From assembly GCA_963920705.1 (NCBI GenBank), contig CAWUCO010000197.1:159317-223316 (forward strand): a DNA stretch of 64,000 nucleotides. Reading direction: 5' to 3'. The DNA is from Odiellus spinosus (taxonomy: Eukaryota; Arthropoda; Arachnida; Opiliones; Phalangiidae). The position numbers were made by a program, and so were the translations under genes. Under the pieces are notes generated by a model. It was not told the DNA's origin. It did not search any database and saw only the letters and a program-made list of their open reading frames with translations. Below, piece after piece: positions 1 through 64,000 of this stretch (the first letter of the stretch is position 1; each line of letters opens with the position of its first letter).

Positions 1-383
1 TCCGTTGAAAAACAAGAAAAATATGGCCAATTCAAGAAATCATAGAATATCAAAATAGTCAAATTTCAGATTTTAAAAATTCGCTTTTTGATATTAGATG
101 TTTTTTGAATTGTCCATATTTTCCATGTTTTTCAACGGATTTTCCAAAACTCTTTTTTTTTAGATAGACCAATATTTGCTCTTTCGAGTGGTCTTAATTT
201 TGTCTAAATCGCTAAAAAATCAAAAGTTTTGTGTCCATTTGAATCCAATAATCTTGGATTTTTAAGCGTTTTTGCTTAATTTTAACCAATTTTATATTTG
301 TCACAATTTTGCAATTTAGACAAAACCAAAGTCATTCGAAAGAGCAATTAATGGACAGTCTAAATAATAAGAGTTTTCAAAAA

Positions 384-522
384 TCCGTTGAAAAACAAGA
401 AAAATATGGCCAATTCAAGAAATCATAGAATATCAAAATAGTCAAATTTCAGATTTTCAAAATTCGCTTTTTGATATTAGATGTTTTTTGAATTTTCCAT
501 ATTTTCTATGTTTTTCAACGGA
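384..522. repeat. Dyad A: 139-bp imperfect palindrome in the monomer
   Basis: The stretch starts TCCGTTGAAAAACA and ends TGTTTTTCAACGGA. Its two arms are imperfect reverse complements throughout, centred near 453. The arms can be told apart: the H2-side arm reads ACAAGAAAAATATGGCC and CATAGAAT (or CATACAAT), while the H1-side arm reads GGACAATTC and CATCTAATATC on the opposite strand. These differences show that dyad A is often inverted by itself inside otherwise unchanged arrays. It could form a long hairpin or cruciform; whether it does is not shown by sequence. Confidence 0.9.
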
Positions 523-634
523 TTTTCCAAAACTCTTGTTTTTTAGATAGACCAATATTTGCTCTTTCGAGTGGTCTTAATTTTGTCTAAATCGCTCAAA
601 AATCAAAAGTTTTGTGTCCATTTGAATCCAATAA
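453..634 (+). repeat. Half-unit H1 (about 181 bp), example
   Basis: The span from the centre of dyad A to the centre of dyad B. It carries the 18-bp core followed by CCAAAAC, then TTAGATAGACC, the CTCTTTCGAGTGG box and TCTAAATCGC. Aligned by hand with the reverse complement of H2, about 24 differences occur over about 127 bp, so roughly 80% identity. H1 exists in two linked haplotypes: CTCTTG with CAATATTTGCTC, and CTATTG with AAAATTTGGTC. Confidence 0.82.
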
Positions 635-766
635 TCTTGGATTTTTAAGCGTTTTTGCTTAATTTTAACCAATTTTATATTTGTCACAATTTTGCAATTT
701 AGACAAAACCAAAGTCATTCGAAAGAGTATACAATGGACAGTCTAAATAATAAGAGTTTTCAAAAA
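523..766. repeat. Dyad B: H1/H2 inverted pair around a central hairpin
   Basis: The second dyad of the monomer. Moving outward from the hairpin at 625-643, TTTTGTCTAAATCGC on the H1 side pairs with GCAATTTAGACAAAA on the H2 side, then CTCTTTCGAG with TTCGAAAGAG, then the region before the 18-bp core. The H2 side is about 21 bp longer between the hairpin and the TCTAAAT element, which explains half-units of about 181 and 202 bp. Confidence 0.85.
625..643. repeat. Central hairpin of dyad B
   Basis: AATCCAATAATCTTGGATT is a perfect 7-bp inverted repeat (AATCCAA / TTGGATT) with a 5-base loop. It is conserved in nearly every copy; the exceptions include a TATAGG form at 35201 and 35967, CCTATAATC in the 25.6-31.3 kb HORs, AAAATAATC at 9891, CTCGG forms at 24.8-27.1 kb and a TCCG form near 63640. 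Confidence 0.9.
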
Positions 767-836
767 TCCGTTGAAAAACAAGAAAAATATGGCCAATTCA
801 AGAAATCATAGAATATCAAAAAAGTCAAATTTCAGA
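635..836 (-). repeat. Half-unit H2 (about 202 bp), example, inverted relative to H1
   Basis: The span from the centre of dyad B to the next dyad A centre, homologous to H1 when read on the other strand. Diagnostic elements on that strand are the 18-bp core followed by TGAAAACTCTTATTATTTAG, then ACTGTCC, GCTCTTTCGAATGAC and TCTAAATTGC. It holds an extra stretch of about 21 bp (TAATTTTAACCAATTTTATA region, about 659-680) that H1 lacks. Confidence 0.82.
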
Positions 837-1712
837 TTTTAAAAATTCGCTTTTTGATATTAGATGTTTTTTGAATTGTCCATATTTTCCATGTTTTTCT
901 ACGGATTTCCCAAAACTCTTGTTTTTTAGATAGACCAATATTTGCTCTTTCGAGCGGTCTTAATTTTGTCTAAATCGCTTAAAAATCAAAAGTTTTGTGT
1001 CCATTTGAATCCAATAATCTTGGATTTTTAAGCGTTTTTGCTTAATTTTAACCAATTTTATATTTGTCATAATTTTGCAATTTAGACAAAACCAAAGTCA
1101 TTCGAAAGAGCAATTAATGGACCGTCTAAATAATAAGATTTTTCAAAAATCCGTTGAAAAACAAGAAAAATATGGCCAATTCAAGAAATCATAGAATATC
1201 AAAATAGTCAAATTTCAGATTTTCAAAATTCGCTTTTTGATATTAGATGTTTTTTGAATTGTCCATATTTTCCATGTTTTTCAACGGTTTTCCAAAACTC
1301 TTGTTTTTTAGATAGACCAATATTTGCTCTTTCGAGTGGTCTTAATTTTGTCTAAATCGCTTAAAAATCAAAAGTTTTGTGTCCATTTGAATCCAATAAT
1401 CTTGGATTTTTAAGCCTTTTTGCTTAATTTTAACCAATTTTATATTTGTCACAATTTTGCAATTTAGACAAAACCAAAGTCATTCGAAAGAGCAATTAAT
1501 GGACAGTTTAAATAATAAGAGTTTTCAAAAATCCGTTGAAAAACATGGAAAATATGGACAATTCAAAAAACATCTAATATCAAAAAGCGAATTTTGAAAA
1601 TCTGAAATTTGACTATTTTGATATTCTATGATTTCTTGAATTGGCCATATTTTTCTTGTTTTTCAACGGATTTTTGAAAACTCTTATTATTTAGACTGTC
1701 CATTGTATACTC

Positions 1713-1729
1713 TTTCGAATGACTTTGGT
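1713..1729 (+). other. CENP-B-box-like site in H2 (weak, example)
   Basis: TTTCGAATGACTTTGGT fits seven of the nine essential bases of the mammalian CENP-B box (nTTCGnnnnAnnCGGGn); the first two bases of CGGG are TT here. The site recurs in most H2 copies. In an AT-rich repeat such a partial match can arise by chance, and CENP-B binding is not implied. Confidence 0.2.
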
Positions 1730-2079
1730 TTTGTCTAAATTGCAAAATTGTGACAAATATAAAATTGGTTAAAATTAAGCAAAAACGCTTAAAAATCCAA
1801 GATTATTGGATTCAAATGGACACAAAACTTTTGATTTTTGAGCGATTTAGACAAAATTAAGACCACTCGAAAGAGCAAATATTGGTCTATCTAAAAAACA
1901 AGAGTTTTGGAAAATCCGTTGAAAAACATAGAAAATATGGACAATTCAAAAAACATCTAATATCAAAAAGCGAATTTTTAAAATCTGAAATTTGACTATT
2001 TTGATATTCTATGATTTCTTGAATTGGCCATATTTTTCTTGTTTTTCAACGGATTTTCCAAAACTATTGTTTTTTAGAT

Positions 2080-2096
2080 AGACCAAAATTTGGTCT
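2080..2096. repeat. 17-bp perfect palindrome of H1 haplotype II (example)
   Basis: AGACCAAAATTTGGTCT reads as its own reverse complement apart from the central base. It marks one of two H1 haplotypes and is almost always preceded by AAAACTATTG, whereas the other haplotype (CCAATATTTGCTC) is preceded by AAAACTCTTG. The palindrome occurs dozens of times in the window. A protein-binding role is possible but unproven. Confidence 0.8.
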
Positions 2097-2175
2097 TTCG
2101 AGTGGTCTTAATTTTGTCTAAATCGCTTAAAATTCAAAAGTTTTGTGTCCATTTGAATCCAATAATCTTGGATTT

Positions 2176-3969
2176 TTAAGCGTTTTTGCTTAATTTTAAC
2201 CAATTTTATATCTGTCAGAATTTTGCAATTTAGACAAAACCAAAGTCATTCGAAAGAGCAATTAATGGACAGTCTAAATAATAAGAGTTTTCAAAAATCC
2301 GTTGAAAAACAAGAAAAATATGGCCAATTCAAGAAATCATAGAATATCAAAATAGTCAAATTTCAGATTTTCAAACATCGCTTTTTGATATTAGATGTTT
2401 TTTGAATTGTCCATATTTTCCATGTTTTTCAACGGATTTTCCAAAACTCTTGTTTTTTAGATAGACCAAAATTTGCTCTTTCGAGTGGTCTTAATTTTGT
2501 CTAAATCGCTTAAAAATCAAAAGTTTTGTGTCCATTTTAATCCAATAATCTTGGATTTTTAAGCGTTTTTGCTTAATTTTAACCAATTTTATATTTGTCA
2601 CAATTTTGCAATTTAGACAAAACCAAAGTCATTCGAAAGAGCAATTAATGGACAGTCTAAATAATAAGAGTTTTCAAAAATCCGTTGAAAAACAAGAAAA
2701 ATATGGCCAATTCAAGAAATCATAGAATATCAAAATAGTCAAATTTCAGATTTTCAAAATTCGCTTTTTGATATTAGATGTTTTTTGAATTGTCCATATT
2801 TTCCATGTTTTTCAACGGATTTTTGAAAACTCTTATTATTTAAACTGTCCATTAATTGCTCTTTCGAATGACTTTGGTTTTGTCTAAATTGCAAAATTGT
2901 GACAAATATAAAATTGGTTAAAATTAAGCAAAAAGGCTTAAAAATCCAAGATTATTGGATTCAAATGGACACAAAACTTTTGATTTTTAAGCGATTTAGA
3001 CAAAATTAAGACCACTCGAAAGATCAAATATTGGTCTATCTAAAAAACAAGAGTTTTGGGAAATCCGTAGAAAAACATGGAAAATATGGACAATTCAAAA
3101 AACATCTAATATCAAAAAGCGAATTTTTAAAATCTGAAATTTGCCTTTTTTGATATTCTATGATTTCTTGAATTGGCCATATTTTTCTTGTTTTTCAACG
3201 GATTTTTGAAAACTCTTATTATTTAGACTGTCCATTGTATACTCTTTCGAATGACTTTGGTTTTATCTAAATTGCAAAATTGTGACAAATATAAAATTGG
3301 TTAAAATTAAGCAAAAACGCTTAAAAATCCAAGATTATTGGATTCAAATGGACACAAAACTTTTGAATTTTGAGCGATTTAGACAAAATTAAGACCACTC
3401 GAAAGAGCAAATATTGGTCTATCTAAAAAACAAGAGTTTTGGAAAATCCGTTGAAAAACATAGAAAATATGGACAATTCAAAAAACATCTAATATCAAAA
3501 AGCGAATTTTGAAAATCTGAAATTTGACTATTTTGATATTCTATGATTTCTTGAATTGGCCATATTTTTCTTGTTTTTCAACGGATTTTTGAAAACTCTT
3601 ATTATTTAGACTGTCCATTAACTGCTCTTTCGAATGACTTTGGTTTTGTCTAAATTGCAAAATTGTGACAAATATAAAATTGGTTAAAATTAAGCAAAAA
3701 CGCTTAAAAATCCAAGATTATTGGATTCAAATGGACACAAAACTTTTGATTTTTTAGCGATTTAGACAAAATTAAGACCACTCGAAAGAGCAAATATTGG
3801 TCTATCTAAAAAAAAAGAGTTTTGGAAAATCCGTTGAAAAACATGGAAAATATGGACAATTCAAAAAACATCTAATATCAAAAAGCGAATTTTTAAAATC
3901 TGAAATTTGACTATTTTGATATTGTATGATTTCTTGAATTGGCCATATTTTTCTTGTTTTTCAACGGAT
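2176..3969. repeat. Right arm of nested palindrome at the left edge
   Basis: Mirror of 1-2175 with one monomer missing between about 2935 and 3014. F runs to about 2815 and then R to 3969. The segment 3230-3460 is also a direct copy of 1700-1930, showing both inversion and direct duplication in the same block. Beyond 3969 the mirror cannot be followed because its partner lies outside the window. Confidence 0.78.
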
Positions 3970-5089
3970 TTTTGAAAACTATTGTTTTTTAGATAGACCA
4001 AAATTTGGTCTTTCGAGTGGTCTTAATTTTGTCTAAATCGCTTAAAATTCAAAAGTTTTGTGTCCATTTGAATCCAATAATCTTGGATTTTTAAGCGTTT
4101 TTGCTTAATTTTAACCAATTTTATATTTGTCACAATTTTGCAATTTAGACAAAACGAAAGTCATTCGAAAGAGCAATTAATGGACAGTCTAAATAATAAG
4201 AGTTTTCAAAAATCCGTTGAAAAACAAGAAAAATATGGCCAATTCAAGAAATCATAGAATATCAAAATAGTCAAATTTCAGATTTTCAAAATTCGCTTTT
4301 TGATATTAGATGTTTTTTGAATTGTCCATATTTTCCATGTTTTTAAACGGATTTTTGAAAACTCTTATTATTTAAACTGTCCATTAATTGCTCTTTCGAA
4401 TGACTTTGGTTTTGTCTAAATTGCAAAATTGTGACAAATATAAAATTGGTTAAAATTAAGCAAAAACGCTTAAAAATCCAAGATTATTGGATTAAAATGG
4501 ACACAAAACTTTTGAATTTTAAGCGATTTAGACAAAATTAAGACCACTCGAAAGACCAAATTTTGGTCTATCTAAAAAACAAGAGTTTTGGAAAATCCGT
4601 TGAAAAACATGGAAAATATGGACAATTCAAAAAACATCTAATATCAAAAAGCGAATTTTGAAAATCTGAAATTTGACTATTTTGATATTCTATGATTTCT
4701 TGAATTGGCCATATTTTTCTTGTTTTTCAACGGATTTTTGAAAACTCTTATTATTTAGACTATCCATTAATTGCTCTTTCGAATGACTTTGGTTTTGTCT
4801 AAATTGCCAAAACGTGACAAATATAAAATTGGTTAAAATTAAGCAAAAACGCTTAAAAATCCAAGATTATTGGATTCAAATGGACACAAAACTTTTGATT
4901 TTTAAGCGATTTAGACAAAATTAAGACCACTCGAAAGAGCAAATATTGGTCTATCTAAAAAACAAGAGTTTTGGAAAATCCGTTGAAAAACATGGAAAAT
5001 ATGGACAATTCAAAAAACATCTCATATCAAAAAGCGAATTTTTAAAATCTGAAATTTGACTATTTTGATATTGTATGATTTCTAGAATT

Positions 5090-6110
5090 GGCCATATTTT
5101 CCATGTTTTTCATCGGATTTTCCAAAACTCTTGTTTTTTAGAGAGACCAAAATTTGGTCTTTCGAGTGGTCTTAATTTTGTCTAAATCGCTTAAAAATCA
5201 AAAGTTTTGTGTCCATTTTAATCCAATAATCTTGGATTTTTAAGCGTTTTTGCTTAATATTAACCAATTTTATATTTGTCACAATTTTACAATTTAGACA
5301 AAACCAAAGTCATTCGAAAGAGCAATTAATGGACAGTTTAAATAATAAGTATTTTCAAAAATCCGTTTAAAAACATGGAAAATATGGACAATTCAAAAAA
5401 CATCTAATATCAAAAAGCGAATTTTGAAAATCTGAAATTTGACTATTTTGATATTCTATGATTTCTTGAATTGGCCATATTTTTCTTGTTTTTCAACGGA
5501 TTTTTGAAAACTCTTATTATTTAGACTGTCCATTAATTGCTCTTTCGAATGACTTTCGTTTTGTCTAAATTGCAAAATTGTGACAAATATAAAATTGGTT
5601 AAAATTGAGCAAAAACGCTTAAAAATCCAAGATTATTGGATTCAAATGGACACAAAACTTTTGAATTTTAAGCGATTTAGACAAAATTAAGACCACTCGA
5701 AAGACCAAATTTTGGTCTATCTAAAAAACAATAGTTTTGGAAAATCCGTTGAAAAACAAGAAAAATATGGCCAATTCTAGAAATCATACAATATCAAAAT
5801 AGTCAAATTTCAGATTTTCAAAATTCGCTTTTTGATATTGGATGTTTTTTGAATTGTCCATATTTTCCATGTTTTTCAACGGATTTTCCAAAACTCTTGT
5901 TTTTTAGATAGACCAAAATTTGGTCTTTCGAGTGGTCTTAATTTTGTCTAAATCGCTTAAAAATCAAAAGTTTTGTGTCCATTTTAATCCAATAATCTTG
6001 GATTTTTAAGCGTTTTTGCTTAATTTTAACCAATTTTATATTTGTCACAATTTTGCAATTTAGACAAAACCAAAGTCATTCGAAAGAGCAATTAATGGAC
6101 AGTTTAAATA
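5090..6110. repeat. Direct repeat copy 1, offset 1917 bp (5 monomers)
   Basis: Shares a run of rare variants with 7007-8027 at a constant offset of 1917 bp: TTTTTCATCGG, TTAATATTAACC, TTTTACAATTT, AAGTATTTTC with CCGTTTAAAA, GACTTTCGTTTTG, AATTGAGC, CAATTCTAGAAATC and GATATTGGATG. A recent segmental duplication of five monomers is the simplest cause. Confidence 0.85.
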
Positions 6111-7006
6111 ATAAGTATTTTCAAATATCCGTTTAAAAACATGGAAAATATGGACAATTCAAAAAACATCTAATATCAAAAAGCGAATTTTGAAAATCTG
6201 AAATTTGACTATTTTGATATTCTATGATTTCTTGAATTGGCCATATTTTTCTTGTTTTTCAACGGATTTTTGAAAACTCTTATTATTTAGACTATCCATT
6301 AATTGCTCTTTCGAATGACTTTGGTTTTGTCTAAATTGCCAAAACGTGACAAATATAAAATTGGTTAAAATTAAGCAAAAACGCTTAAAAATCCAAGATT
6401 ATTGGATTCAAATGGACACAAAACTTTTGATTTTTAAGCGATTTAGACAAAATTAAGACCACTCGAAAGAGCAAATATTGGTCTATCTAAAAAACAAGAG
6501 TTTTGGAAAATCCGTTGAAAAACATGGAAAATATGGACAATTCAAAAAACATCTCATATCAAAAAGCGAATTTTTAAAATCTGAAATTTGACTATTTTGA
6601 TATTGTATGATTTCTAGAATTGGCCATATTTTTCTTGTTTTTCAACGGATTTTCCAAAACTATTGTTTTTTAGATAGACCAAAATTTGGTCTTTCGAGTG
6701 GTCTTAATTTTGTCTAAATCGCTTAAAATTCAAAAGTTTTGTGTCCATTTGAATCCAATAATCTTGGATTTTTAAGCGTTTTTGCTTAATTTTAACCAAT
6801 TTTATATTTGTCACGTTTTGGCAATTTAGACAAAACCAAAGTCATTCGAAAGAGCAATTAATGGACAGTCTAAATAATAAGAGTTTTCAAAAATCCGTTG
6901 AAAAACAAGAAAAATATGGCCAATTCAAGAAATCATAGAATATCAAAATAGTCAAATTTCAGATTTTCAAAATTCGCTTTTTGATATTGGATGTTTTTTG
7001 AATTGT

Positions 7007-8027
7007 CCATATTTTCCATGTTTTTCATCGGATTTTCCAAAACTCTTGTTTTTTAGATAGACCAAAATTTGGTCTTTCGAGTGGTCTTAATTTTGTCTAA
7101 ATCGCTTAAAAATCAAAAGTTTTGTGTCCATTTTAATCCAATAATCTTGGATTTTTAAGCGTTTTTGCTTAATATTAACCAATTTTATATTTGTCACAAT
7201 TTTACAATTTAGACAAAACCAAAGTCATTCGAAAGAGCAATTAATGGACAGTTTAAATAATAAGTATTTTCAAAAATCCGTTTAAAAACATGGAAAATAT
7301 GGACAATTCAAAAAACATCTAATATCAAAAAGCGAATTTTGAAAATCTGAAATTTGACTATTTTGATATTCTATGATTTCTTGAATTGGCCATATTTTTC
7401 TTGTTTTTCAACGGATTTTTGAAAACTCTTATTATTTAGACTGTCCATTAATTGCTCTTTCGAATGACTTTCGTTTTGTCTAAATTGCAAAATTGTGACA
7501 AATATAAAATTGGTTAAAATTGAGCAAAAACGCTTAAAAATCCAAGATTATTGGATTCAAATGGACACAAAACTTTTGAATTTTAAGCGATTTAGACAAA
7601 ATTAAGACCACTCGAAAGACCAAATTTTGGTCTATCTAAAAAACAATAGTTTTGGAAAATCCGTTGAAAAACAAGAAAAATATGGCCAATTCTAGAAATC
7701 ATACAATATCAAAATAGTCAAATTTCAGATTTTCAAAATTCGCTTTTTGATATTGGATGTTTTTTGAATTGTCCATATTTTCCATGTTTTTCAACGGATT
7801 TTCCAAAACTCTTGTTTTTTAGATAGACCAAAATTTGGTCTTTCGAGTGGTCTTAATTTTGTCTAAATCGCTTAAAAATCAAAAGTTTTGTGTCCATTTT
7901 AATCCAATAATCTTGGATTTTTAAGCGTTTTTGCTTAATTTTAACCAATTTTATATTTGTCACAATTTTGCAATTTAGACAAAACCAAAGTCATTCGAAA
8001 GAGCAATTAATGGACAGTTTAAATAAT
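7007..8027. repeat. Direct repeat copy 2, offset 1917 bp
   Basis: Second copy of 5090-6110. After about 8010 the copies part: AAGTATTTTCAAATATCC at about 6110 against AAGAGTTTTCAAAAATCC at about 8027. Confidence 0.85.
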
Positions 8028-8136
8028 AAGAGTTTTCAAAAATCCGTTTAAAAACATGGAAAATATGGACAATTCAAAAAACATCTAATATCAAAAAGCG
8101 AATTTTGAAAATCTGAAATTTGACTATTTTGATATT

Positions 8137-8284
8137 CTATGATTTCTTGAATTGGCCATATTTTTCTTGTTTTTCAACGGATTTTTGAAAACTCTTATTA
8201 TTTAGACTGTCTATGATTTCTTGAATTGGCCATATTTTTCTTGTTTTTCAACGGATTTTTGAAAACTCTTATTATTTAGACTGT
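8137..8284 (-). repeat. 74-bp perfect tandem duplication inside an H2 half-unit
   Basis: The segment 8137-8210 (CTATGATTTC to TAGACTGT) is repeated at once at 8211-8284, so one R monomer is about 457 bp. It includes one dyad-A arm with the 18-bp core, so this monomer has three core copies rather than two. I saw no second example in the window. Confidence 0.93.
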
Positions 8285-9049
8285 CCATTAATTGCTCTTT
8301 CGAATGACTTTCGTTTTGTCTAAATTGCAAAATTGTGACAAATATAAAATTGTTTAAAATTAAGCAAAAACGCTTAAAAATCCAAGATTATTGGATTCAA
8401 ATGGACACAAAACTTTTGAATTTTAAGCGATTTAGACAAAATTAAGACCACTCGAAAGACCAAATTTTGGTCTATCTAAAAAACAATAGTTTTCAAAAAT
8501 CCGTTGAAAAACAAGAAAAATATGGCCAATTCAAAAATCATACAATATCAAAATAGTCAAATTTCAGATTTTCAAAATTCGCTTTTTGATATTAGATGTT
8601 TTTTGAATTGTCCATATTTTCCATGTTTTTCAACGGATTTTCCCAAAACTCTTGTTTTTTAGATAGACCAATATTTGCTCTTTCGAGTGGTCTTAATTTT
8701 GTCTAAATCGCTTAAAATTCAAAAGTTTTGTGTCCATTTGAATCCAATAATCTTGGATTTTTAAGCGTTTTTGCTTAATTTTAACCAATTTTATATTTGT
8801 CACAATTTTGCAATTTAGACAAAACCAAAGTCATTCGAAAGAGCAATTAATGGACAGTTTAAATAATAAGAGTTTTCAAAAATCCGTTGAAAAACATGGA
8901 AAATATGGACAATTCAAAAAACATCTAATATCAAAAAGCGAATTTTTAAAATCTGAAATTTGACTATTTTGATATTGTATGATTTCTTGAAATGGCCATA
9001 TTTTTCTTGTTTTTCAAGGGATTTTCCAAAACTATTGTTTTTTAGATAG

Positions 9050-11730
9050 ACCAAAATTTGGTCTTTCAAGTGGTCTTAATTTTGTCTAAATCGCTTAAAA
9101 TTCAAAAGTTTTGTGTCCATTTGAATCCAATAATCTTGGATTTTTAAGCGTTTTTGCTTAATTTTAACCAATTTTATATTTGTCACAATTTTGCAATTTA
9201 GACAAAACCAAAGTCATTCGAAAGAGCAATTAATGGACAGTCTAAATAATAAGAGTTTTCAAAAATCCGTTGAAAAACATGGAAAATATGGACAATTCAA
9301 AAAACATCTAATATCAAAAAGCGAATTTTGAAAATCTGAAATTTGACTATTTTGATATTGTATGATTTCTTGAATTGGCCATATTTTTCTGGTTTTTCAA
9401 CGGATTTTCCAAAAATATTGTTTTTTAGATAGACCAAAATTTGGTCTTTCGAGTGGTCTTAATTTTGTCTAAATCGCTTAAAATTCAAAAGTTTTGTGTC
9501 CATTTGAATCCAATAATCTTGGATTTTTAAGCGTTTTTGCTTAATTTTAACCAATTTTATATTTGTCACAATTTTGCAATTTAGACAAAACCAAAGTCAT
9601 TCGAAAGAGCAATTAATGGACAGTCTAAATAATAAGAGTTTTCAAAAATCCGTTGAAAAACAAGAAAAATATGGCCAATTCAAGAAATCATAGAATATCA
9701 AAATAGTCAAATATCAGATTTTCAAAATTCGCTTTTTGATATTAGATGTTTTTTGAATTGTCCATATTTTCTGTTTTTCAACGGATTTTCCAAAACTATT
9801 GTTTTTTAGATAGACCAATATTTGCTCTTTCGAGTGGTCTTAATTTTCTCTAAATCGCTTAAAAATCAAAAGTTTTGTGTCCATTTGAATAAAATAATCT
9901 TGGATTTTTAAGCGTTTTTGCTTTATTTTAACCAATTTTATATTTGTCACAATTTTGCAATTTAGACAAAACCAAAGTCATTCGAAAGAGCAATTAATGG
10001 ACAGTTTAAATAATAAGAGTTTTCAAAAATCCGTTGAAAAACATGGAAAATATGGACAATTCAAAAAACATCTAATATCAAAAAGCGAATTTTGAAAATC
10101 TGAAATTTGACTATTTTGATATTGTATGATTTCTTGAATTGGCCATATTTTTCTTGTTTTTCAACGGATTTTCCAAAACTATTGTTTTTTAGATAGACCA
10201 AAATTTGGTCTTTCGAGTGGTCTTAATTTTGTCTAAATCGCTTAAAATTCAAAAGTTTTGTGTCCATTTGAATCCAATAATCTTGGATTTTTAAGCGTTT
10301 TTGCTTAATTTTAACCAATTTTATATTTGTCACAATTTTGCAATTTAGACAAAACCAAAGTCATTCGAAAGAGCAATTAATGGACAGTCTAAATAATAAG
10401 AGTTTTCAAAAATCCGTTGAAAAACAAGAAAAATATGGCCAATTCAAGAAATCATAGAATATCAAAATAGTCAAATTTCAGATTTTAAAAATTCGCTTTT
10501 TGATATTAGATGTTTTTTGAATTGTCCATATTTTCCATGTTTTTCAACGGATTTTTGAAAACTCTTATTATTTAAACTGTCCATTAATTGCTCTTTCGAA
10601 TGACTTTGGTTTTGTCTAAATTGCAAAATTGTGACAAATATAAAATTGGTTAAAATTAAGCAAAAACGCTTAAAAATCCAAGATTATTGGATTCAAATGG
10701 ACACAAAACTTTTGATTTTTAAGCGATTTAGACAAAATTAAGACCACTCGAAAGAGCAAATATTGGTCTATCTAAAAAACAAGAGTTTTGGAAAATCCGT
10801 TGAAAAACATGGAAAATATGGACAATTCAAAATACATCTAATATCAAAAAGCGAATTTTGAAAATCTGAAATTTGACTATTTTGATATTCTATGATTTCT
10901 TGAATTGGCCATATTTTTCTTGTTTTTCAACGGATTTTTGAAAACTCTTATTATTTAGACATTCCATTAATTGCTCTTTCGAATGACTTTGGTTTTGTCT
11001 AAATTGCAAAATTGTGACAAATATAAAATTGGTTAAAATTAAGCAAAAACGCTTAAAAATCCAAGATTATTGGATTCAAATGGACACAAAACTTTTGAAT
11101 TTTAAGCGATTTAGACAAAATTAAGACCTCTCGAAAGACCAAATTTTGGTCTATCTAAAAAACAATAGTTTTGGAAAATCCGTTGAAAAACAAGAAAAAT
11201 ATGGCCAATTCAAGAAATCATACAATATCAAAATAGTCAAATTTCAGATTTTCAAAATTCGCTTTTTGATATTAGATGTTTTTTGAATTGTCCATATTTT
11301 CCATGTTTTTCAACGGATTTTCCAAAACTCTTGTTTTTTAGATAGACCAATATTTGCTCTTTCGAGTGGTCTTAATTTTGTCTAAATCGCTTAAAATTCA
11401 AAAGTTTTGTGTCCATTTGAATCCAATAATCTTGGATTTTTAAGCGTTTTTGCTTAATTTTAACCAATTTTATATTTGTCACAATTTTGCAATTTAGACA
11501 AAACCAAAGTCATTCGAAAGAGCAATTAATGGACAGTCTAAATAATAAGAGTTTTCAAAAATCCGTTGAAAAACAAGAAAAATATGGCCAATTCAAGAAA
11601 TCATAGAATATCAAAATAGTCAAATTTCAGATTTTCAAAATTCGCTTTTTGATATTAGATGTTTTTTGAATTGTCCATATTTTCTGTTTTTCAACGGATT
11701 TTCCAAAACTCTTGTTTTTTAGATAGACCA
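9050..11730. repeat. Left arm of composite palindrome (about 2.7 kb)
   Basis: Pairs with 14976-18425. Mirror tracers: TTTGAATAAAATAATC (9891) with GATTATTTTATTC (17582); GCTTTATTTT (9924) with AAAATAAAGC (17549); TTTTCTCTAAATC (about 9848) with GATTTAGAGAAAA (about 17625); CAAAAATATTG (9415) with CAATATTTTTG (18060); GACATTCC (10958-10965) with GGAATGTC (15742-15749); AGACCTCTCG (11129) with CGAGAGGTCT (15578). Left 10180-10945 matches two right segments. Direction is F to about 10550, R to about 11185, then F. Confidence 0.82.
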
Positions 11731-14700
11731 ATATTTGCTTTTTCGAGTGGTCTTAATTTTCTCTAAATCGCTTAAAAATCAAAAGTTTTGTGTCCATTTG
11801 AATCCAATAATCTTGGGTTTTTAAGCGTTTTTGCTTTATTTTAACCAATTTTATATTTGTCACAATTTTGCAATTTAGACAAAACCAAAGTCATTCGAAA
11901 GAGCAATTAATGGACAGTTTAAATAATAAGAGTTTTCAAAAATCCGTTGAAAAACATGGAAAATATGGACAATTCAAAAAACATCTAATATCAAAAAGCG
12001 AATTTTGAAAATCTGAAATTTGACTATTTTGATATTGTATGATTTCTTGAATTGGCCATATTTTTCTTGTTTTTCAACGGATTTTCCAAAACTATTGTTT
12101 TTTAGATAGACCAAAATTTGGTCTTTCGAGTGGTCTTAATTTTGTCTAAATCGCTTAAAATTCAAAAGTTTTGTGTCCATTTGAATCCAATAATCTTGGA
12201 TTTTTAAGCGTTTTTGCTTAATTTTAACCAATTTTATATTTGTCACAATTTTGCAATTTAGACAAAACCAAAGTCATTCGAAAGAGCAATTAATGGACAG
12301 TCTAAATAATAAGAGTTTTCAAAAATCCGTTGAAAAACAAGAAAAATATGGCCAATTCAAGAAATCATAGAATATCAAAATAGTCAAATTTCAGATTTTC
12401 AAAATTCGCTTTTTGATATTAGATGTTTTTTGAATTGTCCATATTTTCTATGTTTTTCAACGGATTTTCCAAAACTATTGTTTTTTAGATAGACCAATAT
12501 TTGCTCTTTCGAGTGGTCTTAATTTTCTCTAAATCGCTTAAAAATCAAAAGTTTTGTGTCCATTTGAATCCAATAATCTTGGATTTTTAAGCGTTTTTGC
12601 TATATTTTAACCAATTTTATATTTGTCACAATTTTGCAATTTAGACAAAACCAAAGTCATTCGAAAGAGCAATTAATGGACAGTTTAAATAATAAGAGTT
12701 TTCAAAAATCCGTTGAAAAACATGGAAAATATGTACAATTCAAAAAACATCTAATATCAAAAAGCGAATTTTGAAAATCTGAAATTTGACTATTTTGATA
12801 TTGTATGATTTCTTGAATTGGCCATATTTTTCTTGTTTTTCAACGGATTTTCCAAAACTATTGTTTTTTAGATAGACCAAAATTTGGTCTTTCGAGTGGT
12901 CTTAATTTTGTCTAAATCGCTTAAAATTCAAAAGTTTTGTGTCCATTTGAATCCAATAATCTTGGATTTTTAAGCGTTTTTGCTTAATTTTAACCAATTT
13001 TATATTTGTCACAATTTTGCAATTTAGACAAAACCAAAGTCATTCGAAAAAGCAATTAATGGACAGTCTAAATAACAAGAGTTTTGGAAAATCCGTTGAA
13101 AAACATGGAAAATATGGACAATTCAAAAAACATCTAATATCAAAAAGCGAATTTTGAAAATCTGAAATTTGACTATTTTGATATTGTATGATTTCTAGAA
13201 TTGGCCATATTTTTCTTGTTTTTCAACGGATTTTTGAAAACTCTTATTATTTAGACTTTCCATTAATTGCTCTTTCGAATGACTTTGGTTTTGTCTAAAT
13301 TGCAAAATTGTGACAAATATAAAATTGGTTAAAATTAAGCAAAAACGCTTAAAAATCCAAGATTATTGGATTCAAATGGACACAAAACTTTTGAATTTTA
13401 AACAATTTAGACAAAATTAAGACCACTCGAAAGACCAAATTTTGGTCTATCTAAAAAACAATAGTTTTCAAAAATCCGTTGAAAAACAAGAAAAATATGG
13501 CCAATTCAAGAAATCATACAATATCAAAATAGTCAAATTTCAGATTTTCAAAATTCGCTTTTTGATATTAGATGTTTTTTGAATTGTCCATATTTTCCAT
13601 GTTTTTCAACGGATTTTCCAAAACTCTTGTTTTTTAGATAGACCAATATTTGCTCTTTCGAGTGGTCTTAATTTTGTCTAAATCGCTTAAAATTCAAAAG
13701 TTTTATGTCCATTTGAATCCAATAATCTTGGATTTTTAAGCGTTTTTGCTTAATTTTAACCAATTTTATATTTGTCACAATTTTGCAATTTAGACAAAAC
13801 CAAAGTCATTCGAAAGAGCAATTAATGGACAGTCTAAATAATAAGAGTTTTCAAAAATCCGTTGAAAAACAAGAGAAATATGGCCAATTCAAGAAATCAT
13901 ACAATATCAAAATAGTCAAATTTCAGATTTTCAAAATTCGCTTTTTGATATTAGATGTTTTTTGAATTCTCCATATTTTCCATGTTTTTCAACGGATTTT
14001 CCAAAACTCTTGTTTTTTAGATAGACCAATATTTGCTCTTTCGAGTGGTCTTAATTTTGTCTAAATCGCTTAAAAATCAAAAGTTTTGTGTCCATTTGAA
14101 TCCAATAATCTTGGATTTTTAAGCGTTTTTGCTTAATTTTAACCAATTTTATATTTGTCACAATTTTGCAATTTAGACAAAACCAAAGTCATTCGAAAGA
14201 GCAATTAATGGACAGTTTAAATAATAAGAGTTTTCAAAAATCCGTTGAAAAACATGGAAAATATGGACAATTCAAAAAACATCTAATATCAAAAAGCGAA
14301 TTTTGAAAATCTGAAATTTAACTATTTTGATATTGTATGATTTCTTGAATTGGCCATATTTTTCTTGTTTTTCAACGGATTTTCCAAAACTATTGTTTTT
14401 TAGATAGACCAAAATTTGGTCTTTCGAGTGGTCTTAATTTTGTCTAAATCGCTTAAAATTCAAGTGTTTTGTGTCCATTTGAATCCAATAATCTTGGATT
14501 TTTAAGCGTTTTTGCTTAATTTTAACCAATTTTATATTTGTCACAATTTTGCAATTTAGACAAAACCAAAGTCATTCGAAAAAGCAATTAATGGACAGTC
14601 TAAATAACAAGAGTTTTGGAAAATCCGTTGAAAAACATGGAAATTATGGACAATTCAAAAAACATCTAATATCAAAAAGCGAATTTTGAAAATCTGAAAT

Positions 14701-14975
14701 ATGACTATTTTGATATTCTATGATTTCTTGAATTGGCCATATTTTTCTTGTTTTTCAACGGATTTTTGAAAACTCTTATTATTTAGACTGTCCATTAATT
14801 GCTCTTTCGAATGACTTTGGTTTTGTCTAAATTGCAAAATTGTGACAAATATAAAAATGGTTAAAATTAAGCAAAAACGCTTAAAAATCCAAGATTATTG
14901 GATTCAAATGGACACAAAACTTTTGATTTTTAAGCGATTTAGACAAAATTAAGACCACTCGAAAGACCAAATTTT
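11731..14975. repeat. Spacer of composite palindrome
   Basis: Satellite monomers, mainly F to about 13075, R to about 13465, F to about 14610, then R. Dyad A is inverted alone near 11950-12080, 12715-12850 and 14240-14385. Two unusual junctions (about 13070 and 14602) join H2 directly to H1 as CTAAATAACAAGAG; both carry CGAAAAAGC upstream and are 1532 bp apart, so they are copies of one event. Confidence 0.8.
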
Positions 14976-17900
14976 GGTCTATCTAAAAAACAAGAGTTTT
15001 GGAAAATCCGTTGAAAAACATGGAAAATATGGACAATTCAAAAAACATCTAATATCAAAAAGCGAATTTTGAAAATCTGAAATTTGACTATTTTGATATT
15101 CTATGATTTCTTGAATTGGCCATATTTTTCTTGTTTTTCAACGGATTTTTGAAAACTCTTATTATTTAGACTGTCCATTAATTGCTCTTTCGAATGACTT
15201 TGGTTTTGTCTAAATTGCAAAATTGTGACAAATATAAAATTGGTTAAAATTAAGCAAAAACGCTTAAAAATCCAAGATTATTGGATTCAAATGGACACAA
15301 AACTTTTGAATTTTAAGCGATTTAGACAAAATTAAGACCACTCGAAAGAGCAAATATTGGTCTATCTAAAAAACAAGAGTTTTGGAAAATCCGTTGAAAA
15401 ACATGGAAAATATGGACAATTCAAAAAACATCTAATATCAAAAAGCGAATTTTGAAAATCTGAAATTTGACTATTTTGATATTGTATGATTTCTTGAATT
15501 GGCCATATTTTTCTTGTTTTTCAACGGATTTTCCAAAACTATTGTTTTTTAGATAGACCAAAATTTGGTCTTTCGAGAGGTCTTAATTTTGTCTAAATCG
15601 CTTAAAATTCAAAAGTTTTGTGTCCATTTGAATCCAATAATCTTGGATTTTTAAGCGTTTTTGCTTAATTTTAACCAATTTTATATTTGTCACAATTTTG
15701 CAATTTAGACAAAACCAAAGTCATTCGAAAGAGCAATTAATGGAATGTCTAAATAATAAGAGTTTTCAAAAATCCGTTGAAAAACAAGAAAAATATGGCC
15801 AATTCAAGAAATCATAGAATATCAAAATAGTCAAATTTCAGATTTTCAAAATTCGCTTTTTGATATTAGATGTTTTTTGAATTGTCCATATTTTCCATGT
15901 TTTTCAACGGATTTTCCAAAACTCTTGTTTTTTAGATAGACCAATATTTGCTCTTTCGAGTGGTCTTAATTTTGTCTAAATCGCTTAAAAATCAAAAGTT
16001 TTGTGTCCATTTGAATCCAATAATCTTGGATTTTTAAGCGTTTTTGCTTAATTTTAACCAATTTTATATTTGTCACAATTTTGCAATTTAGACAAAACCA
16101 AAGTCATTCGAAAGAGCAATTAATGGACAGTTTAAATAATAAGAGTTTTCAAAAATCCGTTGAAAAACATGGAAAATATGGACAATTCAAAAAACATCTA
16201 ATATCAAAAAGCGAATTTTTAAAATCTGAAATTTGACTATTTTGATATTCTATGATTTCTTGAATTGGCCATATTTTTCTTGTTTTTCAACGGATTTTTG
16301 AAAACTCTTATTATTTAGACTGTCCATTAATTGCTCTTTCGAATGACTTTGGTTTTGTCTAAATTGCAAAATTGTGACAAATATAAAATTGGTTAAAATT
16401 AAGCAAAAACGCTTAAAAATCCAAGATTATTGGATTCAAATGGACACAAAACTTTTGAATTTTAAGCGATTTAGACAAAATTAAGACCACTCGAAATATC
16501 AAATTTTGGTCTATCTAAAAAACAATAGTTTTCAAAAATCCGTTGAAAAACAAGAAAAATATGGCCAATTCAAGAAATCATACAATATCAAAATAGTCAA
16601 ATTTCAGATTTTCAAAATTCGCTTTTTGATATTAGATGTTTTTTGAATTGTCCATATTTTCTATGTTTTTCAACGGATTTTCCAAAACTCTTGTTTTTTA
16701 GATAGACCAATATTTGCTCTTTCGAGTGGTCTTAATTTTGTCTAAATCGCTTAAAAATCAAAAGTTTTGTGTCCATTTGAATCCAATAATCTTGGATTTT
16801 TAAGCGTTTTTGCTTAATTTTAACCAATTTTATATTTGTCACAATTTTGCAATTTAGACAAAACCAAAGTCATTCGAAAGAGCAATTAATGGACAGTTTA
16901 AATAATAAGAGTTTTCAAAAATCCGTTGAAAAACATGGAAAATATGGACAATTCAAAAAACATCTAATATCAAAAAGCGAATTTTTAAAATCTGAAATTT
17001 GACTATTTTGATATTCTATGATTTCTTGAATTGGCCATATTTTTCTTGTTTTTCAACGGATTTTTGAAAACTCTTATTATTTAGACTGTCCATTAATTGC
17101 TCTTTCGAATGACTTTGGTTTTGTCTAAATTGCAAAATTGTGACAAATATAAAATTGGTTAAAATTAAGCAAAAACGCTTAAAAATCCAAGATTATTGGA
17201 TTCAAATGGACACAAAACTTTTGAATTTTAAGCGATTTAGACAAAATTAAGACCACTCGAAAGACCAAATTTTGGTCTATCTAAAAAACAATAGTTTTGG
17301 AAAATCCGTTGAAAAACAAGAAAAATATGGCCAATTCAAGAAATCATACAATATCAAAATAGTCAAATTTCAGATTTTCAAAATTCGCTTTTTGATATTA
17401 GATGTTTTTTGAATTGTCCATATTTTCCATGTTTTTCAACGGATTTTTGAAAACTCTTATTATTTAAACTGTCCATTAATTGCTCTTTCGAATGACTTTG
17501 GTTTTGTCTAAATTGCAAAATTGTGACAAATATAAAATTGGTTAAAATAAAGCAAAAACGCTTAAAAATCCAAGATTATTTTATTCAAATGGACACAAAA
17601 CTTTTGATTTTTAAGCGATTTAGAGAAAATTAAGACCACTCGAAAGAGCAAATATTGGTCTATCTAAAAAACAATAGTTTTGGAAAATCCGTTGAAAAAC
17701 ATAGAAAATATGGACAATTCAAAAAACATCTAATATCAAAAAGCGAATTTTGAAAATCTGATATTTGACTATTTTGATATTCTATGATTTCTTGAATTGG
17801 CCATATTTTTCTTGTTTTTCAACGGATTTTTGAAAACTCTTATTATTTAGACTGTCCATTAATTGCTCTTTCGAATGACTTTGGTTTTGTCTAAATTGCA

Positions 17901-18425
17901 AAATTGTGACAAATATAAAATTGGTTAAAATTAAGCAAAAACGCTTAAAAATCCAAGATTATTGGATTCAAATGGACACAAAACTTTTGAATTTTAAGCG
18001 ATTTAGACAAAATTAAGACCACTCGAAAGACCAAATTTTTGTCTATCTAAAAAACAATATTTTTGGAAAATCCGTTGAAAAACAAGAAAAATATGGCCAA
18101 TTCAAGAAATCATACAATATCAAAATAGTCAAATTTCAGATTTTCAAAATTCGCTTTTTGATATTAGATGTTTTTTGAATTGTCCATATTTTCCATGTTT
18201 TTCAACGGATTTTTGAAAACTCTTATTATTTAGACTGTCCATTAATTTCTCTTTCGAATGACTTTGGTTTTGTCTAAATTGCAAAATTGTGACAAATATA
18301 AAATTGGTTAAAATTAAGCAAAAACGCTTAAAAATCCAAGATTATTGGATTCAAATGGACACAAAACTTTTGAATTTTAAGCGATTTAGACAAAATTAAG
18401 ACCACTCGAAATATCAAATTTTGGT
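14976..18425. repeat. Right arm of composite palindrome with an extra dimer
   Basis: The mirror sum is 26707 for 14976-16527 and 27473-27475 for 16528-18425. The step of 766 means that 15762-16527 and 16528-17293 are both inverted copies of 10180-10945: the right arm has gained one two-monomer tandem duplication. A 2-bp deletion (TTTTCTG for TTTTCTATG) in the left arm at about 9768 accounts for the further shift of 2. Edges were found by eye and may be off by tens of bases. Confidence 0.78.
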
Positions 18426-20739
18426 CTATCTAAAAAACAATAGTTTTCAAAAATCCGTTGAAAAACAAGAAAAATATGGCCAATTCAAGAAATCATACAA
18501 TATCAAAATAGTCAAATTTCAGATTTTCAAAATTCGCTTTTTGATATTAGATGTTTTTTGAATTGTCCATATTTTCTATGTTTTTCAACGGATTTTCCAA
18601 AACTCTTGTTTTTTAGATAGACCAATATTTGCTCTTTCGAGTGGTCTTAATTTTGTCTAAATCGCTTAAAAATCAAAAGTTTTGTGTCCATTTGAATCCA
18701 ATAATCTTGGATTTTTAAGCGTTTTTGCTTAATTTTAACCAATTTTATATTTGTCACAATTTTGCAATTTAGACAAAACCAAAGTCATTCGAAAGAGCAA
18801 TTAATGGACAGTCTAAATAATAAGAGTTTTCAAAAATCCGTTGAAAAACAAGAAAAATATGGCCAATTCAAGAAATCATACAATATCAAAATAGTCAAAT
18901 TTCAGATTTTCAAAATTCGCTTTTTGATATTAGATGTTTTTTGAATTGTCCATATTTTCCATGTTTTTCAACGGATTTTCCAAAACTCTTGTATTTTAGA
19001 TAGACCAAAATTTGGTGTTTCGAGTGGTCTTAATTTTGTCTAAATCGCTTAAAAATCAAAAGTTTTGTGTCCATTTGAATCCAATAATCTTGGATTTTTA
19101 AGCGTTTTTGCTTTATTTTAACCAATTTTATATTTGTCACAATTTTGCAATTTAGACAAAACCAAAGTCATTCGAAAGAGCAATTAATGGACAGTTTAAA
19201 TAATAAGAGTTTTCAAAAATCCGTTGAAAAACATGGAAAATATGGACAATTCAAAAAACATCTAATATCAAAAAGCGAATTTTGAAAATCTGAAATTTGA
19301 CTATTTTGATATTGTATGATTTCTTGAATTGGCCATATTTTTCTTGTTTTTCAACGGATTTTCCAAAACTATTGTTTTTTAGATAGACCAAAATTTGGTC
19401 TTTCGAGTGGTCTTAATTTTGTCTAAATCGCTTAAAATTCAAAAGTTTTGTGTCCATTTGAATCCAATAATCTTGGATTTTTAAGCGTTTTTGCTTAATT
19501 TTAACCAATTTTATATTTGTCACAATTTTGCAATTTAGACAAAACCAAAGTCATTCGAAAGAGCAATTAATGGACAGTCTAAATAATAAGAGTTTTCAAA
19601 AATCAGTTGAAAAACAAGAAAAATATGGCCAATTCAAGAAATCATAGAATATCAAAATAGTCAAATTTCAGATTTTAAAAATTCGCTTTTTGATATTAGA
19701 TGTTTTTTGAATTGTCCATATTTTCCATGTTTTTCAACGGATTTTTGAAAACTCTTATTATTTAAACTGTCCATTAATTGCTCTTTCGAATGACTTTGGT
19801 TTTGTCTAAATTGCAAAATTGTGACAAATATAAAATTGGTTAAAATTAAGCAAAAACGCTTAAAAATCCAAGATTATTGGATTCAAATGGACACAAAACT
19901 TTTGATTTTTAAGCGATTTAGACAAAATTAAGACCACTCGAAAGAGCAAATATTGGTCTATCTAAAAAACAAGAGTTTTGGAAAATCCGTTGAAAAACAT
20001 GGAAAATATGGACAATTCAAAAAACATCTAATATCAAAAAGCGAATTTTGAAAATCTGAAATTTGACTATTTTGATATTCTATGATTTCTTAAATTGGCC
20101 ATATTTTTCTTGTTTTTCAACGGATTTTTGAAAACTCTTATTATTTAGACTGTCCATTAATTGCTCTTTCGAATGACTTTGGTTTTGTCTAAATTGCAAA
20201 ATTGTGACAAATATAAAAATGGTTAAAATTAAGCAAAAACGCTTAAAAATCCAAGATTATTGGATTCAAATGGACACAAAACTTTTGATTTTTAAGCGAT
20301 TTAGACAAAATTAAGACCACTCGAAAGATAAAATTTTGGTCTATCTAAAAAACAAGAGTTTTGGAAAATCCGTTGAAAAACATGGAAAATATGGACAATT
20401 CAAAAAACATCTAATATCAAAAAGCGAATTTTGAAAATCTGAAATTTGACTATTTTGATATTCTATGATTTCTTGAATTGGCCATATTTTTCTTGTTTTT
20501 CAACGGATTTTTGAAAACTCTTATTATTTAGACTGTCCATTAATTGCTCTTTCGAATGACTTTGGTTTTGTCTAAATTGCAAAATTGTGACAAATATAAA
20601 ATTGGTTAAAATTAAGCAAAAACGCTTAAAAATCCAAGATTATTGGATTCAAATGGACACAAAACTTTTGAATTTAAAGCGATTTAGACAAAATTAAGAC
20701 CACTCGAAAGACCAAATTTTGGTCTATCTAAAAAACAAT
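18426..20739. repeat. Satellite block between palindromes
   Basis: F to about 19745 with dyad A inverted alone near 19225-19365, then R to about 20750. The variant CGAAATATCAAATTTT near 18410 repeats that near 16495, five monomers earlier, which marks a direct duplication reaching into this block. The variant ATAAAAATGG at about 20215 repeats one at about 14853, 5362 bp (14 monomers) earlier. Confidence 0.75.
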
Positions 20740-23392
20740 AGTTTTCAAAAATCCGTTGAAAAACAAGAAAAATATGGCCAATTCAAGAAATCATACAATA
20801 TCAAAATAGTCAAATTTCAGATTTTCAAAATTCGCTTTTTGATATTAGATGTTTTTTGAATTGTCCATATTTTCCATGTTTTTCAACGGATTTTCCAAAA
20901 CTCTTGTTTTTTAGATACACCAATATTTGCTCTTTCGAGTGGTCTTAATTTTGTCTAAATCGCTTAAAATTCAAAAGTTTTGTGTCCATTTGAATCCAAT
21001 AATCTTGGATTTTTAAGCGTTTTTGCTTAATTTTAACCAATTTTATATTTGTCACAATTTTGCAATTTAGACAAAACCAAAGTCATTCGAAAGAGCAATT
21101 AATGGACAGTTTAAATAATAAAAGTTTTCAAAAATCCGTTGAAAAACATGGAAAATATGGACAATTCAAAAAACATCTAATATCAAAAAGCGAATTTTTA
21201 AAATCTGAAATTTGACTATTTTGATATTCTATGATTTCTTGAATTGTCCATATTTTCCATGTTTTTCAACGGATTTTTGAAAACTCTTATTATTTAAACT
21301 GTCCATTAATTGCTCTTTCGAATGACTTTGGTTTTGTCTAAATTGCAAAATTGTGACAAATATAAAATTGGTTAAAATTAAGCAAAAACGCTTAAAAATC
21401 CAAGATTATTGGATTCAAATGGACACAAAACTTTTGATTTTTAAGCGATTTAGACAAAATTAAGACCACTCGAAAGAACAAATATTGGTCTATCTAAAAA
21501 ACAAGAGTTTTGGAAAATCCGTTGAAAAACATGGAAAATATGGATAATTCAAAAAACATCTAATATCAAAAAGCGAATTTTGAAAATCTGAAATTTGACT
21601 ATTTTGATATTGTATGATTTCTTGAATTGGCCTTATTTCTCTTGTTTTTCAACGGATTTTTGGAAACTCTTATTATTTAGACTGTCCATTAATTGCTCTT
21701 TCGAATGACTTTGGTTTTGTCTAAATTGCAAAATTGTGACAAATATAAAATTGGTTAAAATTAAGCAAAAACGCTTAAAAATCCAAGATTATTGGATTCA
21801 AATGGACACAAAACTTTTGATTTTTAAGCGATTTAGACAAAATTAAGACCACTCGAAAGAGCAAATATTGGTCTATCTAAAAAACAAGAGTTTTGGAAAA
21901 TCCGTTGAAAAACATGGAAAATATGGACAATTCAAAAAACATCTAATATCAAAAAGCGAATTTTGAAAATCTGAAATTTGACTATTTTGATATTGTATGA
22001 TTTCTTGAATTGGCCATATTTTTCTTGTTTTTCAACGGATTTTTGAAAACTATTGTTTTTTAGATAGACCAAAATTTGGTCTTTCGAGTGGTCTTAATTT
22101 TGTCTAAATCGCTTAAAATTCAAAAGTTTTGTGTCCATTTGAATCCAATAATCTTGGATTTTTAAGCGTTTTTGCTTAATTTTAACCAATTTTATATTTG
22201 TCACAATTTTGCAATTTAGACAAAACCAAAGTCATTCGAAAGAGCAATTAATGGACAGTCTAAATAATAAGAGTTTTCAAAAATCCGTTGAAAAACAAGA
22301 AAAATATGGCCAATTCAAGAAATCATAGAATATCAAAATAGTCAAATTTCAGATTTTAAAAATTCGCTTTTTGATATTAGATGTTTTTTGAATTGTCCAT
22401 ATTTTCCATGTTTTTCAACGGATTTTTGAAAACTCTTATTATTTAAACTGTCCATTATTTGCTCTTTCGAATGACTTTGGTTTTGTCTAAATTGCAAAAT
22501 TGTGACAAATATAAAATTGGTTAAAATTAAGAAAAAACGCTTAAAAATCCAAGATTATTGGATTCAAATGGACACAAAACTTTTGAATTTTAAGTGATTT
22601 AGACAAAATTAAGACCACTCGAAAGACCAAATTTTGGTCTATCTAAAAAACAATAGTTTTCAAAAATCCGTTGAAAAACAAGAAAAATATGGCCAATTCA
22701 AAAATCATACAATATCAAAATAGTCAAATTTCAGATTTTCAAAATTCGCTTTTTGATATTAGATGTTTTTTGAATTGTCCATATTTTCCATGTTTTTCAA
22801 CGGATTTTCCCAAAACTCTTGTTTTTTAGATAGACCAATATTTGCTCTTTCGAGTGGTCTTAATTTTGTCTAAATCGCTTAAAATTCAAAAGTTTTGTGT
22901 CCATTTGAATCCAATAATCTTGGATTTTTAAGCGTTTTTGCTTAATTTTAACCAATTTTATATTTGTCACAATTTTGCAATTTAGACAAAACCAAAGTCA
23001 TTCGAAAGAGCAAATATTGGTCTATCTAAAAAACAAGAGTTTTGGAAAATCCGTTGAAAAACATAGAAAATATGGACAATTCAAAAAACATCTAATATCA
23101 AAAAGCGAATTTTTAAAATCTGAAATTTGACTATTTTGATATTCTATGATTTCTTGAATTGGCCATATTTTTCTTGTTTTTCAACGGATTTTTGAAAACT
23201 CTTATTATTTAGACTGTCCATTAATTGCTCTTTCGAATGACTTTGGTTTAGTCTAAATTGCAAAATTGTGACAAATATAAAATTGGTTCAAATTAAGCAA
23301 ACACGCTTAAAAATCCAAGATTATTGGATTCAAATGGACACAAAACTTTTGAATTTTAAGCGATTTAGACAAAATTAAGACCACTCGAAAGA
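20740..23392. repeat. Left arm (2653 bp) of long-spacer inverted repeat
   Basis: Position p pairs with 55817-p with no net indel at the tracers I computed. Exact mirror tracers: GATACACC (20918) with GGTGTATC (34899); GAAAGAACA (21478) with TGTTCTTTC (34339); GAAAAAACGC (22532) with GCGTTTTTTC (33285); CAAACACGC (23302) with GCGTGTTTG (32515). Others include GGCCTTATTTCTCTTG (about 21631) with its complement, TTTTTGGAAAC, and a shared deletion in CAATTCAAAAATC. I found one mismatch in the stretches compared (20796/35021). Confidence 0.93.
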
Positions 23393-26300
23393 GCAAATAT
23401 TGGTCTATCTAAAAAACAAGAGTTTTGGAAAATCCGTTGAAAAACATGGAAAATATGGACAATTCAAAAAACATCTAATATCAAAAAGCGAATTTTGAAA
23501 ATCTGAAATTTGACTATTTTGATATTGTATGATTTCTTGAATTGGCCATATTTTTCTTGTTTTTCAACGGATTTTTGAAAACTATTGTTTTTTAGATAGA
23601 CCAAAATTTGGTCTTTCGAGTGGTCTTAATTTTGTCTAAATCGCTTAAAATTCAAAAGTTTTGTGTCCATTTGAATCCAATAATCTTGGATTTTTAAGCG
23701 TTTTTGCTTAATTTTAACCAATTTTATATTTGTCACAATTTTGCAATTTAGACAAAACCAAAGTCATTCGAAAGAGCAATTAATGGACAGTCTAAATAAT
23801 AAGAGTTTTCAAAAATCCGTTGAAAAACAAGAAAAATATGGCCAATTCAAGAAATCAAAGAATATCAAAATAGTCAAATTTCAGATTTTAAAAATTCGCT
23901 TTTTGATATTAGATGTTTTTTGAATTGTCCATATTTTCTATGTTTTTCAACGGATTTTCCAAAACTCTTGTTTTTTAGATAGACCAATATTTGCTCTTTC
24001 GAGTGGTCTTAATTTTTTCTAAATCGCTTAAAAATCAAAAGTTTTGTGTCCATTTGAATCCAATAATCTTGGATTTTTAAGCGTTTTTGCTTTATTTTAA
24101 AAAATTTTATATTTGTCACAATTTTGCAATTTAGACAAAACCAAAGTCATTCGAAAGAGCAATTAATGGACAGTCTAAATAATAAGAGTATTCAAAAATC
24201 CGTTGAAAAACAAGAAAAATATGGCCAATTCAAGAAATCATACAATATCAAAATAGTCAAATTTCAGATTATCAAAATTCGCTTTTTGATATTAGATGTT
24301 TTTTGAATTGTCCATATTTTCCATGTTTTTCAACGGATTTTCCAAAACTCTTGTTTTTTAGATAGACCAATATTTGCTCTTACGAGTGATCTTAATTTTG
24401 TCTAAATCGCTTAAAATCTAAAAGTTTTGTGTCCATTTGAATCCAATAATCTTGGATTTTTAAGCGTTTTTGCTTAATTTTAACCAATTTTATATTTGTC
24501 ACAATTTTGCAATTTAGACAAAACCAAAGTCATTCGAAAGAGCAATTAATGGACAGTTTAAATAATAAGAGTTTTCAAAAATCCGTTGAAAAACATGGAA
24601 AATATGGACAATTCAAAAAACATCTAATATCAAAAAGCGAATTTTGAAAATCTGAAATTTGACTATTTTGATATTGTATGATTTCTTGAATTGGCCATAT
24701 TTTTCTTGTTTTTCAACGGATTTTCCAAAACTATTGTTTTTTAGATAGACCAAAATTTGGTCTTTCGAGTGGTCTTAATTTTGTCTAAATCGCTTAAAAA
24801 TCAAAAGTTTTGTGTCCATTTGAATCCAATAATCTCGGATTTTTAAGCGTTTTTGCTTTATTTTAACCAATTTTATATTTGTCACAATTTTGCAATTTAG
24901 ACAAAACCAAAGTCATTCGAAAGAGCAATTAATGGACAGTTTAAATAAAAAGAGTTTTCAAAAATCCGTTGAAAAACATGCAAAATATGGACAATTCAAA
25001 AAACATCTAATATCTAAAAGCAAATTTTGAAAATCTGAGATTTGACTATTTTGATATTGTATGATTTCTTGAATTGGCCATATTTTTCTTGTTTTTCAAC
25101 GGATTTTCCAAAACTATTGTTTTTTAGATAGACCAATATTTGCTCTTTCGAGTGGTCTTAATTTTGTCTATATCGCTTAAAAATCAAAAGTTTTGTGTCC
25201 ATTTGAATCCAATAATCTCGGATTTTTAAGCGTTTTTGCTTTATTTTAACCAATTTTATATTTGTCACAATTTTGCAATTTAGACAAAACCAAAGTCATT
25301 CGAAAGAGCAATTAATGGACAGTCTAAATAATAAGAGTTTTCAAAAATCCGTTGAAAAACAAGAAAAATATGGCCAATTCAAGAAATCATAGAATATCAA
25401 AATAGTCAAATTTCAGATTTTCAAAATTCGCTTTTTGATATTAGATGTTTTTTGAATTGTCCATATTTTCCATGTTTTTCAACGGATTTTCCAAAACTCT
25501 TGTTTTTTAGATAGACCAATATTTGCTCTTTCGAGTGGTCTTAATTTTGTCTATATCGCTTAAAAATCAAAAGTTTTGTGTCCATTTGAATCCTATAATC
25601 TTGGATTTTTAAGCGTTTTTGCTTAATTTTAACCAATTTTATATCTGTCACAATTTTGCAATTTAGACAAAACCAAAGTCATTCGAAAGAGCAATTAATG
25701 GACAGTCTAAATAATAAGAGTTTTCAAAAATCCGTTGAAAAACAAGAAAAATATGGCCAATTCAAAAAAACATCTAATATCAAAAAGCGAATTTTTAAAA
25801 TCTGAAATTTGACTATTTTGATATTGTATGATTTCTTGAATTGGCCATATTTTTCTTGTTTTTCAACGGATTTTCCAAAACTATTGTTTTTTAGATAGAC
25901 CAAAATTTGGTCTTTCGAGTGGTCTTAATTTTGTCTAAATCGCTTAAAATTCAAAAGTTTTGTGTCCATTTGAATCCAATAATCTTGGATTTTTAAGCGT
26001 TTTTGCTTTATTTTAACCAATTTTATATTTGTCACAATTTTGCAATTTAGACAAAACCAAAGTCATTCGAAAGAGCAATTAATGGACAGTTTAAATAAAA
26101 AGAGTTTTCAAAAATCCGTTGAAAAACATGCAAAATATGGACAATTCAAAAAACATCTAATATCAAAAAGCAAATTTTGAAAATCTGAAATTTGACTATT
26201 TTGATATTGTATGATTTCTTGAATTGGCCATATTTTTCTTGTTTTTCAACGGATTTTCCAAAACTATTGTTTTTTAGATAGACCAATATTTGCTCTTTCG

Positions 26301-26679
26301 AGTGGTCTTAATTTTGTCTATATCGCTTAAAAATCAAAAGTTTTGTGTTCATTTGAATCCAATAATCTTGGATTTTTAAGCGTTTTTGCTTTATTTTAAC
26401 CAATTTTATATTTGTCACAATTTTGCAATTTAGACAAAACCAAAGTCATTCGAAAGAGCAATTAATGGACAGTCTAAATAATAAGAGTATTCAAAAATCC
26501 GTTGAAAAACAAGAAAAATATGGCCAATTCAAGAAATCATACAATATCAAAATAGTCAAATTTCAGATTTTCAAAATTCGCTTTTTGATATTAGATGTTT
26601 TTTGAATTGTCCATATTTTCCATGTTTTTCAACGGATTTTCCAAAACTCTTGTTTTTTAGATAGACCAATATTTGTTCT

Positions 26680-28595
26680 TACGAGTGATCTTAATTTTGT
26701 CTAAATCGCTTAAAATTTAAAAGTTTTGTGTCCATTTGAATCCAATAATCTTGGATTTTTAAGCGTTTTTGCTTAATTTTAACCAATTTTATATTTGTCA
26801 CAATTTTGCAATTTAGACAAAACCAAAGTCATTCGAAAGAGCAATTAATGGACAGTTTAAATAATAAGAGTTTTCAAAAATCCGTTGAAAAACATGGAAA
26901 ATATGGACAATTCAAAAAACATCTAATATCAAAAAGCGAATTTTGAAAATCTGAAATTTGACTATTTTGATATTGTATGATTTCTTGAATTGGCCATATT
27001 TTTCTTGTTTTTCAACGGATTTTCCAAAACTATTGTTTTTTAGATAGACCAAAATTTGGTCTTTCGAGTGGTCTTAATTTTGTCTAAATCGCTTAAAAAT
27101 CAAAAGTTTTGTGTCCATTTGAATCCAATAATCTCGGATTTTTAAGCGTTTTTGCTTTATTTTAACCAATTTTATATTTGTCACAATTTTGCAATTTAGA
27201 CAAAACCAAAGTCATTCGAAAGAGCAATTAATGGACAGTCTAAATAATAAGAGTTTTCAAAAATCCGTTGAAAAACAAGAAAAATATGGCCAATTCAAGA
27301 AATCATAGAATATCAAAATAGTCAAATTTCAGATTTTCAAAATTCGCTTTTTGATATTAGATGTTTTTTGAATTGTCCATATTTTCCATGTTTTTCAACG
27401 GATTTTCCAAAACTCTTGTTTTTTAGATAGACCAATATTTGCTCTTTCGAGTGGTCTTAATTTTGTCTATATCGCTTAAAAATCAAAAGTTTTGTGTCCA
27501 TTTGAATCCTATAATCTTGGATTTTTAAGCGTTTTTGCTTAATTTTAACCAATTTTATATCTGTCACAATTTTGCAATTTAGACAAAACCAAAGTCATTC
27601 GAAAGAGCAATTAATGGACAGTCTAAATAATAAGAGTTTTCAAAAATCCGTTGAAAAACAAGAAAAATATGGCCAATTCAAAAAAACATCTAATATCAAA
27701 AAGCGAATTTTTAAAATCTGAAATTTGACTATTTTGATATTGTATGATTTCTTGAATTGGCCATATTTTTCTTGTTTTTCAACGGATTTTCCAAAACTAT
27801 TGTTTTTTAGATAGACCAAAATTTGGTCTTTCGAGTGGTCTTAATTTTGTCTAAATCGCTTAAAATTCAAAAGTTTTGTGTCCATTTGAATCCAATAATC
27901 TTGGATTTTTAAGCGTTTTTGCTTTATTTTAACCAATTTTATATTTGTCACAATTTTGCAATTTAGACAAAACCAAAGTCATTCGAAAGAGCAATTAATG
28001 GACAGTTTAAATAAAAAGAGTTTTCAAAAATCCGTTGAAAAACATGCAAAATATGGACAATTCAAAAAACATCTAATATCAAAAAGCAAATTTTGAAAAT
28101 CTGAAATTTGACTATTTTGATATTGTATGATTTCTTGAATTGGCCATATTTTTCTTGTTTTTCAACGGATTTTCCAAAACTATTGTTTTTTAGATAGACC
28201 AATATTTGCTCTTTCGAGTGGTCTTAATTTTGTCTATATCGCTTAAAAATCAAAAGTTTTGTGTCCATTTGAATCCAATAATCTTGGATTTTTAAGCGTT
28301 TTTGCTTTATTTTAACCAATTTTATATTTGTCACAATTTTGCAATTTAGACAAAACCAAAGTCATTCGAAAGAGCAATTAATGGACAGTCTAAATAATAA
28401 GAGTATTCAAAAATCCGTTGAAAAACAAGAAAAATATGGCCAATTCAAGAAATCATACAATATCAAAATAGTCAAATTTCAGATTTTCAAAATTCGCTTT
28501 TTGATATTAGATGTTTTTTGAATTGTCCATATTTTCCATGTTTTTCAACGGATTTTCCAAAACTCTTGTTTTTTAGATAGACCAATATTTGCTCT
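26680..28595 (+). repeat. Five-monomer higher-order repeat (1916 bp), full a-b-c-d-e unit
   Basis: Bounded by successive CTTACGAGTGATC markers (type a). It holds type b near 27065, c near 27450, d near 27830 and e near 28210. The preceding interval, 24381-26679, is a six-monomer version (2299 bp) with chimeric b/d and e/b monomers near 24765 and 25150. Confidence 0.82.
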
Positions 28596-30894
28596 TACGA
28601 GTGATCTTAATTTTGTCTAAATCGCTTAAAATTTAAAAGTTTTGTGTCCATTTGAATCCAATAATCTTGGATTTTTAAGCGTTTTTGCTTAATTTTAACC
28701 AATTTTATATTTGTCACAATTTTGCAATTTAGACAAAACCAAAGTCATTCGAAAGAGCAATTAATGGACAGTCTAAATAATAAGAGTTTTCAAAAATCCG
28801 TTGAAAAACAAGAAAAATATGGCCAATTCAAGAAATCATAGAATATCAAAATAGTCAAATTTCAGATTTTCAAAATTCGCTTTTTGATATTAGATGTTTT
28901 TTGAATTGTCCATATTTTCCATGTTTTTCAACGGATTTTCCAAAACTCTTGTTTTTTAGATAGACCAATATTTGCTCTTTCGAGTGGTCTTAATTTTGTC
29001 TATATCGCTTAAAAATCAAAAGTTTTGTGTCCATTTGAATCCTATAATCTTGGATTTTTAAGCGTTTTTGCTTAATTTTAACCAATTTTATATCTGTCAC
29101 AATTTTGCAATTTAGACAAAACCAAAGTCATTCGAAAGAGCAATTAATGGACAGTCTAAATAATAAGAGTTTTCAAAAATCCGTTGAAAAACAAGAAAAA
29201 TATGGCCAATTCAAAAAAACATCTAATATCAAAAAGCGAATTTTTAAAATCTGAAATTTGACTATTTTGATATTGTATGATTTCTTGAATTGGCCATATT
29301 TTTCTTGTTTTTCAACGGATTTTCCAAAACTATTGTTTTTTAGATAGACCAAAATTTGGTCTTTCGAGTGGTCTTAATTTTGTCTAAATCGCTTAAAATT
29401 CAAAAGTTTTGTGTCCATTTGAATCCAATAATCTTGGATTTTTAAGCGTTTTTGCTTTATTTTAACCAATTTTATATTTGTCACAATTTTGCAATTTAGA
29501 CAAAACCAAAGTCATTCGAAAGAGCAATTAATGGACAGTTTAAATAAAAAGAGTTTTCAAAAATCCGTTGAAAAACATGCAAAATATGGACAATTCAAAA
29601 AACATCTAATATCAAAAAGCAAATTTTGAAAATCTGAAATTTGACTATTTTGATATTGTATGATTTCTTGAATTGGCCATATTTTTCTTGTTTTTCAACG
29701 GATTTTCCAAAACTATTGTTTTTTAGATAGACCAATATTTGCTCTTTCGAGTGGTCTTAATTTTGTCTATATCGCTTAAAAATCAAAAGTTTTGTGTCCA
29801 TTTGAATCCAATAATCTTGGATTTTTAAGCGTTTTTGCTTTATTTTAACCAATTTTATATTTGTCACAATTTTGCAATTTAGACAAAACCAAAGTCATTC
29901 GAAAGAGCAATTAATGGACAGTCTAAATAATAAGAGTATTCAAAAATCCGTTGAAAAACAAGAAAAATATGGCCAATTCAAGAAATCATACAATATCAAA
30001 ATAGTCAAATTTCAGATTTTCAAAATTCGCTTTTTGATATTAGATGTTTTTTGAATTGTCCATATTTTCCATGTTTTTCAACGGATTTTCCAAAACTCTT
30101 GTTTTTTAGATAGACCAATATTTGCTCTTTCGAGTGGTCTTAATTTTGTCTAAATCGCTTAAAATTCAAAAGTTTTGTGTCCATTTGAATCCAATAATCT
30201 TGGATTTTTAAGCGTTTTTGCTTTATTTTAACCAATTTTATATTTGTCACAATTTTGCAATTTAGACAAAACCAAAGTCATTCGAAAGAGCAATTAATGG
30301 ACAGTTTAAATAAAAAGAGTTTTCAAAAATCCGTTGAAAAACATGCAAAATATGGACAATTCAAAAAACATCTAATATCAAAAAGCAAATTTTGAAAATC
30401 TGAAATTTGACTATTTTGATATTGTATGATTTCTTGAATTGGCCATATTTTTCTTGTTTTTCAACGGATTTTCCAAAACTATTGTTTTTTAGATAGACCA
30501 ATATTTGCTCTTTCGAGTGGTCTTAATTTTGTCTATATCGCTTAAAAATCAAAAGTTTTGTGTCCATTTGAATCCAATAATCTTGGATTTTTAAGCGTTT
30601 TTGCTTTATTTTAACCAATTTTATATTTGTCACAATTTTGCAATTTAGACAAAACCAAAGTCATTCGAAAGAGCAATTAATGGACAGTCTAAATAATAAG
30701 AGTATTCAAAAATCCGTTGAAAAACAAGAAAAATATGGCCAATTCAAGAAATCATACAATATCAAAATAGTCAAATTTCAGATTTTCAAAATTCGCTTTT
30801 TGATATTAGATGTTTTTTGAATTGTCCATATTTTCCATGTTTTTCAACGGATTTTCCAAAACTCTTGTTTTTTAGATAGACCAATATTTGCTCT
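28596..30894 (+). repeat. Contracted HOR: a-c-d-e followed by d-e (2299 bp)
   Basis: The first monomer begins as type a (CTTACGAGTGATC) but ends with the dyad A of type b (CATAGAAT near 28840), so type b has been lost by an a/b fusion. Types c, d and e follow, then a second d-e pair near 30130-30800. The next unit (from 30895) again shows the a/b fusion, then c and d, so the contracted form was itself copied. Confidence 0.8.
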
Positions 30895-32424
30895 TACGAG
30901 TGATCTTAATTTTGTCTAAATCGCTTAAAATTTAAAAGTTTTGTGTCCATTTGAATCCAATAATCTTGGATTTTTAAGCGTTTTTGCTTAATTTTAACCA
31001 ATTTTATATTTGTCACAATTTTGCAATTTAGACAAAACCAAAGTCATTCGAAAGAGCAATTAATGGACAGTCTAAATAATAAGAGTTTTCAAAAATCCGT
31101 TGAAAAACAAGAAAAATATGGCCAATTCAAGAAATCATAGAATATCAAAATAGTCAAATTTCAGATTTTCAAAATTCGCTTTTTGATATTAGATGTTTTT
31201 TGAATTGTCCATATTTTCCATGTTTTTCAACGGATTTTCCAAAACTCTTGTTTTTTAGATAGACCAATATTTGCTCTTTCGAGTGGTCTTAATTTTGTCT
31301 ATATCGCTTAAAAATCAAAAGTTTTGTGTCCATTTGAATCCTATAATCTTGGATTTTTAAGCGTTTTTGCTTAATTTTAACCAATTTTATATCTGTCACA
31401 ATTTTGCAATTTAGACAAAACCAAAGTCATTCGAAAGAGCAATTAATGGACAGTCTAAATAATAAGAGTTTTCAAAAATCCGTTGAAAAACAAGAAAAAT
31501 ATGGCCAATTCAAAAAAACATCTAATATCAAAAAGCGAATTTTTAAAATCTGAAATTTGACTATTTTGATATTGTATGATTTCTTGAATTGGCCATATTT
31601 TTCTTGTTTTTCAACGGATTTTCCAAAACTATTGTTTTTTAGATAGACCAAAATTTGGTCTTTCGAGTGGTCTTAATTTTGTCTAAATCGCTTAAAATTC
31701 AAAAGTTTTGTGTCCATTTGAATCCAATAATCTTGGATTTTTAAGCGTTTTTGCTTTATTTTAACCAATTTTATATTTGTCACAATTTTGCAATTTAGAC
31801 AAAACCAAAGTCATTCGAAAGAGCAATTAATGGACAGTTTAAATAAAAAGAGTTTTCAAAAATCCGTTGAAAAACATGCAAAATATGGACAATTCAAAAA
31901 ACATCTAATATCAAAAAGCAAATTTTGAAAATCTGAAATTTGACTATTTTGATATTGTATGATTTCTTGAATTGGCCATATTTTTCTTGTTTTTCAACGG
32001 ATTTTCCAAAACTATTGTTTTTTAGATAGACCAAAATTTGGTCTTTCGAGTGGTCTTAATTTTGTCTAAATCGCTTAAAAATCAAAAGTTTTGTGTCCAT
32101 TTGAATCCAATAATCTTGGATTTTTAAGCGTTTTTGCTTTATTTTAACCAATTTTATATTTGTCCCAATTTTGCAATTTAGACAAAACCAAAGCCATTCG
32201 AAAGAGCAATTAATGGACAGTCTAAATAATAAGAGTTTTCAAAATCCGTTTGAAAAACAAGAAAAATATGGCCAATTCAAGAAATCATAGAATATCAAAA
32301 TAGTCAAATTTCAGATTTTCAAAATTCGCTTTTTGATATTAGATGTTTTTTGAATTGTCCATATTTTCCATGTTTTTCAACGCATTTTCCAAAACTATTG
32401 TTTTTTAGATAGACCAAAATTTGG

Positions 32425-35077
32425 TCTTTCGAGTGGTCTTAATTTTGTCTAAATCGCTTAAAATTCAAAAGTTTTGTGTCCATTTGAATCCAATAATCTT
32501 GGATTTTTAAGCGTGTTTGCTTAATTTGAACCAATTTTATATTTGTCACAATTTTGCAATTTAGACTAAACCAAAGTCATTCGAAAGAGCAATTAATGGA
32601 CAGTCTAAATAATAAGAGTTTTCAAAAATCCGTTGAAAAACAAGAAAAATATGGCCAATTCAAGAAATCATAGAATATCAAAATAGTCAAATTTCAGATT
32701 TTAAAAATTCGCTTTTTGATATTAGATGTTTTTTGAATTGTCCATATTTTCTATGTTTTTCAACGGATTTTCCAAAACTCTTGTTTTTTAGATAGACCAA
32801 TATTTGCTCTTTCGAATGACTTTGGTTTTGTCTAAATTGCAAAATTGTGACAAATATAAAATTGGTTAAAATTAAGCAAAAACGCTTAAAAATCCAAGAT
32901 TATTGGATTCAAATGGACACAAAACTTTTGAATTTTAAGCGATTTAGACAAAATTAAGACCACTCGAAAGAGCAAATATTGGTCTATCTAAAAAACAAGA
33001 GTTTTGGGAAAATCCGTTGAAAAACATGGAAAATATGGACAATTCAAAAAACATCTAATATCAAAAAGCGAATTTTGAAAATCTGAAATTTGACTATTTT
33101 GATATTGTATGATTTTTGAATTGGCCATATTTTTCTTGTTTTTCAACGGATTTTTGAAAACTATTGTTTTTTAGATAGACCAAAATTTGGTCTTTCGAGT
33201 GGTCTTAATTTTGTCTAAATCACTTAAAATTCAAAAGTTTTGTGTCCATTTGAATCCAATAATCTTGGATTTTTAAGCGTTTTTTCTTAATTTTAACCAA
33301 TTTTATATTTGTCACAATTTTGCAATTTAGACAAAACCAAAGTCATTCGAAAGAGCAAATAATGGACAGTTTAAATAATAAGAGTTTTCAAAAATCCGTT
33401 GAAAAACATGGAAAATATGGACAATTCAAAAAACATCTAATATCAAAAAGCGAATTTTTAAAATCTGAAATTTGACTATTTTGATATTCTATGATTTCTT
33501 GAATTGGCCATATTTTTCTTGTTTTTCAACGGATTTTTGAAAACTCTTATTATTTAGACTGTCCATTAATTGCTCTTTCGAATGACTTTGGTTTTGTCTA
33601 AATTGCAAAATTGTGACAAATATAAAATTGGTTAAAATTAAGCAAAAACGCTTAAAAATCCAAGATTATTGGATTCAAATGGACACAAAACTTTTGAATT
33701 TTAAGCGATTTAGACAAAATTAAGACCACTCGAAAGACCAAATTTTGGTCTATCTAAAAAACAATAGTTTTCAAAAATCCGTTGAAAAACAAGAAAAATA
33801 TGGCCAATTCAAGAAATCATACAATATCAAAATAGTCAAATTTCAGATTTTCAAAATTCGCTTTTTGATATTAGATGTTTTTTGAATTGTCCATATTTTC
33901 CATGTTTTTCAACGGATTTTCCAAAACTCTTGTTTTTTAGATAGACCAATATTTGCTCTTTCGAGTGGTCTTAATTTTGTCTAAATCGCTTAAAAATCAA
34001 AAGTTTTGTGTCCATTTGAATCCAATAATCTTGGATTTTTAAGCGTTTTTGCTTAATTTTAACCAATTTTATATTTGTCACAATTTTGCAATTTAGACAA
34101 AACCAAAGTCATTCGAAAGAGCAATTAATGGACAGTCTAAATAATAAGAGTTTCCAAAAATCCGTTGAAAAACAAGAGAAATAAGGCCAATTCAAGAAAT
34201 CATACAATATCAAAATAGTCAAATTTCAGATTTTCAAAATTCGCTTTTTGATATTAGATGTTTTTTGAATTATCCATATTTTCCATGTTTTTCAACGGAT
34301 TTTCCAAAACTCTTGTTTTTTAGATAGACCAATATTTGTTCTTTCGAGTGGTCTTAATTTTGTCTAAATCGCTTAAAAATCAAAAGTTTTGTGTCCATTT
34401 GAATCCAATAATCTTGGATTTTTAAGCGTTTTTGCTTAATTTTAACCAATTTTATATTTGTCACAATTTTGCAATTTAGACAAAACCAAAGTCATTCGAA
34501 AGAGCAATTAATGGACAGTTTAAATAATAAGAGTTTTCAAAAATCCGTTGAAAAACATGGAAAATATGGACAATTCAAGAAATCATAGAATATCAAAATA
34601 GTCAAATTTCAGATTTTAAAAATTCGCTTTTTGATATTAGATGTTTTTTGAATTGTCCATATTTTCCATGTTTTTCAACGGATTTTTGAAAACTTTTATT
34701 ATTTAAACTGTCCATTAATTGCTCTTTCGAATGACTTTGGTTTTGTCTAAATTGCAAAATTGTGACAAATATAAAATTGGTTAAAATTAAGCAAAAACGC
34801 TTAAAAATCCAAGATTATTGGATTCAAATGGACACAAAACTTTTGAATTTTAAGCGATTTAGACAAAATTAAGACCACTCGAAAGAGCAAATATTGGTGT
34901 ATCTAAAAAACAAGAGTTTTGGAAAATCCGTTGAAAAACATGGAAAATATGGACAATTCAAAAAACATCTAATATCAAAAAGCGAATTTTGAAAATCTGA
35001 AATTTGACTATTTTGATATTCTATGATTTCTTGAATTGGCCATATTTTTCTTGTTTTTCAACGGATTTTTGAAAACT
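32425..35077. repeat. Right arm (2653 bp) of long-spacer inverted repeat
   Basis: Reverse complement of 20740-23392. Outer and inner edges were set where flanking bases stop pairing (20739/35078 and 23393/32424). The junction inside H1/H2 at about 32810 is the mirror of the one at about 23005, so that junction existed before the arm was copied. Confidence 0.93.
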
Positions 35078-36463
35078 CTTATTATTTAGACTGTCCATTA
35101 ATTGCTCTTTCGAATGACTTTGGTTTTGTCTAAATTGCAAAATTGTGACAAATATAAAATTGGTTAAAATTAAGCAAAAACGCTTAAAAATCCAAGATTA
35201 TAGGATTCAAATGGACACAAAACTTTTGATTTTTAAGCGATTTAGACAAAATTAAGACCACTCGAAAGAGCAAATATTGGTCTATCTAAAAAACAAGAGT
35301 TTTGGAAAATCCGTTGAAAAACATGGAAAATATGGACAATTCAAAAAACATCTAATATCAAAAAGCGAATTTTTAAAATCTGAAATTTGACTATTTTGAT
35401 ATTGTATGATTTCTTGAATTTACCATATTTTTCTTGTTTTTCAACGGATTTTCCAAAACTATTGTTTTTTAGATAGACCAAAATTTGGTCTTTCGAGTGG
35501 TCTTAATTTTGTCTAAATCGCTTAAAAATCAAAAGTTTTGTGTCCATTTGAATCCAATAATCTTGGATTTTTAAGCGTTTTTGCTTAATTTTAACCAATT
35601 TTATATTTGTCACAATTTTGCAATTTAGACAAAACCAAAGTCATTCGAAAGAGCAATTAATGGACAGTTTAAATAATAAGAGTTTTCAAAAATCCGTTGA
35701 AAAACATGGAAAATATGGACAATTCAAAAAACATCTAATATCAAAAAGCGAATTTTTAAAATCTGAAATTTGACTATTTTGATATTCTATGATTTCTTGA
35801 ATTGGCCATATTTTTCTTGTTTTTCAACGGATTTTTGAAAACTCTTATTATTTAGACTGTCCATTAATTGCTCTTTCGAATGACTTTGGTTTTGTCTAAA
35901 TTGCAAAATTGTGACAAATATAAAATTGGTTAAAATTAAGCAAAAACGCTTAAAAATCCAAGATTATAGGATTCAAATGGACACAAAACTTTTGATTTTT
36001 AAGCGATTTAGACAAAATTAAGACCACTCGAAAGAGCAAATATTGGTCTATCTAAAAAACAAGAGTTTTGGAAAATCCGTTGAAAAACATGGAAAATATG
36101 GACAATTCAAAAAACATCTAATATCAAAAAGCGAATTTTTAAAATCTGAAATTTGACTATTTTGATATTGTATGATTTCTTGAATTTACCATATTTTTCT
36201 TGTTTTTCAACGGATTTTCCAAAACTATTGTTTTTTAGATAGACCAAAATTTGGTCTTTCGAGTGGTCTTAATTTTGTCTAAATCGCTTAAAATTCAAAA
36301 GTTTTGTGTCCATTTGAATCCAATAATCTTGGATTTTTAAGCGTTTTTGCTTAATTTTAACCAATTTTATATTTGTCACAATTTTGCAATTTAGACAAAA
36401 CCAAAGTCATTCGAAAGAGCAATTAATGGACAGTCTAAATAATAAGAGTTTTCAAAAATCCGT
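34932..36463. repeat. Tandem dimer duplication, period 766 bp
   Basis: Two copies, about 34932-35697 and 35698-36463, share AGATTATAGG (35201 and 35967) and TTGAATTTACCATA (about 35417 and 36183), both rare. Each copy contains an R to F reversal, so an already rearranged dimer was duplicated. Similarity fades after about 36590. Confidence 0.85.
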
Positions 36464-39400
36464 TGAAAAACATGGAAAATATGGACAATTCAAAAAACAT
36501 CTAATATCAAAAAGCTAATTTTTAAAATCTGAAATTTGACTATTTTGATATTGTATGATTTCTTGAATTGGCCATATTTTTCTTGTTTTTCAACGGATTT
36601 TCAAAAACTATTGTTTTTTAGATAGACCAAAATTTGGTCTTACGAGTGGTCTTAATTTTGTCTAAATCGCTTAAAATTCAAAAGTTTTGTGTCCATTTGA
36701 ATCCAATAATCTTGTATTTTTAAGCGTTTTTGCTTAATTTTAACCAATTTTATAATTGTCACAATTTTGCAATTTAGACAAAACCAAAGTCATTCGAAAG
36801 AGCAATTAATGGACAGTCTAAATAATAAGAGTTTTCAAAAATCCGTTGAAAAACAAGAAAAATATGGCCAATTCAAGAAATCATAGAATATCAAAATAGT
36901 CAAATTTCAGATTTTAAAAATTCGCTTTTTGATATTAGATGTTTTTTGAATTGTCCATATTTTCCATGTTTTTCAACGGATTTTTGAAAACTCTTATTAT
37001 TTAGACTGCCCATTAATTGCTCTTTCGAATGACTTTCGTTTTGTCTAAATTGCAAAATTGTGACAAATATAAAATTGGTTAAAATTAAGCAAAAACGCTT
37101 AAAAATCCAAGATTATTGGATTCAAATGGACACAAAACTTTTGAATTTTAAGCGATTTAGACAAAATTAAGACCACTCGAAAGACCAAATTTTGGTCTAT
37201 CTAAAAAACAATAGTTTTCAAAAATCCGTTGAAAAACAAGAAAAATATGGCCAATTCAAGAAATCATACAATATCAAAATAGTCAAATTTCAGATTTTCA
37301 AAATTCGCTTTTTGATATTAGATGTTTTTTGAATTGTCCATATTTTCTATGTTTTTCAACGGATTTTCCAAAACTCTTGTTTTTTAGATAGACCAATATT
37401 TGCTCTTTCGAGTGGTCTTAATTTTGTCTAAATCGCTTAAAAATCAAAAGTTTTGTGTCCATTTGAATCCAATAATCTTGGATTTTTAAGCGTTTCTGCT
37501 TAATTTTAACCAATTTTATATTTGTCACAATTTTGCAATTTAGACAAAACCAAAGTCATTCGAAAGAGCAATTAATGGACAGTCTAAATAATAAGAGTTT
37601 TCAAAAATCCGTTGAAAAACAAGAAAAATATGGCCAATTCAAAAAACATCTAATATCGAAAAGCGAATTTTTAAAATCTGAAATTTGACTATTTTGATAT
37701 TGTATGATTTCTTGAATTGGCCATATTTTTCTTGTTTTTCAACGGATTTTCCAAAACTATTGTTTTTTAGATAGACCAAAATTTGGTCTTTCGAGTGGTA
37801 TTAATTTTGTCTAAATCGCTTAAAATTCAAAAGTTTTGTGTCCATTTGAATCCAATAATCTTGGATTTTTAAGCGTTTTTGCTTAATTTTAACCAATTTT
37901 ATATTTGTCACGTTTTGGCAATTTAGACAAAACCAAAGTCATTCGAAAGTGCAATTAATGGACAGTCTAAATAATAAGAGTTTTCAAAAATCCGTTGAAA
38001 AACAAGAAAAATATGGCCAATTCAAGAAATCATAGAATATCAAAATAGTCAAATTCCAGATTTTAAAAATTCGCTTTTTGATATTAGATGTTTTTTGAAT
38101 TGTCCATATTTTCTATGTTTTTCAACGGATTTTCCAAAACTCTTGTTTTTTAGATAGACCAATATTTGCTCTTTCGAGTGGTCTTAATTTTGTCTAAATC
38201 GCTTAAAATCAAAAGTTTTGTGTCCATTTGAATCCAATAATCTTGGATTTTTAAGCGTTTTTGCTTAATTTTAACCAATTTTATATTTGTCACAATTTTG
38301 CAATTTAGACAAAACCAAAGTCATTCGAAAGAGCAATTAATGGACAGTTTAAATAATAAGAGTTTTCAAAAATCCGTTGAAAAACATGGAAAATATGGAC
38401 AATTCAAAAAACATCTAATATCAAAAAGCGAATTTTGAAAATCTGAAATTTGACTATTTTGATATTCTATGATTTCTTGAATTGGCTATATTTTTCTTGT
38501 TTTTCAACGGATTTTTGAAAACTCTTATTATTTAGACTGTCCATTAATTGCTCTTTCGAATGACTTTGGTTTTGTCTAAATTGCAAAATTGTGACAAATA
38601 TAAAATTGGTTAAAATTAAGCAAAAACGCTTAAAAATCCAAGATTATTGGATTCAAATGGACACAAAACTTTTGATTTTTAAGCGATTTAGACAAAATTA
38701 AGACCACTCGAAAGAGCAAATATTGGTCTATCTAAAAAACAAGAGTTTTGGAAAATCCGTTGAAAAACATGCAAAATATGGACAATTCAAAAAACATCTA
38801 ATATCAAAAAGCGAATTTGTAAAATCTGAAATTTGACTATTTTGATATTGTATGATTTCTTGAATTGGCCATATGTTTCTTGTTTTTCAACGGATTTTCC
38901 AAAACTATTGTTTTTTAGATAGACCAAAATTTGGTCTTTCGAGTGGTCTTAATTTTGTCTAAATCGCTTAAAATTCAAAAGTTTTGTGTCCATTTGAATC
39001 CAATAATCTTGGATTTTTAAGCGTTTTTGCTTAATTTTAACCAATTTTATATTTGTCACAATTTTGCAATTTAGACAAAACCAAAGTCATTCGAAAGAGC
39101 AATTAATGGACAGTCTAAATAATAAGAGTTTTCAAAAATCCGTTGAAAAACATGGAAAATATGGACAATTCAAAAAACATCTAATATCAAAAAGCGAATT
39201 TTTAAAATCTGAAATTTGACTATTTTGATATTGTATGATTTCTTGAATTGGCCATATTTTTCTTGTTTTTCAACGGATTTTCCAAAACTATTGTTTTTCA
39301 GATAGATCAAAATTTGGTCTTTCGAGTGGTCTTAATTTTGTCTAAATCGCTTAAAATTCAAAAGTTGGTGTCCATTTGAATCCAATAATCTTGGATTTTT

Positions 39401-39519
39401 AAGCGTTTTTGCTTAATTTTAACCAATTTTATATTTGTCACAATTTTGCAATTTAGACAAAACCAAAGTCATTCGAAAGAGCAATTAATGGACAGTCTAA
39501 ATAACAAAAGTTTTCAAAA
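36464..39519. repeat. Satellite block, mixed orientation
   Basis: Approximate switches are 36985 (to R), 37230 (F), 38370 (R) and 38890 (F). Dyad A is inverted alone near 36460-36600, 37630-37745 and 39145-39280. The rare TCACGTTTTGGCAAT near 37908 matches tracers near 4.8, 6.3 and 6.8 kb, hinting at long-range exchange. A 4-bp shortening (AAAAGTTGGTGTCC) occurs near 39366. Confidence 0.75.
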
Positions 39520-40684
39520 ATCCGTTGAAAAACAAGAAAAATATGGCCAATTCAAGAAATCATACAATATCAAAATAGTCAAATTTCAGATTTTCAAAAT
39601 TCGCTTTTTGATATTAGATGTTTTTTGAATTGTCCATATTTTCCATGTTTTTCAACGGATTTTCCAAAACTCTTGTTTTTTAGATAGACCAATATTTGCT
39701 CTTTCGAGTGGTCTTAATTTTGTCTAAATCGCTTAAAATTCAAAAGTTTTGTGTCCATTTGAATCCAATAATCTTGGATTTTTAAGCGTTTTTGCTTAAT
39801 TTTAACCAATTTTATATTTGTCACAATTTTGCAATTTAGACAAAACCAAAGTCATTCGAAAGAGCAATTAATGGACAGTCTAAATAATAAGAGTTTTCAA
39901 AAATCCGTTGAAAAACAAGAAAAATATGGCCAATTCAAGAAATCATAGAATATCAAAATAGTCAAATTTCAGATTTTCAAAATTCGCTTTTTGATATTAG
40001 ATGTTTTTTGAATTGTCCATATTTTCCATGTTTTTCAACGGATTTTTGAAAACTCTTATTATTTAAACTGTCCATTAATTGCTCTTTCGAATGACTTTGG
40101 TTTTGTCTAAATTGCAAAATTGTGACAAATATAAAATTGGTTAAAATTAAGCAAAAACGCTTAAAAATCCAAGATTATTGGATTCAAATGGACACAAAAC
40201 TTTTGAATTTTAAGCGATTTAGACAAAATTAAGACCACTCGAAAGACCCAATTTTGGTCTATCTAAAAAACAATAGTTTTCAAAAATCCGTTGAAAAACA
40301 AGAAAAATATGGCCAATTCAAGAAATCATACAATATCAAAATAGTCAAATTTCAGATTTTCAAAATTCGCTTTTTGATATTAGATGTTTTTTGAATTGTC
40401 CATATTTTCCATGTTTTTCAACGGAATTTCCAAAACTCTTGTTTTTTAGATAGACCAATATTTGCTCTTTCGAGTGGTCTTAATTTTGTCTAAATCGCTT
40501 AAAAATCAAAAGTTTTGTGTCCATTTGAATCCAATAATCTTGGATTTTTAAGCGTTTTTGCTTTATTTTAACCAATTTTATATTTGTCACAATTTTGCAA
40601 TTTAGACAAAACCAAAGTCATTCGAAAGAGCAATTAAAGGACAGTCTAAATAATAAGAGTTTTCAAAAATCCGTTGAAAAACAA

Positions 40685-40720
40685 GAAAAATATGGCCAAT
40701 TCAATTAAGCAAAAACGCTT
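40685..40720. repeat. Truncated-monomer junction, copy 1
   Basis: An F dyad-A arm ending GGCCAATTCAA is joined straight to an R segment beginning TTAAGCAAAAACGC, so most of a dyad A and one H2 arm are lost. Two bases (AA) could belong to either side, compatible with end joining. Identical junctions occur at 42009-42044 and 44480-44515. Confidence 0.88.
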
Positions 40721-42008
40721 AAAAATCCAAGATTATTGGATTCAAATAGACACAAAACTTTTGAATTTTAAGCGATTTAGACACAATTAAGACCACTCGA
40801 AAGACCAAATTTTGGTCTATCTAAAAAACAATAGTTTTGGAAAATCCGTTGAAAAACAAGAAAAATATGGCCAATTCAAGAAATCATACAATATCAAAAT
40901 AGTCAAATTTCAGATTTTCAAAATTCGCTTTTTGATATTAGATGTTTTTTGAATTGTCCATATTTTCCATGTTTTTCAACGGATTTTCCAAAACTCTTGT
41001 TTTTTAGATAGACCAATATTTGCTCTTTCGAGTGGTCTTAATTTTGTCTAAATCGCTTAAAATTCAAAAGTTTTGTGTCCATTTGAATCCAATAATCTTG
41101 GATTTTTAAGCGTTTTTGCTTAATTTTAACCAATTTTATATTTGTCACAATTTTGCAATTTAGACAAAACCAAAGTCATTCGAAAGAGCAATTAATGGAC
41201 AGTCTAAATAATAAGAGTTTTCAAAAATCCGTTGAAAAACAAGAAAAATATGGCCAATTCAAGAAATCATAGAATATCAAAATAGTCAAATTTCAGATTT
41301 TCAAAATTCGCTTTTTGATATTAGATGTTTTTTGAATTGTCCATATTTTCCATGTTTTTCAACGGATTTTTGAAAACTCTTATTATTTAAACTGTCCATT
41401 AATTGCTCTTTCGAATGACTTTGGTTTTGTCTAAATTGCAAAATTGTGACAAATATAAAATTGGTTAAAATTAAGCAAAAACGCTTAAAAATCCAAGATT
41501 ATTGGATTCAAATGGACACAAAACCTTTGAATTTTAAGCGATTTAGACAAAATTAAGACCACTCGAAAGACCCAATTTTGGTCTATCTAAAAAACAATAG
41601 TTTTCAAAAATCCGTTGAAAAACAAGAAAAATATGGCCAATTCAAGAAATCATACAATATCAAAATAGTCAAATTTCAGATTTTCAAAATTCGCTTTTTG
41701 ATATTAGATGTTTTTTGAATTGTCCATATTTTCCATGTTTTTCAACGGAATTTCCAAAACTCTTGTTTTTTAGATAGACCAATATTTGCTCTTTCGAGTG
41801 GTCTTAATTTTGTCTAAATCGCTTAAAAATCAAAAGTTTTGTGTCCATTTGAATCCAATAATCTTGGATTTTTAAGCGTTTTTGCTTTATTTTAACCAAT
41901 TTTATATTTGTCACAATTTTGCAATTTAGACAAAACCAAAGTCATTCGAAAGAGCAATTAAAGGACAGTCTAAATAATAAGAGTTTTCAAAAATCCGTTG
42001 AAAAACAA

Positions 42009-42044
42009 GAAAAATATGGCCAATTCAATTAAGCAAAAACGCTT
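42009..42044. repeat. Truncated-monomer junction, copy 2
   Basis: Same junction as near 40702, 1324 bp on, part of the tandem duplication. Confidence 0.88.
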
Positions 42045-42175
42045 AAAAATCCAAGATTATTGGATTCAAATAGACACAAAACTTTTGAATTTTAAGCGAT
42101 TTAGACACAATTAAGACCACTCGAAAGACCAAATTTTGGTCTATCTAAAAAACAATAGTTTTGGAAAATCCGTTG

Positions 42176-43836
42176 AAAAACAAGAAAAATATGGCCAATT
42201 CAAGAAATCATACAATATCAAAATAGTCAAATTTCAGATTTTCAAAATTCGCTTTTTGATATTAGATGTTTTTTGAATTGTCCATATTTTCCATGTTTTT
42301 CAACGGATTTTCCAAAACTCTTGTTTTTTAGATAGACCAATATTTGCTCTTTCGAGTGGTCTTAATTTTGTCTAAATCGCTTAAAAATCAAAAGTTTTGT
42401 GTCCATTTGAATCCAATAATCTTGGATTTTTAAGCGTTTTTGCTTAATTTTAACCAATTTTATATTTGTCACAATTTTGCAATTTAGACAAAACCAAAGT
42501 CATTCGAAAGAGCAATTAATGGTCAGTCTAAATAATAAGAGTTTTAAAAATCCGTTGAAAAACAAGAAAAATATGGCCAATTCAAGAAATCATACAATAT
42601 CAAAATAGTCAAATTTCAGATTTTCAAAATTCGCTTTTTGATATTAGATGTTTTTTGAATTGTCCATATTTTCCATGTTTTTCAACGGATTTTCCAAAAC
42701 TCTTGTTTTTTAGATAGACCAATATTTGCTCTTTCGAGTGGTCTTAATTTTGTCTAAATCGCTTAAAATTCAAAAGTTTTGTGTCCATTTGAATCCAATA
42801 ATCTTGGATTTTTAAGCGTTTTTGCTTAATTTTAACCAATTTTAGATTTGTCACAATTTTGCAATTTAGACAAAACCAAAGTCATTCGAAAGAGCAATTA
42901 ATGGACAGTCTAAATAATAAGAGTTTTCAAAAATCCGTTGAAAAACAAGAAAAATATGGCCAATTCAAGAAATCATAGAATATCAAAATAGTCAAATTTC
43001 AGATTTTCAAAATTCGCTTTTTGATATTAGATGTTTTTTGAATTGTCCATATTTTCCATGTTTTTCAACGGATTTTCCAAAACTCTTGTTTTTTAGATAG
43101 ACCAATATTTGCTCTTTCGAGTGGTCTTAATTTTGTCTAAATCGCTTAAAAATCAAAAGTTTTGTGTCCATTTGAATCCAATAATCTTGGATTTTTAAGC
43201 GTTTTTGCTTAATTTTAACCAATTTTATATTTGTCACAATTTTGCAATTTAGACAAAACCAAAGTCATTCGAAAGAGCAATTAATGGTCAGTCTAAATAA
43301 TAAGAGTTTTAAAAATCCGTTGAAAAACAAGAAAAATATGGCCAATTCAAGAAATCATACAATATCAAAATAGTCAAATTTCAGATTTTCAAAATTCGCT
43401 TTTTGATATTAGATGTTTTTTGAATTGTCCATATTTTCCATGTTTTTCAACGGATTTTCCAAAACTCTTGTTTTTTAGATAGACCAATATTTGCTCTTTC
43501 GAGTGGTCTTAATTTTGTCTAAATCGCTTAAAATTCAAAAGTTTTGTGTCCATTTGAATCCAATAATCTTGGATTTTTAAGCGTTTTTGCTTAATTTTAA
43601 CCAATTTTAGATTTGTCACAATTTTGCAATTTAGACAAAACCAAAGTCATTCGAAAGAGCAATTAATGGACAGTCTAAATAATAAGAGTTTTCAAAAATC
43701 CGTTGAAAAACAAGAAAAATATGGCCAATTCAAGAAATCATAGAATATCAAAATAGTCAAATTTCAGATTTTCAAAATTCGCTTTTTGATATTAGATGTT
43801 TTTTGAATTGTCCATATTTTCCATGTTTTTCAACGG
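42176..43836 (+). repeat. Tandem dimer duplication, period 765 bp, all F
   Basis: Shared rare variants: AATGGTCAGTC (42523 and 43288), a missing C in GAGTTTTAAAAATCC (about 42545 and 43310), and TTTTAGATTTGTC (about 42844 and 43609). The period is 765 rather than 766 because of the 1-bp deletion. Dyad A stays in F direction in all copies here. Confidence 0.84.
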
Positions 43837-46553
43837 ATTTTTGAAAACTCTTATTATTTAAACTGTCCATTAATTGCTCTTTCGAATGACTTTGGTTTTG
43901 TCTAAATTGCAAAATTGTGACAAATATAAAATTGGTTAAAATTAAGCAAAAACGCTTAAAAATCCAAGATTATTGGATTCAAATGGACACAAAACTTTTG
44001 AATTTTAAGCGATCTAGACAAAATTAAGACCACTCGAAAGACCAAATTTTGGTCTATCTAAAAAACAATAGTTTTCAAAAATCCGTTGAAAAACAAGAAA
44101 AATATGGCCAATTCAAGAAATCATACAATATCAAAATAGTCAAATTTCAGATTTTCAAAATTCGCTTTTTGATATTAGATGTTTTTTGAATTGTCCATAT
44201 TTTCCATGTTTTTCAACGGAATTTCCAAAACTCTTGTTTTTTAGATAGACCAATATTTGCTCTTTCGAGTGGTCTTAATTTTGTCTAAATCGCTTAAAAA
44301 TCAAAAGTTTTGTGTCCATTTGAATCCAATAATCTTGGATTTTTAAGCGTTTTTGCTTTATTTCAACCAATTTTATATTTGTCACAATTTTGCAATTTAG
44401 ACAAAACCAAAGTCATTCGAAAGAGCGATTAAAGGACAGTCTAAATAATAAGAGTTTTCAAAAATCCGTTGAAAAACAAGAAAAATATGGCCAATTCAAT
44501 TAAGCAAAAACGCTTAAAAATCCAAGATTATTGGATTCAAATAGACAAAAAACTTTTGAATTTTAAGCGATTTAGACAAAATTAAGACCACTCGAAAGAC
44601 CAAATTTTGGTCTATCTAAAAAACAATAGTTTTGGAAAATCCGTTGAAAAACAAGAAAAATATGGCCAATTCAAGAAATCATACAATATCAAAATAGTCA
44701 AATTTCAGATTTTCAAAATTCGCTTTTTGATATTAGATGTTTTTTGAATTGTCCATATTTTCCATGTTTTTCAACGGATTTTCGAAAACTCTTGTTTTTT
44801 AGATAGACCAATATTTGCTCTTTCGAGTGGTCTTAATTTTGTCTAAATCGCTTAAAAATCAAAAGTTTTGTGTCCATTTGAATCCAATAATCTTGGATTT
44901 TTAACCGTTTTTGCTTAATTTTAACCAATTTTATATTTGTCACAATTTTGCAATTTAGACAAAACCAAAGTCATTCGAAAGAGCAATTAATGGACAGTCT
45001 AAATAATAAGAGTTTTCAAAAATCCGTTGAAAAACAAGAAAAATATGGCCAATTCAAGAAATCATAGAATATCAAAATAGTCAAATTTCAGATTTTCAAA
45101 ATTCGCTTTTTGATATTAGATGTTTTTTGAATTGTCCATATTTTCCATGTTTTTCAACGGATTTTTGAAAACTCTTATTATTTAAACTGTCCATTAATTG
45201 CTCTTTCGAATGACTTTGGTTTTGTCTAAATTGCAAAATTGTGACAAATATAAAATTGGTTAAAATAAAGCAAAAACGCTTAAAAATCCAAGATTATTGG
45301 ATTCAAATGGACACAAAACATTTGATTTTTAAGCGATTTAGACAAAATTAAGACCACTCGAAAGAGCAAATTTTGGTCTATCTAAAAAACAATAGTTTTG
45401 GAAAATCCGTTGAAAAACAAGAAAAATATGGCCAATTCAAGAAATCATACAATATCAAAATAGTCAAATTTCAGATTTTAAAAATTCGCTTTTTGATATT
45501 AGATGTTTTTTGAATTGTTTATATTTTCCATGTTTTTCAACGGATTTTCCAAAACTCTTGTTTTTTAGATAGACCAATATTTGCTCTTTCGAGTGGTCTT
45601 AATTTTGTCTAAATCGCTTAAAATTCAAAAGTTTTGTGTCCATTTGAATCCAATAATCTTGGATTTTTAAGCGTTTTTGCTTATTTTTAACCAATTTTAT
45701 ATTTGTCACAATTTTGCAATTTAGACAAAACCAAAGTCATTCGAAAGAGCAATTAATGGACAGTCTAAATAATAAGAGTTTTCAAAAATCCGTTGAAAAA
45801 CAAGAAAAATATGACCAATTCAAGAAATCATACAATATCAAAATAGTCAAATTTCAGATTTTCAAAATTCGCTTTTTGATATTAGATGTTTTTTGAATTG
45901 TCCATATTTTCCATGTTTTTCAACGGATTTTCCAAAACTCTTGTTTTTTAGATAGACCAATATTTGCTCTTTCGAGTGGTCTTAATTTTGTCTAAATCGC
46001 TTAAAATTCAAAAGTTTTGTGTCCATTTGAATCCAATAATCTTGGATTTTTAAGCGTTTTTGCTTAATTTTAACCAATTTTATATTTGTCACAATTTTGC
46101 AATTTAGACAAAACCAAAGTCATTCGAAAGAGCAATTAATGGACAGTCTAAATAATAAGAGTTTTCAAAAATCCGTTGAAAAACAAGAAAAATATGGCCA
46201 ATTCAAGAAATCATAGAATATCAAAATAGTCAAATTTCAGATTTTCAAAATTCGCTTTTTGAAATTAGATGTTTTTTGAATTGTCCATATTTTCCATGTT
46301 TTTCAACGGATTTTTGAAAACTCTTATTATTTAAACTGTCCATTAATTGCTCTTTCGAATGACTTTGGTTTTGTCTAAATTGCAAAATTGTGACAAATAT
46401 AAAATTGGTTAAAATTAAGCAAAAACGCTTAAAAATCCAAGATTATTGGATTCAAATGGACTCAAAACTTTTGAATTTTAAGCGATTTAGACAAAATTAA
46501 GACCACTCGAAAGACCAAATTTTGGTCTATCTAATAAACAATAGTTTTCAAAA
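43837..46553. repeat. Satellite block, mixed orientation
   Basis: Begins with the diverged third copy of the 1324-bp unit, then runs R to about 44085, F to 44498, R to 44640, F to 45160, R to 45405, F to 46305 and R. The changes GAAATTAGATG and GGACTCAAAAC with CTAATAAAC first appear near 46260-46530 and are repeated 383 bp on (46261 and 46644), a single-monomer duplication. Confidence 0.75.
44480..44515. repeat. Truncated-monomer junction, copy 3
   Basis: Same junction, 2471 bp beyond copy 2, inside a more diverged copy (about 43840-44780) of the 1324-bp unit. Private changes such as GCGATTAAAGG, TTATTTCAACC and GCGATCTAGAC set it apart, so it is older or was copied separately. Confidence 0.85.
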
Positions 46554-48985
46554 ATCCGTTGAAAAACAAGAAAAATATGGCCAATTCAAGAAATCATACA
46601 ATATCAAAATAGTCAAATTTCAGATTTTCAAAATTCGCTTTTTGAAATTAGATGTTTTTTGAATTGTCCATATTTTCCATGTTTTTCAACGGATTTTTGA
46701 AAACTCTTATTATTTAAACTGTCCATTAATTGCTCTTTCGAATGACTTTGGTTTTGTCTAAATTGCAAAATTGTGACAAATATAAAATTGGTTAAAATTA
46801 AGCAAAAACGCTTAAAAATCCAAGATTATTGGATTCAAATGGACTCAAAACTTTTGAATTTTAAGCGATTTAGACAAAATTAAGACCACTCGAAAGACCA
46901 AATTTTGGTCTATCTAATAAACAATAGTTTTCAAAAATCCGTTGAAAAACAAGAAAAATATGGCCAATTCAAGAAATCATACAATATCAAAATAGTCAAA
47001 TTTCAGATTTTCAAAATTCGCTTTTTGATATTAGATGTTTTTTGAATTGTCCATATTTTCCATGTTTTTCAACGGATTTTCCAAAACTCTTGTTTTTTAG
47101 ATAGACCAATATTTGCTCTTTCGAGTGGTCTTAATTTTGTCTAAATCGCTTAAAATTCAAAAGTTTTGTGTCCATTTGAATCCAATAATCTTGGATTTTT
47201 AAGCGTTTTTGCTTAATTTTAACCAATTTTATATTTGTCACAATTTTGCAATTTAGACAAAACCAAAATCATTCGAAAGAGCAATTAATGGACAGTCTAA
47301 ATAATAAGAGTTTTCAAAAATCCGTTGAAAAACAAGAAAAATATGGCCAATTCAAAAAACATCTAATATCAAAAAGCGAATTTTTAAAATCTGAAATTTG
47401 ACTATTTTGATATTGTATGATTTCTTGAATTGGCCATATTTTTCTTGTTTTTCAACGGATTTTTGAAAACTCTTATTATTTGTACTGTCCATTAATTGCT
47501 CTTTCGAATGACTTTGGTTTTGTCTAAATTGCAAAATTGTGACAAATATAAAATTGGTTAAAATTAAGCAAAAACGCTTAAAAATCCAAGATTATTGGAT
47601 TCAAATGGACACAAAACTTTTGAATTTTAAGCGATTTAGACAAAATTAAGACCACTCGAAAGACCAAATTTTGGTCTATCTAAAAAACAATAGTTTTGGA
47701 AAATCCGTTGAAAAACAAGAAAAATATGGCCAATTCAAGAAATCATACAATATCAAAATAGTTAAATTTCAGATTTTCAAAATTCGCTTTTTGATATTAG
47801 ATGTTTTTTGAATTGTCCATATTTTCCATGTTTTTCAACGGATTTTTGAAAACTCTTATTATTTAAACTGTCCATTAATTGCTCTTTCGAATGACTTTGG
47901 TTTTGTCTAAATTGCAAAATTGTGACAAATATAAAATTGGTTAAAATTAAGCAAAAACGCTTAAAAATCCAAGATTATTGGATTCAAATGGACTCAAAAC
48001 TTTTGAATTTTAAGCGATTTAGACAAAATTAAGACCACTCGAAAGACCAAATTTTGGTCTATCTAATAAACAATAGTTTTCAAAAATCCGTTGAAAAACA
48101 AGAAAAATATGGCCAATTCAAGAAATCATACAATATCAAAATAGTCAAATTTCAGATTTTCAAAATTCGCTTTTTGATATTAGATGTTTTTTGAATTGTC
48201 CATATTTTCCATGTTTTTCAACGGATTTTCCAATACTCTTGTTTTTTAGATAGACCAATATTTGCTCTTTCGAGTGGTCTTAATTTTGTCTAAATCGCTT
48301 AAAATTCAAAAGTTTTGTGTCCATTTGAATCCAATAATCTTGGATTTTTAAGCGTTTTTGCTTAATTTTAACCAATTTTATATTTGTCACAATTTTGCAA
48401 TTTAGACAAAACCAAAATCATTCGAAAGAGCAATTAATGGACAGTCTAAATAATAAGAGTTTTCAAAAATCCGTTGAAAAACAAGAAAAATATGGCCAAT
48501 TCAAAAAACATCTAATATCAAAAAGCGAATTTTTAAAATCTGAAATTTGACTATTTTGATATTGTATGATTTCTTGAATTGGCCATATTTTTCTTGTTTT
48601 TCAACGGATTTTTGAAAACTCTTATTATTTGTACTGTCCATTAATTGCTCTTTCGAATGACTTTGGTTTTGTCTAAATTGCAAAATTGTGACAAATATAA
48701 AATTGGTTAAAATTAAGCAAAAACGCTTAAAAATCCAAGATTATTGGATTCAAATGGACACAAAACTTTTGAATTTTAAGCGATTTAGACAAAATTAAGA
48801 CCACTCGAAAGACCAAATTTTGGTCTATCTAAAAAACAATAGTTTTGGAAAATCCGTTGAAAAACAAGAAAAATATGGCCAATTCAAGAAATCATACAAT
48901 ATCAAAATAGTCAAATTTCAGATTTTAAAAATTCGCTTTTTGATATTAGATGTTTTTTGAATTGTACATATTTTCCATGTTTTTC
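46554..48985. repeat. Tandem trimer duplication, period 1149 bp
   Basis: Copies near 46554-47702 and 47703-48851, running on to about 48985, share GGACTCAAAAC (46842 and 47991), CTAATAAACAATAG, CCAAAATCATTCG, and TATTTGTACTGTCC (47481 and 48630). Each copy carries the same set of reversals. The unit appears again near 61.3-62.7 kb. Confidence 0.86.
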
Positions 48986-50761
48986 AACGGATTTTCCAAA
49001 ACTCTTGTTTTTTAGATAGACCAATATTTGCTCTTTCGAGTGGTCTTAATTTTGTCTAAATCGCTTAAAAATCAAAAGTTTTGTGTCCATTTGAATCCAA
49101 TAATCTTGGATTTTTAAGCGTTTTTGCCTAATTTTAACCAATTTTATATTTGTCACAATTTTGCAATTTAGACAAAACCAAAGTCATTCGAAAGAGCAAT
49201 TAATGGACAGTCTAAATAATAAGAGTTTTCAAAAATCCGTTGAAAAACAAGAAAAATATGGCCAATTCAAAAAACATCTAATATCAAAAAGCGAATTTTT
49301 AAAATCTGAAATTTGACTATTTTGATATTGTATGATTTCTTGAATTGGCCATATTTTTCTTGTTTTTCAACGGATTTTTGAAAACTCTTATTATTTAGAC
49401 TGTCCATTAATTGCTCTTTCGAATGACTTTGGTTTTGTCTAAATTGGAAAATTGTGACAAATATAAAATTGGTTAAAATTAAGCAAAAACGCTTAAAAAT
49501 CCAAGATTATTGGATTCAAATGGACACAAAACTTTTGAATTTTAAGCGATTTAGACAAAATTAAGACCACTCGAAAGACCAAATTATGGTCTATCTAAAA
49601 AACAATAGTTTTGGAAAATCCGTTGAAAAACAAGAAAAATATGGCCAATTCAAGAAATCATACAATATCAAAATAGTTAAATTTCAGATTTTCAAAATTC
49701 GCTTTTTGATATTAGATGTTTTTTGAATTGTCCATATTTTCCATGTTTTTCAACGGATTTTTGAAAACTCTTATTATTTAAACTGTCCATTAATTGCTCT
49801 TTCGAATGACTTTGGTTTTGTCTAAATTGCAAAATTGTGACAAATATAAAATTGGTTAAAATTAAGCAAAAACGCTTAAAAATCCAAGATTATTGGATTC
49901 AAATGGACACAAAACTTTTGATTTTTAAGCGATTTAGACAATATTAAGACCACTCGAAAGAGCAAATATTGGTCTATCTAAAAAACAAGAGTTTTGGAAA
50001 ATCCGTTGAAAAACAGAAAATATGGACAATTCAAAAAACATCTAATATCAAAAAGCGAATTTTGAAAATCTGAAATTTGACTATTTTGATATTGTATGAT
50101 TTCTTGAATTGGACATATTTTTCTTGTTTTTCAACGGATTTTCCAAAACTATTGTTTTTTAGATAGACCAAAATATGGTCTTTCGAGTGGTCTTAATTTT
50201 GTCTAAATCGCTTAAAATTCAAAAGTTTTGTGTCCATTTGAATCCAATAATCTTGGATTTTTAAGCGTTTTTGCTTAATTTTAACCAATTTTATATTTGT
50301 CACAATTTTGCAATTTAGACAAAACCAAAGTCATTCGAAAGAGCAATTAATGGACAGTCTAAATAATAAGAGTTTTCAAAAATCTGTTGAAAAACAAGAA
50401 AAATATGGCCAATTCAAGAAATCATACAATATCAAAATAGTCAAATTTCAGATTTTAAAAATTCGCTTTTTGATATTAGATGTTTTTTGAATTGGACATA
50501 TTTTTCTTGTTTTTCAACGGATTTTTGAAAACTCTTATTATTTAGACTGTCCATTAATTGCTCTTTCGAATGACTTTGGTTTTGTCTAAATTGCAAAATT
50601 GTGACAAATATAAAATTGGTTAAAATTAAGCAAAAACGCTTAAAAATCCAAGATTATTGGATTCAAATGGACACAAAACTTTTGAATTTTAAGAGATTTA
50701 GACAAAATTAAGACCACTCGAAAGACCAAATTTTGGTCTATCTAAAAAAATATAGTTTTGG
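48986..50761. repeat. Satellite block before the large palindrome
   Basis: F to about 49275, R to about 50135 with dyad A flipped near 49620-49760, F to about 50490, then R. Rare forms include TTGGAAAATTGTG (about 49446, also near 59003 and 61306), AAAAACAGAAAATATGG (short by 3 bp, near 50015) and GGACATATTTTTC (about 50112 and 50495). Mirror similarity to the far side of the palindrome continues here but with many mismatches. Confidence 0.72.
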
Positions 50762-53700
50762 AAAATCCGTTGAAAAACAAGAAAAATATGGCCAATTCAA
50801 GAAATCATAGAATATCAAAATAGTCAAATTTCAGATTTTCAAAATTCGCTTTTGATATTAGATGTTTTTTGAATTGGCCATATTTTTCTTGTTTTTCAAC
50901 GGATTTTTGAAAACTCTTATTATTTAGACTGTCCATTAATTGCTCTTTCGAATGACTTTCGTTTTGTCTAAATTGCAAAATTGTGACAAATATAAAATTG
51001 GTTAAAATTAAGCAAAAACGCTTAAAAATCCAAGATTATTGGATTCAAATGGACACAAAACTTTTGAATTTTAAGCGATTTAGACAAAATTAAGACCACT
51101 CGAAAGAGCAAATATTGGTCTATCTAAAAAACAAGAGTTTTGGAAAATCCGTTGAAAAACATGGAAAATATGGACAATTCAAAAAACATCTAATATCAAA
51201 AAGCGAATTTTGAAAATCTGAAATTTGACTATTTTGATATTCTATGATTTCTTGAATTGGCCATATTTTTCTTGTTTTTCAACGGATTTTTGAAAACTCT
51301 TGTTTTTTAGATAGACCAATATTTGCTCTTTCGAGTGGTCTTAATTTTGTCTAAATCGCTTAAAATTCAAAAGTTTTGTGTCCATTTGAATCCAATAATC
51401 TTGGATTTTTAAGCGTTTTTGCTTAATGTTAACCAATTTTATATTTGTCACAATTTTGCAATTTAGACAAAACCAAAGTCATTCGAAAGAGCAATTAATG
51501 GACAGTCTAAATAATAAGAGTTTTCAAAAATCCGTTGAAAAACAAGAAAAATATGGCCAATTCAAGAAATCATACAATATCAAAATAGTCAAATTTCAGA
51601 TTTTAAAAATTCGCTTTTTGATATTAGATGTTTTTTGAATTGGCCATATTTTTCTTGTTTTTCAACGGATTTTTGAAAACTCTTATTATTTAGACTGTCC
51701 ATTAATTGCTCTTTCGAATGACTTTGGTTTTGTCTAAATTGCAAAATTGTGACAAATATAAAATTGGTTAAAATTAAGCAAAAACGCTTAAAAATCCAAG
51801 ATTATTGGATTCAAATGGACACAAAACTTTTGATTTTTAAGCGATTTAGACAAAATTAAGACCACTCGAAAGAGCAAATATTGGTCTATCTAAAAAACAA
51901 GAGTTTTGGAAAATCCGTTGAAAAACATTGAAAATATGGACAATTCAAAAAACATCTAATATCAAAAGCGAATTTTGAAAATCTGAAATTTGACTATTTT
52001 GATATTGTATGATTTCTTGAATTGGCCATATTTTTCTTGTTTTTCAACGGATTTTCCAAAACTATATTTTTTTAGATAGACCAAAATTTGGTCTTTCGAG
52101 TGGACTTAATTTTGTCTAAATCGCTTAAAATTCAAAAGTTTTGTGTCCATTTGAATCCAATAATCTTGGATTTTTAAGCGTTTTTGCTTAATTTTAACCA
52201 ATTTTATATTTGTCACAATTTTGCAATTTAGACAAAGCCAAAGTCATTCGAAAGAGCAATTAATGGACAGTCTAAATAATAAGAGTTTTCGAAAATCCGT
52301 TGAAAAACAAGAAAAATATGGCCAATTCAAAAAACATCTAATATCAAAAAGCGAATTTTTAAAATCTGAAATTTGACTATTTTGATATTGAATGATTTCT
52401 TGAATTGGCCATATTTTTCTTGTTTTTCAACGGATTTTTGAAAACTCTTATTATTAAGACTGTCCATTAATTGCTCTTTCGAATGACTTTGGTTTTGTCT
52501 AAATTGCAAAATTGTGACAAATATAAAATTGGTTAAAATTAAGCAAAAACGCTTAAAAATCCAAGATTATTGGATTCAAATGGACACAAAACTTTTGAAT
52601 TTTAAGCGATTTAGACAAAATTAAGACCACTCGAAAGACCAAATTTTGGTCTATCTAAAAAACAATAGTTTTCAAAAATCCGTTGAAAAACAAGAAAAAT
52701 ATGGCCAATTCAAGAAATCATAGAATATCAAAATAGTCAAATTTCAGATTTTCAAAATTCGCTTTTGATATTAGATGTTTTTTGAATTGGCCATATTTTT
52801 CTTGTTTTTCAACGGATTTTTGAAAACTCTTATTATTTAGACTGTCCATTAATTGCTCTTTCGAATGACTTTGGTTTTGTCTAAATTGCAAAATTGTGAC
52901 AAATATAAAATTGGTTAACATTAAGCAAAAACGCTTAAAAATCCAAGATTATTGGATTCAAATGGACACAAAACTTTTGAATTTTAAGCGATTTAGACAA
53001 AATTAAGACCACTCGAAAGAGCAAATATTGGTCTATCTAAAAAACAAGAGTTTTCAAAAATCCGTTGAAAAACAAGAAAAATATGGCCAATTCAAGAAAT
53101 CATAGAATATCAAAATAGTCAAATTTCAGATTTTCAAAATTCGCTTTTTGATATTAGATGTTTTTTGAATTGTCCATATTTTCCATGTTTTTCAACGGAT
53201 TTTCCAAAACTCTTGTTTTTTAGATAGACCAATATTTGCTCTTTCGAGTGGTCTTAATTTTGTCTAAATCGCTTAAAATTCAAAAGTTTTGTGTCCATTT
53301 GAATCCAATAATCTTGGATTTTTAAGCGTTTTTGCTTAATTTTAACCAATTTTATATTTGTCACAATTTTGCAATTTAGACAAAACGAAAGTCATTCGAA
53401 AGAGCAATTAATGGACAGTCTAAATAATAAGAGTTTTCAAAAATCCGTTGAAAAACAAGAAAAATATGGCCAATTCAAAAAACATCTAATATCAAAAGCG
53501 AATTTTGAAAATCTGAAATTTGACTATTTTGATATTCTATGATTTCTTGAATTGGCCATATTTTTCTTGTTTTTCAACGGATTTTTGAAAACTATTGTTT
53601 TTTAGATAGACCAAAATTTGGTCTTTCGAGTGGTCTTAATTTTGTCTAAATCGCTTAAAATTCAAAAGTTTTGTGTCCATTTGAATCCAATAATCTTGGA

Positions 53701-54254
53701 TTTTTAAGCGTTTTTGCTTAATTTTAACCAATTTTATATTTGTCACAATTTTGCAATTTAGACAAAACCAAAGTCATTCGAAAGAGCAATTAATGAACAG
53801 TTTAAATAATAAGAGTTTTCAAAAATCCGTTGAAAAACATGGAAAATATGGACAATTCAAAAAACATCTAATATCAAAAAGCGAATTTTGAAAATCTGAA
53901 ATTTGACTATTTTGATATTGTATGATTTCTTGAATTGGCCATATTTTTCTTGTTTTTCAACGGATTTTCCAAAACTATTGTTTTTTAGATAGACCAAAAT
54001 TTGGTCTTTCAAGTGGTCTTAATTTTGTCTAAATCGCTTAAAATTCAAAAGTTTTGTGTCCATTTGAATCCAATTTTCTTGGATTTTTAAGCGTTTTTGC
54101 TTAATTTTAACCAATTTTATATTTGTCACAATTTTGCAATTTAGACAAAACCAAAGTCATTCGAAAGAGCAATTAATTGACAGTCTTAATAATAAGAGTT
54201 TTCAAAAATCCGTTGAAAAACAAGAAAAATATGGCCAATTCAAGAAATCATACA
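50762..54254. repeat. Left arm (3493 bp) of the large palindrome
   Basis: Position p pairs with 109315-p. Exact mirror tracers include GACTTTCGTTTTG (50960) with CAAAACGAAAGTC (58355), and ACAAAACGAAAG (53387) with CTTTCGTTTTGT (55928). Further pairs: AACATTGAAAATATGG, AACTATATTTTTTTAG, GTGGACTTAATT, GACAAAGCCAAAG, TTTTCGAAAATCC, GATATTGAATG, ATTATTAAGACTG, TTAACATTAAGC, AATGAACAG, TTTCAAGTGG, CCAATTTTCTTGG and ATTGACAGTCTTAA, each with its complement on the other side. Confidence 0.95.
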
Positions 54255-55060
54255 TAATAGTCAAATTTCAGATTTTAAAAATTCGCTTTTTGATATTAGA
54301 TGTTTTTTGAATTGGCCATATTTTTCTTGTTTTTCAACGGATTTTTGAAAACTCTTATTATTTTGACTGTCCATTAATTGCTCTTTCGAATGACTTTGGT
54401 TTTGTCTAAATTGCAAAATTGTGACAAATATAAAATTGGTTAAAATTAAGCAAAAACGCTTAAAAATCCAAGATTATTGGATTCAAATGGACACAAAACT
54501 TTTGATTTTTAAGCGATTTAGACAAAATTAAGACCACTCGAAAGAGCAAATATTGGTCTATCTAAAAAACAAGAGTTTTGGAAAATCCGTTGAAAAACAT
54601 TGAAAATATGGACAATTCAAAAAACATCTAATATCAAAAGCGAATTTTGAAAATCTGAAATTTGACTATTTTGATATTGTATGATTTCTTGAATTGGCCA
54701 TATTTTTCTTGTTTTTCAACGGATTTTCCAAAACTATATTTTTTTAGATAGACCAAAATTTGGTCTTTCGAGTGGTCTTAATTTTGTCTAAATCGCTTAA
54801 AATTCAAAAGTTTTGTGTCCATTTGAATCCAATAATCTTGGATTTTTAAGCGTTTTTGCTTAATTTTAACCAATTTTATATTTGTCACAATTTTGCAATT
54901 TAGACAAAACCAAAGTCATTCGAAAGAGCAATTAATGGACAGTCTAAATAATAAGAGTTTTCGAAAATCCGTTGAAAAACAAGAAAAATATGGCCAATTC
55001 AAAAAACATCTAATATCAAAAAGCGAATTTTTAAAATCTGAAATTTGACTATTTTGATAT
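54255..55060. repeat. Centre (806 bp) of the large palindrome
   Basis: The left side has lost 6 bp (CATACATAATAG for CATACAATATCAAAATAG), which breaks the exact mirror. The rest still pairs imperfectly up to a dyad A near 54654, with differences such as TTTTGACTG versus TTTAGACTG and GAGCAAATATTGG versus GACCAAATTTTGG. The same 6-bp deletion recurs near 63813. Much of the centre, with its right flank to about 55180, resembles 51.9-52.5 kb in direct orientation. Confidence 0.85.
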
Positions 55061-58000
55061 TGTATGATTTCTTGAATTGGCCATATTTTTCTTGTTTTTC
55101 AACGGATTTTTGAAAACTCTTATTATTAAGACTGTCAATTAATTGCTCTTTCGAATGACTTTGGTTTTGTCTAAATTGCAAAATTGTGACAAATATAAAA
55201 TTGGTTAAAATTAAGCAAAAACGCTTAAAAATCCAAGAAAATTGGATTCAAATGGACACAAAACTTTTGAATTTTAAGCGATTTAGACAAAATTAAGACC
55301 ACTTGAAAGACCAAATTTTGGTCTATCTAAAAAACAATAGTTTTGGAAAATCCGTTGAAAAACAAGAAAAATATGGCCAATTCAAGAAATCATACAATAT
55401 CAAAATAGTCAAATTTCAGATTTTCAAAATTCGCTTTTTGATATTAGATGTTTTTTGAATTGTCCATATTTTCCATGTTTTTCAACGGATTTTTGAAAAC
55501 TCTTATTATTTAAACTGTTCATTAATTGCTCTTTCGAATGACTTTGGTTTTGTCTAAATTGCAAAATTGTGACAAATATAAAATTGGTTAAAATTAAGCA
55601 AAAACGCTTAAAAATCCAAGATTATTGGATTCAAATGGACACAAAACTTTTGAATTTTAAGCGATTTAGACAAAATTAAGACCACTCGAAAGACCAAATT
55701 TTGGTCTATCTAAAAAACAATAGTTTTCAAAAATCCGTTGAAAAACAAGAAAAATATGGCCAATTCAAGAAATCATAGAATATCAAAATAGTCAAATTTC
55801 AGATTTTCAAAATTCGCTTTTGATATTAGATGTTTTTTGAATTGGCCATATTTTTCTTGTTTTTCAACGGATTTTTGAAAACTCTTATTATTTAGACTGT
55901 CCATTAATTGCTCTTTCGAATGACTTTCGTTTTGTCTAAATTGCAAAATTGTGACAAATATAAAATTGGTTAAAATTAAGCAAAAACGCTTAAAAATCCA
56001 AGATTATTGGATTCAAATGGACACAAAACTTTTGAATTTTAAGCGATTTAGACAAAATTAAGACCACTCGAAAGAGCAAATATTGGTCTATCTAAAAAAC
56101 AAGAGTTTTGGAAAATCCGTTGAAAAACATGGAAAATATGGACAATTCAAAAAACATCTAATATCAAAAAGCGAATTTTGAAAATCTGAAATTTGACTAT
56201 TTTGATATTCTATGATTTCTTGAATTGGCCATATTTTTCTTGTTTTTCAACGGATTTTTGAAAACTCTTGTTTTTTAGATAGACCAATATTTGCTCTTTC
56301 GAGTGGTCTTAATTTTGTCTAAATCGCTTAAAATTCAAAAGTTTTGTGTCCATTTGAATCCAATAATCTTGGATTTTTAAGCGTTTTTGCTTAATGTTAA
56401 CCAATTTTATATTTGTCACAATTTTGCAATTTAGACAAAACCAAAGTCATTCGAAAGAGCAATTAATGGACAGTCTAAATAATAAGAGTTTTCAAAAATC
56501 CGTTGAAAAACAAGAAAAATATGGCCAATTCAAAAAACATCTAATATCAAAAGCGAATTTTGAAAATCTGAAATTTGACTATTTTGATATTCTATGATTT
56601 CTTGAATTGGCCATATTTTTCTTGTTTTTCAACGGATTTTTGAAAACTATTGTTTTTTAGATAGACCAAAATTTGGTCTTTCGAGTGGTCTTAATTTTGT
56701 CTAAATCGCTTAAAATTCAAAAGTTTTGTGTCCATTTGAATCCAATAATCTTGGATTTTTAAGCGTTTTTGCTTAATTTTAACCAATTTTATATTTGTCA
56801 CAATTTTGCAATTTAGACAAAACCAAAGTCATTCGAAAGAGCAATTAATGGACAGTCTTAATAATAAGAGTTTTCAAAAATCCGTTGAAAAACAAGAAAA
56901 ATATGGCCAATTCAAGAAATCATTCAATATCAAAATAGTCAAATTTCAGATTTTAAAAATTCGCTTTTTGATATTAGATGTTTTTTGAATTGGCCATATT
57001 TTTCTTGTTTTTCAACGGATTTTCGAAAACTCTTATTATTTAGACTGTCCATTAATTGCTCTTTCGAATGACTTTGGCTTTGTCTAAATTGCAAAATTGT
57101 GACAAATATAAAATTGGTTAAAATTAAGCAAAAACGCTTAAAAATCCAAGATTATTGGATTCAAATGGACACAAAACTTTTGAATTTTAAGCGATTTAGA
57201 CAAAATTAAGTCCACTCGAAAGACCAAATTTTGGTCTATCTAAAAAAATATAGTTTTGGAAAATCCGTTGAAAAACAAGAAAAATATGGCCAATTCAAGA
57301 AATCATACAATATCAAAATAGTCAAATTTCAGATTTTCAAAATTCGCTTTTGATATTAGATGTTTTTTGAATTGTCCATATTTTCAATGTTTTTCAACGG
57401 ATTTTCCAAAACTCTTGTTTTTTAGATAGACCAATATTTGCTCTTTCGAGTGGTCTTAATTTTGTCTAAATCGCTTAAAAATCAAAAGTTTTGTGTCCAT
57501 TTGAATCCAATAATCTTGGATTTTTAAGCGTTTTTGCTTAATTTTAACCAATTTTATATTTGTCACAATTTTGCAATTTAGACAAAACCAAAGTCATTCG
57601 AAAGAGCAATTAATGGACAGTCTAAATAATAAGAGTTTTCAAAAATCCGTTGAAAAACAAGAAAAATATGGCCAATTCAAAAAACATCTAATATCAAAAA
57701 GCGAATTTTTAAAATCTGAAATTTGACTATTTTGATATTGTATGATTTCTTGAATTGGCCATATTTTTCTTGATTTTCAACGGATTTTTGAAAACTCTTA
57801 TTATTTAGACTGTCCATTAATTGCTCTTTCGAATGACTTTGGTTTTGTCTAAATTGCAAAATTGTGACAAATATAAAATTGGTTAACATTAAGCAAAAAC
57901 GCTTAAAAATCCAAGATTATTGGATTCAAATGGACACAAAACTTTTGAATTTTAAGCGATTTAGACAAAATTAAGACCACTCGAAAGAGCAAATATTGGT

Positions 58001-58553
58001 CTATCTAAAAAACAAGAGTTTTCAAAAATCCGTTGAAAAACAAGAAAAATATGGCCAATTCAAGAAATCATAGAATATCAAAATAGTCAAATTTCAGATT
58101 TTCAAAATTCGCTTTTTGATATTAGATGTTTTTTGAATTGTCCATATTTTCCATGTTTTTCAACGGATTTTCCAAAACTCTTGTTTTTTAGATAGACCAA
58201 TATTTGCTCTTTCGAGTGGTCTTAATTTTGTCTAAATCGCTTAAAATTCAAAAGTTTTGTGTCCATTTGAATCCAATAATCTTGGATTTTTAAGCGTTTT
58301 TGCTTAATTTTAACCAATTTTATATTTGTCACAATTTTGCAATTTAGACAAAACGAAAGTCATTCGAAAGAGCAATTAATGGACAGTCTAAATAATAAGA
58401 GTTTTCAAAAATCCGTTGAAAAACAAGAAAAATATGGCCAATTCAAAAAACATCTAATATCAAAAGCGAATTTTGAAAATCTGAAATTTGACTATTTTGA
58501 TATTCTATGATTTCTTGAATTGGCCATATTTTTCTTGTTTTTCAACGGATTTT
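55061..58553. repeat. Right arm (3493 bp) of the large palindrome
   Basis: Reverse complement of 50762-54254. I found one clear difference in the stretches compared (CTTGATTTTCAACGG near 57773, where the mirror has the usual GAAAAACAAG). The arms are far more alike than neighbouring monomers are to each other, so the copy event was recent or the arms are kept alike by gene conversion. Confidence 0.95.
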
Positions 58554-59663
58554 TGAAAACTATTGTTTTTTAGATAGACCAAAATTTGGTCTTTCGAGTG
58601 GTCTTAATTTTGTCTAAATCGCTTAAAATTCAAAAGTTTTGTGTCCATTTGAATCCAATAATCTTGGATTTTTAAGCGTTTTTGCTTAATTTTAACCAAT
58701 TTTATATTTGTCACAATTTTGCAATTTAGACAAAACCAAAGTCATTCGAAAGAGCAATTAATGAACAGTTTAAATAATAAGAGTTTTCGAAAATCCGTTG
58801 AAAAACAAGAAAAATATGGCCAATTCAAAAAACATCTAATATCAAAAAGCGAATTTTTAAAATCTGAAATTTGACTATTTTGATATTGTATGATTTCTTG
58901 AATTGGCCATATTTTTCTTGTTTTTCAACGGATTTTTGAAAACTCTTATTATTTAGACTGTGCATTAATTGCTCTTTCGAATGACTTTGGTTTTGTCTAA
59001 ATTGGAAAATTGTGACAAATATAAAATTGGTTAAAATTAAGCAAAAACGCTTAAAAATCCAAGATTATTGGATTCAAATGGACACAAAACTTTTGAATTT
59101 TAAGCGATTTAGACAAAATTAAGACCACTCGAAAGACCAAATTTTGGTCTATCTAAAAAACAATAGTTTTGGAAAATCCGTTGAAAAACAAGAAAAATAT
59201 GGCCAATTCAAGAAATCATACAATATCAAAATAGTCAAATTTCAGATTTTCAAAATTCGCTTTTTGATATTAGATGTTTTTTGAATTGTCCATATTTTCC
59301 ATGTTTTTCAACGGATTTTTGAAAAATCTTATTATTTAAACTGTCCATTAATTGCTCTTTCGAATGACTTTGGTTTTGTCTAAATTGCAAAATTGTGACA
59401 AATATAAAATTGGTTAAAATTAAGCAAAAACGCTTAAAAATCCAAGATTATTGGATTCAAATGGACACAAAACTTTTGGTTTTTAAGCGATTTAGACAAT
59501 ATTAAGACCACTCGAAAGAGCAAATATTGGTCTATCTAAAAAACAAGAGTTTTGGAAAATCCGTTGAAAAACAAGAAAAATATGGCCAATTCAAGAAATC
59601 ATACAATATCAAAATAGTCAAATTTCAGATTTTAAAAATTCGCCTTTTGATATTAGATGTTTT

Positions 59664-60704
59664 TTGAATTGGCCATATTTTTCTTGTTTTTCAACGGATT
59701 TTTGAAAACTCTTATTATTTAGACTGTCCATTAATTGCTCTTTCGAATGACTTTGATTTTGTCTAAATTGCTAAAACGTGACAAATATAAAATTGGTTAA
59801 AATTAAGCAAAAACGCTTAAAAATCCAAGATTATTGGATTCCAATGGACACAAAACTTTTGAATTTTAAGCGATTTAGACAAAATTAAGACCACTCGAAA
59901 GACCAAATTTTGGTCTATCTAAAAAACAATAGTTTTGGAAAATCCGTTGAAAAACAAGAAAAATATGGCCAATTCAAGAAATCATACAATATCAAAATAG
60001 TCAAATTTCAGATTTTAAAAATTCGCCTTTTGATATTAGATGTTTTTTGAATTGGCCATATTTTTCTTGTTTTTCAACGGATTTTTGAAAACTCTTATTA
60101 TTTAGACTGTCCATTAATTGCTCTTTCGAATGACTTTGATTTTGTCTAAATTGCAAAATTGTGACAAATATAAAATTGGTTAAAATTAAGCAAAAACGCT
60201 TAAAAATCCAAGATTATTGGATTCAAATGGACACAAAACTTTTGAATTTTAAGCGATTTAGACAAAATTAAGACCACTCGAAAGACCAAATTTTGGTCTA
60301 TCTAAAAAACAATAGTTTTGGAAATTCCGTTGAAAAACAAGAAAAATATGGCCAATTCAAGAAATCATACAATATCAAAATAGTCAAATTTCAGATTTTC
60401 AAAATTCGCTTTTTGATATTAGATGTTTTTTGAATTGTCCATATTTTCCATGCTTTTCAACGGATTTTGCAAAACTCTTGTTTTTTAGATAGACCAATAT
60501 TTGCTCTTTCGAGTGGTCTTAATTTTGTCTAAATCGCTTAAAATTCAAAAGTTTTGTGTCCATTTGAATCCAATAATCTTGGATTTTTAAGCGTTTTTGC
60601 TTAATTTTAACCAATTTTATATTTGTCACAATTTTGCAATTTAGACAAAACCAAAGTCATTCGAAAGAGCAATTAATGGACAGTCTAAATAATAAGAGTT
60701 TTCG
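59664..60704. repeat. Direct repeat copy 1, offset 3062 bp (8 monomers)
   Basis: Matches 62726-63766 at constant offset with shared rare variants GACTTTGATTTTG, TTGCTAAAACGTG, GGATTCCAATGG, CGCCTTTTGATATT, GGAAATTCCG, CATGCTTTTCAACGG and GATTTTGCAAAAC. The copies part where TTTTCGAAAATCC (about 60705) meets TTTTCAAAAATCC. Confidence 0.84.
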
Positions 60705-61309
60705 AAAATCCGTTGAAAAACAAGAAAAATATGGCCAATTCAAAAAACATCTAATATCAAAAAGCGAATTTTTAAAATCTGAAATTTGACTATTTTGATA
60801 TTGTATGATTTCTTGAATTGGCCATATTTTTCTTGTTTTTCAACGGAATTTCCAAAACTATTGTTTTTTAGATAGACCAAAATTTGGTCTTTCGAGTGGT
60901 CTTAATTTTGTCTAAATCGCTTAAAATTCAAAAGTTTTGTGTCCTTTTGAATCCAATAATCTTGGATTTTTAAGCGTTTTTGCTTAATTTTAACCAATTT
61001 TATATTTGTCACAATTTTGCAATTTAGACAAAACCAAAGTCATTCGAAAGAGCAATTAATGGACAGTCTAAATAATAAGAGTTTTCGAAAATCCGTTGAA
61101 AAACAAGAAAAATATGGCCAATTCAAAAAACATCTAATATCAAAAAGCGAATTTTTAAAATCTGAAATTTGACTATTTTGATATTGTATGATTTCTTGAA
61201 TTGGCCATATTTTTCTTGTTTTTCAATGGATTTTTGAAAACTCTTATTATTTAGACTGTGCATTAATTGCTCTTTCGAATGACTTTGGTTTTGTCTAAAT
61301 TGGAAAATT

Positions 61310-62760
61310 GTGACAAATATAAAATTGGTTAAAATTAAGCAAAAACGCTTAAAAATCCAAGATTATTGGATTCAAATGGACTCAAAACTTTTGAATTTTA
61401 AGCGATTTAGACAAAATTAAGACCACTCGAAAGACCAAATTTTGGTCTATCTAATAAACAATAGTTTTCAAAAATCCGTTGAAAAACAAGAAAAATATGG
61501 CCAATTCAAGAAATCATACAATATCAAAATAGTCAAATTTCAGATTTTCAAAATTCGCTTTTTGATATTAGATGTTTTTTGAATTGTCCATATTTTCCAT
61601 GTTTTTCAACGGATTTTCCAAAACTCTTGTTTTTTAGATAGACCAATATTTGCTCTTTCGAGTGGTCTTAATTTTGTCTAAATCGCTTAAAATTCAAAAG
61701 TTTTGTGTCCATTTGAATCCAATAATCTTGGATTTTTAAGCGTTTTTGCTTAATTTTAACCAATTTTATATTTGTCACAATTTTGCAATTTAGACAAAAC
61801 CAAAATCATTCGAAAGAGCAATTAATGGACAGTCTAAATAATAAGAGTTTTCAAAAATCCGTTGAAAAACAAGAAAAATATGGCCAATTCAAAAAACATC
61901 TAATATCAAAAAGCGAATTTTTAAAATCTGAAATTTGACTATTTTATATTGTATGATTTCTTGAATTGGCCATATTTTTCTTGTTTTTCAACGGATTTTT
62001 GAAAACTCTTATTATTTGTACTGTCCATTAATTGCTCTTTCGAATGACTTTGGTTTTGTCTAAATTGCAAAATTGTGACAAATATAAAATTGGTTAAAAT
62101 TAAGCAAAAACGCTTAAAAATCCAAGATTATTGGATTCAAATGGACACAAAACTTTTGAATTTTAAGCGATTTAGACAAAATTAAGACCACTCGAAAGAC
62201 CAAATTTTGGTCTATCTAAAAAACAATAGTTTTGGAAAATCCGTTGAAAAACAAGAAAAATATGGCCAATTCAAGAAATCATACAATATCAAAATAGTCA
62301 AATTTCAGATTTTAAAAATTCGCTTTTTGATATTAGATGTTTTTTGAATTGTACATATTTTCCATGTTTTTCAACGGATTTTCCAAAACTCTTGTTTTTT
62401 AGATAGACCAATATTTGCTCTTTCGAGTGGTCTTAATTTTGTCTAAATCGCTTAAAAATCAAAAGTTTTGTGTCCATTTGAATCCAATAATCTTGGATTT
62501 TTAAGCGTTTTTGCCTAATTTTAACCAATTTTATATTTGTCACAATTTTGCAATTTAGACAAAACCAAAGTCATTCGAAAGAGCAATTAATGGACAGTCT
62601 AAATAATAAGAGTTTTCAAAAATCCGTTGAAAAACAAGAAAAATATGGCCAATTCAAAAAACATCTAATATCAAAAGCGAATTTTTAAAATCTGAAATTT
62701 GACTATTTTGATATTGTATGATTTCTTGAATTGGCCATATTTTTCTTGTTTTTCAACGGA
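61310..62760. repeat. Copy of 47.9-49.4 kb placed 13.4 kb away, direct orientation
   Basis: Shares GGACTCAAAAC, CTAATAAACAATAG, CCAAAATCATTCG, TATTTGTACTGTCC, GAATTGTACATATTTT (48964 and 62351, offset 13387) and TTTTTGCCTAATTTT in the same order as 47.9-49.4 kb. Private changes include a lost G in ATTTTATATTG (about 61945). It lies on the far side of the large palindrome from its partner. Confidence 0.8.
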
Positions 62761-63766
62761 TTTTTGAAAACTCTTATTATTTAGACTGTCCATTAATTGC
62801 TCTTTCGAATGACTTTGATTTTGTCTAAATTGCTAAAACGTGACAAATATAAAATTGGTTAAAATTAAGCAAAAACGCTTAAAAATCCAAGATTATTGGA
62901 TTCCAATGGACACAAAACTTTTGAATTTTAAGCGATTTAGACAAAATTAAGACCACTCGAAAGACCAAATTTTGGTCTATCTAAAAAACAATAGTTTTGG
63001 AAAATCCGTTGAAAAACAAGAAAAATATGGCCAATTCAAGAAATCATACAATATCAAAATAGTCAAATTTCAGATTTTAAAAATTCGCCTTTTGATATTA
63101 GATGTTTTTTGAATTGGCCATATTTTTCTTGTTTTTCAACGGATTTTTGAAAACTCTTATTATTTAGACTGTCCATTAATTGCTCTTTCGAATGACTTTG
63201 ATTTTGTCTAAATTGCAAAATTGTGACAAATATAAAATTGGTTAAAATTAAGCAAAAACGCTTAAAAATCCAAGATTATTGGATTCAAATAGACACAAAA
63301 CTTTTGAATTTTAAGCGATTTAGACAAAATTAAGACCACTCGAAAGACCAAATTTTGGTCTATCTAAAAAACAATAGTTTTGGAAATTCCGTTGAAAAAC
63401 AAGAAAAATATGGCCAATTCAAGAAATCATACAATATCAAAATAGTCAAATTTCAGATTTTCAAAATTCGCTTTTTGATATTAGATGTTTTTTGAATTGT
63501 CCATATTTTCCATGCTTTTCAACGGATTTTGCAAAACTCTTGTTTTTTAGATAGACCAATATTTGCTCTTTCGAGTGGTCTTAATTTTGTCTAAATCGCT
63601 TAAAATTCAAAAGTTTTGTGTCCATTTGAATCCAATAATCTCCGATTTTTAAGCGTTTTTGCTTAATTTTAACCAATTTTATATTTGTCACAATTTTGCA
63701 ATTTAGACAAAACCAAAGTCATTCGAAAGAGCAATTAATGGACAGTCTAAATAATAAGAGTTTTCA
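62726..63766. repeat. Direct repeat copy 2, offset 3062 bp
   Basis: Second copy of 59664-60704. Private differences here are CAAATAGACAC (about 63289) and AATAATCTCCG (about 63637). Confidence 0.84.
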
Positions 63767-64000
63767 AAAATCCGTTGAAAAACAAGAAAAATATGGCCAA
63801 TTCAAGAAATCATACATAATAGTCAAATTTCAGATTTTAAAAATTCGCTTTTTGATATTAGATGTTTTTTGAATTGGCCATATTTTTCTTGTTTTTCAAC
63901 GGATTTTTGAAAACTCTTATTATTTAGACTGTCCATTAATTGCTCTTTCGAATGACTTTGGTTTTGTCTAAATTGCAAAATTGTGACAAATATAAAATTG

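What the first reader, a model, noticed from the sequence alone, without database searches (positions are those of the whole stretch)
50762..58553. A 7.8-kb palindrome of satellite DNA with near-identical 3.5-kb arms
More than a dozen rare variants sit at exact mirror positions (sum 109315), with only one mismatch noticed in the arms. Adjacent monomers differ far more. A recent fold-back duplication, or continuing arm-to-arm conversion, is required. Palindromes this long can extrude cruciforms and are prone to breakage.
Basis: seen in the sequence. Interest (0 to 1): 0.8.

Follow-up and report, generated by a model that had tools for sequence, protein, structure and literature searches.

The report
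Mirror-image repeats in scrambled satellite DNA
A 7.8-kb stretch of satellite DNA, probably from a beetle, really is a near-perfect mirror image in this assembly, and it sits in an array whose building blocks point left or right almost at random, which suggests that this repeat family is copied in both orientations.

Summary
Window 50762-54254 equals the reverse complement of 55061-58553 except at one base in 3,493; comparable blocks differ by a median 2.8%. Two further inverted zones lie in the window.
A pure fold-back is not the best reading: the 806-bp centre and the outer flanks continue the mirror in register, but only at ordinary monomer divergence. The 3.5-kb block fits recent homology-guided inverted copying (conversion or inverted insertion).
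The context is more surprising. The 383-bp unit is two alternating hairpin-like dyads, H and B, centres 191.5 bp apart. Direction switches at 162 of 330 steps here, against 19 of 205 in three other loci of the genome. Reversed junctions mostly share one linked haplotype in scrambled arrays, but not in ordered ones. Exact matches of 150 bp or more are nearly as often inverted (1479) as direct (1722); against this, longer matches lean to direct, and long inverted pairs were seen in only one of 12 other scrambled loci. It is an extreme variant of the "macro-dyad" satellites reported in Tribolium. Assembly error cannot be excluded without reads.

The parts
50762..54254 (+). left arm of the palindrome (L)
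   Evidence: 3,492 of 3,493 positions identical to the reverse complement of the right arm
55061..58553 (-). right arm (R = reverse complement of L); carries the derived base at 57773
   Evidence: the other three copies in the window and C104:2214 carry A at the equivalent site, only this copy carries T
54255..55060 (.). 806-bp centre: B, H, B plus parts of two H; in mirror register but at background divergence
   Evidence: 9 substitutions and a 6-bp indel in the inner 345 bp of arm; sequence read
49998..50761 (+). outer left flank, in mirror register with 58554-59319 at background divergence
   Evidence: 14 substitutions and a 2-bp indel
50762..51565 (+). nested repeat l1; inverted exact copy at 52782-53585, direct exact copy at 55730-56533, one-mismatch inverted copy at 57750-58553
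20740..23567 (+). left arm of a second inverted pair (partner 32250-35077), 99.79% over 2,828 bp, 8.7 kb apart
   Evidence: 2,596 bp of it exact
32250..35077 (-). right arm of the second inverted pair
23429..32663 (.). higher-order direct repeats between (and slightly overlapping) the arms of the second pair, lags 766-5748 bp; B elements from 23569 on all in one orientation
9772..17701 (.). third, older inverted zone: 9772-10810/16663-17701 and 10211-11684/15023-16496, offset by two units
50768..50901 (+). example H element (134 bp): quasi-palindrome, consensus 80% identical to its own reverse complement, predicted hairpin -45.4 kcal/mol (z -14.9)
50902..51149 (+). example B element (248 bp): quasi-palindrome, consensus 68% self-complementary, predicted hairpin -53 kcal/mol (z -10.0)
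50890..50907 (+). example of the 18-bp junction core (TGTTTTTCAACGGATTTT) shared by the main junction classes; the commonest recombinant junctions place their breakpoint here
   Evidence: junction haplotypes, sequence

Best explanation
The window lies in a multi-megabase, probably pericentromeric, satellite of a beetle-like genome. Its 383-bp unit is two alternating dyads (H, B) whose centres are evenly spaced, so any stretch can be copied in either orientation and still fit the array. SHOWN: the arms are near-identical, bounded on both sides by mirror-register sequence of ordinary divergence; other inverted and direct near-identical blocks occur; direction switches at half of the steps here but rarely in some other loci. 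INFERRED: (1) a few old recombinations in the 18-bp symmetric junction core made reversed junctions; (2) homologous exchange inside H and B, in both orientations, reassorted them; (3) the palindrome is a recent, larger case of (2): a broken or stalled strand copied about 3.5 kb from an inverted, homologous neighbour stretch and rejoined through homology at both ends (inverted gene conversion, SDSA/BIR-type copying, or in-register inverted insertion). Replacement and insertion cannot be told apart here.
For: Sharp step in divergence at both ends with in-register homology continuing. Register kept across switches: element-centre spacing median 191.5 bp; B-to-B spacing 382.9 across a switch (n=81) and 382.8 without (n=79). 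Exact matches of 150 bp or more in the window: 1722 direct, 1479 inverted; in 12 other scrambled loci together 1177 and 1049; in three ordered loci 334 and 52. Reversed junctions mostly share a linked haplotype in scrambled loci, but not in ordered ones; diagnostic sites follow the junction on their own side and not the other side. Contig C104:848-4490 holds the centre, l3' and l1 (up to 1,486 bp exact) and then the l2 segment in the other orientation, without the left arm.
Against: No reads were available, and the contig ends 5.4 kb beyond the right arm, so the palindrome rests on one assembly path. C104 can also be read as a direct crossover between l1 copies, with further events. Exact matches of 300 bp or more lean to direct: 109 versus 64 in the window, 185 versus 58 in 12 other scrambled loci together; inverted exact matches of 700 bp or more were seen in only one of those 12 (C71:290-310k, longest 1,168 bp), and C197:1-10k has 64 direct versus 2 inverted at 150 bp or more. 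By orientation pattern alone, inverted runs other than this palindrome are not in excess. So long inverted copying occurs, but recent or local copying is mostly direct. Why scrambled loci sit near a switch rate of 0.5 is not explained by a few founders.
Confidence: 0.66

Rival explanations
1. Simple fold-back duplication: a replication fork or broken end turned back at about 54.65 kb and copied the left side once.
For: Gives a recent mirror with a short central part in one step; the arms are nearly identical.
Against: The two B elements beside the central H should then be copies, yet the inner 345 bp of arm carries 9 substitutions and a 6-bp indel while the next 3.49 kb carries one substitution. 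The outer flanks also stay in mirror register at background identity, which a fold-back does not require. Re-diversification of only the centre would be needed.
Confidence: 0.15
2. Assembly or sequencing artefact (fold-back read, chimeric amplification, or wrong path in a repeat graph).
For: The array is very repetitive, the contig ends 5.4 kb after the right arm, and no reads were seen. Telomere-type TCAGG tracts in the same assembly also change strand over short distances.
Against: A fold-back read gives an exact mirror at its centre, not an 806-bp centre with typical monomer divergence. Two other inverted zones in the window have arms 8.7 kb and 3.3-5.9 kb apart with their own divergence. 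C104 independently holds the centre and right inner arm. The single arm difference is polarised by other copies.
Confidence: 0.13
3. In-place flipping of single hairpin elements (cruciform or small-inversion flip-flop, as in plastid hairpin loops, recalled) produces the scrambled orientations, and the palindrome is a by-product.
For: H and B are strong predicted hairpins and flanking junctions are inverted repeats of each other. Three discordant H pairs with matched flanks are near-identical (mean 0.25%).
Against: Where two B elements are identical but the neighbour H points differently (17 of 197 neighbour comparisons), that H is as different as background (mean 2.4% versus 0.7% for concordant neighbours). 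With both flanks matched, discordant B elements average 4.0% against 1.4% for concordant ones (74 and 226 pairs; H flanks are a weak filter because H varies little). The three discordant H pairs all involve the H at 35695; for one of them the stretch matches exactly over 479 bp in the other orientation, so the case is ambiguous.
Confidence: 0.1
4. Mirror symmetry is selected for (pericentromeric chromatin or centromere function, as proposed for Tribolium macro-dyads) rather than a by-product of how the array copies itself.
For: Veseljak et al. 2026 propose it for Tribolium (PMC13081366); in contig C6 the satellite occupies the sampled first 2.9 Mb.
Against: Direct near-identical blocks are more common than inverted ones at 300 bp and above; ordered arrays of the same satellite exist in the same genome. 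No CenH3 data.
Confidence: 0.1

Closest known systems
Macro-dyad symmetric satellite arrays of Tribolium madens, T. freemani and T. castaneum (Veseljak et al. 2026, PMC13081366; abstract, whole discussion and passages read)
   Same: Abundant satellite with kilobase-scale inverted blocks in very large regions; distinct, conserved sequence at sites of direction change; beetle (here inferred from the (TCAGG)n telomere-type repeat).
   Different: There, kilobase-long subarrays run in one direction and arrays mostly hold two of them. Here direction changes at about half of all half-unit steps, and the palindrome arms are themselves scrambled. No second intermingled satellite is seen in the window.
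Satellites with long intra-monomer dyads: Tribolium brevicornis (1061 bp, ~470-bp inverted segments) and Trichogramma brassicae (385 bp, 80-bp inverted repeats), both known here only from their citation in PMC13081366
   Same: Monomer built of long inverted segments; the Trichogramma unit is almost the same length.
   Different: Random element orientation is not mentioned in the passages I saw; the sequences could not be compared.
TCAST1a/TCAST1b and TCAST transposon-like elements of T. castaneum (PMC3411249, passages read)
   Same: Unit of similar size (362/377 bp), and dispersed elements with terminal inverted repeats that carry satellite units.
   Different: There the inverted ends are ~269 bp with an ACT target-site duplication; here they are ~1.75 kb, and the C1 copy has a 5-bp direct duplication at its ends.
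Arm-to-arm conversion in large palindromes such as those of sex chromosomes (recalled, no call)
   Same: Near-identical inverted arms with a less alike spacer.
   Different: Those arms are unique gene-bearing DNA; these are satellite arms inside a homologous array.

Membership tests
Macro-dyad symmetric satellite arrays (Tribolium type) | satellite array with kilobase-scale inverted blocks | tested here: met
   3.5-kb inverted arms and two further inverted zones
Macro-dyad symmetric satellite arrays (Tribolium type) | each subarray runs in one direction, mostly two subarrays per array | tested here: not met
   direction changes at 162 of 330 steps in the window; longest one-direction run 11 half-units. 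Three ordered loci elsewhere in the genome come closer (2 of 51, 5 of 51, 12 of 103)
Macro-dyad symmetric satellite arrays (Tribolium type) | conserved, distinct sequence at inversion sites | tested here: met
   pooled over 16 loci, h5-b3 (reversed) junctions carry the linked allele A in 223 of 274 (C 27, unread 24), h3-b3 (forward) junctions carry C in 349 of 374; in the three ordered loci all 9 reversed junctions of this kind carry C
Macro-dyad symmetric satellite arrays (Tribolium type) | major and minor satellites intermingled | tested here: not met
   the window is one satellite throughout; the rest of the genome was not tested for a second satellite
Macro-dyad symmetric satellite arrays (Tribolium type) | multi-megabase (peri)centromeric blocks | tested here: inconclusive
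   C6 is satellite in the five stretches read at its start, 0.6, 1.15, 1.87 and 2.92 Mb, not in the three at 3.5, 4.5 and 6.0 Mb; TCAGG repeats lie near its far end; no centromere data
Satellites with long intra-monomer dyads | long inverted segments inside the monomer | tested here: met
   H consensus 80% and B consensus 68% identical to own reverse complement; hairpin z-scores -14.9 and -10.0 for one example each
Satellites with long intra-monomer dyads | sequence homology to T. brevicornis or Trichogramma brassicae satellites | not testable with these tools
   no sequences of these satellites were available; six text probes from the window found no paper
Simple fold-back palindrome | identity continues to the turning point | tested here: not met
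   inner 345 bp at 2.6% plus a 6-bp indel versus 0.03% in the arms

The most novel reading that the evidence does not exclude
A satellite whose evenly spaced dyads make sequence polarity free: exchange works with little regard to orientation, so the array behaves like a freely reassorting population of junction alleles in which direction is random, and palindromes of many sizes are ordinary products of concerted evolution rather than rare accidents.
Probability: 0.42. Interest if true: 0.72.

Novelty: new variant of a known kind. Interest (0 to 1): 0.5.

Why it matters
Satellite arrays are usually treated as head-to-tail, and their homogenisation as acting in one orientation. Here the same genome holds ordered and scrambled arrays of one satellite, with marked junction haplotypes, so the rates of inverted and direct exchange could be measured directly. 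It offers a mechanistic, non-selective source for the palindromes and macro-dyads now being reported in beetle pericentromeres, and it warns that palindromes in such arrays need not be assembly errors.

Tried and rejected
Simple fold-back at the centre: not preferred because of the divergence step. In-place flips of single elements: tested twice and not supported; the H at 35695 that looked flipped is ambiguous, because the same stretch also matches exactly over 479 bp in the other orientation. Reading the near-equal junction counts (84/84/82/81) as four independent facts: rejected, since each element has one end of each kind and only one ratio is free. Reading similar same-strand and opposite-strand counts between the window and other scrambled loci (7257 and 7499 at 150 bp or more) as proof of inverted copying: rejected, since arrays without overall polarity give this anyway. 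Naming the species: not reached; the (TCAGG)n repeat points to Tenebrionoidea or Cleroidea beetles (PMC8233369, passages), but the control search for TTAGG did not complete. An allelic reading of C104 was considered; the long match ends at C104:4490, so it is undecided. Exact-pattern scans of viral and prokaryote contigs: 0 hits. Paper searches for satellites with mixed orientation (listings, titles and starts of abstracts only) showed the Tribolium macro-dyad paper as the one close match, which I opened; one search returned no paper. Text probes of window sequence found none; a 383-bp satellite search listed one plant paper that I did not open. PMC4316633 and PMC5844308 were seen as passages and gave nothing usable for homology. 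The Genome Research 2025 paper on T. freemani is not held. A local TRF run timed out, one script failed on file names (redone), and a blastn inside one search printed nothing and was replaced by exact matches.

Full report
CHECK OF THE OBSERVATION. The whole window is one AT-rich satellite (Tandem Repeats Finder: bases 1-63973, period 383, 166.5 copies; GC 26-27%). With mirror sum 109315, all positions of 50762-54254 pair with 55061-58553 except 51542/57773. In a gapped alignment the mirror extends to 49998-54599 versus 59319-54710 (4,610 columns, 99.33%), but the differences are not spread evenly: 14 substitutions and a 2-bp indel in the outer 764 bp, 1 substitution in the 3.49-kb core, 9 substitutions and a 6-bp indel in the inner 345 bp. 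Element by element, 17 of 18 arm elements are identical and the mean divergence is 0.04%; 2,536 sampled 18-element block pairs, orientation-normalised, give median 2.81% and minimum 0.33%. So the 3.5-kb arms are real in this assembly, sharply bounded, and far beyond background. The single difference is polarised: three other copies in the window and one on contig C104 carry A, only the outer right copy carries T.

IT IS NOT ALONE, BUT LONG INVERTED PAIRS ARE NOT EVERYWHERE. The second longest near-identical pair in the window is also inverted: 20740-23567 and 32250-35077 (2,828 bp, 99.79%), with direct higher-order repeats between the arms. A third inverted zone lies at 9.8-17.7 kb, split by a two-unit offset. 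Counting maximal exact matches in the window, direct versus inverted: 1722 versus 1479 at 150 bp or more; 109 versus 64 at 300 or more; 13 versus 7 at 700 or more. In 12 other scrambled loci together: 1177 versus 1049, 185 versus 58, 14 versus 4; in three ordered loci: 334 versus 52, 69 versus 0, 5 versus 0. The four inverted matches of 700 bp or more outside the window all lie in one locus, C71:290-310k (longest 1,168 bp), and one scrambled locus, C197:1-10k, has 64 direct and 2 inverted matches at 150 bp or more. By orientation pattern alone, the 24-element mirror run is the only inverted run above the shuffled maxima: 2 inverted runs of 12 or more against 2.2 expected, 8 direct against 3.8. 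Inverted copying is thus a regular part of the array's history, but recent or local copying is mostly direct.

ANATOMY OF THE UNIT. Each 383-bp unit consists of H (134 bp) and B (248 bp), both quasi-palindromes: the consensus of 166 H is 80% identical to its own reverse complement, that of 165 B 68%. As single DNA strands one H and one B from the left arm fold at -45.4 and -53.0 kcal/mol, z-scores -14.9 and -10.0; a second H gives -46 and -13.4. Centres of successive elements are 191.5 bp apart (median of 326), and B-to-B spacing is the same across a change of orientation (382.9, n=81) and without one (382.8, n=79). Median pairwise divergence after orienting is 2.2% for H and 3.2% for B.

SCRAMBLED DIRECTION. 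Orientation of neighbouring H and B is uncorrelated: of 331 junctions 84, 84, 82 and 81 fall in the four classes (only one ratio among these is free). Taking the order found in ordered loci as forward, and after dropping 5 of 336 elements that are truncated, direction changes at 162 of 330 steps in the window (0.49), with run lengths 1:77, 2:48, 3:17, 4:8 and 13 longer (a few steps span a dropped element). The number of switches among H and among B is that of random order (88 of 165 against 82.6 expected; 82 of 164 against 78.3). I read 15 other loci or composites of the same genome, chosen around hits of one search with a palindrome segment plus adjoining stretches: 12 have switch rates 0.35-0.58 and three are ordered, C132 (2 of 51), C261:2892k (5 of 51) and C261:1068-1088k (12 of 103). 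On contig C6 all hits of a 32-bp junction pattern listed from 736 to 73,620 are on one strand.

ORIGIN OF THE SWITCHES. Of 1,288 junctions in the 16 loci, two haplotypes make up most forward junctions, h5|GpTG|b5 (301) and h3|TmCC|b3 (276). The commonest reversed junctions are their recombinants, h5|GpCC|b3 (173) and h3|TmTG|b5 (156), which place the breakpoint in the shared 18-bp core TGTTTTTCAACGGATTTT. Recombinants in the short flanking intervals are h3|GpTG|b5 (63) with h5|TmCC|b3 (6), and h5|GpTG|b3 (55) with h3|TmCC|b5 (4). The remaining 254 junctions did not fit the motif or fall in rarer classes and are not interpreted. The uneven reciprocal pairs speak for few founding events and later spread. 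In the b3 end of B, reversed h5-b3 junctions carry a linked allele A in 223 of 274 (C in 27, unread 24), while forward h3-b3 junctions carry C in 349 of 374. All 9 h5-b3 junctions in the three ordered loci carry C. My reading is that an old founder junction spread through the scrambled arrays, while ordered arrays suffer fresh, independent reversals. In the window the diagnostic sites follow the junction on their own side of B and not the other side, so exchange inside elements reassorts junctions. In-place flipping of single elements is not supported: with identical B, discordant neighbouring H differ by 2.4% against 0.7% for concordant ones (17 and 180 comparisons); with both flanks matched, discordant B differ by 4.0% against 1.4% (74 and 226 pairs). 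Against this, 3 discordant H pairs with matched flanks are near-identical (75 concordant pairs), all involving the H at 35695, which for one partner also matches exactly over 479 bp in the other orientation.

A RELATIVE OF THE PALINDROME. Contig C104:848-4490 matches the palindrome region with few differences: 849-1515 to 54365-55031 (667 bp exact), 1532-3017 to 55048-56533 (1,486 exact), 2214-4370 to 50762-52918 (2,157 exact). Written in parts, the window reads l1 l2 l1' l3 S l3' l1 l2' l1', and C104 reads S l3' l1 l2 l1'(257 bp). C104 therefore lacks the left arm, and beyond l1 it has the 1.2-kb l2 in the other orientation. Either l2 was inverted between the l1/l1' repeats and the left arm was copied from the right, or C104 arose by crossover between direct l1 copies with more events. 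Whether C104 is an allele or a paralogue is unknown.

MECHANISM. The best-supported account is homology-guided copying of an inverted template over about 3.5 kb, with both ends resolved in homologous, in-register sequence. This explains the sharp step in divergence at both ends, the unchanged register and the non-identical centre. A plain fold-back would make the centre identical. Gene conversion of existing inverted arms and in-register inverted insertion are both allowed. Fragility and cruciform extrusion of the whole palindrome are inference only.

SETTING. The genome is 443 Mb in 286 contigs; the window is the last 64 kb of C197 (contig end confirmed). A 32-bp junction pattern occurs 59,657 times exactly, which at the density of the 254 kb read corresponds to roughly 23 Mb of satellite. 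(TCAGG)n lies near ends of C1, C3 and C6, whose lengths I know, and also on C2, C4 and C7 in a capped listing. This repeat is reported in Tenebrionoidea and Cleroidea beetles (PMC8233369, passages); the TTAGG control did not complete. C6 is satellite at the five stretches read between its start and 2.92 Mb and not at three between 3.5 and 6.0 Mb, as for a pericentromeric block.

COMPARISON WITH WHAT IS KNOWN. The closest published system is the macro-dyad organisation of Tribolium satellites (PMC13081366; abstract, whole discussion and passages read). The kilobase inverted blocks and conserved turning sites are shared; the one-direction subarrays and, in the window, the second satellite are not found. 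I therefore call it a new variant of a known kind, not a member. Searches for satellites with mixed orientation (listings only) showed nothing closer, in an open-access library that lacks most subscription journals.

LIMITS. No reads; one assembly; the other loci were picked around hits to one palindrome segment, which biases towards related arrays; the near-0.5 switch rate in scrambled loci remains unexplained, because exchange inside elements conserves junction counts.

Noticed in passing
L035-L042 (G000 C1:33019594-33024459; C5 about 18267.8-18272.7 kb; also C3:23306-23310 kb and C5:7089-7093 kb): Dispersed elements carry this satellite in ordered orientation that turns once in the middle. 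The C1 and C5:18.27-Mb copies have ~1.75-kb terminal inverted repeats (99.3-99.4% alike) and are 99.8% identical over 4.86 kb; the C1 copy has a 5-bp direct duplication CCTTC at its ends, while the terminal motif was not found exactly in the C5 copy. The C3 and C5:7.09-Mb stretches are 99.98% identical over the 4.2 kb read. They resemble the TCAST transposon-like elements of T. castaneum.
   Followed up: partly
window 8136-8285: Exact 74-bp tandem duplication (2.0 copies, 100%) inside one unit, breaking the H/B alternation.
   Followed up: no
window 40701-40846, 42025-42170, 44496-44641: Three truncated B elements (positions 103-248 only) next to a full B; the first two lie in a direct repeat with lag 1324 bp.
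   Followed up: no
window 23429-32663: About 9 kb of direct higher-order repeats in which B elements from 23569 on all point the same way while H still varies, lying between and slightly overlapping the arms of the second inverted pair: a palindrome loop that may have been amplified.
   Followed up: partly
G000 C1:104-413, C4:25324115-25324374, C6:24897734-24897928: Telomere-type TCAGG tracts change strand within about 50-70 bp; the C6 tract lies about 11 kb from the contig end (contig length). Could be biology or fold-back artefacts of the assembly.
   Followed up: no
window B elements, b3 end: B elements fall into two groups by which end of H they face on the 3' side, with diagnostic sites at alignment columns 166, 206, 212 and 233.
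   Followed up: yes
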